Origin: a virus
IMG/VR virus record: IMGVR_UViG_3300008107_000220
Coordinates: 1 to 59,852 of that record
DNA length: 59,852 nucleotides
Reading direction: 5' to 3' (one strand)
Positions 1 through 59,852 of the stretch are shown one piece after another. Both the position numbers and the translations under genes were made by a program. Under the pieces are notes generated by a model. That model worked only from the letters and a program-made list of their open reading frames with translations, was not told the origin of the DNA and did no database searches. How positions within the stretch are numbered: position 1 is the stretch's first letter; the number at the start of each line of letters is the position of its first letter.

Positions 1-21
1 AAGTCATAGCGATGTTTAAAA

Positions 22-186
22 TTAATTAGATCCATTTAATACCTTCTCAATAGCGATTAAAGTTTCGTAAGGAATCCATGCTGGGTCCTCATCAGCAAAT
101 TGGACCTGAACTTCTCTAACTTTTTGTTCCAGAAATTTTGAGTATATTACACGTGTATTTTTCACGTAAGAAATGGGATTATTCAT
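22..186 (-). CDS. small hypothetical protein (54 aa)
   Basis: I do not recognise a family. The protein is small and mixed in charge, with a central VREVQVQF strand-like stretch and a C-terminal ETLIAIEKVL helix-like stretch. I chose the ATG at 186 rather than the further upstream in-frame start at 216, because GAGGA lies about 10 bases before it and it overlaps the stop of the preceding gene (179-181) by only 8 bases. It is the last of four tightly packed small genes on the minus strand that share a promoter at 589-617. This suggests an early-expressed accessory peptide, but no function can be inferred. Confidence 0.6.
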   Translation of the reverse strand: MNNPISYVKNTRVIYSKFLEQKVREVQVQFADEDPAWIPYETLIAIEKVLNGSN

Positions 187-361
187 TGCAGTTATCCTCA
201 AATTCGAACCATTCATATATAGAATTCATCGCAGCATCAACCACACAATCAACTACAGCATCTTGGTGTGGATTCTCTACGTGTTTATGAGCACGGGAAT
301 ATCCATACCTGACACCTTCTTCCAGTGCCATTTCCAATACCTTACGGAAGTTGGGTTTCAT
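179..361 (-). CDS. small hypothetical protein (60 aa)
   Basis: No family recognised. It is predicted mostly helical, with histidine and acidic residues in the middle (HKHVENPH) and an acidic aromatic C-terminus (YEWFEFEDN). The start follows the TGA of the upstream gene (363-365) by one base and has no good Shine-Dalgarno sequence, so translation is probably coupled. It sits in the small-gene operon behind the consensus promoter at 589-617, as expected for early phage accessory genes. Confidence 0.55.
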   Translation of the reverse strand: MKPNFRKVLEMALEEGVRYGYSRAHKHVENPHQDAVVDCVVDAAMNSIYEWFEFEDNCNE

Positions 362-362
362 A

Positions 363-566
363 TCAATAAGGAAGAGATTTCAGACCATCCAGAACTTCCT
401 GAAAGCGTTCGGCACGACTTTTATGGTGCTCTACATTTTCTTCAAGCACACCAACAATATCGTCCAAGACAACATCCAGAGACGCATCAGTATCAAAGTA
501 TTGTTGGATTGCTTCGGCAAGATACCGCCGCCGACTCCATTCCATACTATAGGGTTTGTAGTCCAT
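363..566 (-). CDS. small hypothetical protein (67 aa)
   Basis: Unrecognised protein, first gene behind the promoter at 589-617. The ATG at 566 is chosen because the longer reading from 617 would begin inside the promoter -35 box, upstream of the expected transcript start near 582. The protein begins MDYKPYSMEWSRRRYLAEAI and has an acidic helix (DASLDVVLDDIVGVLEEN) followed by a basic tail, suggesting a short helical fold. The leader is only about 15 bases and holds no clear Shine-Dalgarno sequence. Confidence 0.6.
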   Translation of the reverse strand: MDYKPYSMEWSRRRYLAEAIQQYFDTDASLDVVLDDIVGVLEENVEHHKSRAERFQEVLDGLKSLPY

Positions 567-570
567 AATA

Positions 571-590
571 ATGGGTGTATATGGGTGTAT
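571..590. repeat. tandem 10-bp repeat next to promoter
   Basis: ATGGGTGTAT occurs twice in direct tandem. The repeat lies at the transcription start of the promoter at 589-617 and covers the leader of the gene starting at 566. It may be an operator or may simply be chance duplication. Confidence 0.5.
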
Positions 591-617
591 TATAGGGTAT
601 CTAGGTCTGGTTGTCAA
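589..617 (-). promoter_or_regulatory. perfect sigma70-type promoter
   Basis: On the minus strand TTGACA (612-617) is followed after exactly 17 bases by TATAAT (589-594), the full consensus for the host housekeeping sigma factor. The predicted start is near 582. It lies inside the 3' end of the gene at 601-822 and would drive the three small genes at 22-566, so they are probably expressed early. Confidence 0.85.
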
Positions 618-822
618 GATCTAAACATTTCTCAAACTTATCTCTCAACTCATTGAGTTTAACTTGATGTTGAAACTCCATAATATGATCCTTTATTTCT
701 TTCTCAACATCGGTCAGTTCTAAACGATACTTGAGTTTAATATCAACAAGACGCACCATTTCCATATAGAATTCTGTGCCCTTATGAATAAACTCCTCGT
801 ATTTCAATCTCTTGTTCTCCAA
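601..822 (-). CDS. small hypothetical coiled-coil protein
   Basis: Unrecognised, highly charged protein of 68-73 residues, probably all helix (LELTDVEKEIKDHIMEFQHQ is typical heptad-like sequence). The start is uncertain: TTG at 822 or TTG at 807, the latter overlapping the TGA of the upstream gene as TTGA. Neither has a strong Shine-Dalgarno sequence, although GGAG lies about 13 bases before 807. Its 3' end contains the -35 box of the promoter at 589-617. Confidence 0.55.
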   Translation of the reverse strand: MENKRLKYEEFIHKGTEFYMEMVRLVDIKLKYRLELTDVEKEIKDHIMEFQHQVKLNELRDKFEKCLDLDNQT

Positions 823-1121
823 TCAGTCTCATCGTCATCACGCTTAAACCAATCGTGAAGTTCATCAGGACTATCAAATCCTCTTCTACCAAATCTTTCG
901 TGACCCAGACCACCAATATCCATTGAGTTCAGGAAGTCATCCATCTCATCCATATCAGGATTTTCTGCTCTTCTTCTTGCCTGACGAAGTATTGTAGCAG
1001 CAGAACGATTTGCTTTCGCAAGTTTCTCTGCCCAAATCATATCTTCCAAACTCACTTCTTCGTGAAGTACAATCTTCTCACAGATTGCTTCCAACCGAAG
1101 ACGATATTGTGTAGACAACAT
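804..1121 (-). CDS. conserved-looking hypothetical protein (105 aa)
   Basis: A basic helical N-terminal half (ILRQARRRAE) is followed by a glycine/acid-rich C-terminus (GFDSPDELHDWFKRDDDETD). I cannot name the family. The start at 1121 is supported by GGAG about 8 bases upstream, and an ATAAATAA late-type element lies around 1142-1151. The gene overlaps the downstream gene at its 3' end, indicating co-transcription. DNA binding is a guess from charge only. Confidence 0.65.
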   Translation of the reverse strand: MLSTQYRLRLEAICEKIVLHEEVSLEDMIWAEKLAKANRSAATILRQARRRAENPDMDEMDDFLNSMDIGGLGHERFGRRGFDSPDELHDWFKRDDDETDWRTRD

Positions 1122-1141
1122 ATCTTTCTCCAGATATAGGG

Positions 1142-1375
1142 TTATTTATTTTTCATTTCGTCCATTAACTCTTTTGCGAGTTTCATAGAACGACGCCACA
1201 TTAGATATTTTACCACAGGATTACGTGGATTGTTCAACAACCACCACTTCTGCTTCTCATAGTTAGACTTTGCTAACTTAAGCACATAATAAAAAGCAGC
1301 AGCGACACTTTCATCCGTTGCGATGAAGTATGCCACTACTGCGAATACGATAAACCAAGCGTAATAAGTCATCAT
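1142..1375 (-). CDS. small membrane protein (77 aa)
   Basis: One strongly hydrophobic N-terminal segment (residues about 3-30, YYAWFIVFAVVAYFIA) is followed by a basic cytoplasmic-type tail ending in KELMDEMKNK. This is a single-pass inner-membrane protein by composition. Two adjacent ATG codons (1375 and 1372) could both serve as start. No family recognised. Small membrane proteins of this kind are common among phage accessory genes, but the role is unknown. Confidence 0.6.
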   Translation of the reverse strand: MMTYYAWFIVFAVVAYFIATDESVAAAFYYVLKLAKSNYEKQKWWLLNNPRNPVVKYLMWRRSMKLAKELMDEMKNK

Positions 1376-1397
1376 CTAGGTCTCATAGTTTTATTAT

Positions 1398-1643
1398 TTA
1401 ACCAAGAAATTGATCCAGACTGGAGACCGATACGCCTTTTGCGGACTTTTGAATGTAGGTTTTGGCGGACTTGTAATTGTTTGCTAGATGAACCTGCTGT
1501 CCGTTATGAATAATCATAAATTTTTTACCAAATGGAACAGCAGCCCACATTCCATCTTTAGTTATATAACCTTGTGGATCTGATGGTTTTGGATTTAAGA
1601 TTCCTGGACGGTCAACAAAGGGTTTTTGAAAATGTTCAGTCAT
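1398..1643 (-). CDS. small hypothetical protein (81 aa)
   Basis: Unrecognised basic protein. The centre (GMWAAVPFGKKFMIIHNGQQV) looks like beta strands; the C-terminus (AKTYIQKSAKG) is helix-like. The start ATG overlaps the TGA of the upstream 47-residue gene as ATGA, so the two are translationally coupled. No catalytic motif is visible. Confidence 0.65.
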   Translation of the reverse strand: MTEHFQKPFVDRPGILNPKPSDPQGYITKDGMWAAVPFGKKFMIIHNGQQVHLANNYKSAKTYIQKSAKGVSVSSLDQFLG

Positions 1644-1783
1644 CCGAATACCGCAGTCACACCAACAACTTTAGCACTTGGGTTACGTGCCAGAGCAGTC
1701 CGCTTGGCATCATCATAATCACGTGCCTCAACGATCTCATCAAAGACTTTACCGGCGACATAGAGTTGAACTTTGCAACGCAT
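1640..1783 (-). CDS. small protein (47 aa) with strong Shine-Dalgarno
   Basis: Reads MRCKVQLYVAGKVFDEIVEA at the N-terminus and continues with an alternating strand-helix-strand pattern (RDYDDAKRTALARNPSAKVV, then GVTAVFG). AAGGAGGAA sits about 9 bases before the ATG, one of the best ribosome sites in the window, and the stop forms an ATGA overlap with the next gene. A compact alpha/beta fold is likely. I do not recognise the family; the codon phase and coupling make it a real gene despite its size. Confidence 0.75.
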   Translation of the reverse strand: MRCKVQLYVAGKVFDEIVEARDYDDAKRTALARNPSAKVVGVTAVFG

Positions 1784-1809
1784 TGGGGGATTCCTCCTTG
1801 TGTATGAGT

Positions 1810-1818
1810 ATTATAGCA
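1810..1818 (-). promoter_or_regulatory. extended -10 promoter
   Basis: TGCTATAAT on the minus strand is an extended -10 element with no good -35 box. It lies about 27 bases before the start of the 47-residue gene at 1640-1783. The same TGCTATAAT form occurs before the helicase gene at 3537-3545. Confidence 0.55.
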
Positions 1819-1820
1819 GA

Positions 1821-2345
1821 TTAGATGGATTTTAGGAAGGAGAGGTCAAAATCTTCAGATTCTCTAAAGTAATCCTTTGTTTCCAGAGCACCCTCCAGTA
1901 AATTGTATCCAGTTAGAAAGAAATCGGATAGATCTGGATCGGCACTGGCAGTCATAACAGCACCGGTGTCTTTGAAGTTGTAAAGTTTTGACGATGGTAT
2001 ACAACACATTTTACCTTTTTTTACATCGGTAATAATGAAATAATTTGCCAATTTATCATCATAATCTTTTGCGGCACGACGATTTTTAAGAATCATCCCA
2101 CGAACTGCCATTTGTGATTTATTTAAAAATTGAGTAATCTTTGACTCATAGGTTGTGTTGTTTGGACCAATTAAATCAACACCAGGAAGATTAACTCGGG
2201 TAAGCAGTCCATTGCTATATTCAGCAAGTGCTTTCTCCACAAGTTCTCCTGCTTTTGGATATCTTAGGTTATTATCGGTATAACCTCTGATTGACATCAG
2301 AAGTTTAGAGAAACGTTCTAGTTGAAAAGTAGTAAAATCAATCAT
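1821..2345 (-). CDS. possible PD-(D/E)XK-type nuclease partner of helicase
   Basis: A 174-residue protein of unknown family whose start overlaps the stop of the helicase gene as ATGA. Residues 57-69 read D-x9-E-S-K (GVDLIGPNNTTYESK), the spacing of the PD-(D/E)XK nuclease core, preceded by an acidic helix (GELVEKALAEY, about residues 33-43) and followed by strand-like YFIITDVKKGKM. This layout resembles type II restriction-type nucleases, and the coupling to an SF2 helicase fits a DNA-processing pair. It is inference from a short motif; it could be an unrelated protein with a chance D...ExK. Confidence 0.5.
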   Translation of the reverse strand: MIDFTTFQLERFSKLLMSIRGYTDNNLRYPKAGELVEKALAEYSNGLLTRVNLPGVDLIGPNNTTYESKITQFLNKSQMAVRGMILKNRRAAKDYDDKLANYFIITDVKKGKMCCIPSSKLYNFKDTGAVMTASADPDLSDFFLTGYNLLEGALETKDYFRESEDFDLSFLKSI

Positions 2346-3523
2346 CGGCGGACCACTGAGATGGCAGGTTGACCCTGACGGAAAACGGTGTCTACGACCG
2401 CCTGAACGCTCTTGGCGGTGCTGATGCCCACCTTGTCATAAATGGGCACACAGACCAGTCCAAAGGTCTTCTGGGTGCCTCCCAGACGGATCACCCGCCC
2501 GATGCTCTGAGAGATACCAATGTAGTCCATATTCCGCATAAACAGAACTGCTTCCAGACCCTGAACATTGATTCCTTCAGACAGAATGCTGTGATGAAGA
2601 ACCACAAACTTCTTGGAGGAGTCTTTGCCCCAGGCATTCAGAGTGTCAAAGAACACCTCACGGTTGACCTTCTGACCATCAATCACAGCACCAGTCTTGG
2701 CAGTAATATACATCCAAGAATAACCACGCTCCTTGAGGTCAGAGCAGAAGTCAGACTGTGAAACAAGGTTGACGATTTGTTTGGTGGAACGAGCACAGAT
2801 CAGGATTTTGTCCAGACCATTATCATCAATAGTCTCCAGTAGGTTAGCAGAGTCACGGTCAGCAATCATCTGCTTGTCCTGAACCATCTCCAGTTGCTTG
2901 ACCACAACTTTAGGGGGCAGGATGTAACCTTGCTCCACCAGTTCAGGGGCAGGAACATTACAGATGACCTGACCATAAACCTCTGGCATATTCATACCAG
3001 GTTTAGAAATAGTGACAGAATGCTTAGGAGTAGCAGTGAAGAAATAGCAGCGGTCAGCAACAGCAGAGAAGTGCTCCGTAGCAGGGAAAAAGTTACGCTG
3101 AACAGAGTTGTGTGCCTCATCAAAGTAGATGGTATCAACGTGAATATCTGCTTGCTGAAGACGCTGAAGAGAATTATAAGTAGTGAAGATTAGTTTGTGA
3201 CCTTGAGTTGCTTCTACCCAAGTACGAATCACATTGGGACGAGTGCTGCTGAAGTGGTGAGTCTCACCACTGTGACAATGGAGAACTTGTGCGTTTGTGA
3301 TAAACTCAAGAAACTCACTGGACAACTGCTCTGCCAGGATGATGCGCGGGCAGCAGACTACAATCGTCTGAGGAATATCTTTCAGAAACTGACGGATGGC
3401 ATCAAAGATCATCGTGGGGGTCTTGCCAGCGCCAGTCGGCATGATCAGTTGACCGAGTTGATACTGTTCCATAGCATCAAGACCACGTTGCTGGTGAGGT
3501 CGGAGTTCAAACACAGGTCTCAT
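2342..3523 (-). CDS. SF2 DNA helicase (UvsW / DEAH type)
   Basis: Superfamily 2 helicase of 393 residues. Walker A PTGAGKT is at residues 29-35, DEAH at 135-138, motif III FTATP at 162-166 and motif VI QSIGRVIRLG near 339-348. The size and motif order match compact UvsW-like or restriction-type helicases that unwind branched DNA; T4 UvsW acts in recombination-dependent replication. It is the first gene of a two-gene unit with the possible nuclease at 1821-2345, behind an extended -10 promoter at 3537-3545. Identity as UvsW itself is uncertain because cyanophages often carry more than one SF2 helicase. Confidence 0.85.
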   Translation of the reverse strand: MRPVFELRPHQQRGLDAMEQYQLGQLIMPTGAGKTPTMIFDAIRQFLKDIPQTIVVCCPRIILAEQLSSEFLEFITNAQVLHCHSGETHHFSSTRPNVIRTWVEATQGHKLIFTTYNSLQRLQQADIHVDTIYFDEAHNSVQRNFFPATEHFSAVADRCYFFTATPKHSVTISKPGMNMPEVYGQVICNVPAPELVEQGYILPPKVVVKQLEMVQDKQMIADRDSANLLETIDDNGLDKILICARSTKQIVNLVSQSDFCSDLKERGYSWMYITAKTGAVIDGQKVNREVFFDTLNAWGKDSSKKFVVLHHSILSEGINVQGLEAVLFMRNMDYIGISQSIGRVIRLGGTQKTFGLVCVPIYDKVGISTAKSVQAVVDTVFRQGQPAISVVRR

Positions 3524-3536
3524 CGCGTATGAAACT

Positions 3537-3545
3537 ATTATAGCA
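3537..3545 (-). promoter_or_regulatory. extended -10 promoter of helicase gene
   Basis: TGCTATAAT on the minus strand, 14 bases upstream of the helicase ATG. It directly abuts the T-run of the terminator at 3543-3579, so termination of the fibre gene and initiation of the helicase gene occur within 40 bases. Confidence 0.6.
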
Positions 3546-3579
3546 GAAAACCGCCCCTGGTGCGACCCAGTGGACGGTT
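3543..3579 (-). terminator. rho-independent terminator
   Basis: On the minus strand a GC-rich hairpin (AACCGTCC arm pairing with GGGCGGTT, extended by CTGG/CCAG) runs into TTTTCTGC. It lies about 70 bases past the stop of the fibre gene at 3647-5542. Confidence 0.75.
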
Positions 3580-3646
3580 CTTAAAGTGTCTTAGACTCTG
3601 ATCTTCAACCCAGACAAAGGTAGTCTAGTGGTATTTAAGGATTATG

Positions 3647-5542
3647 TCAAGCATAGAAATCATTCCAAGCAGATCCATCATAACCTTGATGTTTGCCAGT
3701 GCTGGAGTTAAATATAATCGCACCAGCGGCAACAGATGCTGGGGTAATTGCGTTTCTTTGTGCTGTTGTAAGAACTGGGGGATAGAATACACCTCTTAAC
3801 GATGCTGTAAGATTCGCAAAACGTAAGTCAATTGGACCAATAGGAAGATCAGAGTTAATACCAACGGCACCGATTCCACGAATAATCAGATTATTATTGT
3901 AGATATTTGCTTGACCAAAGACTTGAAGAGCACCAGCATTCAAAGTACCATTCGCTGGATCATTAATTTGTCCTAATGGAGCCGTGGTTCCGATACCGAC
4001 CTTTTCAGTAATACCTACAGTTCCACCCACATAAAGTCTTGGGTCAAAATTAGGACTTGTGGTAAGAATACCAATTCTGCTAAAGAAACCAGTTTGTCCT
4101 CTTGCGTCCAAACCAACAGCTGGAGTTGTAAGTCCAATACCGACTGAAGAAACACCAGTTACATTCAGTTGAGAAAGTGTGGTAATACCCGATGTATTGT
4201 TGAGATTGACATTCGCAAGAACACCGCCAGAACCACCTAGAACTGCTTTGTTAGCACCAGAACCAACTGTAAGAGTATTAGGAATCTCAACGTTTCCACC
4301 AAAGAAAGCATTTCCAGTGACTGTAGAGGTTCCTACAACGTGTAAGGTATTGTCTGGATTTGTTTTAGCAATACCCAATCTACCGCCGTAAGTTAAGGTC
4401 ATTAACTCAGCATTAGTCTGACCATAGATCCAGTTAAAGTTCCCTGTTCCTACACCAGCACCACCAGCGTGAATATGTTGATTAAATGCTCCAGTGGATC
4501 TGTTCAGAACATCAAAAGTCCCTTGTGAGTTACCAAATCTTAGGACAGTAGAACTATTTCCAAGACCTACAGATTGACCAATACTGATTCTTGATTCACC
4601 GGTGTTGCTTAAGACTTCAACTGTTGTGGTTCCATCCTTACGAACTTGAATTTCTGATGTGGGATTTGCTGTTCCCACTCCAATTAAACCAGCACCAGTT
4701 GCTGTGAATCCAGTTCCGCCAGTTCCAACATTTAGAGTATTAGCAATTGTAGTAACACCAATTGGAGACTGAATAACTTCAATCGTATCTGTTACAATTC
4801 TCGTAGCCGTAATAACACCAACATTAATATTTGGTGTGCCTGTCAGTGAAGAAGCACTTTGAGCAGTTCCAGTTACGTTTCCAGTTACGTTTCCAGTAAC
4901 TGATCCAATGAATCCACCAGTCGCAGTGATGATTCCAGAGACACTGATATTTGCTGGAAGTTTGGCATTATCAATGGTTGGAAGGACCGTATTAAGAATC
5001 GTTCCGTTTGTAATATTGTCAGCATTTAAGTTGGTTATATTTGTTCCAAAACCAGCAAAAGCGTATGCTGTAACGACTCCAGATGCCCTTATATCGCCCG
5101 TTGAGTTGAATCCAACTCCTCTACCACTGCTTGGATTCGCACCCACCTGGAAGGTGCTACGGGGATCTGTGGTAGCGATACCAACGTTACCTGCGGCATA
5201 AATTGAAGTAAAACCAAGACCTACATCAATATCAACCCATTGTGATGTTGGAAGATTAGAAAGAGTCGCACCATTACCATAAAAAGCAGTGGCTGTAATG
5301 ATGCCACTGCTTGCCGAAGCACTGATATTATTACCAACTCTAAGTTCTGTGGTTGTTGATACACCAGTTACAAAAAGATTTCTAGAAGTAACAAGTCCTA
5401 CCGAACGAATATTTCCATTTACATCTAATCTTTCGGTTGGAACTGTGCTACCAATTCCAACCTGACCACCACGAACGACTAGATCGTCATCATCAACTTG
5501 AACTCCATCCCTAAAGTTAAAAGTCTTTCTAATATTAGACAT
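3647..5542 (-). CDS. tail-fibre-like virion protein (631 aa)
   Basis: A long protein of short beta-rich repeats containing many VGIGTT, GVSTTT, GIITAT and NVTG motifs, the style of T4-like cyanophage fibre proteins that form trimeric beta-helices. It begins with the RKTFNFRDGVQVDDDDLVVR leader and a VGIGSTVPTERLDVNG module shared in style with the partial gene at 56432-59852. The C-terminus (ITPASVAAGAIIFNSSTGKHQGYDGSAWNDFYA-type ending) resembles fibre tips. There is no S74 chaperone domain. A late-type ATAAATAA element at 5549-5564 precedes it and a terminator follows. A structural role is well supported; the exact position on the virion is unknown. Confidence 0.8.
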   Translation of the reverse strand: MSNIRKTFNFRDGVQVDDDDLVVRGGQVGIGSTVPTERLDVNGNIRSVGLVTSRNLFVTGVSTTTELRVGNNISASASSGIITATAFYGNGATLSNLPTSQWVDIDVGLGFTSIYAAGNVGIATTDPRSTFQVGANPSSGRGVGFNSTGDIRASGVVTAYAFAGFGTNITNLNADNITNGTILNTVLPTIDNAKLPANISVSGIITATGGFIGSVTGNVTGNVTGTAQSASSLTGTPNINVGVITATRIVTDTIEVIQSPIGVTTIANTLNVGTGGTGFTATGAGLIGVGTANPTSEIQVRKDGTTTVEVLSNTGESRISIGQSVGLGNSSTVLRFGNSQGTFDVLNRSTGAFNQHIHAGGAGVGTGNFNWIYGQTNAELMTLTYGGRLGIAKTNPDNTLHVVGTSTVTGNAFFGGNVEIPNTLTVGSGANKAVLGGSGGVLANVNLNNTSGITTLSQLNVTGVSSVGIGLTTPAVGLDARGQTGFFSRIGILTTSPNFDPRLYVGGTVGITEKVGIGTTAPLGQINDPANGTLNAGALQVFGQANIYNNNLIIRGIGAVGINSDLPIGPIDLRFANLTASLRGVFYPPVLTTAQRNAITPASVAAGAIIFNSSTGKHQGYDGSAWNDFYA

Positions 5543-5548
5543 CTTGGT

Positions 5549-5564
5549 TTTTTAGTTATTTATC
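5549..5564 (-). promoter_or_regulatory. late-type promoter element
   Basis: GATAAATAACTAAAAA on the minus strand, embedded in the stop codon of the upstream 1762-residue gene and about 10-20 bases before the start at 5542. The same ATAAATAACTAAAA arrangement recurs at 40387, 44678 and 47561. Confidence 0.6.
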
Positions 5565-8500
5565 GTTCAGTTTTTGCTGAAGGTCATCAACTTTATGTGA
5601 TAACTCTTTAATCGCTTCAATCAGAAGTGGAGTGATCTTTTCATACTGAACTGCCTTGAAACCATTCTCTCTAGTCGTCACAATCTCAGGAAGAACTTTT
5701 TCAATTTCTTGTGCGATGACACCAATGTCTTTACCAGTATGTGAGGACTGATCATTCCAATCAAAACTGTTTCCACTGAGGGAGAGAACCTTTGCCAGTG
5801 GATCTTCAATTGGAGTGATGTTGTCTTTCAGTCTTTCATCAGAACTGAAGAATGCGGTAATATCATCAGTGACGCTCAGAATGCCAGTGATAACCGTGTT
5901 GTCATTGATGTTCAGTTGTCCACCATTGCTATCCAGAGTCAGTTGTCCAGTTGAAGTGTCAATTGTATTGTCATTAGCAACACCAATTCTAATATTGTCA
6001 ATCGTGGCACCACCGTTAGCGTCAACGAGATTATTAAATGTGGTGACACCAGTGATCGTTATACCTTGAGAGACACCAAATGTTCCTGCTACAGAAACAT
6101 TTCCACCAACATTCAGATTCTTCTCAAGTCCAAGTCCACCATCAACAATCAGAGCACCACTATCTTTGCTGGTTGATTGTGTTGTATTGGTGATCTCAAC
6201 GGTGTTATTAACCTTCAGAGTTCCGTTAATGATGGTGTCATCGTTAATTTTAATTTCCTTATTGAATGTAACAGGACCATCAAACTGTGACAGAACTGTT
6301 CCAGAGTTTCCACCTTCAACAATCAGTCTTTCTTTAATGACAACTTCATCAAATACAACAGACAATCTTGAAGGATCTTGTCCTGTAATTGTTGGTGTTG
6401 GAATATCAAATGTTTTTTGAGTTCCTGAAGATGATGAATACTTAGTATTACCAATGAAGAAGTCACCATCGCTGTTCATACCAGTATAAACAACGGTTCC
6501 ACAAGATCTTTCTTGTGCCTGGACAAGAAAGTCCTCTCTTTCGGTCAGAGTCTTGACTTGAACTTGTGGTAAACCAGTTGAATAGTTACCAGGACCATAT
6601 CCAAGATATTCAAATGTATGTCCAGAAGCACGAATAATGGATGGTCTACGGAATTCAATTGCCAGTGGTTTGATCTTCTTAATCAATGATCCACCAGAAT
6701 GATTCTGTTTTCTTGTTCCCAGAACACCACGAATGACTGTAATTTCATTAAGACTTGATCCAGTCAATGTAGAACTGGTGATTCTCATAATCTCATTATC
6801 AATCTGAATATAAGATCCAAGTGGGAATCTTGTTACTGTTCCAATTCCAGAGTTAGTTGTCTGAACATGGAATGTAGTATCATTTGTAACATTTGAAAGC
6901 AGAGTCAGGGTCTCTCCAGCATAGAAAGAAATACCACGAGCACCTAGACTCTCTGTTGAAGAATCAGATGTTCCTTCATTTGCCGACAAACCGTGTCTTA
7001 GAATATAAAGTGGAGATAGGGAACGATTAGTCGTTGCCGAGAATGTATTAACACCGACTCTCTCTTTAACCAGGAAGTCTCCAATGTTATTATTAGAACT
7101 GTCTAGAACTCTAAAACGATTTCCAGATACAAGAGCGTGACCTGAAGAACAATTGAAGGTTGAGACTCCACTGACTGAATCGTAAGAACTTGTAGAGACA
7201 CGAATTGATGGTCCCAAATCAATCGCATATTGATTTGTGGCGATTCTTGGATCACCATTTGTAATCGCAATCGCAACTGTTGTGGTTGAAGGAACCGACG
7301 AGATTCTGTAGTATCCGTCTGAAGTGGTTCCAATACCAGTGATTTGGAGAACATCACCGATATTTGTAGAAATACCAGCAGTTGTGACTGTAAGACCAGC
7401 ACCAGCACCAGCCCCGATCAGTGATGTATCAAAGTCAAGTTGTTCGTTGTTTGTATATCCTGAACCACCATCAATGATCTCTGCAGATCTAATACTTCCA
7501 CCAGCGATAGTGACTTTTGCTGTGGCACCATCCCAATTGCTGGTTCCATCATTGAACAATTTAACATTATAGAAGGTTCCGTTTGTATATCCAGAACCAC
7601 CAGTTAGAGCATTGTATGTGATGATACCACTGAATCCATGCTCTCTTTCAAATGTAATTGTGGCAATACCAGCAGTAGTGCTTGTGAATGAAGTAGAAAC
7701 TCCAGAAATCTTAAGACCAACGCCAAAGTCCTTGACAAATTGGTCTGTTGCTTCTCTGGTAATACTCTTCTTTAGATCATTAGTTGAGACATCACCAAGA
7801 GGACTTCTCTTCGCAAATGTCTTTGCTGATCTTGGATTATCATCTATATTGTCCTTATCAAGTTGTGGATACAAATCTACAACATTCTGACTATACTTAA
7901 GGCCAGTAAATTCAGTTGAAATCGCATTGTCTGCCTTCAGAACATACAGATGGTAGATTCCATCTTGAGTGTTGAAGATATAAGGACTGACGACTTCACT
8001 TCTATAAACAAAGTAGTTAGACTTAAGATCATTTCTCTCAAATCTTGGCAGTGATGTATTTCTTGTGGATACATTGTTTGTAAATGTTCCGACGCTATGA
8101 GTGACTCCATTAACATCAGTAGTTGAATATTGAAATCTCTTGTCGTCAACAACTGCTGTGACTTCAAAGGTTCCGTTGTATCCAATGTCATTTGTTCCAG
8201 CAGTATTTGTTGTGCTGGTTACATTACGAACAATGATTTGCTCACCAACATTCAAGTTGTGTGGAAGTTCTGCGAGAACTGTTACTGTGTTGGTAGAAAC
8301 AGAACAAGTACCAATGAATCTTGGATTTCTATTATACGCATAATCCGTATCACTGATTGATGTGAGTGTAAAGTCAGTATTGGTTCTAGCACCAGTGCTG
8401 CTAGATTCTTGAATGATAAATCCATCGCTAGGATTTTTTCCGTTAATGGATTCTTTTGGAATAACGACACGAACCTTATAGAGTTTTTCGTCCAGAGATC

Positions 8501-10844
8501 TTGGATCGTCCTTTCTCTTGACAAAAGATACATTGGTTCTTGAAGTCAGATTTGCGACACCTTGAGAGGCAATCGCACTATAGATTTGATTGCTTGATTG
8601 TGTTTTTACGAACCAATTTGATCGTAAAGTATCCCATTGAACTGGAGATCCAATGTCTCCTGCTGCTTTGTCTGATACTCTACTGACGATTGTGAGTTTT
8701 GCTCCACCATAAACAGTAACTGCTGATCCATTTTCTGCGTTTGTTTGTGATGAAGCAAGTTTAATTTCAGTGGATGATTGGCGAATCGCATAGTAAAGAG
8801 TATTATCAAGAATGTTTTCTGGCAGATCGCCATCATCACTGAAGATTCTGACTGTTTCACCAGTTTGAATCTGATGAGTTCCAAGAGTAAAGATATTAGA
8901 TGAAGGTCCAGAAAGAACAGGATAGTTCTTTTCCGATACGCTTGTACCCTGAGCAATGGTTGTTCCTGATCCAAGAACATTGTCAAGCATACAGATTGAT
9001 GCTTCACTGGTTCCAGAACCGATGTTTACATACAGTTTATCGTTCTGTCTAGCACCAATACGATAACCTTGAATGATGATTGGTGGAGCATCGTCTTGGT
9101 CATTATAACCAAACAGATACAGGTGACTTGAAATGCCGACAGAGGTTGTTAGTCCAACATCAAGCGAGATCCAGTCAATGTTGACTTCTTCCTCTACATT
9201 TGCTCTTGGAGTAATAATAGAAGTCACATAGGCATTATTGTCTTTCGCAAATGCTTCTTTTTTGAATCCATCTGCTGATAGCGAGATCTGACCAAAGTTG
9301 GAGTTGGAGTTGGTAATAGATCCGTCACCACCAGATTCAGAATCAAAGTGCTTGTTAAATCCAATCGCAAATACAGAAACGATCTGAACGAACGAATCAT
9401 TTGTCATTTTGACGTGACTGGTTTCCCAACCGTGTCTGTAAATCGCATCGGCATCTAGGTGATAGACTGTTGCTGGATCAAGAGATGATGCTGCCGCAGA
9501 AAGAGCAGCACCTTTTGCCAGACTAACAGTTATACCTTCATAAAGTCTAGAGGTCTTGTTATATTTTACAAATGAACGGTCGTCTTTTTGTAGAGAAACG
9601 GCGGTGAACTGTGCCACGACCATTGAACGGAAACCAGATGCCTTGCTACCATCAGCAAGCATTCCATTCATACCCCATACGGATCTCAGAGATACGTTGA
9701 AAATGTATGGAGAAGCACCAGAAACCGTATCAGTTTCAATGGTTACGGTTCCAGAAGCAACACCAGGAGAAGCAGGGAGATTATCTCTTACAAAAGGAAG
9801 GAGATAAGTGAATTGTGTCGCACTGATAACATTCTGAACTTTTGTTGAGATGTTATAATCTAGTGTGCTGATTCCATTAATCTTAATTGGAGTTCCAGCA
9901 GTAAATCCGTGTGCCGATGTGGTTGTTACGGTGATAACGGTTCCTGGAGTTGATCCATCTCCAGAAATAATCGCAGAAATATTAACTGGATCGGGAGCAA
10001 AAGCACCAACGATTTCCCATTCTGGACGCTGCTTGGCAAATCCAAGAGTATCGGATGGGTACTTTTGATCAATATCTCTACCAGACGCACTATTAAATGC
10101 GTTTGATAGTTTGCTATAATACATATCAAGATCGGTGATCGCATATCCCTGTGGGATATTGACACCATCAGCATACTCAAAGCAAGTCAGTTTATGGTGA
10201 GAGAATGTTGGTTTTGACTGATTATTCGCAGAGAAATCAGCATCATCCGTATAAACTAGACCAGTTTCATCACCATCAAACAGAGAGAACTGCCAGAAGT
10301 AACAAGCACCAGTGATTCTAAAGATCGCTGACTTTTCTACGCTTGTATCAGTTGGGTTTGGAACATACTTTGGACGCAGTTTGGTCTTTCTTAAGTCAAG
10401 ACCAACGATAGATGTACCTCTTGGAACAACAACACCACCATTAATACTGTTAAACTTGTAGAGAATGTTGTCGTTTTGTGTGATATCAAAGTTAGAGGAT
10501 AATGTCAGAGTCAGAGTATCTTGTGCTGCCGTCTCTGCTCCTGATGGTGATACCGCAGTCGCAACACCACCTACATCTTTGATCGCAAAACCAGGTCTGT
10601 TATCAATGACGTGCTCGCCAGGAAACAGAAGAATGGTTGTTTTTTCTGTAATATCGTTATTGCTGCCTCTCAAGTATGAGAATCTTGCCGACTCAATAAG
10701 AGCTCTTTGAATTGTTTTGAAAGGTTGGGTTAGGGAGTTTCCCTGATTTGAAATACTATCAGTTGCGTCAATGTCATTTGGATTAACGTAGAGAATTCTT
10801 CCCTCTGTGTTTTTAACAAAATTCTCTAATTTATTAAGAGGCAT
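5556..10844 (-). CDS. giant fibre/virion protein with S74-type C-terminal chaperone (1762 aa)
   Basis: The largest gene of the window. The N-terminus (ILYVNPNDIDATDS..., then QPFKTIQRALIESARFS) looks like the start of a right-handed beta-helix/pectate-lyase fold. The middle is a long run of beta-rich sequence. The last 110 residues contain SSDERLKDNITPIEDPLAKV, then GVIAQEIEKVLPEIV and a terminal coiled coil. This is the peptidase S74/intramolecular chaperone domain, which trimerises fibres and then cleaves itself off; the SDERLK serine-aspartate pair is visible. The protein is probably a host-recognition or whisker-type fibre. The start at 10844 follows a GGATAAATAAAAG late-type element near 10870-10882. 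Confidence 0.85.
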   Translation of the reverse strand: MPLNKLENFVKNTEGRILYVNPNDIDATDSISNQGNSLTQPFKTIQRALIESARFSYLRGSNNDITEKTTILLFPGEHVIDNRPGFAIKDVGGVATAVSPSGAETAAQDTLTLTLSSNFDITQNDNILYKFNSINGGVVVPRGTSIVGLDLRKTKLRPKYVPNPTDTSVEKSAIFRITGACYFWQFSLFDGDETGLVYTDDADFSANNQSKPTFSHHKLTCFEYADGVNIPQGYAITDLDMYYSKLSNAFNSASGRDIDQKYPSDTLGFAKQRPEWEIVGAFAPDPVNISAIISGDGSTPGTVITVTTTSAHGFTAGTPIKINGISTLDYNISTKVQNVISATQFTYLLPFVRDNLPASPGVASGTVTIETDTVSGASPYIFNVSLRSVWGMNGMLADGSKASGFRSMVVAQFTAVSLQKDDRSFVKYNKTSRLYEGITVSLAKGAALSAAASSLDPATVYHLDADAIYRHGWETSHVKMTNDSFVQIVSVFAIGFNKHFDSESGGDGSITNSNSNFGQISLSADGFKKEAFAKDNNAYVTSIITPRANVEEEVNIDWISLDVGLTTSVGISSHLYLFGYNDQDDAPPIIIQGYRIGARQNDKLYVNIGSGTSEASICMLDNVLGSGTTIAQGTSVSEKNYPVLSGPSSNIFTLGTHQIQTGETVRIFSDDGDLPENILDNTLYYAIRQSSTEIKLASSQTNAENGSAVTVYGGAKLTIVSRVSDKAAGDIGSPVQWDTLRSNWFVKTQSSNQIYSAIASQGVANLTSRTNVSFVKRKDDPRSLDEKLYKVRVVIPKESINGKNPSDGFIIQESSSTGARTNTDFTLTSISDTDYAYNRNPRFIGTCSVSTNTVTVLAELPHNLNVGEQIIVRNVTSTTNTAGTNDIGYNGTFEVTAVVDDKRFQYSTTDVNGVTHSVGTFTNNVSTRNTSLPRFERNDLKSNYFVYRSEVVSPYIFNTQDGIYHLYVLKADNAISTEFTGLKYSQNVVDLYPQLDKDNIDDNPRSAKTFAKRSPLGDVSTNDLKKSITREATDQFVKDFGVGLKISGVSTSFTSTTAGIATITFEREHGFSGIITYNALTGGSGYTNGTFYNVKLFNDGTSNWDGATAKVTIAGGSIRSAEIIDGGSGYTNNEQLDFDTSLIGAGAGAGLTVTTAGISTNIGDVLQITGIGTTSDGYYRISSVPSTTTVAIAITNGDPRIATNQYAIDLGPSIRVSTSSYDSVSGVSTFNCSSGHALVSGNRFRVLDSSNNNIGDFLVKERVGVNTFSATTNRSLSPLYILRHGLSANEGTSDSSTESLGARGISFYAGETLTLLSNVTNDTTFHVQTTNSGIGTVTRFPLGSYIQIDNEIMRITSSTLTGSSLNEITVIRGVLGTRKQNHSGGSLIKKIKPLAIEFRRPSIIRASGHTFEYLGYGPGNYSTGLPQVQVKTLTEREDFLVQAQERSCGTVVYTGMNSDGDFFIGNTKYSSSSGTQKTFDIPTPTITGQDPSRLSVVFDEVVIKERLIVEGGNSGTVLSQFDGPVTFNKEIKINDDTIINGTLKVNNTVEITNTTQSTSKDSGALIVDGGLGLEKNLNVGGNVSVAGTFGVSQGITITGVTTFNNLVDANGGATIDNIRIGVANDNTIDTSTGQLTLDSNGGQLNINDNTVITGILSVTDDITAFFSSDERLKDNITPIEDPLAKVLSLSGNSFDWNDQSSHTGKDIGVIAQEIEKVLPEIVTTRENGFKAVQYEKITPLLIEAIKELSHKVDDLQQKLNDK

Positions 10845-10879
10845 CGGATTATATTCGCCAAAATATTTCTATCTTTTAT

Positions 10880-11185
10880 TTATCCCAGTAAATCCTCTTC
10901 ATTATATTCATATTCAATGTCATCTGGCATATCTTCAGGGTTCTCTAACTCAACTGGAAAGAAGCAAGGATGAACCTCCTCATCTATCAGATAGAAGGAA
11001 CTTCTGTATAAATCGTCTGGTTCAAATGTGCGATTCTTATCTGCTGCTCTACAAAGATCTAAATCATACAAATGGCCATCAGGCATTTCATCAAACGTAA
11101 AAGGAACGTGATTGATGAAATACATTTTCACAATCATACTGCCATCATTGTACCAGCAATATGCGTGATCTATACGATAAGACAT
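10880..11185 (-). CDS. acidic hypothetical protein (101 aa)
   Basis: An acidic protein with aromatic N-terminal strands (AYCWYNDGSMIVKMYFINHV) and a very acidic C-terminus (PDDIEYEYNEEDLL). Family not recognised. The gene follows the HNH gene on the same strand with a late-type AATAAATAAG element in the short gap (about 11205-11215). Strong negative charge could mean DNA mimicry, but that is only a composition argument. Confidence 0.65.
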   Translation of the reverse strand: MSYRIDHAYCWYNDGSMIVKMYFINHVPFTFDEMPDGHLYDLDLCRAADKNRTFEPDDLYRSSFYLIDEEVHPCFFPVELENPEDMPDDIEYEYNEEDLLG

Positions 11186-11208
11186 AGGGGTTTTCCCATA
11201 TATCTTAT

Positions 11209-11670
11209 TTATTTTCTATTCTTTGATCTGTAAGTATCAGTTTGTGCGTGACAGTTGGGGCACAAGATACGAAGATTTTCTAAACGATTATCGTGGTGGT
11301 TGCCGTTTATATGGTCAAGTTCAATGGGTGCTGGTTGTCCGTTCCATTCAGTTATACCACAACATTCACACTTATGTTGTTTGAAACCTTCTGCTAATAA
11401 ACGATTTTTAAGTTTATATGATTGGTGATATGAATTTTCAGTCAAATAGTATTCAATTGGTTTTTTAGTATAATCGTGAGTTTTTCCTTTTAAGTGTGCC
11501 TGACCAGTGAAATGTGAATCATCAAGATTTAGATCTTTTATTCTTTTTTGAGCAACAGTGTAATTTCCACCTGCTTCTTTCAAATTAAGTTTAGATAAAA
11601 CTTGTCTAATACTTGTAGAAGTTTTTACAGCTTCTATAAATTGCTCATCAGTATATTTACGATTAGACAT
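11209..11670 (-). CDS. HNH homing endonuclease
   Basis: A 153-residue protein with a C-terminal HNH/treble-clef nuclease: C101 and C104, then LDHINGNHHDNRLENLRILC with H120 as the catalytic histidine, N128/N132, and C137/C140 as the second zinc pair. The N-terminal 50 residues (YTDEQFIEAVKTSTSIRQVL) look like a helix-turn-helix target-recognition segment. Such free-standing HNH nucleases are selfish elements in T-even phages. Here it lies directly beside the tRNA cluster. An exact TATAAATA late box lies at 11694-11701, upstream of the start. Confidence 0.9.
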   Translation of the reverse strand: MSNRKYTDEQFIEAVKTSTSIRQVLSKLNLKEAGGNYTVAQKRIKDLNLDDSHFTGQAHLKGKTHDYTKKPIEYYLTENSYHQSYKLKNRLLAEGFKQHKCECCGITEWNGQPAPIELDHINGNHHDNRLENLRILCPNCHAQTDTYRSKNRK

Positions 11671-11693
11671 AACTTAAACGGAAAACTCATTAT

Positions 11694-11701
11694 TATTTAT
11701 A
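11694..11701 (-). promoter_or_regulatory. late promoter box TATAAATA
   Basis: Exact match to the T4 late -10 sequence TATAAATA on the minus strand, 24 bases before the HNH endonuclease start codon. Confidence 0.55.
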
Positions 11702-11718
11702 TTGCTATGTCTTTTAAG

Positions 11719-11793
11719 TAGCGGTGGCGAGATTTGAACTCGCACTGTATTGATTTTAAGTCAACTGCCTGCTGCCGATTGGGCTACACCGCC
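11719..11793 (-). tRNA. tRNA with UAA anticodon (tRNA-Leu)
   Basis: A 75-nt cloverleaf reads on the minus strand: acceptor GGCGGTG paired with CACCGCT (one G-U at the end), T arm GCGAG-TTCAAAT-CTCGC, anticodon stem GTTGA/TCAAT and loop CTTAAAA. The anticodon is UAA, decoding UUA. No CCA is encoded. The variable region is only five bases (ACAGT), whereas bacterial tRNA-Leu normally has a long extra arm. The leucine assignment therefore rests on the anticodon alone. Confidence 0.85.
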
Positions 11794-11802
11794 AATAAGA
11801 CC

Positions 11803-11831
11803 ATCATAACTCATAGAGTTGTAGTGGTCAA
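11803..11831 (-). promoter_or_regulatory. sigma70-type promoter inside the tRNA cluster
   Basis: TTGACC, 17 bases, TATGAT on the minus strand, with a predicted start a few bases before the tRNA at 11719-11793. It would let this tRNA be transcribed independently of the other two. Confidence 0.6.
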
Positions 11832-11832
11832 G

Positions 11833-11906
11833 TGCTCGTTGTCAGGATTGAACTGACCTCTGCCGATTTATGAGATCGGTCCCTTCAACCAGATGGGTAA
11901 ACGAGC
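11833..11906 (-). tRNA. tRNA with CAU anticodon (Met elongator or Ile2)
   Basis: A 74-nt cloverleaf: acceptor GCTCGTT/AACGAGC, anticodon stem CCGAT/ATCGG, loop CTCATAA, anticodon CAU. The fully paired first acceptor position argues against an initiator tRNA. It may be elongator tRNA-Met, or tRNA-Ile2 whose C34 is converted to lysidine by host TilS to read AUA; sequence alone does not decide. No encoded CCA. Confidence 0.9.
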
Positions 11907-11938
11907 ATTCGCTATTCGCAAATAACGAATAGCAATGG
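11907..11938 (-). other. long hairpin between two tRNAs
   Basis: GCTATTCG and CGAATAGC form a perfect 8-bp stem around a 7-base loop, extended with one bulge by CATT/AATG to about 12 bp. It exactly fills the spacer between the tRNAs at 11833-11906 and 11936-12007. A tRNA-processing signal is more likely than a terminator because no T-run follows. Confidence 0.7.
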
Positions 11939-12007
11939 GAATACTGGGAGTTGAACCCAGACTAAGCCCTTATAAGGAGCCCGCTCTAACCATTAAGCTA
12001 TACTCCC
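11936..12007 (-). tRNA. tRNA-Ile with UAU anticodon
   Basis: A 72-nt cloverleaf: acceptor GGGAGTA/TATTCCC, D arm GCTT...GAGC, anticodon stem GGCTC/GGGCT, loop CTTATAA, T arm CTGGG-TTCAACT-CCCAG. The anticodon is UAU, reading AUA isoleucine. Bacteria usually read AUA with a lysidine-modified CAU tRNA, so a dedicated UAU tRNA is uncommon. It is transcribed on the minus strand with the gene at 12017-12190 upstream. Confidence 0.88.
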
Positions 12008-12016
12008 CTACAAATA

Positions 12017-12190
12017 CTACTGTGCCTCGTTGTTTAACTCAGTGTGTATTCGTATGAGTTCGTCATCAACGGGCATCATCACTGCTGCCTGCCCGTCCTC
12101 ATTAACGATTCCTATGTGCTCGCCGTTCTCTACACGACTCATAAGTTCATCAAATCTTTCTTGAAACTCTTCCACAGTGAAAACTTCCAT
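12017..12190 (-). CDS. Phd/YefM-like antitoxin, orphan (57 aa)
   Basis: The sequence MEVFTVEEFQERFDELMSRV, followed by NGEHIGIVNEDGQAAVMMPV, has the pattern of the N-terminal DNA-binding half of Phd/YefM antitoxins: a strand, an F-x-F-x-E-L helix, a glycine turn, then I-V-x-x-D-G-x-x-A-V-x-x-P. It lacks the long C-terminal toxin-binding tail and no toxin gene is next to it. The gene lies between the tRNAs and the small gene at 12194-12385, below the perfect promoter at 12412-12440. It may be a decoy antitoxin or a small repressor. I am fairly confident of the fold, less of the function. Confidence 0.7.
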   Translation of the reverse strand: MEVFTVEEFQERFDELMSRVENGEHIGIVNEDGQAAVMMPVDDELIRIHTELNNEAQ

Positions 12191-12193
12191 TTT

Positions 12194-12385
12194 TCAAAGA
12201 GGGTTAGCGTAGGCAAGACAATCTTCGCTTACTTGATTCCTGACAACATCCAGGACACTCATAAACTGATCAACAGTCTCACATTCTACGATTCGCTCGT
12301 CACCTTCATTAGAATACAAATAAAACTTACGTGCCAGAGTATCCACGACACAGCGGGACAGAAACTCTTCGGTGTTGGCAGTCAT
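12194..12385 (-). CDS. small hypothetical protein (63 aa)
   Basis: Unrecognised. Reads MTANTEEFLSRCVVDTLARK at the N-terminus, with central FYLYSNEGDERIVEC and a helical second half. The ATG at 12385 is preferred to the GTG at 12409, because the promoter -10 box ends at 12412 and transcription should start near 12405, leaving the GTG outside the transcript. It is the first gene after the perfect promoter and is followed closely by the antitoxin-like gene and the tRNAs. Confidence 0.65.
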   Translation of the reverse strand: MTANTEEFLSRCVVDTLARKFYLYSNEGDERIVECETVDQFMSVLDVVRNQVSEDCLAYANPL

Positions 12386-12411
12386 GGGGTGGTTTCGTTG
12401 ATTACCCACAT

Positions 12412-12440
12412 ATTATAGGGCATCTGGGGGCGCCTGTCAA
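12412..12440 (-). promoter_or_regulatory. perfect sigma70-type promoter
   Basis: TTGACA (12435-12440), 17-base spacer, TATAAT (12412-12417) on the minus strand. It should drive the small gene, the antitoxin-like gene and probably the tRNA cluster. The spacer contains GGCGCC, giving an unusually GC-rich promoter centre. Confidence 0.88.
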
Positions 12441-12443
12441 GGG

Positions 12444-13304
12444 TCACTGGAAGTCGGGAACGGAATTGATAGAATTCATTAAGGATGTGGTACTGGTTTT
12501 GAGAGCGTCTATTCTCCCATCAGCAGACTTCTCCCCCCATAAAATAATTTCTTCTCCTAACTTTCCATCTTTTACGGTGCTTACATTAGTCAAATATGAG
12601 TCTCTTTGAGATCTTAAAGATGTAAGTTCAGCAGCAATACTACTAATTGAGTTTGCGTATCCTACACAAGTCGCACTAATTCCTCCAGGATGCCCTGTTG
12701 TAAAGACTGTTCTATAAGTTCCTACATTAGATCCATCATTATTTGATGTTATGGACGCATACCCATCACCAACATTAGAAGATGATAATGTAACTGTAGA
12801 GTCTGATGTAAATGGGTTTCTAGCAGTGTAGTCCGTAAGACCACTATAAACTTTATTTTTTGCCTGATCTTGATAAACAGTGCTTCCAAATCCAATCTGA
12901 ACACTATTGACGATGAGGGCAGCAGAACTCGTAGTTGTTAAACCGACAGAGCAACCAAGACCAACCGCAGAAGATACCAAACTTACAATTTGAGACTTCT
13001 TAAAATTGATTTGATTATTCAGATCTAGAATTTTATTGTCAAGAATCGCAGCACTTTCTTTAAAACTGGTGATCTTATTTTCTAAATCTAGTATGTCTGC
13101 TCTTTTTTGATCAAGAGGAAGTTTAACAGGATTTTCTACAATATTATCGTTCTGTGTCCAAGTTCCATCATCATTTTGACTAATCTCTTTGTAAGTCAGA
13201 GTTTCTGTAGGAGTTTCTTGAATTTGATTTGTGTTATAAGTATTCAGAGAATCTAGATCCTCTTGAAGATACTTAAGAACTTCTTTGGGTGCTCCTGTTG
13301 TCAT
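12444..13304 (-). CDS. virion structural protein, coiled coil (286 aa)
   Basis: Residues about 65-110 form a coiled coil (KRADILDLENKITSFKESAA...), followed by a hydrophobic segment (SLVSSAVGLGCSVG) and a serine/threonine-rich beta domain, then a second helical part (AAELTSLRSQRDSYL). It is the last gene of the baseplate cluster, and its ATG overlaps the end of the preceding gene by four bases. By position it is a baseplate or fibre-attachment protein of cyanophages; no T4 homologue is obvious to me. Confidence 0.65.
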   Translation of the reverse strand: MTTGAPKEVLKYLQEDLDSLNTYNTNQIQETPTETLTYKEISQNDDGTWTQNDNIVENPVKLPLDQKRADILDLENKITSFKESAAILDNKILDLNNQINFKKSQIVSLVSSAVGLGCSVGLTTTSSAALIVNSVQIGFGSTVYQDQAKNKVYSGLTDYTARNPFTSDSTVTLSSSNVGDGYASITSNNDGSNVGTYRTVFTTGHPGGISATCVGYANSISSIAAELTSLRSQRDSYLTNVSTVKDGKLGEEIILWGEKSADGRIDALKTSTTSLMNSINSVPDFQ

Positions 13305-14164
13305 AGTCTATTCATCTGATAGTTAATATAGTCGCTATTGTTGCCTGGATAATCCTCATAACCACCTTGATATTCTGGGATATTTCTTTCAACATCCTTT
13401 CTTTCAGCACATACAAGGTAATAACAATGTGTTGAGGTGTCTAGATGATTTTTAATATATATCCGATTGTCTTCAATTGACTCCACAAACAGTTGCTGAT
13501 ACTCACCGATTGGAGTCAGAGTGACTGTAATTGTCTCTTCATCAACTAATCCTTTCCAATAATCTGGAAGTTCAATGATATTCCCTGATACTTTTCCTCT
13601 ATAGTATACATCCGCAGTTGGTCCTTCTATACAAACGTGCCTTAATCTCCATCCATCTTTCGTAGGGTGGGGAATGTCAAAATCTTTTTTTGCTGATAGA
13701 ACATCGTCTCCGATGCGAAGACTTCCAGAAAAAGCGTCTATATTGATTGTTGGTCCACCCATATAGATGTCTTGTCCACCAATGTTGACATTTTTACCAA
13801 CAATATTAGTGTTTTTTCCAATGAGTGAGCTTTCTTTTGCTTTAAGAGAATTTGAAACAACAGCAGATCTTAATTCAATGCCAAGTGTGACGTTTTCTCC
13901 AGATGTAATATGAGCACCAAGTTGTGTTGTGACTCCATTGTGTAAATTCAATCCTAAAGTATTCATTGTCAATGGTTTATCTGGAGCAGGTCCAGCACCA
14001 ATAACTGTTGTTCCTAAAGTAGGTAAGGATCCTGTACCAAAATATCCAGCATAAATTGATGCAGTTCCTGGAAACAAACTCCGAATAAAATCTGGAATCG
14101 GCAAAGCCGTATCAAAAACTGGATGAATGACTGATAGATTAAACGAATCTGAATTAGCAAACAT
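13301..14164 (-). CDS. baseplate/fibre virion protein (287 aa)
   Basis: The N-terminal part is beta-rich with serial short strands (SSLIGKNTNIVGKNVNIGG), resembling a needle or beta-helix. The C-terminal part from about residue 165 (DFDIPHPTKDGWRLRHVCIE, then ADVYYRGKVSGNIIELPDYW) is a module I know from the ends of cyanophage tail-fibre proteins. It is coupled to its neighbours on both sides within the hub/baseplate operon. It probably sits at a baseplate spike or short-fibre position. The function of the C-terminal module is not established. Confidence 0.65.
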   Translation of the reverse strand: MFANSDSFNLSVIHPVFDTALPIPDFIRSLFPGTASIYAGYFGTGSLPTLGTTVIGAGPAPDKPLTMNTLGLNLHNGVTTQLGAHITSGENVTLGIELRSAVVSNSLKAKESSLIGKNTNIVGKNVNIGGQDIYMGGPTINIDAFSGSLRIGDDVLSAKKDFDIPHPTKDGWRLRHVCIEGPTADVYYRGKVSGNIIELPDYWKGLVDEETITVTLTPIGEYQQLFVESIEDNRIYIKNHLDTSTHCYYLVCAERKDVERNIPEYQGGYEDYPGNNSDYINYQMNRL

Positions 14165-14165
14165 T

Positions 14166-14762
14166 TTACTTACAACTCTGTCCTACACCTTTGAGTAAAT
14201 CAGCAAACACTGAGGGAATAAAAGCACTGAGTAATTCAGAAAGTGGAGATCCTCCCTGCTGAATCTCACCAACAATATTAATGAAGTGATCCGTGACTAA
14301 ATTAATCTCTGCCTGCCCTCTGACACAGACTTTTGTACCTGATAGTGTCAGTTGCTCACCACTATCTATGGTGATTCCACCGTTTGCCTTAAGTAAAAAA
14401 GAACCATCATCAGTATCAAAACCACGAGATTCAATATAGATGTTTCTGGCAAGAATCTTTAAATTACCTGATGGGGCACATAGAACTAGATCTCCGTTTT
14501 CACAGTAGACACCGTATCCTACTGCCTCATCTTCTGCCTTGTCTCTTCCCTTTAGAGCATTATGTCCACAAGTAACGATGTTACTACCTTGAATATGTTC
14601 AGTCTTACCCCCATCACTTGTGTATTTGCAGGTTGAATTAGAAGGAACAGCAAGTCTAAACTCTGTTCCATCATCAACTTCTTTTGGACCACCTGGACCA
14701 AAGAAAGCTGAACCATGTGCTCCATCATAAAGTATATACTCTGGTGGTCTTTTCTTTGTCAT
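14166..14762 (-). CDS. beta-helix-like spike protein (gp5 C-terminal analogue?)
   Basis: A 198-residue protein whose centre is a ladder of short strands with alternating polar residues (GNLKILARNIYIESRGFD, then LLKANGGITIDSGEQLTLSG), the pattern of the triangular beta-helix that forms the C-terminus of T4 gp5. It follows the RlpA-domain protein and the gp5 OB-fold protein in one operon. I infer that the functions of T4 gp5 (OB fold, lytic domain, beta-helix spike) are split over three genes here. Alternatively it is an unrelated baseplate needle protein. Confidence 0.6.
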   Translation of the reverse strand: MTKKRPPEYILYDGAHGSAFFGPGGPKEVDDGTEFRLAVPSNSTCKYTSDGGKTEHIQGSNIVTCGHNALKGRDKAEDEAVGYGVYCENGDLVLCAPSGNLKILARNIYIESRGFDTDDGSFLLKANGGITIDSGEQLTLSGTKVCVRGQAEINLVTDHFINIVGEIQQGGSPLSELLSAFIPSVFADLLKGVGQSCK

Positions 14763-17203
14763 TATTTTAATACACAGTCAATAACTTTAATGAGTCTTGT
14801 GGGATTAAAGTCAGGTTGTTCTTGGAGATATTGATCTCTATTCACAAATCTCATTACAGGACGAACCTTTAATCCTGCTCCAGTATCACTATTTATTGTG
14901 ATCTCTGGAACTTCACCAAATCCGCATCCAGAAGAAAGAACTTCCATCGCAACAATCTGTCCAATTTCTGTAATCTGCACTTTGACTTGTAATCCAGCAA
15001 CATCAGGAGTAATGGAAACACTATCAGTCAGAGAGTATCCAATACCTGTATCAAGAATCTGAATTTCATCCAGACAAGTCACATATTCTCTTGTGACAAC
15101 TTCTTCATTTGGTAGAAGTTGCTCTGTTGGTTGCCCAAATTCTGTGAAACCAGAAGGTGTATTTAAATATCTTGTCCCACCGTTGACCATTATGACTTGA
15201 ACAACTTCACCATCATTATTAATAACTGTATATCCTGATGCTCCATACCCACCACTTCCAGATGGACTGTTATCAGAACAAGTATCTTTAAAGGTCACAA
15301 ATGGTGGAGCAGTGTATCCTCTACCACCATAAGATAAATCTACGCCAACGACTTCACCAACAGAGTTAATAACAGCATTTCCAACTGCTCCTACCCCATT
15401 ACCACCAAAGAATTCAACTTTTGGTGGACCACAACGGAAAGCACCTGGAAAACACTGAACTCCTGGCGGAACATTACCGCTGACAAGATCGCTTCCTTCA
15501 ATTCTTTCATCTCCAAAAATTGAAACTCCTGGCAGAAGTCCACCAATGGCAGAATCAACACCACCTAATATAGTCTCTTCAATTTGACCAGCATCTGGAA
15601 TTGGTAAGAAGTTATTACTAAAATCTTCTATTGCTGATGGTGTGACTCCAGTGCCAGGAATCCAAGACTTAATTTGTGGGCACTTTGGTTTGGCACAAAG
15701 GAATGCTTCAAATCCAAGAATAAAGTCAATTGCTTCAAATACTTTTCCAGCAATTTTAGCAACACCACCGAGCACATCATTAATCGCAGAAACGATTGGT
15801 TGAATTGCCTCATCAATTTTAGCAGATAGATTATTGATCAGAGCATTTGTGAATTGCTCAACAGCACATATAGGAGCATTGATCACATTACCGATCATCG
15901 CATACAAGAAATCAACAACGAGATTTGATAATCCCTTGATAATCTCATTGAACTTACAAATAATAGCGTCAATGATTGCTTTGATAAATGTGTTCTTCAG
16001 TGCCTTTGATAGTTTGTTAAGGATTCTATCAATTGTTTTTTCAATCAATTTACGAAGAAGATTCATAATATAATTACGCATTCTTTGAACAAGTAGTTTC
16101 AAGATTGATGCGATAATCTGACTTGTCCTGGCAACAAGATTGGTGATGTTCTGTATTCTATTTACTGCTCCCTTCACATAAACATTATAATACTTCTTGA
16201 TTGTCTTTAATGTTTCAAAGAAATTCAATAAAGCATTATTGATTCCAGATAGAGTGCTTTTTCCACAAGGATCTGGTAATTCTTGTATTTGCTTTTCAAG
16301 TTCCGCTTCTAATGCTCTCAGTGCTGTATAGTTATATCCATCTCTACACTTCTTTTCTTCGGGAGACCAAGATGTAGTTGTCTCAGATGCTACAGGACAA
16401 TCTTCTCTTGCCCAGTCTTGTCTTTTTCTTATTTCTGCTAATAGTTCTGCCTGATAAGTCTTTATCTTTTTTAGTTTTTCAAGTTCTTCGGGTGTTAGAT
16501 CAAGATTTTCTGCCTCTCTTTGCTGATATTGGTTTTCTAATTGAGTGTATTGATCTTCTAGGAATTTAAATTGATCTTGAAGTTCATTGAACGTAAACTC
16601 TGAGTAATCAACATTATAAGTTATTGTTGGTTCCGTGCTTCCTGGTGAAGTTGATGTACTATCTTCTAAACGTACAGCATTTGGTGGTAAGTTGTTGGTT
16701 GAATATGGAGTTCCATCTGGTGGTGTGACAATATATAAAGGTTGCCCGTTAGGACTTGTACCACTCTCCACATAAGTTGGGTTTTGAGTGTCTGTTGTTT
16801 CTGGTGGATTTGCTACTTCTTCTGCGTTTGCCCTTTCTTGTAAAGCAGTCAAATTTGGTCTATCAAGTTGCCTCACTGTGCCAGTTCTTGTATTTTTAGC
16901 AACTTCTGTAGTTAAAAGAGATCCTGTTCCTGATCTTGGTCCTGTTTTAAGACCAATCAGTTCTGCTGCTTTTTCAGTTAAATCATAATCTCTACCAGAG
17001 ATAAAAGGACCCCTATCTTTTACAGTAAGAACAATTGATTTTCCGTTTTGGGGATTAGTAAATCTTATTTTTGTTCCAAATGGTAGAGTTTTATGTGCTA
17101 CCCATAGACTGTCTTTTGTTAAGACAGTGCCATCCGCTGTTCTATTACCATAAAATCCAGGACCATACCAACTGGCAACACCTCTTGGTCTTACATCTGC
17201 CAT
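14762..17203 (-). CDS. baseplate protein with N-terminal RlpA-type lytic domain (813 aa)
   Basis: Residues 8-90 match the double-psi beta-barrel of RlpA lytic transglycosylases: GVASWYGPGFYGNRTADG, AHKTLPFGTKIRFTN with H37, and VKDRGPF with the catalytic-type D63, then YDLTEKAAELIG. RlpA cleaves peptidoglycan glycan strands, so this domain can replace the gp5 lysozyme that opens the cell wall during injection. After a Pro/Thr linker and coiled coil (about 205-260) come amphipathic helices (LLNFFETLKTIKKYYNVYVK...) and a glycine-rich beta C-terminus with repeated GGRGYTAPP-like turns. AAGGAGG precedes the ATG and a late-type AATAAATAT lies just upstream. It lies next to gp5-like and gp27-like genes. 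Confidence 0.82.
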   Translation of the reverse strand: MADVRPRGVASWYGPGFYGNRTADGTVLTKDSLWVAHKTLPFGTKIRFTNPQNGKSIVLTVKDRGPFISGRDYDLTEKAAELIGLKTGPRSGTGSLLTTEVAKNTRTGTVRQLDRPNLTALQERANAEEVANPPETTDTQNPTYVESGTSPNGQPLYIVTPPDGTPYSTNNLPPNAVRLEDSTSTSPGSTEPTITYNVDYSEFTFNELQDQFKFLEDQYTQLENQYQQREAENLDLTPEELEKLKKIKTYQAELLAEIRKRQDWAREDCPVASETTTSWSPEEKKCRDGYNYTALRALEAELEKQIQELPDPCGKSTLSGINNALLNFFETLKTIKKYYNVYVKGAVNRIQNITNLVARTSQIIASILKLLVQRMRNYIMNLLRKLIEKTIDRILNKLSKALKNTFIKAIIDAIICKFNEIIKGLSNLVVDFLYAMIGNVINAPICAVEQFTNALINNLSAKIDEAIQPIVSAINDVLGGVAKIAGKVFEAIDFILGFEAFLCAKPKCPQIKSWIPGTGVTPSAIEDFSNNFLPIPDAGQIEETILGGVDSAIGGLLPGVSIFGDERIEGSDLVSGNVPPGVQCFPGAFRCGPPKVEFFGGNGVGAVGNAVINSVGEVVGVDLSYGGRGYTAPPFVTFKDTCSDNSPSGSGGYGASGYTVINNDGEVVQVIMVNGGTRYLNTPSGFTEFGQPTEQLLPNEEVVTREYVTCLDEIQILDTGIGYSLTDSVSITPDVAGLQVKVQITEIGQIVAMEVLSSGCGFGEVPEITINSDTGAGLKVRPVMRFVNRDQYLQEQPDFNPTRLIKVIDCVLK

Positions 17204-17234
17204 TTATCAATTTACCTCCTTGTTCTGATATTTA

Positions 17235-17912
17235 TTAGACACCACGAACTTGCCCACCAACACCATTGATACGATTAATAATGGCATCAATCTGTTCTCT
17301 TGGAACTGGTCCAAGTTCTCCCCTCTGAATAGATCTGAGAAGTAATTGGTCTTCTGCTTTATCTTTTGCTGTATAATCTCTTGCTATCTCTGTTGATGTG
17401 GACAACTTACTAGCATCAAATGTCATAGAGTCTTTTGCTTGTTCAAACTCCTGCTTTGTTGGTTGTGCTGGTGTTACTGGTTTATTTCCACCTCTCATTT
17501 GACCACTATAAGGAGCAAAAGAATTGAATCTTGTGATGTTCTCAAATTCAGTTGACTTTCTTTCTTTGACTATTTGTAATGATACATTGTTTTCGTAGGT
17601 TCCTCTACCTAATACCGAAGTAATTACAGGTACTTGGTTAAATGGATCTAAGAAATATCCACGCACCCATTCACCACCCGTAAGTCCAGTTGATCCTCTA
17701 CTAGCATTTCCTTGAGATGTTGGTCTCTCTACAATCGCCCAAGGTAGTTGTTCATCTGGTGTGATTGCTCCTGCTTTATTATGCATTCCAACAATTCTGA
17801 CTTTAACTCTATCACCCCAACCATCAGGATCAGTCTTATCTAGAGTTTGGTTTGGAGGAACTTGTCCAATAAACCACTGATAGTTAATTCCAGCAAATCC
17901 TATATTTTCCAT
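17235..17912 (-). CDS. 5: gp5-like baseplate hub OB-fold protein (225 aa)
   Basis: The first 105 residues match the N-terminal OB fold of T4 gp5: INYQWFIGQVPPN, then GDRVKVRIVGMHN, LPWAIVERPTSQGN, VRGYFLDPFNQVPVITSVLG. T4 gp5 has the same order (WFVGVV, RVRVRVVGLH, LPWMSV, VYGHFLD). The lysozyme domain is missing; instead there is a helical, charged C-terminal tail. The protein should sit on the gp27-like ring at the tail tip. The gene abuts the gp27-like gene upstream and the RlpA-type gene downstream, consistent with a split gp5. Confidence 0.8.
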   Translation of the reverse strand: MENIGFAGINYQWFIGQVPPNQTLDKTDPDGWGDRVKVRIVGMHNKAGAITPDEQLPWAIVERPTSQGNASRGSTGLTGGEWVRGYFLDPFNQVPVITSVLGRGTYENNVSLQIVKERKSTEFENITRFNSFAPYSGQMRGGNKPVTPAQPTKQEFEQAKDSMTFDASKLSTSTEIARDYTAKDKAEDQLLLRSIQRGELGPVPREQIDAIINRINGVGGQVRGV

Positions 17913-19192
17913 TACTTTGTATACTTCCCGTAAGTGTCTCTCACTAAAGTTAACGATGTAATTGATTTACCACCGGCACTTAAATCAAAACTATGACACA
18001 AATGTAATATTAAGTATTTACCACTTAGATGTTCGTCAAAAGGAGAAATATTTTTATCTCCAAGAGTGACATATTGAAAATCACAATTAATAACATCTCC
18101 TGCTACAAGATTTGGATTACAAGGAACATTGATTTGAACAACTTGATTGAATAGTAAATTATATCTCGTTGTTGCCTCTGCTTGCCATCTTTTTGGATCA
18201 TTATTTGTTCGGATAGAAATACCATCATCCAAAGATCCAATGTCTAAGATATGATAATGAGTTCTTGTAAAATCATCAAAGTCTTCAGCAATTTCTGCTT
18301 GTTTTCCAAGATACTTATTTAATTTTTTTTCTCTCAATCTAATAATTACTTCGTCATACTTAAAAGTTCTTGGATCAAAAAAGATATTTCTAGAAGAATA
18401 AACACCTGACTTTAAGGCACTCAAAATACTTTGGTTTTTTGTCTGAGTCATTGATAAAATTTTAAAGTCAGATTGTGGATCATCATCTCTTAAAACCGAA
18501 GTTTGTCTATAAGTATATTGAGGAGTTTTGGATATCAAGCTAGAAATTGATCTAAAGTTAAATCCATTCTGAGTTTCATAAAAAAAGTATCCAGGATCCT
18601 TTTCATTTAATGAAACTGATTTTGCTGCTAAGTTAAATAAAATAAAAAATGGATTTTTACTATTTCCATTGAAGTTATAAGTATTTTCTGTTGGATCTAT
18701 ATTGATTCTACTTTGAGGAACTTTAAGTTGTTCTCTTAAGATTTTAAGCACAGATTCAGAAATAAGATGTGTATACTTTTTGTATACCGCTGTTTTTTCA
18801 TTCACAAATGAATATGGTGATATTAATGATATTGCATAGGATTCTCTATTAGATTCTTTGGCAAATCCTGGTGCACCATCAACACGTAGAGGAAATTTTT
18901 GGAAGTCTAATTTTCCAAGTTTAGTGGTAAATTTAAACTCCATAATTTCATTACCAGTTATAGGTAAAGAACTCAATAAAGTTCCGGAAATTTGTTGTTT
19001 ATTCTGACTGGATGATACTGAATTTCCAGCAGGAATACCAGTATCAACAACAAGTAAGTTTGCGGTAACGACTGGAGAAAATAAACTCTCATAATATTGA
19101 AAAGCAATCGTTCTAGGTGGAGAAATATCTACACTATTTCCATTTTTTACGATTGTTAATGCGTCTACCTGAGATCTTTTTAATGCTGACAT
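17912..19192 (-). CDS. 27: baseplate hub protein, gp27-like (426 aa)
   Basis: A 426-residue protein close in size to T4 gp27 (391) and immediately upstream of the gp5-like gene, with which it overlaps by one base. It carries beta-rich N-terminal sequence (RTIAFQYYESLFSPVVTANL), a middle domain and a C-terminal barrel-like part (GDVINCDFQYVTLG, GKYLILHLCHSFDL) typical of gp27/gpD-type hub rings. The assignment rests on gene order plus general pattern more than residue identity. It would form the trimeric ring joining the tail tube to the spike. Confidence 0.7.
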   Translation of the reverse strand: MSALKRSQVDALTIVKNGNSVDISPPRTIAFQYYESLFSPVVTANLLVVDTGIPAGNSVSSSQNKQQISGTLLSSLPITGNEIMEFKFTTKLGKLDFQKFPLRVDGAPGFAKESNRESYAISLISPYSFVNEKTAVYKKYTHLISESVLKILREQLKVPQSRINIDPTENTYNFNGNSKNPFFILFNLAAKSVSLNEKDPGYFFYETQNGFNFRSISSLISKTPQYTYRQTSVLRDDDPQSDFKILSMTQTKNQSILSALKSGVYSSRNIFFDPRTFKYDEVIIRLREKKLNKYLGKQAEIAEDFDDFTRTHYHILDIGSLDDGISIRTNNDPKRWQAEATTRYNLLFNQVVQINVPCNPNLVAGDVINCDFQYVTLGDKNISPFDEHLSGKYLILHLCHSFDLSAGGKSITSLTLVRDTYGKYTK

Positions 19193-19195
19193 ATA

Positions 19196-20866
19196 TTACA
19201 CGTTCCAAATATCTGGGAGAGGAGCAAGATTAGGAGATGATGATGGAAATGGATCTTTTCTACTACTATTTACCACAACAGTTCTTGTTTTACCTTGTTG
19301 AATAATTTGTTGGGTTGTATTGACCATCACAATCTGAATATCCTCTTCTTCTTCCAAAAGGAAGGATGTCTCTGGTGAAATTGTTGGGCCCTGTTGTCCA
19401 GGTTGAACTTGATAAGGTGATACTGGTGCTTGTTGAATTTGCTGTTGTTTTTTCTGTTGTTGTAAAAGTTGTTGTAGATTAGCAGGACCAGAATTTAAAT
19501 GGTTTAAAGTATATTGTGATCCATCTGGTGCTTGGATATAAACTTGATTACCATAACCACTACCAGAATCTGGCATAAATTTCAAGAATTTTAATCCACC
19601 TGTTAGAGTAATTCTCTGATCGGGATTTCCAGCATAATCTTCACCCTTATGAATTCTACCCCATCTAGGACCAATTCCAGAAGTAAATCTCAATCTACTT
19701 GTCATTGGAATACCTTCTACTAATATATTCTTTTTTACATTACCAGGTATGCCAAGATTATAATCACCAACTCTTTCAATATGAAGGTGTGATCCATCTG
19801 GTCCTATAGGATCAGTGTAACCAGTATACCCAACTGTGCCAATCACTTCACTTGTATCAATAGAAACTGTTCCTGTCTGACCTGTTGTTGGAATTGGTTG
19901 TTGTGATTGTGGGGAGGTCATCGGAGTTGTTTTAAATGGTTTAGTCAGTTGTAAATCTCTTAATTGTGTTAAGAAAGTTTCAAAAGATTTATTCACCCCA
20001 TTAAAAGTATCACTAGATGACTCAAGTAGTAGGTAATTTTCTTTATTTTCTTTTGATAGATTAAAGAATTCTCCAAAAGCATTATATGATTGTCTTGCTT
20101 GTCTAAGTTTTGGAGATCCACCAGGTCTTGCGTATGGTGAAGAAGTAACTTTTGTATCAGTAGTTCCTCTTGAAACATTCACTCTGTCTGTCGGACTACC
20201 TCTACCAGTTCCTTTTTGTGATGGAATATTTGAAATCGTTCCACCTTTTGCCTTTCCTTGTGGGTTTTCCTGTGATTGGGGATTGGATTGACCTGGCTGA
20301 TTTGAACTGGGTGTACTACTAGATTTGGAATTTAAGTCTTTATTAAACTTTGTATATTGTTCATTCAGTGGATCAATAATTTTATTCATATCTAAAATCA
20401 ATTGTTCTAATTGATTTTTTCCTTCAATTAATTTGTTTTTTGTTGCTTCTGGTAAACTTTGAATAATACTAATAAATCCGTTGACACCATTTACTGTCGC
20501 AGTAATAACACCAACAATTGAATTAGCAACATCAATTAATGTTTTTCCAACTTCGGTAACTTTGTTAACAATCGCAGGTAGATTGTTAATTGCTATACCA
20601 ATTAAAATAATTCCAAAAAATTCTTTGACTTTATCAAAGAAACTCATTGGACCGGCAACAATTCTAGATTTTATATTTTCAATCAGTCCTTTTCCAGGTG
20701 CTTCTAATTTTTTTTCTTTGTCTGATAATTGTGACTTTTTCTCTCTATCAACCAATAACTTATTTTCATCAAGTCTTAGTTTTCTTAACTGCTTATTGTA
20801 ACCAATTAAAGAACTTTTGATATTGGTAGAATTTAATTTTAGTTGATATAACTGTTGTGTTTCCAT
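19196..20866 (-). CDS. hub/tape-measure-like protein with permuted M23 peptidase domain (556 aa)
   Basis: The N-terminus is a coiled coil (about 10-55), then a hydrophobic segment (FFGIILIGIAINNLPAIV, about 83-100) shared with the adjacent 531-residue protein. A low-complexity Ser/Gln/Gly linker follows. Residues 338-460 contain all the M23/LytM zinc-peptidase motifs in swapped order: VIGTVGYTGYTDP and SHLHIE (HxH, H360/H362) come first, then GIGPRWGRIHKGEDYAG (H406, D410), GYGNQVYI and TLNHLNS (H456). In normal M23 enzymes the HxxxD half precedes the HxH half. The tail is Gln-rich. Likely an endopeptidase acting on peptidoglycan cross-links during tail penetration. Confidence 0.75.
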   Translation of the reverse strand: METQQLYQLKLNSTNIKSSLIGYNKQLRKLRLDENKLLVDREKKSQLSDKEKKLEAPGKGLIENIKSRIVAGPMSFFDKVKEFFGIILIGIAINNLPAIVNKVTEVGKTLIDVANSIVGVITATVNGVNGFISIIQSLPEATKNKLIEGKNQLEQLILDMNKIIDPLNEQYTKFNKDLNSKSSSTPSSNQPGQSNPQSQENPQGKAKGGTISNIPSQKGTGRGSPTDRVNVSRGTTDTKVTSSPYARPGGSPKLRQARQSYNAFGEFFNLSKENKENYLLLESSSDTFNGVNKSFETFLTQLRDLQLTKPFKTTPMTSPQSQQPIPTTGQTGTVSIDTSEVIGTVGYTGYTDPIGPDGSHLHIERVGDYNLGIPGNVKKNILVEGIPMTSRLRFTSGIGPRWGRIHKGEDYAGNPDQRITLTGGLKFLKFMPDSGSGYGNQVYIQAPDGSQYTLNHLNSGPANLQQLLQQQKKQQQIQQAPVSPYQVQPGQQGPTISPETSFLLEEEEDIQIVMVNTTQQIIQQGKTRTVVVNSSRKDPFPSSSPNLAPLPDIWNV

Positions 20867-20869
20867 ACG

Positions 20870-22465
20870 TTATACAAAAATCCCATATATTTTTGAAGTT
20901 ATTCTCATATAAGGATTCATCGTATTAACAGATCCAATCGTTGGTTCTTCTGTTGCCGTTCCACCAGAAGGTTGAACTAACTCATCTCCACCACCTTGAA
21001 CTATTGGTGGAGCGGTCATAGGAATTATAATTGGTGCCTTTGGAGTTCTCTTTGGTTTTCTAATACTCTGTGCTTTAATTTCTTTTACTACAGGACGCAG
21101 TATGTCAGTTGGTTTTTTTGGACTACCTTGATCAAGCGAAGATACTTGTATTTGTTTTGTTCTATTTGTTGTAGAAAAACCTCCACCAGTAGCATCATCA
21201 ACTTTTTTAAACTTAACATCATTGATAAATTGATCTAGTTGATCTTTAAATTTGGTCAATTGTTGTTGAAGGTCAATAATAACAATCTTTAAAGTCTTAT
21301 TACCATCAAGCATCTCACGGACACCTTGACTAAAAGATGCCCAAAGTCTTCCAGAGTTATCATTAATATCTTTCAATAGTGGTCTGAATAAGTTTGCTGC
21401 TGACGAACGAATAACTTCTTCACCAGGAGCCAACATTGCTCTCACACTATCAACCAATCCAGAACCTTTACCACCAACGGATCCACCACTAGAAAATCTT
21501 TGAATGATATTTGGATACTGTTTAATTACACTCGCTCTAAAGTTATATGAAGGTAAATTAGGTATTGTACCACCAGAAGAATACATTGCACCTGGAATTG
21601 GCAATGTCAATGGATCTTGTGGTCCTCCAGGTTTAGTTAATTGTTCTTTGGCAAAATATGCTCCAAGTTTTTCATAAAAGGGAGAATCTTTTTTATTTAA
21701 AGTTTCCTCAGCCGATTTTAAATCTTTTCTTACATAAGGTTTGATTCTTTCTATTTCTCTATTTCTTGCTGCAAAACCAATAATAGTTGTTAATGCTCCT
21801 AACAGAACAGGATTTAATAAAACTGCTGAAACTACTTGTATAGCTGCTATTAATTTGGCAACCACAGAAATCAGTTGAAGTCCAACCAAGACCCCAACTA
21901 TTTCTTTCCAATATTTTCCTACAAAACTAAGAGTTTCTGACAATTTCTTTTGATTATTCTTATCAGATAACCAAGTAAATGCCGTGTTAATGGCAATACC
22001 AGATACAATAATTCCAAAGAAGTCAATTAACTTTTGGAATATATTTTTGGCAGGAGCAGTGACCTTATCAAAGAAATTACCAACTCCTTGATTAAATTTG
22101 TTTATTGATTCAATTGATGCTTCTTTTTTACTTACTCTTTCTTTCTCAGTTTGTTTTTTGATACCACGAATTGCTTGCTTTCTTTCTGCAATTCTTGTAG
22201 CAAAATCTATTGCTAGTTGATTCTGAATTTCTACAAGAATTCTATTCGTCTCTTGTAATGCGTCTAGTTGATTTGTCTCAAGTTTAAGTGAACCTTGAGT
22301 TCCTTGTAGTTTTGGTCTTTGTAAAAATCTAAAACTTGATCTTCTAAGTCTTGGAGTAGCAGCACTTGAAACAGCTTCAGCACCACGAATTACCGAAGAT
22401 GAAATGTTCCTACTACTAATCTTCGGTATTGATGGTGCCTTATAGATGGGACTTTCAAATGCCAC
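20870..22465 (-). CDS. tail tape-measure / gp29-like hub protein (531 aa)
   Basis: N-terminal coiled coil (about 60-125), then a hydrophobic FFGIIVSGIAINTAF segment (149-163) and a second membrane-like run (VLVGLQLISVVAKLIAAIQV). From about residue 325 it reads FSSGGSVGGKGSGLVDSVRA, followed by MLAPGEEVIRSS, the GG...GKGSG...LAPGEEVI motif common in phage tape-measure proteins. The gene follows a gp26-like chaperone and a 61-residue helical protein, the arrangement seen before tape measures. It therefore probably sets tail length or occupies the tube lumen, but a gp29-type hub role is also possible. Overlaps its upstream neighbour by 11 bases. Confidence 0.68.
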   Translation of the reverse strand: MAFESPIYKAPSIPKISSRNISSSVIRGAEAVSSAATPRLRRSSFRFLQRPKLQGTQGSLKLETNQLDALQETNRILVEIQNQLAIDFATRIAERKQAIRGIKKQTEKERVSKKEASIESINKFNQGVGNFFDKVTAPAKNIFQKLIDFFGIIVSGIAINTAFTWLSDKNNQKKLSETLSFVGKYWKEIVGVLVGLQLISVVAKLIAAIQVVSAVLLNPVLLGALTTIIGFAARNREIERIKPYVRKDLKSAEETLNKKDSPFYEKLGAYFAKEQLTKPGGPQDPLTLPIPGAMYSSGGTIPNLPSYNFRASVIKQYPNIIQRFSSGGSVGGKGSGLVDSVRAMLAPGEEVIRSSAANLFRPLLKDINDNSGRLWASFSQGVREMLDGNKTLKIVIIDLQQQLTKFKDQLDQFINDVKFKKVDDATGGGFSTTNRTKQIQVSSLDQGSPKKPTDILRPVVKEIKAQSIRKPKRTPKAPIIIPMTAPPIVQGGGDELVQPSGGTATEEPTIGSVNTMNPYMRITSKIYGIFV

Positions 22466-22640
22466 TAGATTGCTTTGCCTTTAGGTTTTCTTCTTCAATA
22501 TAAGTTTGAAGTAATGAGACATAAACTTCACGCTCCCAAGGCATCATATTTTCAAGCTCAGTTAATGAATATTTATGGTGTTGCATCAACTGAAAATTGA
22601 CATTATAGTATGACTCAAGACTAGTATGAGCCATACTCAA
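22455..22640 (-). CDS. small tail-assembly protein (61 aa)
   Basis: A helical protein with the motif LTELENMMPWEREVYVSLLQ. The PWER-x-x-Y pattern occurs in small tail-assembly proteins encoded just before tape-measure genes. The start overlaps the stop of the gp26-like gene as ATGA and its end overlaps the tape-measure-like gene. A chaperone function with the gp26-like protein is likely by position. It corresponds in place to T4 gp28/gp51-type hub-assembly factors, but I cannot match it to either. Confidence 0.65.
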   Translation of the reverse strand: MSMAHTSLESYYNVNFQLMQHHKYSLTELENMMPWEREVYVSLLQTYIEEENLKAKQSSGI

Positions 22641-23359
22641 GTGAAAAAACTCGCCAGACCCTCCAGGACTACATCACTTTCAACCTTAGTCTTTGGATTC
22701 TTAACTTTGATTGTGTGAGAAAGTTTAGGCATCGTCGTAAAGAAAGTCTCAATTTCTTTGAACTGTTTAGTATTCATCTGTTCAATAAATTCTTGAAGTT
22801 CTTTCTTTGTACAGTCAGAGGCACTCCACGACTCTTCTTGATCATAAACCGCATCAATACAAGACGTAATCATTGCTAACGACTTATCAACATCACCACC
22901 TACTTCATTGATTTCAAAGTTATTCTCAACAAATTGTTCCAATGATGGATACTTAAGTTTCATTGAGAGAGAATCATCCAATTTAATAATGTTGCTGTGA
23001 TTTGAATCCTTTTGAACCTTAATATCATCAATATTGATTTCCATCTGAACTTGAGTCTCACCATCATCAGGACAAGTTACATTGACTTCAACAGTTTCAC
23101 CAACCGATTTGGCACGAACGTTAAGGAACAAATACTCAATATCAAACGTAGATAGTTCAGAAATTTTTACATTTTTGGTCAGAAGACAATCTGACAAAAT
23201 CTGAACAATAGCACCTGAAATTTGCTTCATATCTTCTGATTCTAGTGCCATAATCAGAATTTTTTCTTCTCTAACTAGAAATGGTCTGTATCTAACTTTT
23301 TTTCCAGTAGAGGGCAAGTCCAACTCATATGTTGGTGTAGAGATCTTTGGTAAAGGCAT
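22637..23359 (-). CDS. 26: baseplate hub assembly protein gp26-like (240 aa)
   Basis: Matches the T4 gp26/T4-type baseplate family by pattern: PTYELDLPSTGKKVRYRPFL, LVREEKILIMALES, LTKNVKISELSTFDIEYLFL and the CPDDGETQ turn. T4 gp26 has 208 residues and helps assemble the hub; relatives act as tape-measure chaperones. A GATAAATAATC late-type element about 25-35 bases upstream marks the start of this late transcription unit, which runs on through the tape-measure and hub genes. Confidence 0.85.
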   Translation of the reverse strand: MPLPKISTPTYELDLPSTGKKVRYRPFLVREEKILIMALESEDMKQISGAIVQILSDCLLTKNVKISELSTFDIEYLFLNVRAKSVGETVEVNVTCPDDGETQVQMEINIDDIKVQKDSNHSNIIKLDDSLSMKLKYPSLEQFVENNFEINEVGGDVDKSLAMITSCIDAVYDQEESWSASDCTKKELQEFIEQMNTKQFKEIETFFTTMPKLSHTIKVKNPKTKVESDVVLEGLASFFT

Positions 23360-23392
23360 AATAACCTATAGAAATTCAGTTGTGATTATTTA

Positions 23393-24211
23393 TCATGGAT
23401 TTGTTAGTCCTCTTAATTCCCTTTCTTCAGCAGGAGTGATATTACCTTTTGCTTGTTTTACTCTCAATACTCCTACTCTTCCGGAGTTTGAACTTGGTCT
23501 TCCGCTAGTTGTATTTGTTACGGATGTTTCTGTAGATGATTGTTGTGATGACCCAGAACTTGAACTACCTGTTTGATTTTCTCTAATAATTGTATATCTA
23601 TCATAATTAAATGTCACTGTGATTTTTAAAATGTCAGCTGGACCATATGAAATAGGTACAGAAGCAACTGATTTTGGAAAAGCATTAACTAAATTATAAG
23701 TTCTTGATTTATATTCTTTACCAACAAGTCCATAATCTCTTTCCATTTTAGCGATCTGAACAGAAGTTTTATAATCGTCAGGAAATCTAAATCTTCTATA
23801 AAATCCCTTATCTTGTGAATTTTGTCCTACTTTCCCGCCAGAACCACCAGATATAAAATCCATCCAACCTTGAAATAATTCCAATACTCTATATTTTCTA
23901 TCAACGTAAAACGTCGCATCAATATCAGTATACAGTCTAGTGTGAGCAAATTCTTGAGTAACTCCTAAGAAATTATCTTTAACTTCGGATGTAGCAAAAG
24001 TTGATCCTGGTAAAGATATATCGGAGCAAAGAACACCATATGCTCTCGTATCTAAACTAACACCAGATTCTATATAACCCTCTCTACCTAAAAATTGTAT
24101 AAGATCTGATGGTAGACCAAATTCAACTACATATTCATTACTCAAGGAAAGATCACTGTATAATTTACGTTGATCTTGAGTTAGTATGGTGTATACAGGC
24201 GTACCAGCCAT
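23393..24211 (-). CDS. 54: baseplate tail-tube initiator gp54-like (272 aa)
   Basis: The tail-tube fold is suggested by YVVEFGLPSD, LCSDISLPGSTFATSEVKDN, RLYTDIDATFYVDRKYRVL and FQGWMDFISGG, a pattern shared by T4 gp19/gp54-type proteins. The C-terminus is Ser/Thr/Gly-rich and less ordered. Together with gp48 (25101-26090, plus strand) it would cap the baseplate and nucleate tube polymerisation. The gene is divergent from gp4, with the two starts embedded in a perfect inverted repeat at 24209-24254. A gp19-paralogue assignment is an alternative. Confidence 0.7.
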   Translation of the reverse strand: MAGTPVYTILTQDQRKLYSDLSLSNEYVVEFGLPSDLIQFLGREGYIESGVSLDTRAYGVLCSDISLPGSTFATSEVKDNFLGVTQEFAHTRLYTDIDATFYVDRKYRVLELFQGWMDFISGGSGGKVGQNSQDKGFYRRFRFPDDYKTSVQIAKMERDYGLVGKEYKSRTYNLVNAFPKSVASVPISYGPADILKITVTFNYDRYTIIRENQTGSSSSGSSQQSSTETSVTNTTSGRPSSNSGRVGVLRVKQAKGNITPAEERELRGLTNP

Positions 24212-24254
24212 CTAAATATCTCTTATGGAGTCTTAATTATAAAGTATTTAGATG
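24209..24254. promoter_or_regulatory. symmetric divergent late promoter region
   Basis: CATCTAAATA and TATTTAGATG form a perfect 10-bp inverted repeat spaced by 26 bases. Each arm carries the start codon of one divergent gene (minus ATG 24211, plus ATG 24252) and, on the other strand, a CTAAATA late-type -10 box for the opposite gene. Transcription in both directions is therefore set by one small symmetric element. Confidence 0.65.
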
Positions 24255-24686
24255 TCATATAAGGGAAAATACCAACCATCGTTTCCACAAAAATACAAAG
24301 GAGATCCAACGAATATCATCTATAGATCTCTTTGGGAACGTAAATTTATGGTTTATTGTGATATAAATGAAAAGATTTTGGAATGGGGATCAGAGGAAAT
24401 GTTTGTATGGTATCGGTCTCCAGTAGATAGCAAACCTCACCGATATTTTCCAGACTTTTATATCAAAGTTCAGGAATCAACAGGACAAATTAAAAAGTAT
24501 TTGATTGAGATTAAACCAAAAAGACAAACTGCTCCTCCACAAAAACCAAAAAGACAGACTAAACAATATCTTTATGAAGCGTATGAGTATGCCAAAAATC
24601 AGGCAAAGTGGAAAGCAGCAGAAGAATGGTGTGCTGATCGTGGTTATGAATTCAAAGTTCTTACCGAAAACGAATTAGGTATTTGA
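24252..24686 (+). CDS. 4: head-completion nuclease gp4
   Basis: A 144-residue protein matching T4 gp4/gp50 (150 residues), the head-completion protein. Visible motifs are YRSLWERKFMVYCD, ILEWGSEEMFVWYRSP, HRYFPDFYIKV and LIEIKPKRQT, i.e. an E...D-F-x-x...E-I-K layout of the TnsA-like/PD-(D/E)XK nuclease fold. It is the first gene of the only plus-strand block. It probably trims or closes the packaged DNA end before tail joining. Confidence 0.88.
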   Translation: MSYKGKYQPSFPQKYKGDPTNIIYRSLWERKFMVYCDINEKILEWGSEEMFVWYRSPVDSKPHRYFPDFYIKVQESTGQIKKYLIEIKPKRQTAPPQKPKRQTKQYLYEAYEYAKNQAKWKAAEEWCADRGYEFKVLTENELGI

Positions 24687-24687
24687 G

Positions 24688-25089
24688 ATGCCTAGAAAGA
24701 CACTCAAGCAAAGACAAGAAAGTAATCCAACCGATGATAATGACAATCGGGTTCGTTCGGTTATTGATGGTGTGATTGGTAATGAAGATCCCGATGATTT
24801 GATGCTTGAGATTTTAAATGTTTTACAAGAAAGTGGACGAGTTCCAAGAGCAGGTAAATATTATACTTTTGTCTACCGACCAAAGACACCATATATAACT
24901 TACGATCAAAATCCTCTAGTTGCGGTCACTGAAGTTTTCCGATGGGGATTTAAGGGTATTAATTTTCACTGGGGAGAGTTAAGACAATATACTTATGATG
25001 AAGTTGCTGGGCAATTGTATGAGGTTTATGCTGACGAACTTGCCGACTTAAGAGAGATTCCTTTTGCCAACATCCGTCTAAATAGTTAA
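24688..25089 (+). CDS. conserved virion-associated hypothetical protein (133 aa)
   Basis: A charged N-terminus (RKTLKQRQESNPTDDNDN) precedes a compact domain with YYTFVYRPKTPYITYDQNP, then FRWGFKGINFHWGELRQYTY and QLYEVYADELADLREIPF. I recognise the FRWGFKGINFHW style from T4-like cyanophages, where it occurs between gp4 and baseplate genes, but its role is unknown. The start is one base past the gp4 stop and it is followed after 11 bases by gp48. A baseplate or neck role is inferred from position. Confidence 0.65.
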   Translation: MPRKTLKQRQESNPTDDNDNRVRSVIDGVIGNEDPDDLMLEILNVLQESGRVPRAGKYYTFVYRPKTPYITYDQNPLVAVTEVFRWGFKGINFHWGELRQYTYDEVAGQLYEVYADELADLREIPFANIRLNS

Positions 25090-25100
25090 AAAATAGCCAA

Positions 25101-26090
25101 ATGGCAGAAGTATTAAGATATCCATACGAAGCACTAACGGATAGTACAGATTATCTACAGATAAATCTGATAGAAAAAAATGTAACTAATTTTGGATCAG
25201 AAAATACTTTAGAAAAGTTGTCTTTGATCAATCGTGGGAAATTTGCTCCAAGAGCAGAAAATAAAAATGTAAATATAAACAAAAAAGAAGCAAATCGTGG
25301 ATTATCTCGACAGACATTAACATCTGGTGGGGTCATTCTATTACCAATGCCATCAAGTATTAATGATACTAACCAAGTTAGCTACTCTGATGATAGTCTT
25401 GATGCCATTACTGCCACTATTGCTAAAGGAGTTGGTGGATCTATAAAGACACCACTATTTGACGCAAAAGGACAATTAAATACTACAGAAATTTTATCAA
25501 ATATAAATAAATTCTTAATTCAACCTACTGTAGAGAACCAAGGACTGATAAAAAATCTAATATTGACGAATCTAGCATCTCAAGCAGCAAGTCTTGCTGG
25601 TATAGGAAACTTAAGCCTCAACCAAGCAATAGCAAGATCTTCTGGTCAAATTATTAATCCAAATATGGAGCTTTTGTTTAATAATCCAACCATTCGTAAT
25701 TTTAGATTTTCATTTAAAATGACTCCTAGAAATACCGCAGAAGCAAATCAAATAAAATTAATTATAAGAAGTCTTAAAAAACACATGTCGCCCAGAGACT
25801 CTGCTAGTTTTGCCGATGCTAATCAACCAAATAGTAATATTTTTCTAGCTGCTCCAAATATTTTTGAGTTAAGATATAAAACTGGTAATGCCAATCACAA
25901 GTATTTGAATAGATTTAAGCGTTGTGTTCTTGAAAATATGTCTGTTAACTACACAGGTGAAAATGTTTATGCAACTTATCCAGATGGTCAACCAGTATCA
26001 ACAGTAATGGATTTGTCATTTAAAGAACTTGAACCAATTTACGCATCAGATTATGGAACTGATGAAGGACAAATAGGAACAGGATACTAA
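25101..26090 (+). CDS. 48: baseplate tail-tube cap gp48
   Basis: A 329-residue protein comparable to T4 gp48 (364). It carries ILLPMPSSINDTNQVSYSDD near residue 80, NPTIRNFRFSFKMTPRNTAE and IIRSLKKHMSP, features of gp48 that caps the baseplate and starts the tail tube. In T4, genes 48 and 54 are adjacent; here they flank the divergent promoter and gp4. It overlaps the gp53 start by one base. Confidence 0.85.
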   Translation: MAEVLRYPYEALTDSTDYLQINLIEKNVTNFGSENTLEKLSLINRGKFAPRAENKNVNINKKEANRGLSRQTLTSGGVILLPMPSSINDTNQVSYSDDSLDAITATIAKGVGGSIKTPLFDAKGQLNTTEILSNINKFLIQPTVENQGLIKNLILTNLASQAASLAGIGNLSLNQAIARSSGQIINPNMELLFNNPTIRNFRFSFKMTPRNTAEANQIKLIIRSLKKHMSPRDSASFADANQPNSNIFLAAPNIFELRYKTGNANHKYLNRFKRCVLENMSVNYTGENVYATYPDGQPVSTVMDLSFKELEPIYASDYGTDEGQIGTGY

Positions 26091-26740
26091 TGGGATACTT
26101 CAGAGAACTACCAGATCTAGCATATCAATCGTTCTTGCCAGGAAAGAACTCATCGCAGGATTATGTGATTGCGAAGAACCTTTTCCGTAGAGTCAAATTT
26201 CGTGATGACTTATATAATGTATTCACCATCTTTGACAAGTATCAAATCAAAGATGGTGCTCGTCCAGATACCGTTGCCGACGAGATCTATGGAAGTCCAG
26301 AACTAGATTGGGTTGTTTTGACCACTGCTAACATCATCAATGTCAGAGATCAGTGGCCTCTATCAGACTATCAACTTTATAATTATGCCGAGAACAAATA
26401 TGGCAATGATCTTACGAAGATCAGATTCTATGAGACTACAGAAGTTAAAGATTCTTCCAACCGCCTGATTCTTCCTGCTGGTAAAGTTGTAACCCAAAAC
26501 TTTACAATACCAGATCCAGATGATGGAACAAAAACTCTGAGTCCTGTGACTGGTATTACAAACTATGAGTATGAAACCAGAAAGAATGATGAAAAAAGGT
26601 CCATCTATCTTCTCAAACCAGCGTATCTACAACAGTTTCTGAATGATATGAGAAGAGAGATGTTATATTCAGAGTCTTCAGAATACATTACAGACACTCT
26701 GATTCAGACTCAAAATACTAACATTACACTACCACAATAA
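26090..26740 (+). CDS. 53: baseplate wedge gp53
   Basis: A 216-residue wedge protein similar in size to T4 gp53 (196). The gp53 family signature is seen in KNLFRRVKFRDDLYNVFTIF, YQIKDGARPDTVADEIYGSP, ELDWVVLTTANIINVRDQWP and LYNYAENKYG. It links wedge to hub and carries a LysM-like region in T4. The 3' end overlaps the convergent Mom-like gene by 12 bases, so the two transcription units collide here with no visible terminator. Confidence 0.9.
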   Translation: MGYFRELPDLAYQSFLPGKNSSQDYVIAKNLFRRVKFRDDLYNVFTIFDKYQIKDGARPDTVADEIYGSPELDWVVLTTANIINVRDQWPLSDYQLYNYAENKYGNDLTKIRFYETTEVKDSSNRLILPAGKVVTQNFTIPDPDDGTKTLSPVTGITNYEYETRKNDEKRSIYLLKPAYLQQFLNDMRREMLYSESSEYITDTLIQTQNTNITLPQ

Positions 26741-27316
26741 CTCTAAGTTCTTATCAAAAACCATCACATATCGGTGCTTGCGGGAGCGGTCTTTCCATTC
26801 TCCTTCAGCACCTTTAATTTTGCCTCTAGAGTGTTTAGTTCCGTCTGCATAGTAGAAATCTTTCTTTGAGTCTGTGAGTCCGCAATATTTAAAGTTACAA
26901 GCCCGATAGATTGTACCACTATGGAAATCACTATCAGCGTAAGAGATGATTGCTTTAACTTCAGTATCCTTCCGTAACTGTCTAATCGCTCTTGAAACAA
27001 ACCAAGAAGTGATATTATGCTCACTAGATTGGGTGTCTGGATGGATGCAGAGACGGGAAAGTTCAAATAGTCCTTGTTGATCATTTCGTTCAAGTCCAAA
27101 TGCTCCTTGTGCGACTTCTGGAACAGGGAGTCCAGTGAAAACACAGACTCCCTGAATACCACCAATATTCAAAGGGCAGAAGTCATTACCCTTATACAAA
27201 CCGTAGTTGTAACCACTCTTAAAGGATTTAGAAAAGTCCTTAAGATAATGAAACCGCAGAAGTAACTCTGCGGCTTCGGATTTACTTACACGGTCAATGT
27301 AGTAATCAGTCTTCAC
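26729..27316 (-). CDS. Mom-like DNA adenine modification protein (195 aa)
   Basis: A GNAT-fold protein with the Mu Mom pattern: FHYLKDFSKSFKSGYNYGLY, NIGGIQGVCVFTG, then FELSRLCIHPDTQSSEHNIT (ELSRL at 85-89), ISYADSDFHSGTIYRACNFK and YCGLTD. Mom converts adenine in phage DNA to a carbamoylmethyl derivative and protects it from restriction. Start is GTG overlapping the gp32 stop as GTGA, so it is coupled to gp32, an abundant replication protein. A generic acetyltransferase is the alternative, but the SYAD...G-x-I-Y block favours Mom. Confidence 0.8.
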   Translation of the reverse strand: MKTDYYIDRVSKSEAAELLLRFHYLKDFSKSFKSGYNYGLYKGNDFCPLNIGGIQGVCVFTGLPVPEVAQGAFGLERNDQQGLFELSRLCIHPDTQSSEHNITSWFVSRAIRQLRKDTEVKAIISYADSDFHSGTIYRACNFKYCGLTDSKKDFYYADGTKHSRGKIKGAEGEWKDRSRKHRYVMVFDKNLELLW

Positions 27317-28233
27317 TCCTCAGCAAGACGGGCGAAGTACGACAGGGCATCATCATCCTCATCTTCTTCCACTGCGGGACGGCGAGTGGGTTTCAGAGAA
27401 GACAGTTCCTCACGGAGATCTTCGGTCAGTTCACGAGTAGAACCACGAGTGTTGTCTTCATCAAGATCTTCAGGATCTTGATAACGGGGAGTGCCTTTGG
27501 AACCAAGCACATAGTCCAGACGCTTCTTCAGTTCATCATAAGACTTAAACTGATCAGCAGCAACCAGTTCAGCAAGCGAATACTGCTTCTTCCAGATTGC
27601 TTCCATTGCGTCATCGTCGTCCAGAAGGGATTCAGGACGGGCAAACTCACTGGAATCATAGTTACGATAACCAGCAACATTCTTTGCCTTCAGTTTGAAG
27701 TTAGCACCCTGCCAGAAGTCAAACGGATCAATTGCTTCCTCATCTTCAAACTCAGGTTGCATCGCAGCAGTCAGTTTGTCAAAGATCTTCTTACCGTACT
27801 TGAACAGGAAGACTTTGCCTTCGTTGGCGGGATTGGCAGGATCCTTCACCACATAGATGTTGCTCACATAGGTCAGTTTACGCTTCTGCTTACGTGCCAG
27901 TTCCTTACCAGCATCAGTGCCGTTGTTCCACAGTTCAGAGTTCAGTTCGGACACAGGATCCTTCTGATTCAGAGTGGTAAGACTGTTCTCAATGTACCAA
28001 CCACCAGGACCTTGGAATGCGTGACTGTAGAGTTTCACGAACGGCAGGTCTTCGCCGTTGGGAGCAGGCAGGAAACGGATTACGGCATAACCATTACCGC
28101 TTTTATCTACATCCAGTTTCCACAGACGGTCATCACTAGAACCGCTGCTAGTATTCATTTTTTCAACTTCTTTGACCAGTTTAGCGGTCAGATTACCCAG
28201 TTTGGATTGCTTTTTAAGATCCGAAAAGGACAT
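27313..28233 (-). CDS. 32: single-stranded DNA-binding protein gp32
   Basis: A 306-residue gp32 (T4 301). The N-terminal LAST-type region (SKLGNLTAKLVKEVEK), the core KSGNGYAVIRFLPAPNGEDL with SHAFQGPGGWYIENSLTTL, and the acidic C-terminus (VEEDEDDDALSYFARLAEE) that recruits partner proteins are all visible. It coats single-stranded DNA during replication and repair. It has its own strong promoter at 28277-28305 and is followed by the coupled Mom-like gene. Confidence 0.95.
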   Translation of the reverse strand: MSFSDLKKQSKLGNLTAKLVKEVEKMNTSSGSSDDRLWKLDVDKSGNGYAVIRFLPAPNGEDLPFVKLYSHAFQGPGGWYIENSLTTLNQKDPVSELNSELWNNGTDAGKELARKQKRKLTYVSNIYVVKDPANPANEGKVFLFKYGKKIFDKLTAAMQPEFEDEEAIDPFDFWQGANFKLKAKNVAGYRNYDSSEFARPESLLDDDDAMEAIWKKQYSLAELVAADQFKSYDELKKRLDYVLGSKGTPRYQDPEDLDEDNTRGSTRELTEDLREELSSLKPTRRPAVEEDEDDDALSYFARLAEE

Positions 28234-28276
28234 TTGGATACCTCAGATAGTTTGGATTCGGGGGATTTACTTAGAT

Positions 28277-28305
28277 AGTATAGCGAAGATTGAGTCACCT
28301 GTCAA
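28277..28305 (-). promoter_or_regulatory. sigma70-type promoter of gp32
   Basis: TTGACA, 17 bases, TATACT on the minus strand; predicted start near 28270, about 37 bases before the gp32 ATG. The -35 box lies inside the 3' end of the DUF1825-like gene. Confidence 0.82.
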
Positions 28306-28627
28306 TGAATTGCTTGAGAGACTCAATGGTCTTGTTCATACTACTGAATAAAACTTGCATATCAGTCTCTGGTGGGAATCCCATCAGAGCCACTGATTTG
28401 CGTAGGTTCTCTTTCATCTCAACCGCTTGTGGGTCATCTGAAAGGGACAACCTAGTATACATCACTCTCTGCTTTTCTAGCAAGAGCTCAAGTTTCTCAA
28501 TGTGTTCCAGTTTGGTCTCACGGGGCATCATACCGAAAGTCAGAATGCTTCCGTAGATTTCCTCTTGTAACTTGTTGATTTCTCTCAGTTCGTCTTGAAT
28601 AATATCGGAGTCAAAAAAGTTACTCAT
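28295..28627 (-). CDS. DUF1825-like protein (110 aa)
   Basis: Begins MSNFFDSDIIQDELREINKL and continues with EHIEKLELLLEKQRVMYTRL, LSDDPQAVEMKENLR and PPETDMQVLFSSMNKTIESL. This matches the layout of the cyanobacterial DUF1825 family (FFDSEIV..., RYKVFMKRFELSDD..., MN.TLE.MK). All-helical, likely cytoplasmic. It overlaps the gp59 gene by 8 bases, so it belongs to the gp33-gp59-gp32 replication/late-transcription cluster. It was probably captured from a cyanobacterial host; function unknown in both. Confidence 0.75.
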   Translation of the reverse strand: MSNFFDSDIIQDELREINKLQEEIYGSILTFGMMPRETKLEHIEKLELLLEKQRVMYTRLSLSDDPQAVEMKENLRKSVALMGFPPETDMQVLFSSMNKTIESLKQFIDR

Positions 28628-29216
28628 CTATGATTTCCCTTAAAATCTTCTTGAATTGAAACACATCTGTATTTAGAAATGGAGAATATTTTTTAATTTT
28701 TAAGCTGACGGTTTCCCACACAGGGTCCAGAAGTTTCTTATCAAACATCTTCCCGAACAGGAATATTTTATCATATATGACTAGAGTTTCCAGGCTAATC
28801 TTCCCGCTCAGGAACTTTTTAAGAACGGGTGGATGACCTTTGGAACAGTTCAAGGCATCGTCTAATTTTGTCTCCGAGAACAATTCGTTGCTTTGTTCTT
28901 TGAACAAGTAAGTCAAACTCTGTTGTCTCCGCATCCAATCTGCGTAAGTCCTTTCTCCAGAACTGATAATTTCTCCAATCCATAAGTTCTGTGGGTTGTC
29001 TGATGCTACAAAGTTTGATACTAGAAAATCTAAAACTTCTTTATCGTTGTATTTGCGACTTGTCTTCTCAAACCAGTATTTGTCCTTGCGTTTGTTGAAG
29101 GATGTCATACTGGCACGAGTCTTCGCACCGTACTTAAAGAAGTCGTATTTTGGATTTGTGAAATGATTTTTGAGTGACAAATAATGTTGATAAGTTTCAA
29201 AGGGTGTCACGATCAT
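28620..29216 (-). CDS. 59: helicase loader gp59
   Basis: A 198-residue protein matching T4 gp59 (217), which loads the gp41 replicative helicase on forks. Typical start TPFETYQHYLSLKNHFTNPK, then KYDFFKYGAKTRASMTSFNK and YFLVSNF-type sequence, with LWIGEIISSGERTYADW in the middle. The start overlaps the gp33 stop as ATGA. Its position between gp33 and gp32 matches the T4 order. Confidence 0.92.
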   Translation of the reverse strand: MIVTPFETYQHYLSLKNHFTNPKYDFFKYGAKTRASMTSFNKRKDKYWFEKTSRKYNDKEVLDFLVSNFVASDNPQNLWIGEIISSGERTYADWMRRQQSLTYLFKEQSNELFSETKLDDALNCSKGHPPVLKKFLSGKISLETLVIYDKIFLFGKMFDKKLLDPVWETVSLKIKKYSPFLNTDVFQFKKILREIIDE

Positions 29217-29473
29217 AAAGGCAATCTTGCTCTTGATGTTTTCTTCATAAAGTTAAGACGAGTGGCATCCCACTTGAGTCTTTCTTTTAAAGGTTTTGAA
29301 ATGAGTTTCGTAACTGATTCTACCTCAAGACTATTGACTTCGCAATAGTGACAAATAGCATCAATATAATTCAGATTTTCTTCAGCAACAATTTTCTCAA
29401 TCTCAAGAGCAAACTTGGAAGGGGTTAAAAATTTACTTTCTATTGCCTGTTCTAGTTCTTTATTTGGTTCCAT
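29213..29473 (-). CDS. 33: late-transcription coactivator gp33-like (86 aa)
   Basis: KFALEIEKIVAEENLNYIDA, then ICHYCEVNSLEVESVTKLIS and a basic end (LNFMKKTSRARLPL) resemble gp33, the coactivator joining host RNA polymerase to the sliding clamp at late promoters. T4 gp33 has 112 residues with IIEKMVEEFGMSYLEAT in the same place. I chose the ATG at 29473, preceded by TGGAG, instead of the one at 29578, which would overlap the upstream nuclease by 119 bases. The gene sits directly before gp59, as in T4. Confidence 0.8.
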   Translation of the reverse strand: MEPNKELEQAIESKFLTPSKFALEIEKIVAEENLNYIDAICHYCEVNSLEVESVTKLISKPLKERLKWDATRLNFMKKTSRARLPL

Positions 29474-30140
29474 AGAGCTCCAGTTTATCTCCAACAAACT
29501 TTCTAATGTATTTGCCGAGTAGTTTGATGTACTTTGATTTGTCTCTTTCTTCATAGACGACGCATTCTCCATTTTCACAAGCCATAATGATTACAAGTTT
29601 TTTGACTGAAATACCAGTCAGTTCGTATAGCATACAACCGTAAGCCATACATTGAACAAAATAGTGTTCAATCCACTCGCGTGGTTTTGGTTTTTTGGAA
29701 GTCTTAAAGTCAATTATTGCTAACTCACCGTCATATTCGGCAATACAATCAACTGTCCCAGCAATTCCCAGTTGTTTACTATATAGGGACCCTTCAAGGG
29801 CGTAAATATTATTTATGCGATTTAGATTCGTCTTCGCAATTTTAAACAGAAAATCCGCCATCGGCGCAACAGACGGGAGATCTTTATTGTCCAGATAATT
29901 TTCCACGAGAGAATGCATATCCGTGCCACGAGAAGTAGCTGCCTTAGTAATCTTCTCCGCTTCCTCCTCACCAACCTTTTTACGCCAATTGATGAAAATT
30001 TCACGATTAAAATGGCTGGTAATAGAAGTAATGGAAACAAGTTTTAAAAGTTCTTCTTCCGTAGGAACTTTATAATAACGAACACCATCTATAGTCTCCC
30101 TTTCAAGTTCGGGGAGCGTCACATCAATATGCTTGAACAT
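29460..30140 (-). CDS. PD-(D/E)XK exonuclease (Cas4/RecB-like)
   Basis: A 226-residue nuclease with ATSRGTDMHSLVENYL (RecB/Cas4-type histidine), LGIAGTVDCIAEYDGELAII with the catalytic aspartate, DFKTSKKPK as the D/E-x-K motif and FVQCMAYGCMLYEL (QxxxY). This layout is that of phage and mitochondrial MGME1-like exonucleases acting on single-stranded DNA ends. The ATG at 30140 overlaps the PhoH stop as TGATG; a TTG three bases upstream is the alternative. It belongs to the replication/repair cluster. Confidence 0.88.
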   Translation of the reverse strand: MFKHIDVTLPELERETIDGVRYYKVPTEEELLKLVSITSITSHFNREIFINWRKKVGEEEAEKITKAATSRGTDMHSLVENYLDNKDLPSVAPMADFLFKIAKTNLNRINNIYALEGSLYSKQLGIAGTVDCIAEYDGELAIIDFKTSKKPKPREWIEHYFVQCMAYGCMLYELTGISVKKLVIIMACENGECVVYEERDKSKYIKLLGKYIRKFVGDKLELYGTK

Positions 30141-30898
30141 CAAAAACCTGCTTCCATTTTAGCAATAATGTATTCCTTGACAAGTCCAGAACGAACAATA
30201 TCATCTACACCAAATTCAATTATATCAAAAGATGGCATTTTACGCAATACTGACATAAAATCTACAATACCATTACGCTCGTTTGTTTTCTGTAAGTCTG
30301 ATTGAGAAGCATCGCCACAGAAACAAATCTTGGTATTCTCACCAACACGAGTAATGATTGAATCAAGTTCGTGGAAGTTTAGGTTTTGGAACTCATCAAC
30401 AATAATGATAGCATTATCAAGCGTAGTGCCTCTTAGGAATGAAGTACTCCAGAACTTAATGGTTTCTTGTGACTTGAGATTTCCATAAAGCATCTCAAAG
30501 TCAGCATCAGAAGGCATCTGGAACATATACTTCACCATATTCTTATAAGGAATCTGGTAAATATCTGCCTTATCTTCGTGAGAACCAGGCAAGAATCCAA
30601 TTTCTCTTGTAGCAACTAATGAGCGAACCAGATAGATTTTCTCATAAGGTGTTGATTCATCCAAAACATCTGCAAGAGCATTGTAGAGTGTAATGAAAGT
30701 CTTACCAGTTCCAGCACAACCATAAGCAACTAAGTGTTTACCTGCCGCATATGATTCAAAAAGACGCTTTTGATTGTCTGTAAGTGGATCAATATCAACC
30801 AAATAGTCAGAACTCAGAGGTTTTCTCCTCTTCATCTGTTTTGCCGTCAGACCAACGCCGATTGGTTGCTCTACATTTCCTCTTTTTCTTCTTGCCAT
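30140..30898 (-). CDS. phoH: PhoH-like ATPase
   Basis: A 252-residue P-loop ATPase. Walker A GCAGTGKT is at residues 60-67, Walker B IIIVDEFQN near 168-176, and CFCGDASQSD as the sensor motif follows. LTDNQKRLFESYAAGK before the P-loop is typical of PhoH. PhoH is near-universal in marine cyanophages and belongs to the host phosphate regulon; its biochemical job (RNA helicase or unwinding) in phages is not settled. It overlaps both neighbours by one base. Confidence 0.93.
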   Translation of the reverse strand: MARRKRGNVEQPIGVGLTAKQMKRRKPLSSDYLVDIDPLTDNQKRLFESYAAGKHLVAYGCAGTGKTFITLYNALADVLDESTPYEKIYLVRSLVATREIGFLPGSHEDKADIYQIPYKNMVKYMFQMPSDADFEMLYGNLKSQETIKFWSTSFLRGTTLDNAIIIVDEFQNLNFHELDSIITRVGENTKICFCGDASQSDLQKTNERNGIVDFMSVLRKMPSFDIIEFGVDDIVRSGLVKEYIIAKMEAGF

Positions 30899-31146
30899 TA
30901 GATTTTCTTTACGTAAGAGCCAGGTGCTTTGGATGCCTTGTGAAGAACATCATTCCATCCAGGGTTGCGATTGATGAGTCTATCTTTCCACTCACCAACC
31001 TCACCAGAACCAGGACAGGTAGATGGATCACTCCAATCCCTATCCCAGTCTGGATTATCTAACTTCCACTGAGACCAGTCGTGAACACTCATGTTCACTT
31101 CTTTCTGTTCACCAGTGGTCTTATGAATAACGGGGTATGTCGCCAT
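30898..31146 (-). CDS. conserved phage hypothetical protein (82 aa)
   Basis: YPVIHKTTGEQKEVNMSVHD, then WKLDNPDWDRDWSDPSTCPG and GEWKDRLINRNPGWNDVLHK: a tryptophan- and proline-rich protein I know from marine T4-like phages next to PhoH, without an assigned function. The regular K-T-G-E-Q-K-E start looks like a strand hairpin of the FmdB zinc-ribbon type, but the paired cysteines are absent (a single C44). Coupled to PhoH by a TAATG overlap. Confidence 0.75.
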   Translation of the reverse strand: MATYPVIHKTTGEQKEVNMSVHDWSQWKLDNPDWDRDWSDPSTCPGSGEVGEWKDRLINRNPGWNDVLHKASKAPGSYVKKI

Positions 31147-31172
31147 AAAGTTACGAATTCAAGATAAAATAT

Positions 31173-31808
31173 TTAGACCCACTCAAGGGCTTCTGCGACT
31201 GTTGGGAATTGTTCGGAAAAAACTTTCTTACATTCCAGAGCAATGTCCATATGCTCTTTCTGGGTGCCATTTTTTTCTCTAAGTTGAATGTAATGAATCC
31301 AGTTGCGGCAAGATCCACTCATATAGATGCGTGTGGGCGTCGCTAAGGGCAGTACAAACCGAGCACACTCCTTTGCGACTCCTGCCTCCAGAAGACGCTT
31401 GTAGAGGTTGTTAGAGTGGGCAAATAGTTCAGCAATTTCTGCTTGAAATTTAAGTTTTACATAGTCACCAAGATCATCAGTAGAATTCTGACGATTCTTA
31501 GTATCTTGACGACGAAGATCTGGAACAGGAATATTTTCAGTAATCAGATTTGTATCAGCATAACGCTGGGAAAACTCTTGAAATGTAAAACTACGGTGCC
31601 TTAATATTTGAGCCGCGATACCACGATTTGTTTCAATCTCAAGAGTCATAAATGCCTGCTCAAAAACAGACCAATGATTGTGCTTAATACAATAACGTAA
31701 CAGACCTGCATAGTTTTCAGAATCCTGATTTGCTGGATTAGAAACTCTCGCAACATAGGCCATTGTTTGTTCTGCATCGGGAGTCACACTGATGAGTTTT
31801 ACTGTCAT
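31173..31808 (-). CDS. thyX: flavin-dependent thymidylate synthase ThyX
   Basis: A 211-residue ThyX. The family motif RHRSFTFQEFSQRY is at residues 70-83, with NHWSVFEQAFMTLEIET before and RIYMSGSCRNWIHYIQLR after. It makes dTMP from dUMP using FAD and methylene-tetrahydrofolate, supplying thymidine for phage DNA; marine cyanophages usually carry ThyX in place of ThyA. The start overlaps the upstream 62-residue gene as ATGA, so it is coupled to it. Confidence 0.95.
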   Translation of the reverse strand: MTVKLISVTPDAEQTMAYVARVSNPANQDSENYAGLLRYCIKHNHWSVFEQAFMTLEIETNRGIAAQILRHRSFTFQEFSQRYADTNLITENIPVPDLRRQDTKNRQNSTDDLGDYVKLKFQAEIAELFAHSNNLYKRLLEAGVAKECARFVLPLATPTRIYMSGSCRNWIHYIQLREKNGTQKEHMDIALECKKVFSEQFPTVAEALEWV

Positions 31809-31993
31809 TTCTTTCCAAATCCTTTTGATGTATGTGCTTCTAGTTTAGCGATTTCTTCCTCTGCTTCACGAAGTCTTTTTTTCATTTCATGAAGTTCTTC
31901 TTCGGAATACATATGATTTTGAGCGACTAATCGCTTCATTAATTTTAGCAGTTCTTTTGCTTTTTTAGTCTGCATATCCATCGTCATCGTCAT
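31805..31993 (-). CDS. small coiled-coil protein (about 56-62 aa)
   Basis: Highly charged helical peptide (KKAKELLKLMKRLVAQNHMY, then SEEELHEMKKRLREAEEEIA). Four in-frame ATG codons lie at 31993, 31987, 31981 and 31975, so the start is uncertain; the last gives the smallest overlap (11 bases) with the upstream gene. Located between the 56-residue gene and ThyX, coupled to both. Function unknown. Confidence 0.6.
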   Translation of the reverse strand: MTMTMDMQTKKAKELLKLMKRLVAQNHMYSEEELHEMKKRLREAEEEIAKLEAHTSKGFGKK

Positions 31994-32135
31994 AAAGTTC
32001 GTCGTAATCTACAAATCGTTCTGTTGTTTTCTCTGGTGCCTTGTAAGCAGAAACATCAGAGTACACTTCTGCTTTGAGAGAATCTACAAGAAGTTCTAGA
32101 TTACGGACGATTAGTTTGAGTTTGTCTCTGTCCAT
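31965..32135 (-). CDS. small acidic protein (56 aa)
   Basis: Reads MDRDKLKLIVRNLELLVDSL at the N-terminus and ends in a very acidic tail (FVDYDELYDDDDGYAD). It is the first gene after the promoter at 32157-32186 and overlaps the start of the 62-residue coiled-coil gene. Pattern and position recur in T4-like cyanophages upstream of ThyX, so I consider it real. A helix plus acidic tail could bind a basic partner; no function known. Confidence 0.65.
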   Translation of the reverse strand: MDRDKLKLIVRNLELLVDSLKAEVYSDVSAYKAPEKTTERFVDYDELYDDDDGYAD

Positions 32136-32156
32136 AAGTTACTATTCTCTTTAGGC

Positions 32157-32186
32157 ATTTTACCATAAAAAAAGAGGGGCAGTCAA
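32157..32186 (-). promoter_or_regulatory. sigma70-type promoter before the ThyX-PhoH operon
   Basis: TTGACT, 18 bases, TAAAAT on the minus strand. The -35 box lies in the loop of the terminator hairpin at 32167-32193, so one short sequence ends the upstream unit and begins the next. Confidence 0.6.
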
Positions 32187-32193
32187 CCCCCCC
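32167..32193 (-). terminator. rho-independent terminator
   Basis: Minus strand: GGGG, loop TTGACTG, CCCC, then TCTTTTTTT. Ends the small-gene unit that includes the cysteine-rich gene at 32200-32332. Confidence 0.8.
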
Positions 32194-32199
32194 GTTTCA

Positions 32200-32332
32200 T
32201 TATGACTTGCTTAACAACTCCCTACAAATTCTTTTACAAGTTTGTTTTTCATCATCACACTCAATCAAACAATTAAAATAATCATTAACTAAGTCGTTCT
32301 GCTAGTTGATTGTAAGAGATTAGGTTGTGCAT
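32200..32332 (-). pseudogene. twin-CxxxC small protein, split by a frameshift
   Basis: The ATG at 32332 has GGAGGT seven bases upstream and opens MHNLISYNQLAERLS, which stops at 32285. Reading one base over from the CTTAGTT sequence continues as VNDYFNCLIECDDEKQTCKR, then ICRELLSKS to a stop at 32200. The second part has no start codon of its own, and its cysteines are spaced C-x3-C-x6-C-x3-C. Joined at CTT-A-GTT, the two parts make a coherent 44-residue helical hairpin protein. Either a mutation or sequence error, or programmed +1 shifting: CTT followed by A allows slippage from CUU to UUA. Confidence 0.6.
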
Positions 32333-32441
32333 AATAACCTCCATGCACATAGAATAACATAACAAAGGGGTTTTCATTCATACGCTTCACCTCTATATTC
32401 TACTACTATCTAGGTGTTTTGTGTTGATTCCTTAACAATAA

Positions 32442-32480
32442 TTTATACCTACGAGTTTATACCTACGAGTTTATACCTAT
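32442..32480. repeat. three tandem 14-bp repeats
   Basis: TTTATACCTACGAG is repeated 2.8 times with a 14-base period. On the minus strand each unit reads CGTAGGTATAAA, close to a late-promoter box; the last is followed by TTATTG. The array lies between a terminator and the unit with the cysteine-rich gene. Confidence 0.8.
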
Positions 32481-32503
32481 AAAAAAAGGAGGGTTGCCCC
32501 TCC
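32481..32503 (-). terminator. rho-independent terminator
   Basis: Minus strand: GGAGGG, GCAA tetraloop, CCCTCC, then seven T. A strong terminator closing the unit with the DUF4278-like and neighbouring small genes. Confidence 0.9.
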
Positions 32504-32595
32504 CAGTGATTTACTTATAAAGCCACTGAATGTATGATGACAGTAATATGGTCATCAACGAATCGCAGCAGTTGAAGATATGATGACTTGTCCCA

Positions 32596-32694
32596 TCACT
32601 TTGCTCCAACTAGTTGTGCTAGTTGTGCCTGATGACGACGCTCTTCTTTTTGCTTTTGCTCTTTAATGATTTGAAGGAAGTTAAGTTTTTTCAC
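32596..32694 (-). CDS. very small basic protein (32 aa)
   Basis: GTG start overlapping the TGA of the DUF4278-like gene (GTGA), with AAGGAGGGG about 7 bases upstream. The peptide MKKLNFLQIIKEQKQKEERR, ending HQAQLAQLVGAK, would be a single basic amphipathic helix. The strong ribosome site and coupling support translation; the function is unknown. Confidence 0.55.
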   Translation of the reverse strand: MKKLNFLQIIKEQKQKEERRHQAQLAQLVGAK

Positions 32695-32828
32695 TTATGC
32701 CCCTCCTTTACAAACTTAACACCACGATAGGTTTCGTTGTATTGTTGGGATTGTTGTTGCATTTGCTGTTGATATTCAATACGCTTTTGCGTATCGTACT
32801 CAACACCTCTATACACTACACGACTCAT
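32691..32828 (-). CDS. DUF4278-like small protein (45 aa)
   Basis: MSRVVYRGVEYDTQKRIEYQ, a glutamine-rich middle, then ETYRGVKFVKEGHK. The two YRGV-x-Y/F motifs flanking a linker are the signature of cyanobacterial DUF4278 proteins. AAGGAGAAAA precedes the ATG. It lies in an operon of tiny genes behind the promoter at 33101-33129. Host-derived family with no known activity; the two motifs probably form paired beta hairpins. Confidence 0.7.
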   Translation of the reverse strand: MSRVVYRGVEYDTQKRIEYQQQMQQQSQQYNETYRGVKFVKEGHK

Positions 32829-32867
32829 TGGTTTTCTCCTTAGTTTTTTAGGTTAAAGAGCGTTCCT

Positions 32868-33020
32868 TCAGTCGGCTTTTGCGTCTATGGGACAAGTTTT
32901 TGGAGAAATCTGTTTGATCTCCCAAATAATATCATTCTTTGCTTGATTGGGAATGTCCTGTTTAAGAACTCTTCCTGCCATTAATTGTGCCTGTAAACAA
33001 GTAAGAATGATTGCTTCCAT
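32868..33020 (-). CDS. small protein (50 aa)
   Basis: Reads MEAIILTCLQAQLMAGRVLK, then QDIPNQAKNDIIWEIKQISP and KTCPIDAKAD. The N-terminal 20 residues are hydrophobic enough for a weak signal or membrane segment, and two cysteines (C8, C43) are present, so a small exported disulphide-bearing peptide is possible. First gene after the promoter at 33101-33129. Family not recognised. Confidence 0.6.
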   Translation of the reverse strand: MEAIILTCLQAQLMAGRVLKQDIPNQAKNDIIWEIKQISPKTCPIDAKAD

Positions 33021-33100
33021 AGATGAACGACCTATAAGTAGGTTTTGATCCGTTCCGAGTCGGCTTACTTCCGTCTGGTTTTCCAGATGAACGTAGAGGC

Positions 33101-33129
33101 ATTATACCTCGTTACGATAATTTATACAA
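33101..33129 (-). promoter_or_regulatory. sigma70-type promoter with overlapping palindrome
   Basis: TTGTAT, 17 bases, TATAAT on the minus strand. GAGG and CCTC flank the -10 box (GAGGTATAATGCCTC), a small palindrome that could be an operator. It drives the operon of tiny genes at 32596-33020. Confidence 0.7.
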
Positions 33130-33212
33130 GTTTTTTTGTAAAATGTGATACAATTTTAAAAAACTTTAAGAACTCAAAATTTTGCCGGAAAAATTGTTGG
33201 CGATCTGGGGAA

Positions 33213-33560
33213 TCACTTCCGCTTTTTGGTTTTGGGTGCTTGATAACCCCACATCTTTGGATTCACTCTCCCATATCCAAATCCAATACTCTTTAAATTT
33301 TCACGAAACTTATCCCAGTACATATCAAATAATTTAGTTCTTGTACCTCTGGTAAGGTCAAAACAAATCTTTTCACCCACCACATACTTGACAATATGAG
33401 CATCATTAGGTGCATCCTTTGTACAAACATCAGCATACGAACCATTCTCAACGAGAATCTCACAACCGTAACGAGTCTTACAGGTTTCTTTTTCTGATGA
33501 TGTCCAATGATCCATATGCTTTTCTATACTTTGTTCTTTCTCAATTACCTCACGACTCAC
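33213..33560 (-). CDS. hypothetical protein (115 aa)
   Basis: Unrecognised. Hydrophilic N-terminus (IEKEQSIEKHMDHWTSSEKE), a middle strand region with three cysteines (CKTRYGCEILVENGSYADVC) and a basic C-terminal tail (GYQAPKTKKRK). Start overlaps the upstream gene as ATGA-type coupling. The basic tail suggests nucleic-acid contact, but nothing more is visible. Confidence 0.6.
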   Translation of the reverse strand: MSREVIEKEQSIEKHMDHWTSSEKETCKTRYGCEILVENGSYADVCTKDAPNDAHIVKYVVGEKICFDLTRGTRTKLFDMYWDKFRENLKSIGFGYGRVNPKMWGYQAPKTKKRK

Positions 33561-34156
33561 GAACGATTACCCCACTGAATATCGGGATATGCCTCCATTA
33601 CAACTTCTTTTGTAAGATTATATTTTTCCGAAAGTTTCTTGTCTTTGATCAGGCAAAGGATCTCTGATTCCAGTGGATGAAGTCCTTCTAGAATATTGAT
33701 GAACATTGTCTCACGACGAATGTTATTCAGAGCATCATTACCACCTTTAACAAAGTGATACAGGTTCACATACTCTCTACGAAGTGTGGTATGTCCCTGC
33801 TTATCAGTTGCTCCAAGAGAGAATGATCCAGTCTCGTGCATTCTACGAATCTCTTCGGTGATCTTCGTAGAAAGACTGCCACTATAAGAAGTCTGATCAG
33901 CATATCCAGAATAAGGAACTGGTCCCTCTGGAAGAACTGAAATCACAGTCTCATCAAAGTTCCAGAGCAGAATCACCTTCAGTGAAATGTGCTCATATTT
34001 TTTGAGAACTTCTACCTTCTTAACATTAGATTTTTGCTTTGATACAAGGTCTAGAACCTCAAAAGCAAAAGGATTGGTAGGTAGTTCTGGAATTGGAGTG
34101 ACCTTAACAGTCTTGGGAGTTGTTTTGGTCTTAGTCTTCGTCGTCGTCGTTGTCAT
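33557..34156 (-). CDS. DUF6433-like cyanophage protein (199 aa)
   Basis: After a low-complexity Thr/Lys leader (TTTTTKTKTKTTPKTVKVTP) the body reads FEVLDLVSKQKSNVKKVEVL, then LKVILLWNFDETVISVLPEG and LYHFVKGGNDALNNIRRETM, ending LHPLESEILCLIKDKKL. This matches what I know of DUF6433 proteins of T4-like cyanophages, of unknown role. The ATG at 34156 is used; a TTG at 34171 is the other candidate. The leader is made in part by reading the acid-tail codons of the upstream gene in another frame. Confidence 0.7.
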   Translation of the reverse strand: MTTTTTKTKTKTTPKTVKVTPIPELPTNPFAFEVLDLVSKQKSNVKKVEVLKKYEHISLKVILLWNFDETVISVLPEGPVPYSGYADQTSYSGSLSTKITEEIRRMHETGSFSLGATDKQGHTTLRREYVNLYHFVKGGNDALNNIRRETMFINILEGLHPLESEILCLIKDKKLSEKYNLTKEVVMEAYPDIQWGNRS

Positions 34157-34367
34157 AATTTTCGTCGTCAAAATAATCTGGATTAAATGAAATAGCTAAA
34201 ACTTCATCGGGAATTACATTACCATTCTGATCATAGAATTCTGGATGTAACTTTGGAATTTCCCGATAGTTCATCATATATTCTCTTGCCACCCAACCTG
34301 CCATTACTCCCACTATAAGAAACAATACTGTTAGAAAGGAACCAAAAACTAAACTAACTGCGAGCAT
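34131..34367 (-). CDS. small membrane-anchored protein (78 aa)
   Basis: An N-terminal hydrophobic helix (LAVSLVFGSFLTVLFLIVGV, residues about 2-24) with WVAREYMMNY after it, then a soluble part (HPEFYDQNGNVIPDEVL) and an acidic tail (DDENYDNDDDED). GAGG lies about 10 bases before the ATG. A single-pass inner-membrane protein facing the cytoplasm is likely. It overlaps the DUF6433-like gene by about 26 bases. Family not recognised. Confidence 0.65.
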   Translation of the reverse strand: MLAVSLVFGSFLTVLFLIVGVMAGWVAREYMMNYREIPKLHPEFYDQNGNVIPDEVLAISFNPDYFDDENYDNDDDED

Positions 34368-34444
34368 TTCTTTTACCTCGGGAAACTACTTTTCTTTTCC
34401 TTGACTTAAAGGAAAACTCAAAATAGATGGTTACTTCCCGATTC

Positions 34445-34497
34445 AGAAAGCAAACCATCTTCTCAAAGATGATGTGGAACGGTTGAGTTTGCTTTCT
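34445..34497. other. nested inverted-repeat element
   Basis: AGAAAGCAAAC (34445-34455) and GTTTGCTTTCT (34487-34497) are perfect 11-bp inverted arms. Between them, directly after the left arm, CATCTT-CTCA-AAGATG makes a second perfect hairpin. It lies in the 190-base gap between the glutaredoxin gene and the membrane-protein gene. On the plus strand it ends in a T-run, so it might terminate antisense transcription, or it is a structured leader/RNase site on the minus strand. Confidence 0.65.
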
Positions 34498-34558
34498 TTT
34501 TCCTCCATTAAGTATAAGTTCAACGCCACGATTAAAGTGGTCTTCATTTTTATTTATG

Positions 34559-34801
34559 TCAGGACTTGATAATTTGTTGTTCCTTGAGGAATTTGATTGT
34601 GTCAACGGATCCTCCTAATTTCTGGTCATCACAAACGACCTGTGGGAAAGTAGAACCCTCACCAAACTCGGCATAGAATTCTTCTTTAGTAAAATGTTCT
34701 CCTAAATTATAAACCACAAAGCTATTTCCTGTCAATTCAAGAACTTGTTTAACTTTATAGCAATATGGGCAATCCTCTTTTGAGTAGATAGTGAAATTCA
34801 T
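34559..34801 (-). CDS. glutaredoxin (80 aa)
   Basis: Starts MNFTIYSKEDCPYCYKVKQV: the CPYC redox site at residues 11-14 is intact. TFPQVVCDDQKLGGSVDTIK holds the cis-proline and the GG-S-D glutathione-binding motif. It reduces disulphides with glutathione, typically serving ribonucleotide reductase during phage DNA synthesis. The ATG at 34801 gives the normal 80-residue length; an earlier in-frame start at 34891 would read through the terminator hairpin at 34834-34859. Two ATAAAT-type boxes lie at 34811-34832. Confidence 0.9.
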   Translation of the reverse strand: MNFTIYSKEDCPYCYKVKQVLELTGNSFVVYNLGEHFTKEEFYAEFGEGSTFPQVVCDDQKLGGSVDTIKFLKEQQIIKS

Positions 34802-34833
34802 AAGGCATTGAGATTTATAGTAATTTATAATAG

Positions 34834-34859
34834 AAAAAAAGGAGGGTATAAAACCCTCC
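34834..34859 (-). terminator. rho-independent terminator
   Basis: Minus strand: GGAGGGT, loop TTTAT, ACCCTCC, then seven T. It ends the short transcript started at 34942-34970. Confidence 0.9.
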
Positions 34860-34935
34860 CCATTATACCACCAACTCACCTCTCCCACCACAGAGAAGTG
34901 GTCTTCATTCCCAAAGTTACAAGGATATTGAAGAC
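34834..34935 (-). ncRNA. candidate small RNA (about 100 nt)
   Basis: Bounded by a perfect promoter (34942-34970) and a strong rho-independent terminator (34834-34859), with no convincing gene between: the only frame is MKTTSLWWER (10 codons). CACTTCTC pairs with GAGAGGTG around an 8-base loop (8 bp including one G-U). The 14-base stretch AAGTGGTCTTCATT (34896-34909, plus strand) occurs again at 34535-34548. Confidence 0.6.
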
Positions 34936-34941
34936 TTGAAT

Positions 34942-34970
34942 ATTATACAGGGTTTTGTTGTTGTTGTCAA
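34942..34970 (-). promoter_or_regulatory. perfect sigma70-type promoter of the small RNA
   Basis: TTGACA (34965-34970), 17-base spacer containing CAACAACAAC, TATAAT (34942-34947) on the minus strand; predicted start near 34935. Confidence 0.88.
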
Positions 34971-34984
34971 GATGGATAAGCGAT

Positions 34985-35004
34985 AATAAAGTTTTTACTT
35001 TATT
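34985..35004 (-). terminator. AT-rich hairpin at gene end
   Basis: AATAAAGT and ACTTTATT are perfect 8-bp arms around a TTTT/AAAA loop, overlapping the stop of the gene at 35000-35422. A weak terminator or mRNA 3' stabiliser at the end of the fibre locus. Confidence 0.5.
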
Positions 35005-35422
35005 CTATAGTTGGTATTTCTTCAATATTATCAATTCCTATTATACCATTAACTTTGTCCATATACCAATCTGGCACATTTCCGTTTTTAACATCTTCTG
35101 CACTATAATGTGGCACATACCTTTGATTTTTATCATCCCAAGCTGTTAATATTTGCGTTTGATCTGTTTTTTCAAATGGTGGTTTCCATAATGATCCATT
35201 TTCATCAAAAATATATGATTCAAATGGTTTGGGACGATAGAATAGATCTTTTTCACGGTCATATATATCCCCTATTGCTGCGTATTTTTTATTTCCTGTA
35301 TTGTTATATGAAGTTTGAATCCAATCCTCACTATCCTCAAGAGAATATATGAATAATCGTGTTGCACTAATAACATCTATAACAATATTAGTTTGTTTAT
35401 CTATTTTTGCAAAATAACTCAT
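35000..35422 (-). CDS. small fibre-locus protein, family A (140 aa)
   Basis: One of four paralogues (also at 36975, 44682 and 54006) that begin with the pattern M-x-x-F-A-K/R and a strand N-x-V-x-x-V-I. Here: SYFAKIDKQTNIVIDVISAT, then DWIQTSYNNTGNKKYAAIGD, DLFYRPKPFESYIFDENGSL. The shared core is W-x-Q-T-S-Y-N, Y-A-x-x-G, and P-K-P-F-x-S-W/Y. They lie only among fibre genes, suggesting fibre-tip, chaperone or capping proteins. The family's exact function is unknown to me. An AATAAATAG late-type box precedes the start. Confidence 0.7.
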   Translation of the reverse strand: MSYFAKIDKQTNIVIDVISATRLFIYSLEDSEDWIQTSYNNTGNKKYAAIGDIYDREKDLFYRPKPFESYIFDENGSLWKPPFEKTDQTQILTAWDDKNQRYVPHYSAEDVKNGNVPDWYMDKVNGIIGIDNIEEIPTIE

Positions 35423-35454
35423 ATACTTCTAACAATTTTAGAACTATTTATTTT

Positions 35455-36567
35455 TTAATTTGTATACTTAATAAGCACCACGCCAGTGCCACCATTACCT
35501 TTATAATTGCCACCACTGTTGCCGCCTCCGCCTGCTCCAGTATTGGCTGCTCCATTAGTACCAGTAGCAGTTTGACCTCTGTTAGTAATACCACTAGTAC
35601 CCCCTCCACCACCATAGTAGGTAGATGGTCCAAATTGAGTAAATTGCAATCCAAAACCACCAGTAGATGAGGGATCACCATTAAGAGGACCTGATCCAGG
35701 AGCTCCTGCTCCTCCTGCTCCACCTCCTCCAGCAGCACTAGTAGATGGTCCTGTTCCGCCTCCAGGATTTCCAAACTGTGAAAAATTTGGATTTGGAGTA
35801 AATGGGGAATTTTGAGAAGGTTGAGTTCCCGGACCACCAGCATTTCCTGAGTTATCTCGTGACGCTCCTCCACCAGACCCACCCGCATTACCATTTGCAG
35901 TTAAAGTGGCGCCACCACCTCCACCACCAATAGCAGTCATTCCAAATGCACTTGAATTTCCACCATTACCACCACTACACCCAGAAGAACAACTATTTTG
36001 TCCCCCACCACCTCCACCAACAACAATAGGATATGCTCCAGGAGTAAGAGTATAAGAAGCATGTCTTACAACACCGCCACCGCCTCCACCACCGCCGCCA
36101 TGGCACCCGAGTTGACCCCCGCCGGCGCCGCCTCCACCAGCAACAATAAGAACTTCAACATCAGCAAGTCCACTATTTACTACAAAAGTATCAGATGTTG
36201 TAAATGTATGTACAATATATCCAGATATTGTTGTTTTTGTTCCGCCAGTAGCTGTGATTGTACCCTTTGCAACTTCAACCCAAGAAGTTTGATTATAGTA
36301 TTCAATAACACCCTTAGTGCTATTATAAATTACAGTGCCAGCAGCAGTTCCAACACCAGCATTTCTACCAGTCGTTGTTGTTTGTCCTAAACCAACACCA
36401 GAAGAACTAATGAACTTATTACTAACAGTAATACTGTTACCAACACTTACATTTACATTTCCTAGAAAAGTCGTGACACCAGCAACTGTAATACCAGTAT
36501 CAGTGACCGTGACCGTTCCTAATCCACTGCGGTTTTGTATCTGATTTACACGAACTTCTGACGCCAT
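35455..36567 (-). CDS. glycine-rich tail-fibre adhesin (370 aa)
   Basis: The N-terminal 120 residues (VRVNQIQNRSGLGTVTVTDT..., RNAGVGTAAGTVIYNS) form a baseplate/fibre-attachment module shared with the gene at 37429. From residue 125 a strand (VLIVAGGGGAGGGQ) leads into long polyglycine runs and ends GNGGTGVVLIKYTN. This V-A-G-G-G-G-A-G ... G-x-G-V-V-L-I-x-Y frame is the phage glycine-rich adhesin domain; in phage S16 gp38 such runs pack as polyglycine-II helices displaying receptor-binding loops. Three cysteine-bearing loops (QLGCHGG, CSSGCSGG) are unusual. An exact TATAAATA lies at 36587-36594. Confidence 0.82.
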   Translation of the reverse strand: MASEVRVNQIQNRSGLGTVTVTDTGITVAGVTTFLGNVNVSVGNSITVSNKFISSSGVGLGQTTTTGRNAGVGTAAGTVIYNSTKGVIEYYNQTSWVEVAKGTITATGGTKTTISGYIVHTFTTSDTFVVNSGLADVEVLIVAGGGGAGGGQLGCHGGGGGGGGGVVRHASYTLTPGAYPIVVGGGGGGQNSCSSGCSGGNGGNSSAFGMTAIGGGGGGATLTANGNAGGSGGGASRDNSGNAGGPGTQPSQNSPFTPNPNFSQFGNPGGGTGPSTSAAGGGGAGGAGAPGSGPLNGDPSSTGGFGLQFTQFGPSTYYGGGGGTSGITNRGQTATGTNGAANTGAGGGGNSGGNYKGNGGTGVVLIKYTN

Positions 36568-36586
36568 TGTTTAGCAGACTTTTGAG

Positions 36587-36594
36587 TATTTATA
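36587..36594 (-). promoter_or_regulatory. late promoter box TATAAATA
   Basis: Exact TATAAATA on the minus strand 20 bases before the glycine-rich adhesin start. Confidence 0.65.
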
Positions 36595-36940
36595 GTTCAG
36601 GAGGATCCCCTTCTGGTTTTGGATGCTTTTCTTTAACTGCTTCTACCATCTGAACCCATTTACCATTCTCCAAATTACCAGACTTGATATCATCATAGAG
36701 AAGGTTCAGTTGGTCTTTCCAATCTCCATACTCCGTTTCACGATTACGAGCATAGAGATAGTAATTATAAGTTTCTACATCCTTTTGAATTTGTGCTTCT
36801 ACTTCTTCCCATTCAGGTGGTTCAGATCCGTGGGGGCAGGACCAGCGCGTAAAGGTCCTGTTATAGAGATCAAATGTAGCATCAGGACGAAGATATTTAA
36901 TAGCAGTATCTACGCCAGGCAATCTCGGTGCATTTTTCAT
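36590..36940 (-). CDS. small fibre-locus protein, family B (116 aa)
   Basis: One of six paralogues (also at 40398, 41215, 42056, 45161 and 54367). Shared plan: an N-terminal A-I/L-x-x-L-R-P-x-A helix, P-x-W/T-E-E-V/I, a tyrosine-rich helix, D-Q-L-D/N-x-L-Y and a final V-K-x-x-x-P-K-P-E. Here YLRPDATFDLYNRTF and DQLNLLYDDIKSGN. The YP...DQLD-LYH motif occurs in small proteins next to tail fibres in many phages (XkdW-like or fibre-assembly proteins). I infer a fibre chaperone or cap. The closest sister is at 45161. Confidence 0.7.
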   Translation of the reverse strand: MKNAPRLPGVDTAIKYLRPDATFDLYNRTFTRWSCPHGSEPPEWEEVEAQIQKDVETYNYYLYARNRETEYGDWKDQLNLLYDDIKSGNLENGKWVQMVEAVKEKHPKPEGDPPEL

Positions 36941-36974
36941 TTCAAGTTTCTCCTAAAAAATTATAAGTGTTTTA

Positions 36975-37382
36975 TCACTCTGCTGCTGGTGCTTCTGGGG
37001 TAACGAGATCCCACTGGGTATTCTCTTCGTCCCACTGATAACGTGAACCAGCAGCGACTTCTGCTTCGGTCAGTTCAGGTGCAGGTCCAACTGGCGACTC
37101 CCAGTCAGCAGTTTCGTTATTGAGAACCCAAGACTCAAAAGGTTTTGGTGCGACGAAGGCATCCAGTCCAGCATTGTATGAATAACCAACGCCAGCATAA
37201 CGCTTTCTGATGCTGCTGTTATAAGAGGTCTGAACCCACTTGCCACCTAGAAGCTTCTTACAGAAAGCAATGCCTAGAATCTCATCCTCTTCGCCAGTGT
37301 GAGGATCCGTAATATCTTTGTTATCTACTACGATAACTTGTGTGACGACGTTGTTTTCGTCCAATCTCGCAAAATGTGCCAT
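36975..37382 (-). CDS. small fibre-locus protein, family A (135 aa)
   Basis: AHFARLDENNVVTQVIVVDN, then KWVQTSYNSSIRKRYAGVGY, FVAPKPFESWVLNNETADWE and a C-terminal P-A-P-E-L-T-E-A-E-V block. This is the clearest copy of family A and is paired with a family B gene (36590) directly downstream, the arrangement also seen at 44682/45161 and 54006/54367. It lies between two glycine-rich adhesin genes. Role inferred only from repeated association. Confidence 0.72.
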   Translation of the reverse strand: MAHFARLDENNVVTQVIVVDNKDITDPHTGEEDEILGIAFCKKLLGGKWVQTSYNSSIRKRYAGVGYSYNAGLDAFVAPKPFESWVLNNETADWESPVGPAPELTEAEVAAGSRYQWDEENTQWDLVTPEAPAAE

Positions 37383-37428
37383 AAGTCTTTATTCGTGAAT
37401 ATAATAAATGAATGGTATGCTTTATTTA

Positions 37429-39351
37429 TTATGATGGGTAAGCAATGATGACGATACCGGAACCACCGTTGCCACCATTTCTCCAAATGGGATATCCACC
37501 AGCACCACCACCACTGCCAGTATTTTGAGTTCCTGCTCCAGCAACAGGTCCATTGCCTGCACTTCCTACTCCACCACCGCCAGGACCACCAGAACCAGCA
37601 GTTCCATTATAAGTGCCTCCACCACCACCACCAGCATATGTTGTTGCTGTTCCAGAAATAGTATATTGAACTCCATTACCACCCGGTCCGCCAGTTGATC
37701 CAGAAGCGTTACTACCTGCACCACCAGCACCGCCGCCTCCGCCACCTGACCCATAATTATCTCCACCACCAGTATTACTTCCAGTGCCGCCAGGATATCC
37801 CCATCCTGATGCTGGTGATACGGTGTCTGGAGAAGCACCAGTAGCACCTGATCCAGTTCCTCCTGGTTGAATTGTTCCACCAGGTCCAGGAGCTCTACCA
37901 CCTCCACCACCAGAACCACCAGGAAGACCAGTGCTTCCATAGTTTGGAGAACCTGCTCCACCACCAGTAGCAGTTATGGATCCAAATGAAGTGTCACTAC
38001 CATTTGTAGCCTGAACTCCTAAATCACCATTTCCCGTATTTCCACCAGAACCAATAGTAACAGTGTAAATTCCTGGAGATAATGATACTGGTGATGAAGT
38101 AGCATAACGAATTGCGCCAGCACCGCCGCCGCCAGAAATAGTACCTCCACCTCCTCCACCACCAGCAACTGCAAGGTAATCAACAGAAGTTAATGATGGA
38201 CTTGTGATTGTAAAAGTTCCTGATGATGTAAATGTATGAATAGTTTTTCCACTGGCATAAGAAATTGTTCCCCCAGATGCTTTAACCGCTTGTTGTCCTA
38301 TTTGATATCGGAGAATAACAATTCCAGATCCTCCTGAACCACCAACTGAAGCGCCTGCAGTGCCACCACCACCGCCAGTATTAGTAGTTCCATTACCTCC
38401 AGGTCCGCTTCCACCACCTCCTGCTCCACCAGATCCTTGACTTCCACCGTTTGATCCGCCGGCACCACCACCAGCATAAGTTACTGATGCACCAGAAATA
38501 GATGAAGATTGACCAGCACCACCAGGTCCACCAGAAGCTGGTCCACCGTTTGAACCAGCAGTACCAGCACCACCACCACCACCGCCGCCGTTTGTTGTAT
38601 TTTGAGAAGCACCAGTACCACCTGGATTTCCTTGTGGTGGTGATGCTGGTGGAGTGTTTCCTGTGCCAGCAGGTGCTAGAGGTCTTCCAGAATCTGAACC
38701 GCCGTCGCCGCCGCCAGATCCACCAGGTTGTCCAGCATTTGCATTACTATTTGAGAAGCTTCCTCCGCCGCCGCCACCAGTAGAAGTTATTGTTGAAAAC
38801 ACTGATGGATTTCCATTAGTGCCCGGAACACCTACCGGTCCAGTATATCCACCACCACCAGCACCTACAGTAACCGTATAAGAACCAGGAGAAGTACTTA
38901 CTTGTAATCCGATACCAGTTCTAAATCCACCAGCACCACCACCACCATTATTACTACCAGCTCCGCCACCGCCAGCAACTACAAGATATTCAATAGTATT
39001 ATTGAGTGGTGTGGTGTTTAATACTGTAAAAGTTCCTGATGAGGTAAAAGTGTGTGCCTGATATAATACTCCATTACTAACATAATTAGTAATTGTTCCA
39101 CCAGATGCTTGTATAAATGAAGGACTACTAGAAGCATTCCAAGCAGTTCCATTGTAAACTTCTATTTGTCCAGTAGAACTATTGTAAATGATAGTTCCAG
39201 TTGCAGTTCCTACACCAGCATTGCGTCCAGTGGTTGTTGTAGCACCTAACCCAACACCAGCATTACTAATAAACTTATCACCAACAGTAATTGACGTACT
39301 TGCCGTAATCGTACTAACACCAGAAATACTGTTGAAATTAATGATTGCCAT
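37429..39351 (-). CDS. tail-fibre adhesin with duplicated glycine-rich domain (640 aa)
   Basis: N-terminal attachment module as in 35455-36567 (RNAGVGTATGTIIYNSSTGQ), then two full glycine-rich adhesin domains in tandem. The first runs from FTVLNTTPLNNTIEYLVVAG to GGSGIVILRYQ (about residues 110-352); the second from GTFTITSPSLTSVDYLAVAG to GGSGIVIIAYPS (about 378-640). Each has its own poly-Gly loops, so the tip may present two different receptor-binding surfaces. The loops differ greatly while the frame strands are conserved, the sign of a diversifying adhesin. Late box TATAAATA is at 39382-39389. Confidence 0.82.
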   Translation of the reverse strand: MAIINFNSISGVSTITASTSITVGDKFISNAGVGLGATTTTGRNAGVGTATGTIIYNSSTGQIEVYNGTAWNASSSPSFIQASGGTITNYVSNGVLYQAHTFTSSGTFTVLNTTPLNNTIEYLVVAGGGGAGSNNGGGGAGGFRTGIGLQVSTSPGSYTVTVGAGGGGYTGPVGVPGTNGNPSVFSTITSTGGGGGGSFSNSNANAGQPGGSGGGDGGSDSGRPLAPAGTGNTPPASPPQGNPGGTGASQNTTNGGGGGGGAGTAGSNGGPASGGPGGAGQSSSISGASVTYAGGGAGGSNGGSQGSGGAGGGGSGPGGNGTTNTGGGGGTAGASVGGSGGSGIVILRYQIGQQAVKASGGTISYASGKTIHTFTSSGTFTITSPSLTSVDYLAVAGGGGGGGTISGGGGAGAIRYATSSPVSLSPGIYTVTIGSGGNTGNGDLGVQATNGSDTSFGSITATGGGAGSPNYGSTGLPGGSGGGGGRAPGPGGTIQPGGTGSGATGASPDTVSPASGWGYPGGTGSNTGGGDNYGSGGGGGGAGGAGSNASGSTGGPGGNGVQYTISGTATTYAGGGGGGTYNGTAGSGGPGGGGVGSAGNGPVAGAGTQNTGSGGGAGGYPIWRNGGNGGSGIVIIAYPS

Positions 39352-39381
39352 CTATCTTATAATAAGACTTCCAGTTTTGAA

Positions 39382-39389
39382 TATTTATA
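39382..39389 (-). promoter_or_regulatory. late promoter box TATAAATA
   Basis: Exact TATAAATA on the minus strand about 31 bases before the duplicated adhesin gene, overlapping the stop region of the collagen-like fibre gene. Confidence 0.65.
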
Positions 39390-40380
39390 CGACGACCCAA
39401 ACGCCATCAATTCCCAAAGATCCATTTACAGTCACTGGACCTGCCATCAGACCATTAAAAGCAGTGCCAATATAATGATTGCCGTTCAGAGTATTATCCA
39501 TCACCACCATTCCGTTTGAAATGTAAAGTCCCTGGAATGAGTTACCGACACCAGTGAGTGCTGTTCTATTTAATGTTGTCGTATTAATTCCAACTTCACT
39601 CGTCGTTGAAATACCAGCAGCAGAAGTTTCCCAGAAGATATTACCAATGGTTCCCTGTACACCCTGTCGTCCCTGAATACCTTGAATACCTTGTGTTCCA
39701 GTTGCTCCTTGAGTACCCGTTGCTCCTTGTGTTCCAGTAGCACCTTGAGTGCCTGTTGCTCCTTGTGCTCCGGTAATTCCTTGAATACCTTGTGCTCCAG
39801 TAGTACCCTGAGTACCTTGTGAACCTAAAGTACCATTAAATCCTTGAGCACCTTGTACACCTTGAATACCTTGAGTACCTTGTGAACCTAAAGTTCCATT
39901 GAAACCTTGAGCACCTTGAACACCTTGGATGCCTTGTGTTCCATTCGTACCTTGAGTACCTGTTGTTCCTTGAGTACCCTGTGTTCCTTGTGTACCTTGC
40001 GTTCCAGTAGTACCTTGTGTTCCAGTAGTTCCTTGTATACCTTGAACTCCTTGGATACCCTGAGTTCCTTGGATACCCTGAGTACCCTGGACTCCTTGAA
40101 TACCCTGAGTACCTTGGATTCCTTGAGTTCCTGTAATGCCTTGAATACCCTGGACTCCTTGAGTGCCTTGAGTTCCTTGAGTACCTAGTATTCCTTGAGT
40201 TCCTTGAACACCTTGCCTTCCCTGAACTCCTTGAGTACCTTGAGTTCCTTGAACACCAGTGACACCTTGTACGCCCGTGTTAATTCTTACCCAAGAGTTG
40301 CCATTAAACTGCCAAGTCGTATCGTTGGCGACGTATGTATCGTTTACAGCAGGATTATTGGGAAAATTAAGGGCTGCCAT
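39385..40380 (-). CDS. collagen-like tail-fibre protein (331 aa)
   Basis: N-terminus ALNFPNNPAVNDTYVANDTT with WQFNGNSWVRI is a fibre-attachment module common to the collagen-like fibres here. Residues about 38-240 are G-x-Q triplets ([10 protein letters not shown] style) with Gln at the third position and Thr, Ile, Val or Ala in the second; proline is almost absent. The C-terminal 85 residues form a beta tip (EVGINTTTLNRTALTGVGNS..., NGSLGIDGVWVVV). A trimeric collagen-like rod with a short knob is expected. Late-type element at 40387-40402. Confidence 0.82.
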   Translation of the reverse strand: MAALNFPNNPAVNDTYVANDTTWQFNGNSWVRINTGVQGVTGVQGTQGTQGVQGRQGVQGTQGILGTQGTQGTQGVQGIQGITGTQGIQGTQGIQGVQGTQGIQGTQGIQGVQGIQGTTGTQGTTGTQGTQGTQGTQGTTGTQGTNGTQGIQGVQGAQGFNGTLGSQGTQGIQGVQGAQGFNGTLGSQGTQGTTGAQGIQGITGAQGATGTQGATGTQGATGTQGATGTQGIQGIQGRQGVQGTIGNIFWETSAAGISTTSEVGINTTTLNRTALTGVGNSFQGLYISNGMVVMDNTLNGNHYIGTAFNGLMAGPVTVNGSLGIDGVWVVV

Positions 40381-40386
40381 TATGTG

Positions 40387-40402
40387 TTTTTAGTTATTTA
40401 TT
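40387..40402 (-). promoter_or_regulatory. late-type promoter element
   Basis: AATAAATAACTAAAAA on the minus strand, overlapping the stop codon of the family B gene at 40398 and about 10 bases before the collagen-like gene start. Confidence 0.6.
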
Positions 40403-40709
40403 CTGTCTTTGGATACTTATCTTTGATTGCCTGAATTTGTGCTGCCATTTCTGGAGGGAAAACTCCAGCGTGAAACAGAGCATCAAGTTGATCTGTGATT
40501 GCTGGGTATTCTGGTGCTCTTTGGCGTTGGTATTCTGTATTTTGATAATATTGCTTTACTCTCTCAAACTCTACTATAACATCATCTTCAGATGGCAATG
40601 GAGTTCCATCCAGAGTATGAATATTATCATATCCAGTTCCATCAATATGTATTGGAACATTGGGGAGAAGATTTTGTACTGCTTCTGTAAGAATTCTAAT
40701 AGTTTTCAT
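40398..40709 (-). CDS. small fibre-locus protein, family B (103 aa)
   Basis: LTEAVQNLLPNVPIHIDGTG opens differently from its sisters, but YYQNTEYQRQRAPEYPAITD with QLDALFHAG and AIKDKYPKTE keeps the family B core. It follows a family C gene (40709) with a one-base overlap and precedes the collagen-like fibre. The divergence at the N-terminus may reflect pairing with a different fibre. Confidence 0.68.
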   Translation of the reverse strand: MKTIRILTEAVQNLLPNVPIHIDGTGYDNIHTLDGTPLPSEDDVIVEFERVKQYYQNTEYQRQRAPEYPAITDQLDALFHAGVFPPEMAAQIQAIKDKYPKTE

Positions 40710-41215
40710 TATCCTGCTATCTCCATTGCTGTAAATGTTGTTACACTTGTTGCATCATCAACTGCTACTCCGGATGGGGTATCATTCCAATAAACCGTTC
40801 TTCCACTATCATAAGGAAGAAATTGAATTTTATAAGAAAGTGCTGAAGTTGTTGCTGGACTGTCTAAATACTCCCAACCAATTGCCTCTCTCCAAGAATC
40901 GTTACCTGTACCACCAATACAAAAACTTCCATTATAAGCATCACCACTTCCACCAACTACTGTCCCATTTCTGGTAAATCTAAAAAAGCAACTTGTACTA
41001 CCAATTATCCCAAATTGAAAAGTAGTACTTAACAGTATTCTACTTGATGTGCTTGATGGAGTAATTGTTAAAGTTCCAAATGGGGTATCAGTAAAAGCAG
41101 AAATACCAGTGCTAGTAGATTTTGAAGAGTAAACAACTTGAACTACCTGTAAAACCCTTCCTCTATTAGGGGTTCCAGTGGTAGTTTGAATATCGTTAAC
41201 CTTAATTAAACTCAT
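40709..41215 (-). CDS. fibre-tip-like virion protein, family C (168 aa)
   Basis: Member of a three-gene family (also 41526 and 42385) with the start S-x-I-K-x-N-x-I-Q-T-T-x-G-x-P and L-Q-V-V-Q, then beta strands: SLIKVNDIQTTTGTPNRGRV, TITPSSTSSRILLSTTFQFG, CFFRFTRNGTVVGGSGDAYN, DSPATTSALSYKIQFLPYD. The N-x-x-SPATTSAxxYK motif is shared by all three. The pattern fits a jelly-roll or C1q-like trimeric knob on a short attachment peptide. Probably alternate receptor-binding knobs. Confidence 0.7.
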   Translation of the reverse strand: MSLIKVNDIQTTTGTPNRGRVLQVVQVVYSSKSTSTGISAFTDTPFGTLTITPSSTSSRILLSTTFQFGIIGSTSCFFRFTRNGTVVGGSGDAYNGSFCIGGTGNDSWREAIGWEYLDSPATTSALSYKIQFLPYDSGRTVYWNDTPSGVAVDDATSVTTFTAMEIAG

Positions 41216-41547
41216 CAGTCTTCTCCTGGTTTTGGATATTGATTTTTCACTTCATCAACCATTGCTTTCCAACCATCATAACCTTGATGATATAAAGTAT
41301 CTAGTTGGTCTTGAATAGAAGGGTAAGCAGTAGCACGATCTCTTTGATATTGATTGTTTTCATATTCTGCTTGGAGTCTTTCTATTTCTTGATTAATTTC
41401 TTCTTCTGTTGGGGGAGGAAGTTCGTTTTCATTAGACCAAACAAGATTTTCATAATCTTCACCTAATATTGACCAACTTGCACCCGGTCTTAATGATTGT
41501 AATGCATGTGTGATATCCATAAAAATTAAGCGGTAAATTCTAAACAA
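41215..41547 (-). CDS. small fibre-locus protein, family B (110 aa)
   Basis: THALQSLRPGASWSILGEDY, PPPTEEEINQEIERLQAEYE, YQRDRATAYPSIQDQLDTLY and YPKPGED. A canonical family B protein, paired with the family C knob at 41526. It overlaps both neighbours. The true start may be the ATG at 41520 (MDITHALQSL), matching the sister at 42056 that also starts MDIT; the longer form from 41547 would overlap the knob gene by 22 bases. Confidence 0.7.
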   Translation of the reverse strand: MFRIYRLIFMDITHALQSLRPGASWSILGEDYENLVWSNENELPPPTEEEINQEIERLQAEYENNQYQRDRATAYPSIQDQLDTLYHQGYDGWKAMVDEVKNQYPKPGED

Positions 41548-42056
41548 GTAATAGTAGATATTGATCTTTTTCCAATGGCGTTATCCGCATCAGTTGAAGA
41601 TCTATTTACAAAAAGAGTGCCAGTATTATCATTATTTACATAAACTCCATAAGTAGTAGCAGATGTGGTGGCAGGACTATCAACAACAGACCAAGCAAAA
41701 GCGTTGTGTTGATTTGCATCTCCTGCCCAAGTCAATGGAACATTACATTGCTGTCTAGATCCAGAAGCATCTCCTAGTTGAATGTTAGTAGCACCATTTC
41801 TTCTAACAGTTGCTCCATAAGTTGTGCTTGCTTGAGATACAGAATGTGATATACTAACCATCACCAATATTTTACTAGAAGTTGATGTTGGTGTAATAGT
41901 TGCTGTTAAACCAGTTATAGCAGTTACTGTTCCATTAGCAACACAAGTGAATGTTGAAGTTAAAATTCCTTGAACAACCTGTATAATACTACCAGTACTA
42001 TTCAGAATAGGTTTTCCAGCAGTAGTTTGAATTGCGTTGGTTTTAATGGTACTCAT
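41526..42056 (-). CDS. fibre-tip-like virion protein, family C (176 aa)
   Basis: STIKTNAIQTTAGKPILNST, IIQVVQGILTSTFTCVANGT, ATITPTSTSSKILVMVSISH, ATVRRNGATNIQLGDASGSR, VDSPATTSATTYGVYVNNDN. The first 30 residues are almost identical to those of 42385-42921, including at the DNA level, while the body differs. This suggests exchange of knob domains on a common base. Followed by a family B gene. Confidence 0.72.
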   Translation of the reverse strand: MSTIKTNAIQTTAGKPILNSTGSIIQVVQGILTSTFTCVANGTVTAITGLTATITPTSTSSKILVMVSISHSVSQASTTYGATVRRNGATNIQLGDASGSRQQCNVPLTWAGDANQHNAFAWSVVDSPATTSATTYGVYVNNDNTGTLFVNRSSTDADNAIGKRSISTITCLEFTA

Positions 42057-42385
42057 TATTCAACACCCTCTGGTTTAGGATACTTTGCTTTCACAGCAAG
42101 ACACGCATCTATATATGCCTGTATTTGCTCAGTATCTCCTTTTACAATACCATCAAGATATTCTTTAAAATCTGGGTATTCTTTTGCTCTTAGTCTTTGG
42201 TATTCAGTGTTTTCCCATTCTTGTTGAAGTCTTGCTACTTCTGCTTCAACTTCTTCTTTTGTTGGCTTCTTCTGACCACCTTCCCATACTGGTTTTTCTA
42301 ACCACTGAATACCCTCATACTCATCCCCCCTCAAAGTCCACTCTGCTCCTGGTCTCAGAGATTTAAGTGCTCTTGTAATATCCAT
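42056..42385 (-). CDS. small fibre-locus protein, family B (109 aa)
   Basis: MDITRALKSLRPGAEWTLRG, KKPTKEEVEAEVARLQQEWE, YQRLRAKEYPDFKEYLDGIV, AKYPKPEGVE. Same plan as 41215-41547, but with an insertion in the C-terminal helix (TEQIQAYIDACLAV). Paired with the family C knob at 42385 by one-base overlap. The regular knob-then-B order suggests each B protein serves the knob or fibre encoded beside it. Confidence 0.7.
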   Translation of the reverse strand: MDITRALKSLRPGAEWTLRGDEYEGIQWLEKPVWEGGQKKPTKEEVEAEVARLQQEWENTEYQRLRAKEYPDFKEYLDGIVKGDTEQIQAYIDACLAVKAKYPKPEGVE

Positions 42386-42921
42386 TATGCCGAAACCTCC
42401 ATTGCTGTAATTGATGATGACCCTCTCAATTGTGTCGTGTCATTGGTATCAACGAAATTGCGATTAAGAGTTATTGTTCCACCATTCGTAACTCTCCATT
42501 GTATTTTATAAGTAGTCGCAGAAGTAGTCGCTGGGGAGTCAAGAAACATACGCATACAAGTAAATAATTGATAATCGTAAGCAGTAGAAACACTTGATTC
42601 AATTTCAAATATCCCACTCTCTTGACTTCCTGCCGCACCCTTTCCATATATTACAGTTCCTCCACGAAGCAATCTAAACATATAATTTACACCCAATCCT
42701 CCATCACCACCACAAAGAATATCAGGGATGATCAAAACTTTACTAGATGATGAACCTGGAGTAATTGTTACAGATAAAGAACCAGTATCATTAAAAGTTC
42801 CACTTGTCGTAGTAGAAACTACATTATCCACAGTTTGAACAACCTGTAAAATACTACCAGTACTATTCAGAATAGGTTTTCCAGCAACTGTCTGAATTGC
42901 GTTGGTCTTAATGGTACTCAT
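42385..42921 (-). CDS. fibre-tip-like virion protein, family C (178 aa)
   Basis: STIKTNAIQTVAGKPILNST, LQVVQTVDNVVSTTTSGTFN, SVTITPGSSSSKVLIIPDIL, MFRLLRGGTVIYGKGAAGSQ, DSPATTSATTYKIQWRVTNG. First of the knob/B tandem series downstream of the collagen-like fibre at 42946; a TAATAAATAG late-type box lies about 24-34 bases upstream of the start. Predicted all-beta trimeric knob. Confidence 0.72.
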   Translation of the reverse strand: MSTIKTNAIQTVAGKPILNSTGSILQVVQTVDNVVSTTTSGTFNDTGSLSVTITPGSSSSKVLIIPDILCGGDGGLGVNYMFRLLRGGTVIYGKGAAGSQESGIFEIESSVSTAYDYQLFTCMRMFLDSPATTSATTYKIQWRVTNGGTITLNRNFVDTNDTTQLRGSSSITAMEVSA

Positions 42922-42945
42922 ATCACTTCACATTTCCTCTATTTA

Positions 42946-44670
42946 TTATACCACAGTCCAAGTGGCACCCGAGTCAACTGTAACCGTGATGCCAGAATTC
43001 ACGGTGATGGGTCCAATACTCATTTCATTATAAGTCGTTGTGACCGTGTAGTTAGATGCGATAGTCGTCGTGTTGCGGAAGAATGGTACTGTCTCAGCAT
43101 TGAAACCATTATAAGCACTAATCGTTCCACTGGTCTGTAAGTTACCAGTTGATGGATTAATCTGAAATGCTTGTGATGTAGTTCTTACACTTGCGGTTTG
43201 ATTAGAACCTGCTGCCGCAACAAACACTGGATAGAATGTTGAGTTGGTTGTAACAGCAGTCGCATTAATGGTCGTAGATGGACCAGCAATACCTTGAATA
43301 CCCTGAGTTCCAGTGGTTCCTTGTGCTCCAGTTGTTCCTTGAGTACCAAAAGAACCTTGAGTACCTTGAGCACCAGTCGCACCTTGAGCACCTGTAGTTC
43401 CTTGTGCTCCAGTCGTACCTTGTGTTCCCAAAATACCTTGAATACCTTGAGTCCCCTGAACACCTTGAGTACCTTGAATGCCTTGTGTTCCCAGAATACC
43501 TTGAATACCCTGTGTTCCCTGAACTCCTTGAGTACCTTGAATGCCTTGTGTTCCTTGTGTTCCTTGAGTGCCGTTAGTTCCTTGCCTTCCTTGAACACCT
43601 TGTGGACCAGCAGAAGCAAAGGTCGTAATATCAACAATCTCACCACCAGAAGCAGCAACACCTAAGACAACAGCAGTTCCACTTGTCGCAGTGTATTCGG
43701 CAGGAGTCAGACGAACACCATTGACATAAACATCAATGTCTGTTCCATCGGCATAAGTCGCACTGAATGATGTCTGACCATTCGTAGCAGTATAATTATA
43801 TTCTGTTCTACTAAAGTTAGTTCCCTGAAGACCTTGAATACCTTGTGTTCCTTGAGTACCTTGAGTACCCTGAACACCTTGAGTACCCTGAGTGCCTTGC
43901 GTACCAGTGATTCCTTGAATGCCTTGTATTCCTTGAGCACCTTGAGTTCCCTGAATACCTTGAATGCCTTGAGTACCCTGTGTTCCCTGAACTCCTTGAA
44001 CACCTTGAGTACCCTGAACACCTTGAGTACCTTGTGTTCCTTTGTCACCAGTTCTTGCGAAAGTAATAATGACATCCTCGTTATTTGAGAATGATGAAGC
44101 ACTAGCAGTACTGATACCACAAGGAACCGTAAAGTATCCAGTGTTTTCTAAACTTGCTCCAATGATTGCAAAGAGAGCAAAGTCTGATGGATTGGTTCTA
44201 TTTGAAATCTTAAAGTGACCCTTGATCGTAGAAGTAGAGTCGTCAATGGATCTTAAGTAGTCCTGAATATCAGTTCCATTGTCATCCTGGTCATCAATAT
44301 AAAGTTCAAAAGCACTGGATACTAAAGCATTGTTTAATTTAAGTCTTCCAATACCAGGGTCTGAACTTGTGGTATTGCTGTCAAAAGTATAGTCAAATGT
44401 GGCACCACCAAAGTTTCCTTCTGTTCCTTGAACGCCCTGAACACCTTGTCTACCTTGAATTCCTTGAGTGCCCTGAACTCCTTGAACACCTTGAATACCC
44501 TGTGTTCCTTGAGGTCCTTGAACACCTTGAATACCTTGAATGCCTTGAGTACCTTGTGCTCCAGGGTCAGGTATTCTTATCCAGCTGCTTCCGTTCCACT
44601 GCCATCTTTTACCATTGGCATTGTAGAGTTGGTTTAAAGACGGACTAGTTGGAAAGTCTAATGCTGCCAT
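42946..44670 (-). CDS. long collagen-like tail-fibre protein (574 aa)
   Basis: Attachment module [20 protein letters not shown] with [16 protein letters not shown], then three G-x-Q collagen-like rods (about residues 33-85, 210-292 and 358-470) separated by two beta domains ([20 protein letters not shown]..., and [20 protein letters not shown] with [19 protein letters not shown]). A C-terminal knob follows ([20 protein letters not shown]..., [19 protein letters not shown]). This segmented rod with hinges is the longest fibre of the locus. Proline is nearly absent from the triplets. Late-type element at 44678-44695. Confidence 0.84.
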
Positions 44671-44677
44671 TATCTAC

Positions 44678-44695
44678 TTTTTTAGTTATTTATTT
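44678..44695 (-). promoter_or_regulatory. late-type promoter element
   Basis: AAATAAATAACTAAAAAA on the minus strand, overlapping the stop of the family A gene and about 10 bases before the collagen-like fibre start. Confidence 0.6.
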
Positions 44696-45152
44696 GAGTT
44701 TCTACAACCCATCCAGTTGTATTATCTGCTTGATATGCTGCCTCATCCCAACGATAATAAGATCCTGCTTCTTTTTGTTCTACAGTCATTTCTGGTTGAG
44801 GAATTGGAGAATCCCACATACCAGTTGTGGTATTCAGTGTCCAAGAATCACAACCTTCTGGTTTTGCTGGATGGAAGATATCGTGCTCTGAATTATAATA
44901 CCAACCAATACCAGGATAGTTAGCACGGAAAGCTGGTTTGCCACTTGGTTCATTCGTTTCAGCATCATAATGAATACCAGCACGACTATTATAAGAACAC
45001 TGTTTCCAGTTCTCGTGCCCGTGATGTTTTACAAGGTGCTCTACACCAATCTCTTCTTTTTCAATGCCGCCACGAGTCATAGCATCAACAGTATCCATTG
45101 CTAAAACAGCAAGAACAATATTGTCAATTCCTATTTTTGCGAAATGTGCCAT
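44682..45152 (-). CDS. small fibre-locus protein, family A (156 aa)
   Basis: AHFAKIGIDNIVLAVLAMDT, then NWKQCSYNSRAGIHYDAETN, NYPGIGWYYNSEHDIFHPAK and SWTLNTTTGMWDSPIPQPEM. The insertion ETNEPSGKPAFRANYPGIGW resembles that of the copy at 54006 (SNTPSGNSPLRGNYAAKGY), so these two form a subgroup. Lies immediately before the longest collagen-like fibre and after family B gene 45161. Confidence 0.72.
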   Translation of the reverse strand: MAHFAKIGIDNIVLAVLAMDTVDAMTRGGIEKEEIGVEHLVKHHGHENWKQCSYNSRAGIHYDAETNEPSGKPAFRANYPGIGWYYNSEHDIFHPAKPEGCDSWTLNTTTGMWDSPIPQPEMTVEQKEAGSYYRWDEAAYQADNTTGWVVETQINN

Positions 45153-45160
45153 CTTTATAA

Positions 45161-45523
45161 CTACGGTTGTGGTCCTTCTGGTTTAGGATGAGTTGTTTTA
45201 ACTGCCTCAATCGCAGTCATCCATGTTCCATTATTTAGGTTTCCTGCCTTTAAATCGTGATAGAGCATATCCAATTGATCCTTTACACTTGGATAGTCTT
45301 TTTCACGATTTCTTTCGTAGAGATAATAATTATAAATCTCTACTTCTCTTACAACTTCTTCTTGGATTTCTTCCCAGGTCGGTGGTTCCCTTCCTTCATC
45401 ATCTTCCCACCCAACAAAAGTGGTATTTGATAAATCCCAACGGGCACCAGGACGAAGAGTATTAATTGCGGTATCTACACCAGGAACAGGGTATTGGATA
45501 CCCTTAAACTTTCTATAAGCCAT
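45161..45523 (-). CDS. small fibre-locus protein, family B (120 aa)
   Basis: YPVPGVDTAINTLRPGARWD, REPPTWEEIQEEVVREVEIY, YNYYLYERNREKDYPSVKDQ with LDMLYHDLKAGNLNNGTWM and THPKPEGPQP. Closest to the copy at 36590 (shared NYYLYxRNRExxY and K-x-G-N-L-x-N-G-x-W), both next to family A genes. This pairing of subtypes suggests A and B proteins act together. Confidence 0.72.
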   Translation of the reverse strand: MAYRKFKGIQYPVPGVDTAINTLRPGARWDLSNTTFVGWEDDEGREPPTWEEIQEEVVREVEIYNYYLYERNREKDYPSVKDQLDMLYHDLKAGNLNNGTWMTAIEAVKTTHPKPEGPQP

Positions 45524-45554
45524 AAAGTATCAAATAAGTGATATACAGGAGTAT

Positions 45555-46118
45555 TTATTCTGTAAAATCAGCAAATATAGTTGCGACTAAAATTATTCTT
45601 CTATCTCTCAATGGTCTTTTTAAATAATGTGCATTTTTACCAAATAAAATAGCGTCATCTTCTTTAGGAATATATTCATAATTATTTACAACGGTACTGC
45701 CACCAGAACTTGTAAGGTACACAATAATATTTTTATGTGGAAATCTATGGTCAACATGAGGAATAGAGCACTGTGGACCTAGATTTGAATGGATACAATT
45801 TGCGTTCATTCTGAGATAAAAATAATCACTATGAAAATCATTATATTTTAAAATTTCTTCAAAGACTTCATGAACCAAATCAAAATATTGTGATTTTATA
45901 GATGATGTTTTTTTACCATACTTTGCTGGACCATCAGGTCGGTCAAGAAAAGTATGCCCATAAAAAGACAAATTTGAGTATTTCTCCGATTCTAAGTAGT
46001 CCTCATCTCCACATAAAGTTGATACGTCGTGATAATACCAACCAAATTCATCGGACAAAATGATATTTTTTAAAAGTTTATAATTATCAGTTTTTGGATT
46101 AATTAAAGATAAAATCAT
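45555..46118 (-). CDS. 2-oxoglutarate/Fe(II) oxygenase-like protein (187 aa)
   Basis: The C-terminal double-stranded-helix pattern is clear: IPHVDHRFPHKNIIVYLTSS gives H121-x-D123, GGSTVVNNYEYIPKEDDAIL follows, and FGKNAHYLKRPLRDRRIILV gives H164 and the oxoglutarate-binding R173. These are the iron ligands of prolyl-hydroxylase-like dioxygenases. It lies between two fibre cassettes. The substrate could be a fibre protein, a sugar or a nucleobase; nothing in the sequence decides. The AT-rich upstream region has no late box I can identify. Confidence 0.75.
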   Translation of the reverse strand: MILSLINPKTDNYKLLKNIILSDEFGWYYHDVSTLCGDEDYLESEKYSNLSFYGHTFLDRPDGPAKYGKKTSSIKSQYFDLVHEVFEEILKYNDFHSDYFYLRMNANCIHSNLGPQCSIPHVDHRFPHKNIIVYLTSSGGSTVVNNYEYIPKEDDAILFGKNAHYLKRPLRDRRIILVATIFADFTE

Positions 46119-46142
46119 AATTAAAATAGAATAATAAATTTA

Positions 46143-47546
46143 TTATGTTATGTATGGATAAGATATAATTACTATACCAGACCCTCCAGACCCGCCAGAT
46201 CCACCTTCACCCGATCCTCCGCCGCCACCGCCAGTATTTACTGTACCATTTCCTCCGGATCCATTTCCATTAACACCAGTTCCACCACCACCTAAACTGG
46301 GAGCTGGACCATTATTACCGCCACCGCCGCCGCCGGCGTAACCAGAACCATTGTATAATATACCAACTCCACCCGCTCCAGGAGCGGGATTACCAGGACC
46401 TCCGGCGCCGCCGCCGCCGCCAGAGCTCCATGCGTCACCAGATCCATTTCCTCCAGGAAATCCTTGACCTACAATTCCAGATCCCCCAGATCCAGAATAA
46501 TGTCCTCCTCCACCACCAGATCCACCAGGTCCGCCATTAGCACCGCTGCTGAAGTTGCCACCACCTCTACCACCACCGGTGCTAGTTATAGGTCCAAATG
46601 ATGAAGGGCTTCCATTACTTTGTTGTCCGCCGCCGGCGCCGATGGTAATGGGTTGTGGTGATGATATAGAAAGAGATCCCATGAGAGCACCTCCGGCGCC
46701 TCCGCCAGCTCCCCTATTTTGTCCTCCGCCGCCACCTCCAGCAACAACAAGATAATTAACGTTAGCCAGTCCAGAAGATAATGTAAAAGTTCCAGGAGAA
46801 GTAAAATAGTGATATCTAGAACCACCTGACGTTGTTACTGTTCCCCCACTCGCAGAAATTAAACCTAAAGTTGTAGCCCAAACAGTTCCGTTATAAACTT
46901 CTACTCTCTGATTAGTGCTGTTATAAATTATAGTTCCAGTAGCAACACCAGTCAAAGCATCTCTTTGAGTAGTCGTAAAAGTTCCTAATCCAAAACGATG
47001 TTGGTCTCCAACTTGAATAACATTTGTTGAATCATTAAACGTAAACCCAGCATCACCAGACGTTACATTAGATCCATTCTTATAAACAACTTGGTTTGCC
47101 GTTCCACCAACAGTGGCACCAGAAGCACCTTGAGCTCCAGTTGTTCCCTGAGTTCCAGTAGCACCTTGAGTACCTGTGGTTCCCTGAGAACCAGTGGCAC
47201 CTTGAGCTCCAGTTGTTCCCTGAGTTCCAGTAGCACCTTGAGTACCTGTGGTTCCCTGAGAACCAGTGGCACCCTGAACTCCTTGTCCCCCCTGAATACC
47301 TTGAACTCCCGTCGTACCCTGCACCCCAGTTGTTCCTTGAGTACCACCAGTTCCTTGTGTACCAGTAGCACCCTGAATACCAGCAGAAGAACCACCCCAA
47401 GTACCATCAGCACGAATTGCTTGGACAGCACCAACAAACAATCCGCCAGAAGTAATTCTAACAGTTGTAGCGATACCTACGTTCCTAGTGGTATCATCTA
47501 CGTTAACAAAAGAACCAAATTGCGACAGTTCTCTATTATTAGCCAT
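46143..47546 (-). CDS. collagen-like plus glycine-rich fibre adhesin (467 aa)
   Basis: Attachment module (RELSQFGSFVNVDDTTRNVG...), then a short collagen-like rod of G-x-Q/T-G-A triplets (about 57-150) and a beta linker ([40 protein letters not shown]). A glycine-rich adhesin domain follows ([20 protein letters not shown] ... GGSGGSGIVIISYPYIT). It therefore joins the two adhesin types of the locus in one chain. The linker is nearly identical to that of the fibre at 54657-56396. Late-type element at 47561-47576. Confidence 0.84.
   Translation of the reverse strand: MANNRELSQFGSFVNVDDTTRNVGIATTVRITSGGLFVGAVQAIRADGTWGGSSAGIQGATGTQGTGGTQGTTGVQGTTGVQGIQGGQGVQGATGSQGTTGTQGATGTQGTTGAQGATGSQGTTGTQGATGTQGTTGAQGASGATVGGTANQVVYKNGSNVTSGDAGFTFNDSTNVIQVGDQHRFGLGTFTTTQRDALTGVATGTIIYNSTNQRVEVYNGTVWATTLGLISASGGTVTTSGGSRYHYFTSPGTFTLSSGLANVNYLVVAGGGGGGQNRGAGGGAGGALMGSLSISSPQPITIGAGGGQQSNGSPSSFGPITSTGGGRGGGNFSSGANGGPGGSGGGGGHYSGSGGSGIVGQGFPGGNGSGDAWSSGGGGGAGGPGNPAPGAGGVGILYNGSGYAGGGGGGNNGPAPSLGGGGTGVNGNGSGGNGTVNTGGGGGGSGEGGSGGSGGSGIVIISYPYIT
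46898..47127. repeat. dispersed copy of fibre linker (copy 1)
   Basis: DNA encoding the segment from GASGATVGG through ATGTIIYN is close to identical to 55455-55682 in the other collagen/glycine-rich fibre gene. Long exact stretches such as GATCCATTCTTATAAACAAC are shared. It is a substrate for recombination between fibre genes. Confidence 0.75.
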
Positions 47547-47560
47547 CCGCCATCAAATAG

Positions 47561-47576
47561 TTTTAGTTATTTATTC
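47561..47576 (-). promoter_or_regulatory. late-type promoter element
   Basis: GAATAAATAACTAAAA on the minus strand, overlapping the stop of the DUF6445-like gene at 47571 and about 15 bases before the fibre start. Confidence 0.6.
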
Positions 47577-48164
47577 AGTATCAAAAAAGAACATATGAAA
47601 CAGTCTTGAATCATACTTATCATAACCAAAATATTTAGAAGCAGTGTGAGGGCACTTGGCATCCCATATCACCAGACGATTGAACACATTCGCAACAACA
47701 TCAATGTGGTCCCAAGGTGTCGGGTCTAAATGCTGCTTCTCCCAGATGACATCAGATCCTTCTGTATTCACATGACGAATACCAGTCTTCTTATGAGCAA
47801 GCAAGGAAGTGCCACACTCATAAGGAGCACCTGGTGTGAGATAGACAGTCGCAGCCCAGGTCTGAGCATCAGCGTGATAGACCAGAGCATCTTCACAGGT
47901 ACAATGCTGAAAGCGTCCACACATACCGTGAGTCTCCATCCAGTGAGACACTTTCATTCCCATAATATTCTCAAATGCTTCTTTGGTTCCAGGAATCTCA
48001 AACTGATCTTCAGTTCTTCTACCACGATGATAGTCACTGAAATTAAAGTCTTGAGTTAGAGCAAACTCACGAACCGCCATTGGGTCTTGATAGAAATTAT
48101 CAATGACCCAAAGTGTTGGGCTTGGTTGCGAATTAATCGTTTGATTGTCTAGTGTATATCTCAC
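47571..48164 (-). CDS. DUF6445-like, 2-oxoglutarate oxygenase-type protein (197 aa)
   Basis: WVIDNFYQDPMAVREFALTQ, then CEDALVYHADAQTWAATVYL with H97-x-D99, GTSLLAHKKTG, VVANVFNRLVIWDAKCPHTA with H173, and YDSRLFHMFFFD with R187. This is the DUF6445 layout, a family related to 2OG-Fe(II) oxygenases; the iron ligands look complete. It overlaps the radical SAM fusion gene by four bases, so the two are translationally coupled and probably act in one pathway. Confidence 0.75.
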   Translation of the reverse strand: MRYTLDNQTINSQPSPTLWVIDNFYQDPMAVREFALTQDFNFSDYHRGRRTEDQFEIPGTKEAFENIMGMKVSHWMETHGMCGRFQHCTCEDALVYHADAQTWAATVYLTPGAPYECGTSLLAHKKTGIRHVNTEGSDVIWEKQHLDPTPWDHIDVVANVFNRLVIWDAKCPHTASKYFGYDKYDSRLFHMFFFDTE

Positions 48165-50314
48165 GGTTCTACAGCGTTTTCACAAAAACGGCAAAGTTCA
48201 AAGCACTGATTATTCTCAGGAACAATGTCCCCATAATCTTGCTCATAAAGATTTCCAAGAATATGCTTCAGACCATAATCCATACAACACAGAGAGACAT
48301 CTCCGTTGGGTAGCATTACATTATGATACATCTTCTCAAGACAACCACAGGTCATTTGTTTTTCTCCGTGATTGGCAATCTTCCATTCTGCTTTTCTTTC
48401 AAGCAGTTCAGGTTTCATAATCATCTCACCGACAAGATTACCTGCTCTTGACCACATATCATAAACAGGAGCAGTTGGAAACACGTGACGTACATCTTCG
48501 TGAACCGTACCCATACACATTGTGGTGAAGTTATGAATCTGATTTTGAATCTTACCAATGTGCTCAATCACTTCAATATAACGCTTGGTGATTGGGTGCT
48601 TTGCTTTACGCTCTTGGTCTGGAAGATGTAGTGTAAAACAACCATTTGGATTTCCAGCAAAAGGAATGTGTTTGATTCTTTCAATGTCTTCAATACTCAT
48701 ACCAATTCCAGTCGTAAAGATTGAGATTGGATGACCTTTTTCGTGAGCATAAAGAACCATATCCGTACATTGCTTATTCAACCAAGGCTCAGTGAATCCA
48801 GCAAAGGTCACTCTGACCTCTTGTGGGAGTTTATCTACTGCCTTCTTGAAGTTATCAAGAGTCATAAAACGCTCGCCCTTGTAGGACTTCTGAAGCGTTC
48901 TCTGTGGGCAGAAGACGCAATCAACTACACAACCATTTTGAGTATCAATGGATGTGGTAAATTCCATTGTAGGTGCGGTAGAGTTTCTCCAACGATCCTT
49001 TCCACCAAAACGATTATCAATATAAAGATTGATAGTCGTATAGTAATCTAAGAACCAAGCACCATTATCAGTACCATAAAGATGCTGCTTGATATTCACA
49101 TAATCAGCAGAGTAAATCTCATAGTTTTGAAGTGCTTTTAGATAAGTGTCTCTGAAATGACGAAACTTTTCTTTGAGTTCTGGTGTGCCCAAATGAAACT
49201 CACCAGCAATCTTCTTCACATTATTCTTGACCCAAGAAAGATTCTCATCATTGAACATATCATACTCACCACCTTCACAGTCAGTCTTTAGAAAATCAAT
49301 CTGTGAGATATTATTTTCTTTCACAAAGGTACTGAACTTAACTGAAGGAGCAGTCTGAAGATTCTCATGCTCACAAGTTTCAAGTAGAGTCTCATTGAAC
49401 AAACCAGCAGTCTCATATTCACCATCAACTGAACCGATGGCTTTGTTCACACAGACTACATTATCATCAGATACATTTTCCACCAGAGTTTGATAAAGTT
49501 CTGAGTGTGGTTCAAAGCAATAGATTTTACCTGGTTTCTGATCCTTAATGTAATGTGTAAAGGGACCAGCACTTGCTCCCACATCAAAGACAATATCTCC
49601 TTCTTCTACCTTGAAGAACTTCTGATAGACATTATCAATGAAGACTTCTTTCTCTACGGTCTTGCGGAACCATTCATTCTCTGCGGCAATACCCCAATCA
49701 AAGTCACGATACTTCTTAGGCAGATAAACATTATGAAGACCCTTTGAAGTCTCAGTCAGTCGTTGAAGATTGTTTTCAACTGCCTGCTTGTGAATCTCAT
49801 CCAGTTCATAATTCTCTAGCAAATCTTCAAGCAGGTTACGACTTTCGTGGCACAGACCAACCCACCAAGAAGACACTGCCTTCTCAAATAGAATTCCATA
49901 GAAACCAGGATACTCTACATTCAGAATCAGTGGTTCTGGGTTTTGTTCTGCTACCTTTTCACCAATTGAAGCGATCAAATAGGCATCGTGATAGTTCTCT
50001 TCTCTCTCATAAAAACGACTCAGCAGGAAGTATCCTTCTGGACGCTTTGGTTGAATCGCAAGAGCGTGTTGAAAGAGTCCCTTAACTGTAGTGTTTCGGC
50101 ATCCTTGTACACTGAAGCAAAGTCCAGCACGAAGAATACACTGATACTTAATTAAATCTGATTGAGATCTTTCTGCGGTTCTCAAATAATAAGAAACAGC
50201 AGAAGCAGACTGACCAAGATTGTCATAATAAGTTCCAAGATAAAAGTTATTTTCTGGACTCTCTGGATCTTGAATAAACTTATGAAGCAAATTTTGTAGG
50301 TTATAATCAATCAT
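48161..50314 (-). CDS. TPR - FkbM methyltransferase - radical SAM/SPASM fusion (717 aa)
   Basis: Three domains in one chain. Residues 1-195 are helical repeats of TPR type (NNFYLGTYYDNLGQSASAVS, PEGYFLLSRFYEREENYHDA) like those fused to cyanophage glycosyltransferases. Residues 235-400 are an FkbM methyltransferase (GDIVFDVGASAGPFTHYIKD, YCFEPHSELYQTLVEN, IDFLKTDCEGGEYD). Residues 450-717 are radical SAM, with the cluster motif C462-x3-C466-x2-C469 (NGCVVDCVFCPQ) and a C-terminal SPASM-like cysteine set (CGCLEKMYHNVMLPNGDVSL..., CCMD, CRFCENA). It probably modifies a peptide or sugar. Coupled with DUF6445-like and GH130-like genes. Confidence 0.85.
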   Translation of the reverse strand: MIDYNLQNLLHKFIQDPESPENNFYLGTYYDNLGQSASAVSYYLRTAERSQSDLIKYQCILRAGLCFSVQGCRNTTVKGLFQHALAIQPKRPEGYFLLSRFYEREENYHDAYLIASIGEKVAEQNPEPLILNVEYPGFYGILFEKAVSSWWVGLCHESRNLLEDLLENYELDEIHKQAVENNLQRLTETSKGLHNVYLPKKYRDFDWGIAAENEWFRKTVEKEVFIDNVYQKFFKVEEGDIVFDVGASAGPFTHYIKDQKPGKIYCFEPHSELYQTLVENVSDDNVVCVNKAIGSVDGEYETAGLFNETLLETCEHENLQTAPSVKFSTFVKENNISQIDFLKTDCEGGEYDMFNDENLSWVKNNVKKIAGEFHLGTPELKEKFRHFRDTYLKALQNYEIYSADYVNIKQHLYGTDNGAWFLDYYTTINLYIDNRFGGKDRWRNSTAPTMEFTTSIDTQNGCVVDCVFCPQRTLQKSYKGERFMTLDNFKKAVDKLPQEVRVTFAGFTEPWLNKQCTDMVLYAHEKGHPISIFTTGIGMSIEDIERIKHIPFAGNPNGCFTLHLPDQERKAKHPITKRYIEVIEHIGKIQNQIHNFTTMCMGTVHEDVRHVFPTAPVYDMWSRAGNLVGEMIMKPELLERKAEWKIANHGEKQMTCGCLEKMYHNVMLPNGDVSLCCMDYGLKHILGNLYEQDYGDIVPENNQCFELCRFCENAVEP

Positions 50315-51281
50315 TCAGAAATTCCTCTAGTACACTATCATCAAATTTAAGCAGATAAGCGGCGTTATCTTGAAACCCGAACGTAGCCAACATACTACCA
50401 TTATGTATTGCCAGTCCAACACAGAACTCCACATGACCACCCATAATAAAAAACTTCTTAGACCACTTTTGTAGTCTGAACTTTTTATCCCAGAACAGAA
50501 CTCGGTGATAATACACTGCGTCCTTACGACCGACTTCACTGTTAAACAAATCTACTTCGTGAGTGATCGCAACATACCCATCCTTCCAGGGAATGACTTG
50601 TGATCCTCCTCTTGGATATCCGTCTATTGGATTCTTCTTATCTGTAAAGATTTGTTCTGAGGTTCCAGTATTTGGATTAATCTTCACCACTTCAGTCGGA
50701 TTACTCCACTTAATATAATGATATGGTTTATCCAGGATCGGCATCCAATTCTTTTCACAATAGGAATTAGGATCCAGTGGTGGTTGAATTCTTAATTGGG
50801 AGACTTGCTTTACAGTATTAGAATCTACAACAATCTCACACAACTCCATACGACCAGTGCCTACAGTGTCCTCATCTCTACGAACACCCGACAGATAAAG
50901 TTTACCATCCCAACGAAAAATACGAGCATCCTCTAGACCCACAAAGTCCCAGAGTTCTTTATCAGGAAATGCAGAAGTATCTACCTGACAATACCGTTTA
51001 ATCTCATAGGCATCATTGAGTTCCAGATAATAGTTCCAGGTTCTTAGGTGAATATCATTCTCTGGATGAACATACGTCAGAGGACCATATGGATGCTGAA
51101 ATAACTTCTCTTCCGAATGATAGAAAGTATAGTTAACCTGACGGAGATTAACTAGTACCTTTCCATTATCAATGAGAATGGATGGATTCATCAGTCCAAG
51201 TCCACCCGTGAACTTTGGATCAATAATTAATGGATGTATTGAACCACCTTTATCAAAGGCGACTTGTGCGAATGTTTTCAT
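50307..51281 (-). CDS. GH130-like five-bladed propeller protein (324 aa)
   Basis: Repeated beta-blade pattern with NPSILIDNGKVLVNLRQVNY, LWDFVGLEDARIFRWDGKLY, YCEKNWMPILDKPYHYIKWS and GGSQVIPWKDGYVAITHEVD. The G-L-E-D-A-R-I block and E-K-N-W-M-P match beta-mannoside phosphorylase/GH130-type enzymes, which act on glycosidic bonds. Such proteins are found in glycosylation clusters. The start overlaps the downstream end of the 2OG gene at 51278 (ATGA type). A sugar-related role beside an FkbM domain is plausible. Confidence 0.7.
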   Translation of the reverse strand: MKTFAQVAFDKGGSIHPLIIDPKFTGGLGLMNPSILIDNGKVLVNLRQVNYTFYHSEEKLFQHPYGPLTYVHPENDIHLRTWNYYLELNDAYEIKRYCQVDTSAFPDKELWDFVGLEDARIFRWDGKLYLSGVRRDEDTVGTGRMELCEIVVDSNTVKQVSQLRIQPPLDPNSYCEKNWMPILDKPYHYIKWSNPTEVVKINPNTGTSEQIFTDKKNPIDGYPRGGSQVIPWKDGYVAITHEVDLFNSEVGRKDAVYYHRVLFWDKKFRLQKWSKKFFIMGGHVEFCVGLAIHNGSMLATFGFQDNAAYLLKFDDSVLEEFLND

Positions 51282-51808
51282 TTAACTAACATATCCCAAG
51301 ATGTAATAACTCTCTCTTTATTAGAAGAATTGGATTGAGCGTAATGTAAAAGAACGCTTGGAACAATATACATTATACCTTCTTTAGCGTCTGGAGCAAA
51401 TGCCAGTTGTGTTGTATCACTTACTGGATCGTTCCAGGGACCAACAAAAACCGTTGGTTTATGAACCTTTTCATCATACTCAACATATAGTATACCACTA
51501 TATCCATAAGAACGATGATTATGAACGGTCTGATAGTCTTCTTTCTTATATTTGATAGTCCAGATGTCGGTGATTTGATACTCTGAAACACCAGACTCTT
51601 CACAGAACTTTTTTAGTTCCTCATTGAAGAGCATATCAAAGTCCAGAGCATAACTTCTACCGTCCTTCTGGCGGTCTGTGTAAAAGTGTTGAAGACCCTT
51701 TTTCTCAAAGTTTTTTCTTTCAATCTTCTTATACAGTGCCGCCTTTTTTCTGGACCAGTCTTCTACCTCATAACGGTAGATAGGTACGAAGAATAGGGGA
51801 TGTATCAT
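51278..51808 (-). CDS. 2-oxoglutarate/Fe(II) oxygenase, Oxy_5 type (176 aa)
   Basis: HPLFFVPIYRYEVEDWSRKK, DIWTIKYKKEDYQTVHNHRS with H96-x-H98, YSGILYVEYDEKVHKPTVFV, GIMYIVPSVLLHYAQSNSSN with H155 and ERVITSW with R166. The H-x-H variant in place of H-x-D is normal in this 2OG-Fe(II) oxygenase_5 family of cyanophages. Overlaps neighbours on both sides. Substrate unknown. Confidence 0.8.
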   Translation of the reverse strand: MIHPLFFVPIYRYEVEDWSRKKAALYKKIERKNFEKKGLQHFYTDRQKDGRSYALDFDMLFNEELKKFCEESGVSEYQITDIWTIKYKKEDYQTVHNHRSYGYSGILYVEYDEKVHKPTVFVGPWNDPVSDTTQLAFAPDAKEGIMYIVPSVLLHYAQSNSSNKERVITSWDMLVK

Positions 51809-52513
51809 TCAGCGAACTGCGTCAAAACTACAATGTACGAATGGACCATTGGCATCAACATAATGAAGGAACACCTGATGGTGTGTTTGTACTATTTCTT
51901 TACCTCTGATCTTTGCGACTTTCTTTTTCCACCAGGGAACTTCATCGGGCATTGCGTCTCTCCAATGTTCTCGTTCACACCCCTTATAAACCGCAGCATC
52001 ACCATTATTCATTAATACATAAGACTCGCTACCATCAGGACGCTCAAACCAAATGGGCCAAGGATTTTTAAGTGTAGTGCTAATTTGTAATGTTACACTC
52101 ACTTCACAAGCAGGACGATCGCTATGCCTTTTTAAGACTTGTCCTGGACTATAAAATCTGTCGTAAAAATAAGTTGGATGTAAGTCCATACCAAGACGCT
52201 TTTCAATTTCCTTCTTTACAAGAAAATGAAGTTCCCGATAGATGGGAATATTATATCTTGCTAACGAACCTGGAACTTGTTTTTCATCGGGACAATAATC
52301 ATACTTATCCATTCTATTGTTGTAGTATGTGTATTGTCCAGACTCATTTGGTCTTGGAACATACAGATTTTCAGGGTCGGCAATGAGATTTGGAATGAAT
52401 AAGTATCCATTCTTCTCAAAGGACTCATTCTTGGACATCTTACGGGTCGGCATCGCACAACGCTGATACCCTTCCTCATAGACACCGCCTGTGGACTTAT
52501 ATTCTTTACTCAT
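51809..52513 (-). CDS. 2-oxoglutarate/Fe(II) oxygenase-like protein (234 aa)
   Basis: Central part FYDRFYSPGQVLKRHSDRPA gives H130-x-D132, then CEVSVTLQISTTLKNPWPIW, NNGDAAVYKGCEREHWRDAM with H183, and a final strand (HHQVFLHYVDANGPFVH). This is the jelly-roll dioxygenase pattern common in cyanophage genomes. Residues 1-35 are a polar N-terminal extension. It follows the PKHD-type gene at 52528 by 14 bases and abuts the Oxy_5 gene, in the operon started by the promoter at 53168-53196. Confidence 0.78.
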   Translation of the reverse strand: MSKEYKSTGGVYEEGYQRCAMPTRKMSKNESFEKNGYLFIPNLIADPENLYVPRPNESGQYTYYNNRMDKYDYCPDEKQVPGSLARYNIPIYRELHFLVKKEIEKRLGMDLHPTYFYDRFYSPGQVLKRHSDRPACEVSVTLQISTTLKNPWPIWFERPDGSESYVLMNNGDAAVYKGCEREHWRDAMPDEVPWWKKKVAKIRGKEIVQTHHQVFLHYVDANGPFVHCSFDAVR

Positions 52514-52527
52514 AACTCACCTCCAAA

Positions 52528-53145
52528 TTATTTGAACCTGGGACCAACTATCCAACCTACAAGACTCTTACGCATACCAGACTTGACTTTACGGACTCGG
52601 TGAGGAGTGCGTGAGTCAAACATAATCAAAGTGCCTCTCTGCTTGGGAGCAAAATAAGTCTTGCGACTATTATCCATAAACTGAACTTCACCACCAGTGT
52701 AGTCTTCTGGGTCTGATAGTTGAAGTGAGAAGGAAAGTTTTCTTACATACTCACCCTGAACCGTCATCAGATCTTGGGCAATGTTTGTGCCTGAACTGAC
52801 AATTTGTTGGGGTTTATAAGCAGTATCAATACCAGCATCAATGTGCCAGTCATAAAACTGTCCAGCACCATATTGAGTATATTGAATACTTTCGCCGTCA
52901 ATAGCAGTCAGATCATACAGAAAGTTTTCTCTGTTGGTTCTCTGAATATAATGCCAGATGAAACCACCGACCCAGTGAGAAGTTGGAATCCAAGCATTCT
53001 TGCTATCACGGATGACCTTATCTACTGCGTCTCCGTGAAGTCTGGACTCTTGTGCGATGGGATCAAACTTCTTGATATCTTCTTCAAGAATTTCTACAAT
53101 ATCTTTGGGTAAATCAGTCGTGTACCACGTCGTAAGAAATGACAT
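52528..53145 (-). CDS. PKHD-type 2-oxoglutarate/Fe(II) hydroxylase (205 aa)
   Basis: YTQYGAGQFYDWHIDAGIDT gives H101-x-D103, LSFSLQLSDPEDYTGGEVQF is the standard core, and FDSRTPHRVRKVKSGMRKSL with GWIVGPRF gives H182 and R192. This is the prolyl-4-hydroxylase/PKHD family, the best-preserved of the six oxygenases here. First gene after the sigma70 promoter at 53168-53196, only about 15 bases from the predicted transcript start. Confidence 0.88.
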   Translation of the reverse strand: MSFLTTWYTTDLPKDIVEILEEDIKKFDPIAQESRLHGDAVDKVIRDSKNAWIPTSHWVGGFIWHYIQRTNRENFLYDLTAIDGESIQYTQYGAGQFYDWHIDAGIDTAYKPQQIVSSGTNIAQDLMTVQGEYVRKLSFSLQLSDPEDYTGGEVQFMDNSRKTYFAPKQRGTLIMFDSRTPHRVRKVKSGMRKSLVGWIVGPRFK

Positions 53146-53167
53146 AAAGGAATAATGTTTTCATCAC

Positions 53168-53196
53168 ATTATATATCAAAGTATCAGATACGTCAA
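53168..53196 (-). promoter_or_regulatory. sigma70-type promoter of the oxygenase island
   Basis: TTGACG, 17 bases, TATAAT on the minus strand; predicted start near 53161. It stands at the head of the gene run 52528, 51809, 51278, 50307, 48161, 47571. Confidence 0.82.
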
Positions 53197-53291
53197 TAAG
53201 AACCTAGTTAAGAGAAGATTAATTCTTATTCTCTCGCTTCTAATCCCAACAAGTTCTCTTCGGTATCTAATTTTATTTCAATATTAACCTA

Positions 53292-53918
53292 TTAATTAAT
53301 TAAAATGTCTATTGAAGAATCTCCACTTCCAATTTTTCCTTCTGGAAAAAAATTGAACGCTAAAGAGTATCTAGTGACATCCGAATCATTCACAGTAACA
53401 CCATGATAAAGGTAACTCGGAAAAAATATAAGTTTATTTTTTTCTGGTTGTATTGTCCAAGAGTTAGAATTATACAAGTTCCATTCTGATGGTTCTCCCA
53501 GTAAAATTTGTCTGGGAATAATACCAGTGTTTTCAAATTTCAAATTTCCACCTCCTATATTATCAAAATAAAGAATTCCACTAAAAGCAGAATTATTGTG
53601 ATTGTGAAATTGTGAAAATCCCCCCTTTTCAGTTTTTGTTGCCCAAGAAGTTGTGATCTTAAAATTAAGATCATCAAATTTTAATAACGTTTTTATATAA
53701 AAATAAAAATATTTTAAAATGATTTCTTTTTCGGTAGGAAATTTATCAAGTATTTGTAAACTATTTGTGCTATATGATTTAATGGATCCTGCAGATTTAG
53801 TTTTAACAAATTCACAATCTTTTTTAATCGCTAATAAGGGAGACAAATCTTCTACTAAACTAAAAATAGATATTGGAGAAGAAAACAAGGGTAAAAGTTC
53901 ACATGTTGTGTCATTCAT
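53292..53918 (-). CDS. 2-oxoglutarate/Fe(II) oxygenase, Oxy_5-like (208 aa)
   Basis: From the preferred ATG at 53918 (MNDTTCELLPLFSSPISIFS): WATKTEKGGFSQFHNHNNSA with H105-x-H107, FSGILYFDNIGGGNLKFENT, KNKLIFFPSYLYHGVTVNDS with H172 and RYSLAFNFFPEG with R183. The extra residues from 53936 (MYFKFK) are not part of the family pattern. Very AT-rich with many Lys/Asn/Ile codons compared with its neighbours, suggesting separate acquisition. Its own promoter is at 53970-53998. Confidence 0.78.
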   Translation of the reverse strand: MNDTTCELLPLFSSPISIFSLVEDLSPLLAIKKDCEFVKTKSAGSIKSYSTNSLQILDKFPTEKEIILKYFYFYIKTLLKFDDLNFKITTSWATKTEKGGFSQFHNHNNSAFSGILYFDNIGGGNLKFENTGIIPRQILLGEPSEWNLYNSNSWTIQPEKNKLIFFPSYLYHGVTVNDSDVTRYSLAFNFFPEGKIGSGDSSIDILIN

Positions 53919-53969
53919 TTTAAATTTAAAATACAAGTTAAAAGTTTTATTGGTTTTATTTTTTATAAT

Positions 53970-53998
53970 ATATTACAACAGTTAAGAATAATAGTCAA
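53970..53998 (-). promoter_or_regulatory. sigma70-type promoter before the last oxygenase gene
   Basis: TTGACT, 17 bases, TAATAT on the minus strand, in the gap between the family A gene (54006) and the oxygenase at 53292-53918. Confidence 0.65.
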
Positions 53999-54005
53999 GT
54001 TAAAA

Positions 54006-54383
54006 TTATTCTTCTATTTTTTCTTCTATCCAATTTTTCATTTCTTCATTCCATACATATTTTTTACCATCAGTTGGATATTTTATTGGAGCTTCCCACA
54101 ACCAAGTCGTTGTACTTAATACCCAACTAGGATATGGAGAATTAGGATAAAAAACATCATTGATTGGATCATAATTGTATCCTTTAGCAGCGTAATTTCC
54201 TCTCAATGGACTATTTCCTGATGGTGTATTACTATCGGGAAGATAATGTACGTTACCACGAGTATTATAACTGGTTTTTATCCATTGTCCAGGACTAGAA
54301 TCTATAAATGTTTCAAAAAAGTCTTCTTCTGCAACAATAACCTCTACTACTTTATTATTTTCAACTTTAGCGTAGTGACTCAT
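54006..54383 (-). CDS. small fibre-locus protein, family A (125 aa)
   Basis: [100 protein letters not shown] complete family A copy, with start overlapping the family B gene at 54367 by 17 bases. The C-terminal Y-x-W-N/D-E-E motif is also present in the copies at 36975 and 44682 (YQWDEENTQW, YRWDEAAYQ). Confidence 0.72.
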   Translation of the reverse strand: MSHYAKVENNKVVEVIVAEEDFFETFIDSSPGQWIKTSYNTRGNVHYLPDSNTPSGNSPLRGNYAAKGYNYDPINDVFYPNSPYPSWVLSTTTWLWEAPIKYPTDGKKYVWNEEMKNWIEEKIEE

Positions 54384-54660
54384 TTTTTTCTCCTTGTTTA
54401 AAATATTTCAAAACTTCAGAAATAGTTTTTTGTCTCAAATATTCATCGTGTATTTCATATGATGTTGGAGGATCAATAAAACTTTGTGTAATATCAGACC
54501 ATTGATTATTTGCCCAGTCAATAATTTTAAATTCACCATTACTAACCTCTAAAGAATATAAACAATTTGGCCTTAAAGATTGCATTACAGTATCTATGCC
54601 CCAAATAAATTCACCATCAATTGTAAAATTTTTAATAATATCTTCAGTTGTCATAGTCAT
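54367..54660 (-). CDS. small fibre-locus protein, family B (97 aa)
   Basis: [60 protein letters not shown]. It retains the N-terminal D-T-x-x-x-S-L-R-P core but has lost the DQLD-LYH and PKPE motifs, ending [12 protein letters not shown]. It is the most diverged family B copy, possibly degenerating. Start overlaps the stop of the large fibre gene at 54657. Confidence 0.65.
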
Positions 54661-56396
54661 GCTGTATATGATCCTGATGTTGTATATCTTAAAATTGTTC
54701 TAGTGCCAGAAGTTGTAACTGTAGGAGTTCCTGTTGTTGTACCCGTATAAAATTCAGTTGGTATTGAAAGAATAACAACGCCAGATCCACCAGTTCCAGC
54801 TCCACCACCTCCCCCACCAGTATTTGCTGTAGCCGAAACACCACATCCTCCACCTCCTCCAGATCCACCTGTACCAGTACCTGTTGGATAATTATATGCA
54901 CATGCGCCGCCGCCGCCGCCATAATATACAGAAGATCCTGTTATTGAAGAAAGAAGACCTATTCCCCCAGCCCCAGATCCACTTCCAGACGCATTTCCTC
55001 CTGATGCTGCAGCACCTCCTCCTCCGCCGCCAGCATTACCACCAGCAACATAACCAGATCCACCAGGATTTCCTTGACCAGATGTTCCAGATCCAGCTCC
55101 TCCAGTTCCATTTGAACCTCCCCCAGATCCTCCTGAAGTTCCACCACTACCACTATTATAAGATTGATTACTGCCACCGCCGCCGCCACCTAGTGCGACA
55201 GATACTCCGGTTAAAGTACTATTTCCACCTGTAGATCCAGGTGAATACCCACCTCCTCCAGAAGCTCCCCCACCACCAACAGTAATTGAATATACTTGTC
55301 CACTAGTTAATGTCATTGATCCAGTAATCACTCCACCTGCGCCGCCGCCGCCGCCAGAGTTATATCCACCACCACCACCGCCAGCAACAACTATATAATT
55401 TGCGGTATTGAGTAGTGGTTGCATTGAAACCCAACTCGTACCAGTATAAACCTGTAAAGATGAAGTAGTTGTATTATAAATTACAGTTCCAGTAGCAACA
55501 CTACTCAAAGCATCCCTTTGTGCTGTAGTAAAGTCACCCAATCCTAATCTATGTTGATTACCAATTTGAATAACATTCGTTGAATCATTAAAAGTAAATC
55601 CAGCATCACCAGAAGTTACATTAGATCCATTCTTATAAACAACTTGGTTCGCTGTGCCACCAACAGTGGCACCAGAAGCACCTTGTGCTCCAGTTCCTCC
55701 GGCAGTTCCTTGAGAACCAGTGGCACCTTGAATTCCAGTAGTGCCTTGTGTTCCTGTAGTTCCTTGAGCGCCTGTTGTTCCTTGTATGCCTTGTCTTCCC
55801 TGAATTCCTTGAATTCCTTGAACTCCTTGTGTACCAGTAGTTCCCTGAGCACCGGTGATTCCCTGAGCACCGGTGATTCCTTGTGTACCTGTAGCACCTT
55901 GTGCTCCAGTTGTACCTTGAGTTCCTGTTGCTCCTTGAGTACCTAAAGTTCCATTGAATCCTTGAGCACCGGTGACACCCTGAACTCCTTGCGTTCCCTG
56001 AGTACCAAAAGTTCCTTGTGTACCTTGAATACCCTGGACACCTTGTGTACCCTGAATACCCTGGACACCTTGCGTTCCCTGAACCCCTTGTCTCCCCTGA
56101 ATACCTTGTACACCCTGTAAAGCAGCAGTCGCAATGGGAATCCAACTGACTCCAATACCAGTTGAAATTAGAACTGAAGAACCAGTACCTACATTATTAT
56201 AAGTATCATACAGAGCCCCAATCAACTTAAGTGCTGGAATTGTTGAAATACCAGTATGGTCAGTGACTGTTAAACTTTTTGCCTCAACACCACTGGAATG
56301 AATTCTGGTAGATCCTACCTGATACTCTGTGGCCGTAATTGTGACCGCAGTTCCTACATTTATCCCGTTCTTAACTCTAAAATTCTGTTCCGGCAC
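54657..56396 (-). CDS. collagen-like plus glycine-rich fibre adhesin (579 aa)
   Basis: N-terminal attachment module ([20 protein letters not shown]...), a collagen-like rod of G-x-Q triplets (about residues 93-242), the shared linker [20 protein letters not shown], then a glycine-rich adhesin domain ([20 protein letters not shown] ... [17 protein letters not shown]) and an added C-terminal strand tail ([20 protein letters not shown]). The start is a GTG at 56396; no ATG lies in frame nearby. Same architecture as 46143-47546 but longer rod. Late-type element at 56418-56432. Confidence 0.84.
55455..55682. repeat. dispersed copy of fibre linker (copy 2)
   Basis: Counterpart of 46898-47127. The two copies encode the same linker with only a few substitutions, while the flanking rod and adhesin regions differ. 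Confidence 0.75.
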
Positions 56397-56417
56397 AGGT
56401 TCACTATCCCCCGTTGG

Positions 56418-56432
56418 TTTTTAGGTATTTAT
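56418..56432 (-). promoter_or_regulatory. late-type promoter element
   Basis: GATAAATACCTAAAA on the minus strand at the stop codon of the partial fibre gene, about 25 bases before the GTG start at 56396. Confidence 0.55.
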
Positions 56433-59400
56433 CAAACTTTAATCGCATTAAATGTAACCTTAAAGGTTGTAGCAGAAGCACTTGATGGTGTAGCAAGCAA
56501 TCTGATCTTGCCACCTGATACATCTACATCATAAGTTGAGACTCCAACATTATTAAAGATTGATCCATACTCCGTATGATAAGCAGTGGATCCATCATGA
56601 ATAGCAAGAAGCTTCTTAGTATGGAAGTTAGTTCCCTGAGTTGCCTGGATTGTGTACTCTACAGAACGATAAGTCGCTATTGCCAGAGCGGAGTGAATAC
56701 CAACCGGAGAAGTGGATGATGTTGTAAATATCGTGGTTCCATAAGATACATTACCATCAATAGAGAGTTGACCGTTGACTTGCAACTTCTCTGTTGGATT
56801 TGTGGTTCCTACTCCAACATTACCCAGAGTATGAATTCCAGCAGAAGTTCCTACCCAGAAGTTGATATAAGCACCAGAGTTTGCGTCAACCCATTGATTT
56901 GAATCTCCATCATCATAATAAACTTTCAGAACACCAGATGTACTGTCCCACCAAAGAGTACCAGAAGATGTGACACCATATCCAGCAGGTGAAGACTCAC
57001 TGACGATTGCCAGTGCTTGTGATCCACCGTTCGCATCAATCCACTGTTGTGAATCTCCATCATTATAATAGATCTTAAGGTCTCCATTGTTACTGTCCCA
57101 CCATAGACTTCCAGCGGATGTTGAAATTCCTGGAGGTGTAGTAGAGATTGAAATGTTTGCTCCACCACCACTGATATTACCAAAGTCAACAATGATGGTG
57201 CTTCCATATCCAGTGACACTTAATCCAGTTCCAACAAAGTTAATATCAGTGAATCCAACACCAATTCTTGCCTCTGGTGTGATGAGACCTGACTGAGGAT
57301 TTGTGGCAGTGGATCCAATACCAATACCAGCAGTGAAGAGTTGTCCATTCTGATACAGATTTCCTTTAAAGAACAGATCATCACCAACATAAAGATCACC
57401 ACCTGTTGTTGTGATACCACCAGCAGAAGCAAGAGTTGTAATACCAGTGACTGATAATCCGCCACCGACAATAACATCACTACGAGCAGTAACAACTCCA
57501 ATTGAATCAACGTTGACTACATCCTCATAAGTCAGAGTACCACCGATGCTTACATTGCCGCTGAATGTCGCAGAGGTTGCGGTAAGGAATCCAGAAATAT
57601 TGACATTATCTAGTTCTGTATGACCAGTAACATCAAGACCACCATTAGAATCAATGAGTCCAGTGAATGTAGAAACACCAGATACATTCAGATTGTCTAA
57701 CTCAGTATGACCAGTAACATCAAGTCCACTACCAGCACTAATAAATCCATTAAACGTTGAAACACCAGAAACTAAGAGACTTGTAGCAGTCGCAAATCCA
57801 AGAGAAGCATTAGAGGCGCTGACAGTTCCAAAAGTTGGAGTGCTGGACAGTGTGATTGTCGCAATGTTTCCACCAGCAAATCCAGTGACTACAATGTTTG
57901 ATGTTGGAGTGCTTTGGAAATCTAGAGTTGTAATGCTTCCAGAAGTTCCAACTACAGAACCATTATCTCTAACTTCAATACCATCAAGAGTACCAGCACC
58001 AGCAGCAGTAACAGGTTGCCAACTCCATCCACCAGTACCATCAGCAACGACAACCTGATTTATGAGACCAGCGGAGTTATTGAGGTTATCATAGATGCCG
58101 CCACGAACACGAAGATCACCTAAAATGTCTAGATCATATGCTGGATTTGTGGTGCCGATGCCAACATTTGAGAATGTATGAATTCCAGCACTTGTCTTAA
58201 CCCAGTTAGAAGCAATGAACTCCTGTCCATTTTGGAAGAGAAGACCATTAAAGTTAATATCACCATTAACATCTAATAGTCTGGATGGATTAGCAGAATT
58301 GATTCCAACTCTTCCAGAATCGGTTGTGTTGATAACGGTTCCACCAATTCCAACATTCAGTCTTACTGTTGTTGTGATTCCAGAAACATAAAGTTGTGTA
58401 GCAGTGACAATACCAAGAGTCGTGATGCCACTTGAATTAATATTTGTCAGTGTGGCAGCAGTGCTTGTAAGGTTGGTAACGATTCCAGTGTTTACAAATC
58501 CATTCGTAGCCGTCAGATTTGTAAAGTTACCATTGATATAGAAGAGATTCGTACCAGAGATTGTGGTAACAACACCTGTTACAATGTTGCCAGTTCCAAG
58601 ATTGCCAGTTGTATAGGTTAAGTTAGATCCAGAGATTGTGGTAACAACACCTGTTACAATGTTGCCCGTTCCAAAATTACCAGTCGTATAAGTTACATTT
58701 GTTCCATTAAGTGTTGTAATTGTACCAACACCAGCGTTCACTTGACCATTGAATGTTGTGGCAGTAACAACACCAGCAACATTAAGATTCGTTAGAGTTC
58801 CAACAGAAGTCAGTGAAGAGTTGACAACTGTTGGTCCTAGCGTGGTTCTGTTCAGTACAGAATCAGTTCCAGTCTTAAAGTCTCCACCAGTAGTAACACC
58901 AAGACCGATTGAAGACTCTAGAGTATTCGCACTATTATTATAAGTAAAGGTCTTGACAATATTTGCCGAACCAATTCCAATACCAGCACCATCAAGAAGT
59001 AAATTAGTTCCTACAGTTGTGGCAATACCGACTCTATAATCGGCAAGTTCAATCGTTGTGGAGTTGACAACAAACTGTGTACCATCTACATAGAAGTCAC
59101 CTTTGATTCTGACTGCTCCAGTATTATCACCAACTCCAGCAGGATCAATAACAATACTTGAGGGACCAGTAATTGTATTGTTGCTGATATTGATTCCAAC
59201 TCCAGAATCACCAGTTGAGAAGTTCTGAGCATAAACAGTGCCAGTGACTGTAACACCAGTTCCAAGAGTTTCAAACTTTTTAGCATTATCATAGTAGAGA
59301 CTTACTGCTCCGTCACCAACAAAACTAGCGAAGGTTTCTGTTCCAGCAGCATTCTCAAAGAAGTGTTGACCAGATCTGTAGAAGAGAATACCAGTGTCAT

Positions 59401-59852
59401 TATCAATATATGCTGCTCCACCATCGTGGAAGATACGCATATCATCATCAGTTCCAAAGTAAGCAATGTCTCCATCACCAAGATGAATGTCACTTTGGAA
59501 TGTTGATACACCAGATACAACCAGACGAGTCGCATTTAGATTGGTAATATTTGCCGTCGTATTCTGAATCGTGGTGATCGTAGCGACACCAGTTACATTC
59601 AGTTGTGGTGTTTGTAGCGTGTTGTAAACAGTAACGCCATATCCAGTGGTCTCAAATTTTTTGATGTTGTCGTAATAAAGTTCTGCTGAACCATCTCTGT
59701 TAAAGTAAGCAGCAGTTTCTGTATCATTAACTCTTATGGCAACATCATCCCAGTTTGATATACTTAATAGTCCCTGATTATTTGTATATCCAATTCCAGC
59801 AGTAAATGCACCATCAACGACTCTGTATAGTGTGGTCGGACCGAAAGCATTA
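56432..59852 (-). CDS. large fibre/virion protein, 5' end outside window (at least 1139 aa)
   Basis: The reading frame is open through to the right edge: upstream of the internal ATG at 59440 it continues as FQSDIHLGDGDIAYFGTDDD and further up as NTTANITNLNATRLVVSGVS, so 59440 is not the true start. Repetitive beta sequence with LDVTGHTELDNLNVSGVSTF duplicated, paired GTLWWDS modules (WWDSNNGDLKIYYNDGDSQQ and its repeat), VGIGTTNP turns, and a C-terminal domain (ATYRSVEYTIQATQGTNFHT..., FKVTFNAIKV). Same repeat style as 3647-5542 and 5556-10844. A cyanophage virion fibre or whisker protein. No S74 domain at this end. Confidence 0.85.
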   Translation of the reverse strand, partial: NAFGPTTLYRVVDGAFTAGIGYTNNQGLLSISNWDDVAIRVNDTETAAYFNRDGSAELYYDNIKKFETTGYGVTVYNTLQTPQLNVTGVATITTIQNTTANITNLNATRLVVSGVSTFQSDIHLGDGDIAYFGTDDDMRIFHDGGAAYIDNDTGILFYRSGQHFFENAAGTETFASFVGDGAVSLYYDNAKKFETLGTGVTVTGTVYAQNFSTGDSGVGINISNNTITGPSSIVIDPAGVGDNTGAVRIKGDFYVDGTQFVVNSTTIELADYRVGIATTVGTNLLLDGAGIGIGSANIVKTFTYNNSANTLESSIGLGVTTGGDFKTGTDSVLNRTTLGPTVVNSSLTSVGTLTNLNVAGVVTATTFNGQVNAGVGTITTLNGTNVTYTTGNFGTGNIVTGVVTTISGSNLTYTTGNLGTGNIVTGVVTTISGTNLFYINGNFTNLTATNGFVNTGIVTNLTSTAATLTNINSSGITTLGIVTATQLYVSGITTTVRLNVGIGGTVINTTDSGRVGINSANPSRLLDVNGDINFNGLLFQNGQEFIASNWVKTSAGIHTFSNVGIGTTNPAYDLDILGDLRVRGGIYDNLNNSAGLINQVVVADGTGGWSWQPVTAAGAGTLDGIEVRDNGSVVGTSGSITTLDFQSTPTSNIVVTGFAGGNIATITLSSTPTFGTVSASNASLGFATATSLLVSGVSTFNGFISAGSGLDVTGHTELDNLNVSGVSTFTGLIDSNGGLDVTGHTELDNVNISGFLTATSATFSGNVSIGGTLTYEDVVNVDSIGVVTARSDVIVGGGLSVTGITTLASAGGITTTGGDLYVGDDLFFKGNLYQNGQLFTAGIGIGSTATNPQSGLITPEARIGVGFTDINFVGTGLSVTGYGSTIIVDFGNISGGGANISISTTPPGISTSAGSLWWDSNNGDLKIYYNDGDSQQWIDANGGSQALAIVSESSPAGYGVTSSGTLWWDSTSGVLKVYYDDGDSNQWVDANSGAYINFWVGTSAGIHTLGNVGVGTTNPTEKLQVNGQLSIDGNVSYGTTIFTTSSTSPVGIHSALAIATYRSVEYTIQATQGTNFHTKKLLAIHDGSTAYHTEYGSIFNNVGVSTYDVDVSGGKIRLLATPSSASATTFKVTFNAIKV

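Follow-up and report, generated by a model that had tools for sequence, protein, structure and literature searches.

Evidence for a circularly permuted M23 (LytM-like) peptidase domain in a tail gene of a T4-like virus

Known M23 domains and the tail gene of the window

Peptidases of the M23 family (Pfam accession number PF01551), which include LytM, lysostaphin, MepM, and ShyA and are represented by the PDB entries 3slu, 6muk, and 9gy1, consist of a compact beta-rich domain with the zinc motifs H(x)nD and HxH, which follow each other along the canonical chain in the order HxxxD - H - HxH. The extra catalytic histidine is located ~30 residues before the HxH motif. The virus record IMGVR_UViG_3300008107_000220 from IMG/VR, analyzed here over its full length of 59,852 nucleotides (the window), encodes a 556-aa tail protein that has both segments of the M23 domain and all five active-site residues in common with these enzymes, and a compact beta-rich domain is likewise predicted for it. 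However, the order of its segments is permuted: new termini have arisen behind the HL motif, and the old ones are linked to each other. Its phage-tail setting resembles that of phi29 gp13 and Tal2009 (PMC9662197).

Two groups of described proteins are also close to it. The cyanophage proteins ACG-2014f gp011 and Sf-FP1 gp14 occupy the same gene position and also carry an M23 domain near the C terminus, but that domain has the canonical order and a single stretch of PF01551 similarity (profile positions 2-92 or 2-88). Conversely, the S-TIM5 virion protein (F417_gp111) and the “peptidase M23 family protein” of S-EIVl have the permuted order and a homologous junction but different carrier proteins, and the S-EIVl domain has HxD instead of HxH. 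A precedent from another wall-hydrolase superfamily is provided by the circularly permuted NlpC/P60 proteins (YaeF-like and LRAT-like), in which the catalytic residues are swapped; these, however, have an unrelated papain-like fold and a cysteine mechanism and have moved to lipids. A 2022 review of the M23 family does not mention permutation (PMC9662197), and none of the scanned Pfam, NCBIfam, and PHROG models describes the permuted domain as such. A literature search that left most subscription journals outside its reach found no report of a permuted M23 or LytM domain, so the permuted domain is only provisionally new to the literature.

The open reading frame spans exactly positions 19196 to 20866 on the minus strand, a strand that an earlier sequence-only reading had not given. 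The window, from a cyanophage-like virus, is T4-like, as seen from its gp26-like baseplate hub protein (22637 to 23359, minus strand; PF12322, E = 1.9e-75; 64% identity to S-SM2 gp26). Next to it is a T4-GC13-like protein with weak tape-measure similarity in PHROG matches (20870 to 22465, minus strand), which has a helical stretch in common with the 556-aa protein (hhalign E = 1e-5). On the other side of the gene lie, all on the minus strand, a gp27-like tail hub protein (17912 to 19192; phrog_350, E = 1.8e-81; gene order identical to that of P-SSM2), a gp5-like OB-fold hub protein (17235 to 17912; phrog_1922, E = 3e-28, with a weak PF06714 match below the cut-off), and, three genes downstream of the 556-aa gene, an 813-aa gp5-like hub protein (14762 to 17203; phrog_1922, E = 2.4e-58) with an N-terminal RlpA-type DPBB domain at residues 7-90 (PF03330, E = 1e-12). 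Within its hub cluster, the phage thus appears to encode wall enzymes of two kinds, an RlpA-type DPBB domain (lytic transglycosylase) and a permuted M23 domain.

The gene order gp26 - GC13 - GC14 - gp27-like - gp5-like, along with N-terminal homology, assigns the 556-aa protein to the T4-GC14 slot of T4-like cyanophages. Its N-terminal region (residues 2-181; 20324 to 20863, minus strand), which is helical in the DSSP assignment of a model with low confidence, shows homology to the proteins that fill this slot in P-SSM2 (hhalign E = 7e-7) and S-SM2 (6e-7). This gene neighborhood points to a location at the tail tip. The S-SM2 slot protein itself (S-SM2_013, L022:8982-11516) contains HRGRGHYEGRALDV...HMHIE and resembles another zinc peptidase; its assignment as an M15-like enzyme was dropped, as it had no Pfam match at E = 0.001. 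Elsewhere on the minus strand, the window encodes a 1,762-aa probable tail fibre with a C-terminal Peptidase_S74 intramolecular chaperone (5556 to 10844; PF13884, E = 4e-16), a 717-aa protein with TPR, FkbM methyltransferase, and radical SAM domains (48161 to 50314), and a cluster of collagen-repeat and Gly_rich_2 proteins (37429 to 47546 and 54657 to 56396) that are probably tail or head fibres.

Order of the M23 segments and predicted structure

Near the C terminus of the 556-aa protein, the sequence runs VIGTVGYTGYTDPIGPDGSHLHIE - RVGDYNLGIPGNVKKNILVEGIPMTSR - LRFTSGIGPRWGRIHKGEDYAGN...GYGNQVYIQAPDGSQYTLNHLNSGP, which gives the motif order IGTVGYTG...HLHIE, HKGED, and NHL. The predicted domain (residues ~337-463; 19478 to 19858, minus strand) was delimited from the AlphaFold2 (AF2) domain model, the full-length model, and alignment A3. 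Its first segment (residues 341-364, VIGTVGYTG...SHLHIE; 19775 to 19846, minus strand) corresponds to the C-terminal part of a canonical domain. The junction of the old C terminus with the old N terminus follows (residues 365-391; 19694 to 19774, minus strand) and is common to groups A, B, and C defined below. The second segment (residues 392-461; 19484 to 19693, minus strand) corresponds to the N-terminal part of a canonical domain. The five active-site residues are found in swapped order exactly where the sequence-only reading had placed them, and the set is complete, as it had claimed: H360 (19787 to 19789), the first histidine of HxH, catalytic in LytM-type enzymes and invariant in alignments A1, A3, and A7; H362 (19781 to 19783), the second histidine of HxH, and H406 (19649 to 19651) and D410 (19637 to 19639) of HxGxD, all three predicted zinc ligands by homology; and H456 of NHL (19499 to 19501), catalytic by homology, all on the minus strand. 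H406-x3-D410 and H360-x-H362 are invariant in the group, as is H456, which is located after HxH owing to the permutation. The order HxH - HxxxD - H thus marks the protein as a permuted relative of the M23 family and not as a canonical member. The four histidines are the only ones in the protein, which has no cysteines. Shuffling the sequence of the protein 200,000 times produced the pattern HxH..HxxxD..H with loose spacing twice and the fuller motif never.

Profile comparisons recover the same swapped arrangement. In an hmmscan of unaltered fragments of the 556-aa protein, the first piece matched PF01551 positions 63-86 (E = 0.06) and the second matched positions 2-59 (E = 0.05); the corresponding pieces of the homologue L015 matched far better, at positions 62-87 (E = 7.5e-7) and 2-64 (E = 1.1e-5). 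When the window group was compared by hhalign with a canonical M23 profile built from E. coli MepM and 11 canonical phage domains, two swapped, non-overlapping alignments were obtained, of the first segment to canonical columns 102-126 (E = 1e-10) and of the second to columns 38-94 (E = 8e-8). The S-TIM5-type group gave E values of 1e-15 and 1e-11 against the same profile. The window-group HMM also finds M23 chains of known structure, namely 3slu and 6muk (E = 2-3e-12); in 3slu, its positions 71-128 fall on residues 242-297 and its positions 9-35 on residues 304-330. The two pieces are only six residues apart, which puts the new termini within this six-residue gap of the canonical chain. The whole 556-aa protein scores 19.5 bits against PF01551, for which the curated cut-off is 28.7, and a search of the window with this model at threshold returned no match; its relatives L072 (46.6), L088 (42.4), and L037 (35.7) score above the cut-off.

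The AF2 model of the domain (149 residues, 16 sequences; pLDDT 88.6, pTM 0.84) consists of one compact domain and not two truncated ones, in agreement with the earlier proposal. By homology, H406, D410, and H362 would share one zinc site. The full-length model is poor (pLDDT 49.6), with a helical N-terminal region, low-confidence linkers, and a single ordered domain at ~337-463. The suggested benefit of the permutation for inserting the domain into a long tail protein finds no support, as the domain is flanked by low-confidence segments, probably disordered according to the model, with no enclosing fold. A Foldseek search of the PDB, which keeps the chain order, found no match below E = 0.2, an outcome that is expected of a permutant but is not positive proof of one. 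Against BFVD, Foldseek retrieved the models of S-TIM5 (TM 0.63) and Synechococcus phage P60 (TM 0.66) proteins, both with probability 1.00, and the sequences of both proteins are likewise permuted.

Spread and origin of the permuted domain

Homologues with the same swapped order, which the sequence-only reading had proposed to look for, do exist, also in tail and virion proteins of several unrelated phages: ~40 distinct permuted domains were collected (42 strings were listed, 2 of which are chance matches). Since they occur in independent contigs and named isolates, the order is not an assembly artefact. Group A is the window family as it occurs in T4-like relatives, and its members retain all five active-site residues down to ~30% identity. 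Group B is represented by a ~1,000-aa virion protein of S-TIM5, S-TIM54, S-TIM66, and environmental contigs, and group C by the 566- to 600-aa proteins of L083, L088, and L092; the HxH, HxGxD, and HL motifs are kept in both groups. Group D, with HxD for HxH, includes the tape measure protein of Acinetobacter Vieuvirus and proteins of Moraxella Mcat phages, S-EIVl, and the T7-like cyanophages P60, S-CBP1, and DSL-LC07. The domain is under purifying selection, with dN/dS values of 0.10-0.21, dS being saturated in the two more distant pairs. The presence of a circularly permuted M23 domain with a complete set of active-site residues in this tail gene is supported by profile matches, residue conservation, and synteny, along with a single-domain model of high confidence.

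The HxD variant is found in tail proteins of Acinetobacter and Moraxella phages as well as in S-EIVl (L120:3001-3345, L121:3001-3378, and L128:3941-4484) and would have Asp in place of the third zinc ligand. In the permuted HxD versions of DSL-LC07 (L122:2760-3179), S-CBP1 (L124:2902-3342), and P60 (L110:5349-5777), Ser replaces the histidine of HxGxD, and all three retain a histidine nine residues ahead of the Asp. Three relatives of the 556-aa protein (L037:2981-5155, L038:2603-5380, and L039:2597-5386) have a Phage_lysozyme2 domain after the permuted M23 domain, a pair of enzymes that is also found in S-TIM5.

No matches to the 556-aa protein or to L015 were found by tblastn with strict limits in 50,697 phage records, and the named phages were reached only by looser queries or by domain queries from other groups. 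Two pattern scans covering 84,980 genomes of bacteria and archaea, a shallow search, revealed no permuted domain; the first scan yielded no confirmed relative, and all eight loci from the second were canonical. The internal protein of Anabaena phage A-4L (PDB 9k2v chain E), considered as a candidate for a solved permuted M23 domain, proved to be canonical. The tape measure protein of Thermus phage P23-45 is canonical too.

In hhalign comparisons, the groups align collinearly over their full length, junction included (A with B, E = 5e-26; C with A, 9e-44; D with A, 8e-13; D with B, 7e-15). This collinearity through a common junction argues for a single permutation event, and the sequences thus suggest one ancestral permutation behind all groups. 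The domain tree places group C within group A and unites group B with group D, although this second grouping is weakly supported (65). The broader proposal that one ancient permutation founded a virion-borne M23 lineage, so far seen only in phages, which then spread as a cassette across contractile, long non-contractile, and short-tailed phages and which includes HxD as a second active-site variant, we consider evenly poised between right and wrong.

The permutation probably originated in a tandem duplication whose outer halves were lost, since at the junction there seems to be hardly any gap between the old C-terminal strand and the old N-terminal strand that follows it; the hhalign hint of this strand-to-strand continuity is weak (E = 0.3). 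The S-TIM5 virion protein (L111:2444-5434) contains a degenerate M23-like stretch at residues ~400-500, just upstream of its permuted domain, in which residues 430-464 match PF01551 positions 45-79. This stretch is a possible trace of an ancestral duplication.

Proposed function and its alternatives

The likely reading, in our judgment, is that residues ~337-463 form one circularly permuted M23 (LytM-like) fold and act as a virion-borne peptidoglycan endopeptidase that opens the wall at entry. The old termini would be joined via a junction of ~27 residues, and the new ones would fall in the loop that connects the HL motif to the IGxxGxTG segment. By analogy with the M23 zinc mechanism of LytM (PMC9662197), H406, D410, and H362 would hold the zinc ion, and H360 and H456 would activate water. 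Since all five M23 active-site residues are kept, the enzyme should cleave the peptide cross-links of host peptidoglycan. The domain can be envisaged as packaged in the tail near the hub, where flexible linkers would hold it to a helical anchor that comes from the hub/tape-measure gene cluster. At injection, it would reach the periplasm and cut peptide cross-links with the zinc mechanism typical of M23 enzymes, and the RlpA-like DPBB domain may act as a partner enzyme on the glycan strands, so that the wall would be opened jointly. Zinc binding, peptidoglycan cleavage, location in the virion, and timing are thus all predicted properties of the protein.

The same fold might serve without catalysis, binding peptidoglycan or having a purely structural role, comparable to EnvC and NlpD with their degenerate LytM domains; degenerate LytM factors are known (PMC9662197), and group D, with its HxD and with the loss of the usual HxGxD histidine in the P60-like members, would be in line with this idea. 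It nevertheless appears improbable for the window protein, given that the active-site histidines are its only histidines, that the five residues are invariant in group A, and that groups B and C keep all three motifs. Somewhat less probable still is an active permutant that acts on another substrate, in the maturation of a virion protein or on a non-peptidoglycan component of the envelope. The permutation of NlpC/P60 accompanied a change of substrate (PMC12994826), and new termini close to the groove could alter its shape, but the domains fused to the permuted domain or encoded next to it, Phage_lysozyme2 and DPBB, are wall enzymes, and relatives carry a canonical M23 domain in the T4-GC14 slot.

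Two explanations that deny a single domain within one chain appear very improbable. Separate truncated M23 remnants of a tandem duplication would display the observed order after loss of the outer halves of the pair, and the 556-aa protein has no intact copy; against this stand the compact model with its pTM of 0.84, the two matches that complement each other on the canonical domain and leave only six residues between them, the conservation of both segments and the junction across four groups, and the low dN/dS. In a domain-swapped assembly, neighboring subunits of an oligomeric tail part would exchange segments, the first segment of one completing the second of the other. Tail hubs are indeed oligomeric, the junction is long enough to permit the exchange, and the model is that of a monomer alone; yet this monomer is already compact and confidently predicted, and the domain is present in proteins of very different architecture.

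With a single permuted, catalytically competent M23 domain as the favored reading, the finding bears on one of the best-studied wall-hydrolase folds, for which a natural permutant means that new termini near the active-site loops are tolerated. It explains how phage tail enzymes of this kind come to be missed or underscored by the standard M23 models, and it offers a test case for whether permutation alters the choice of substrate, as in NlpC/P60. It also suggests a probable function for many proteins that are currently labelled “virion structural” or “tape measure.”
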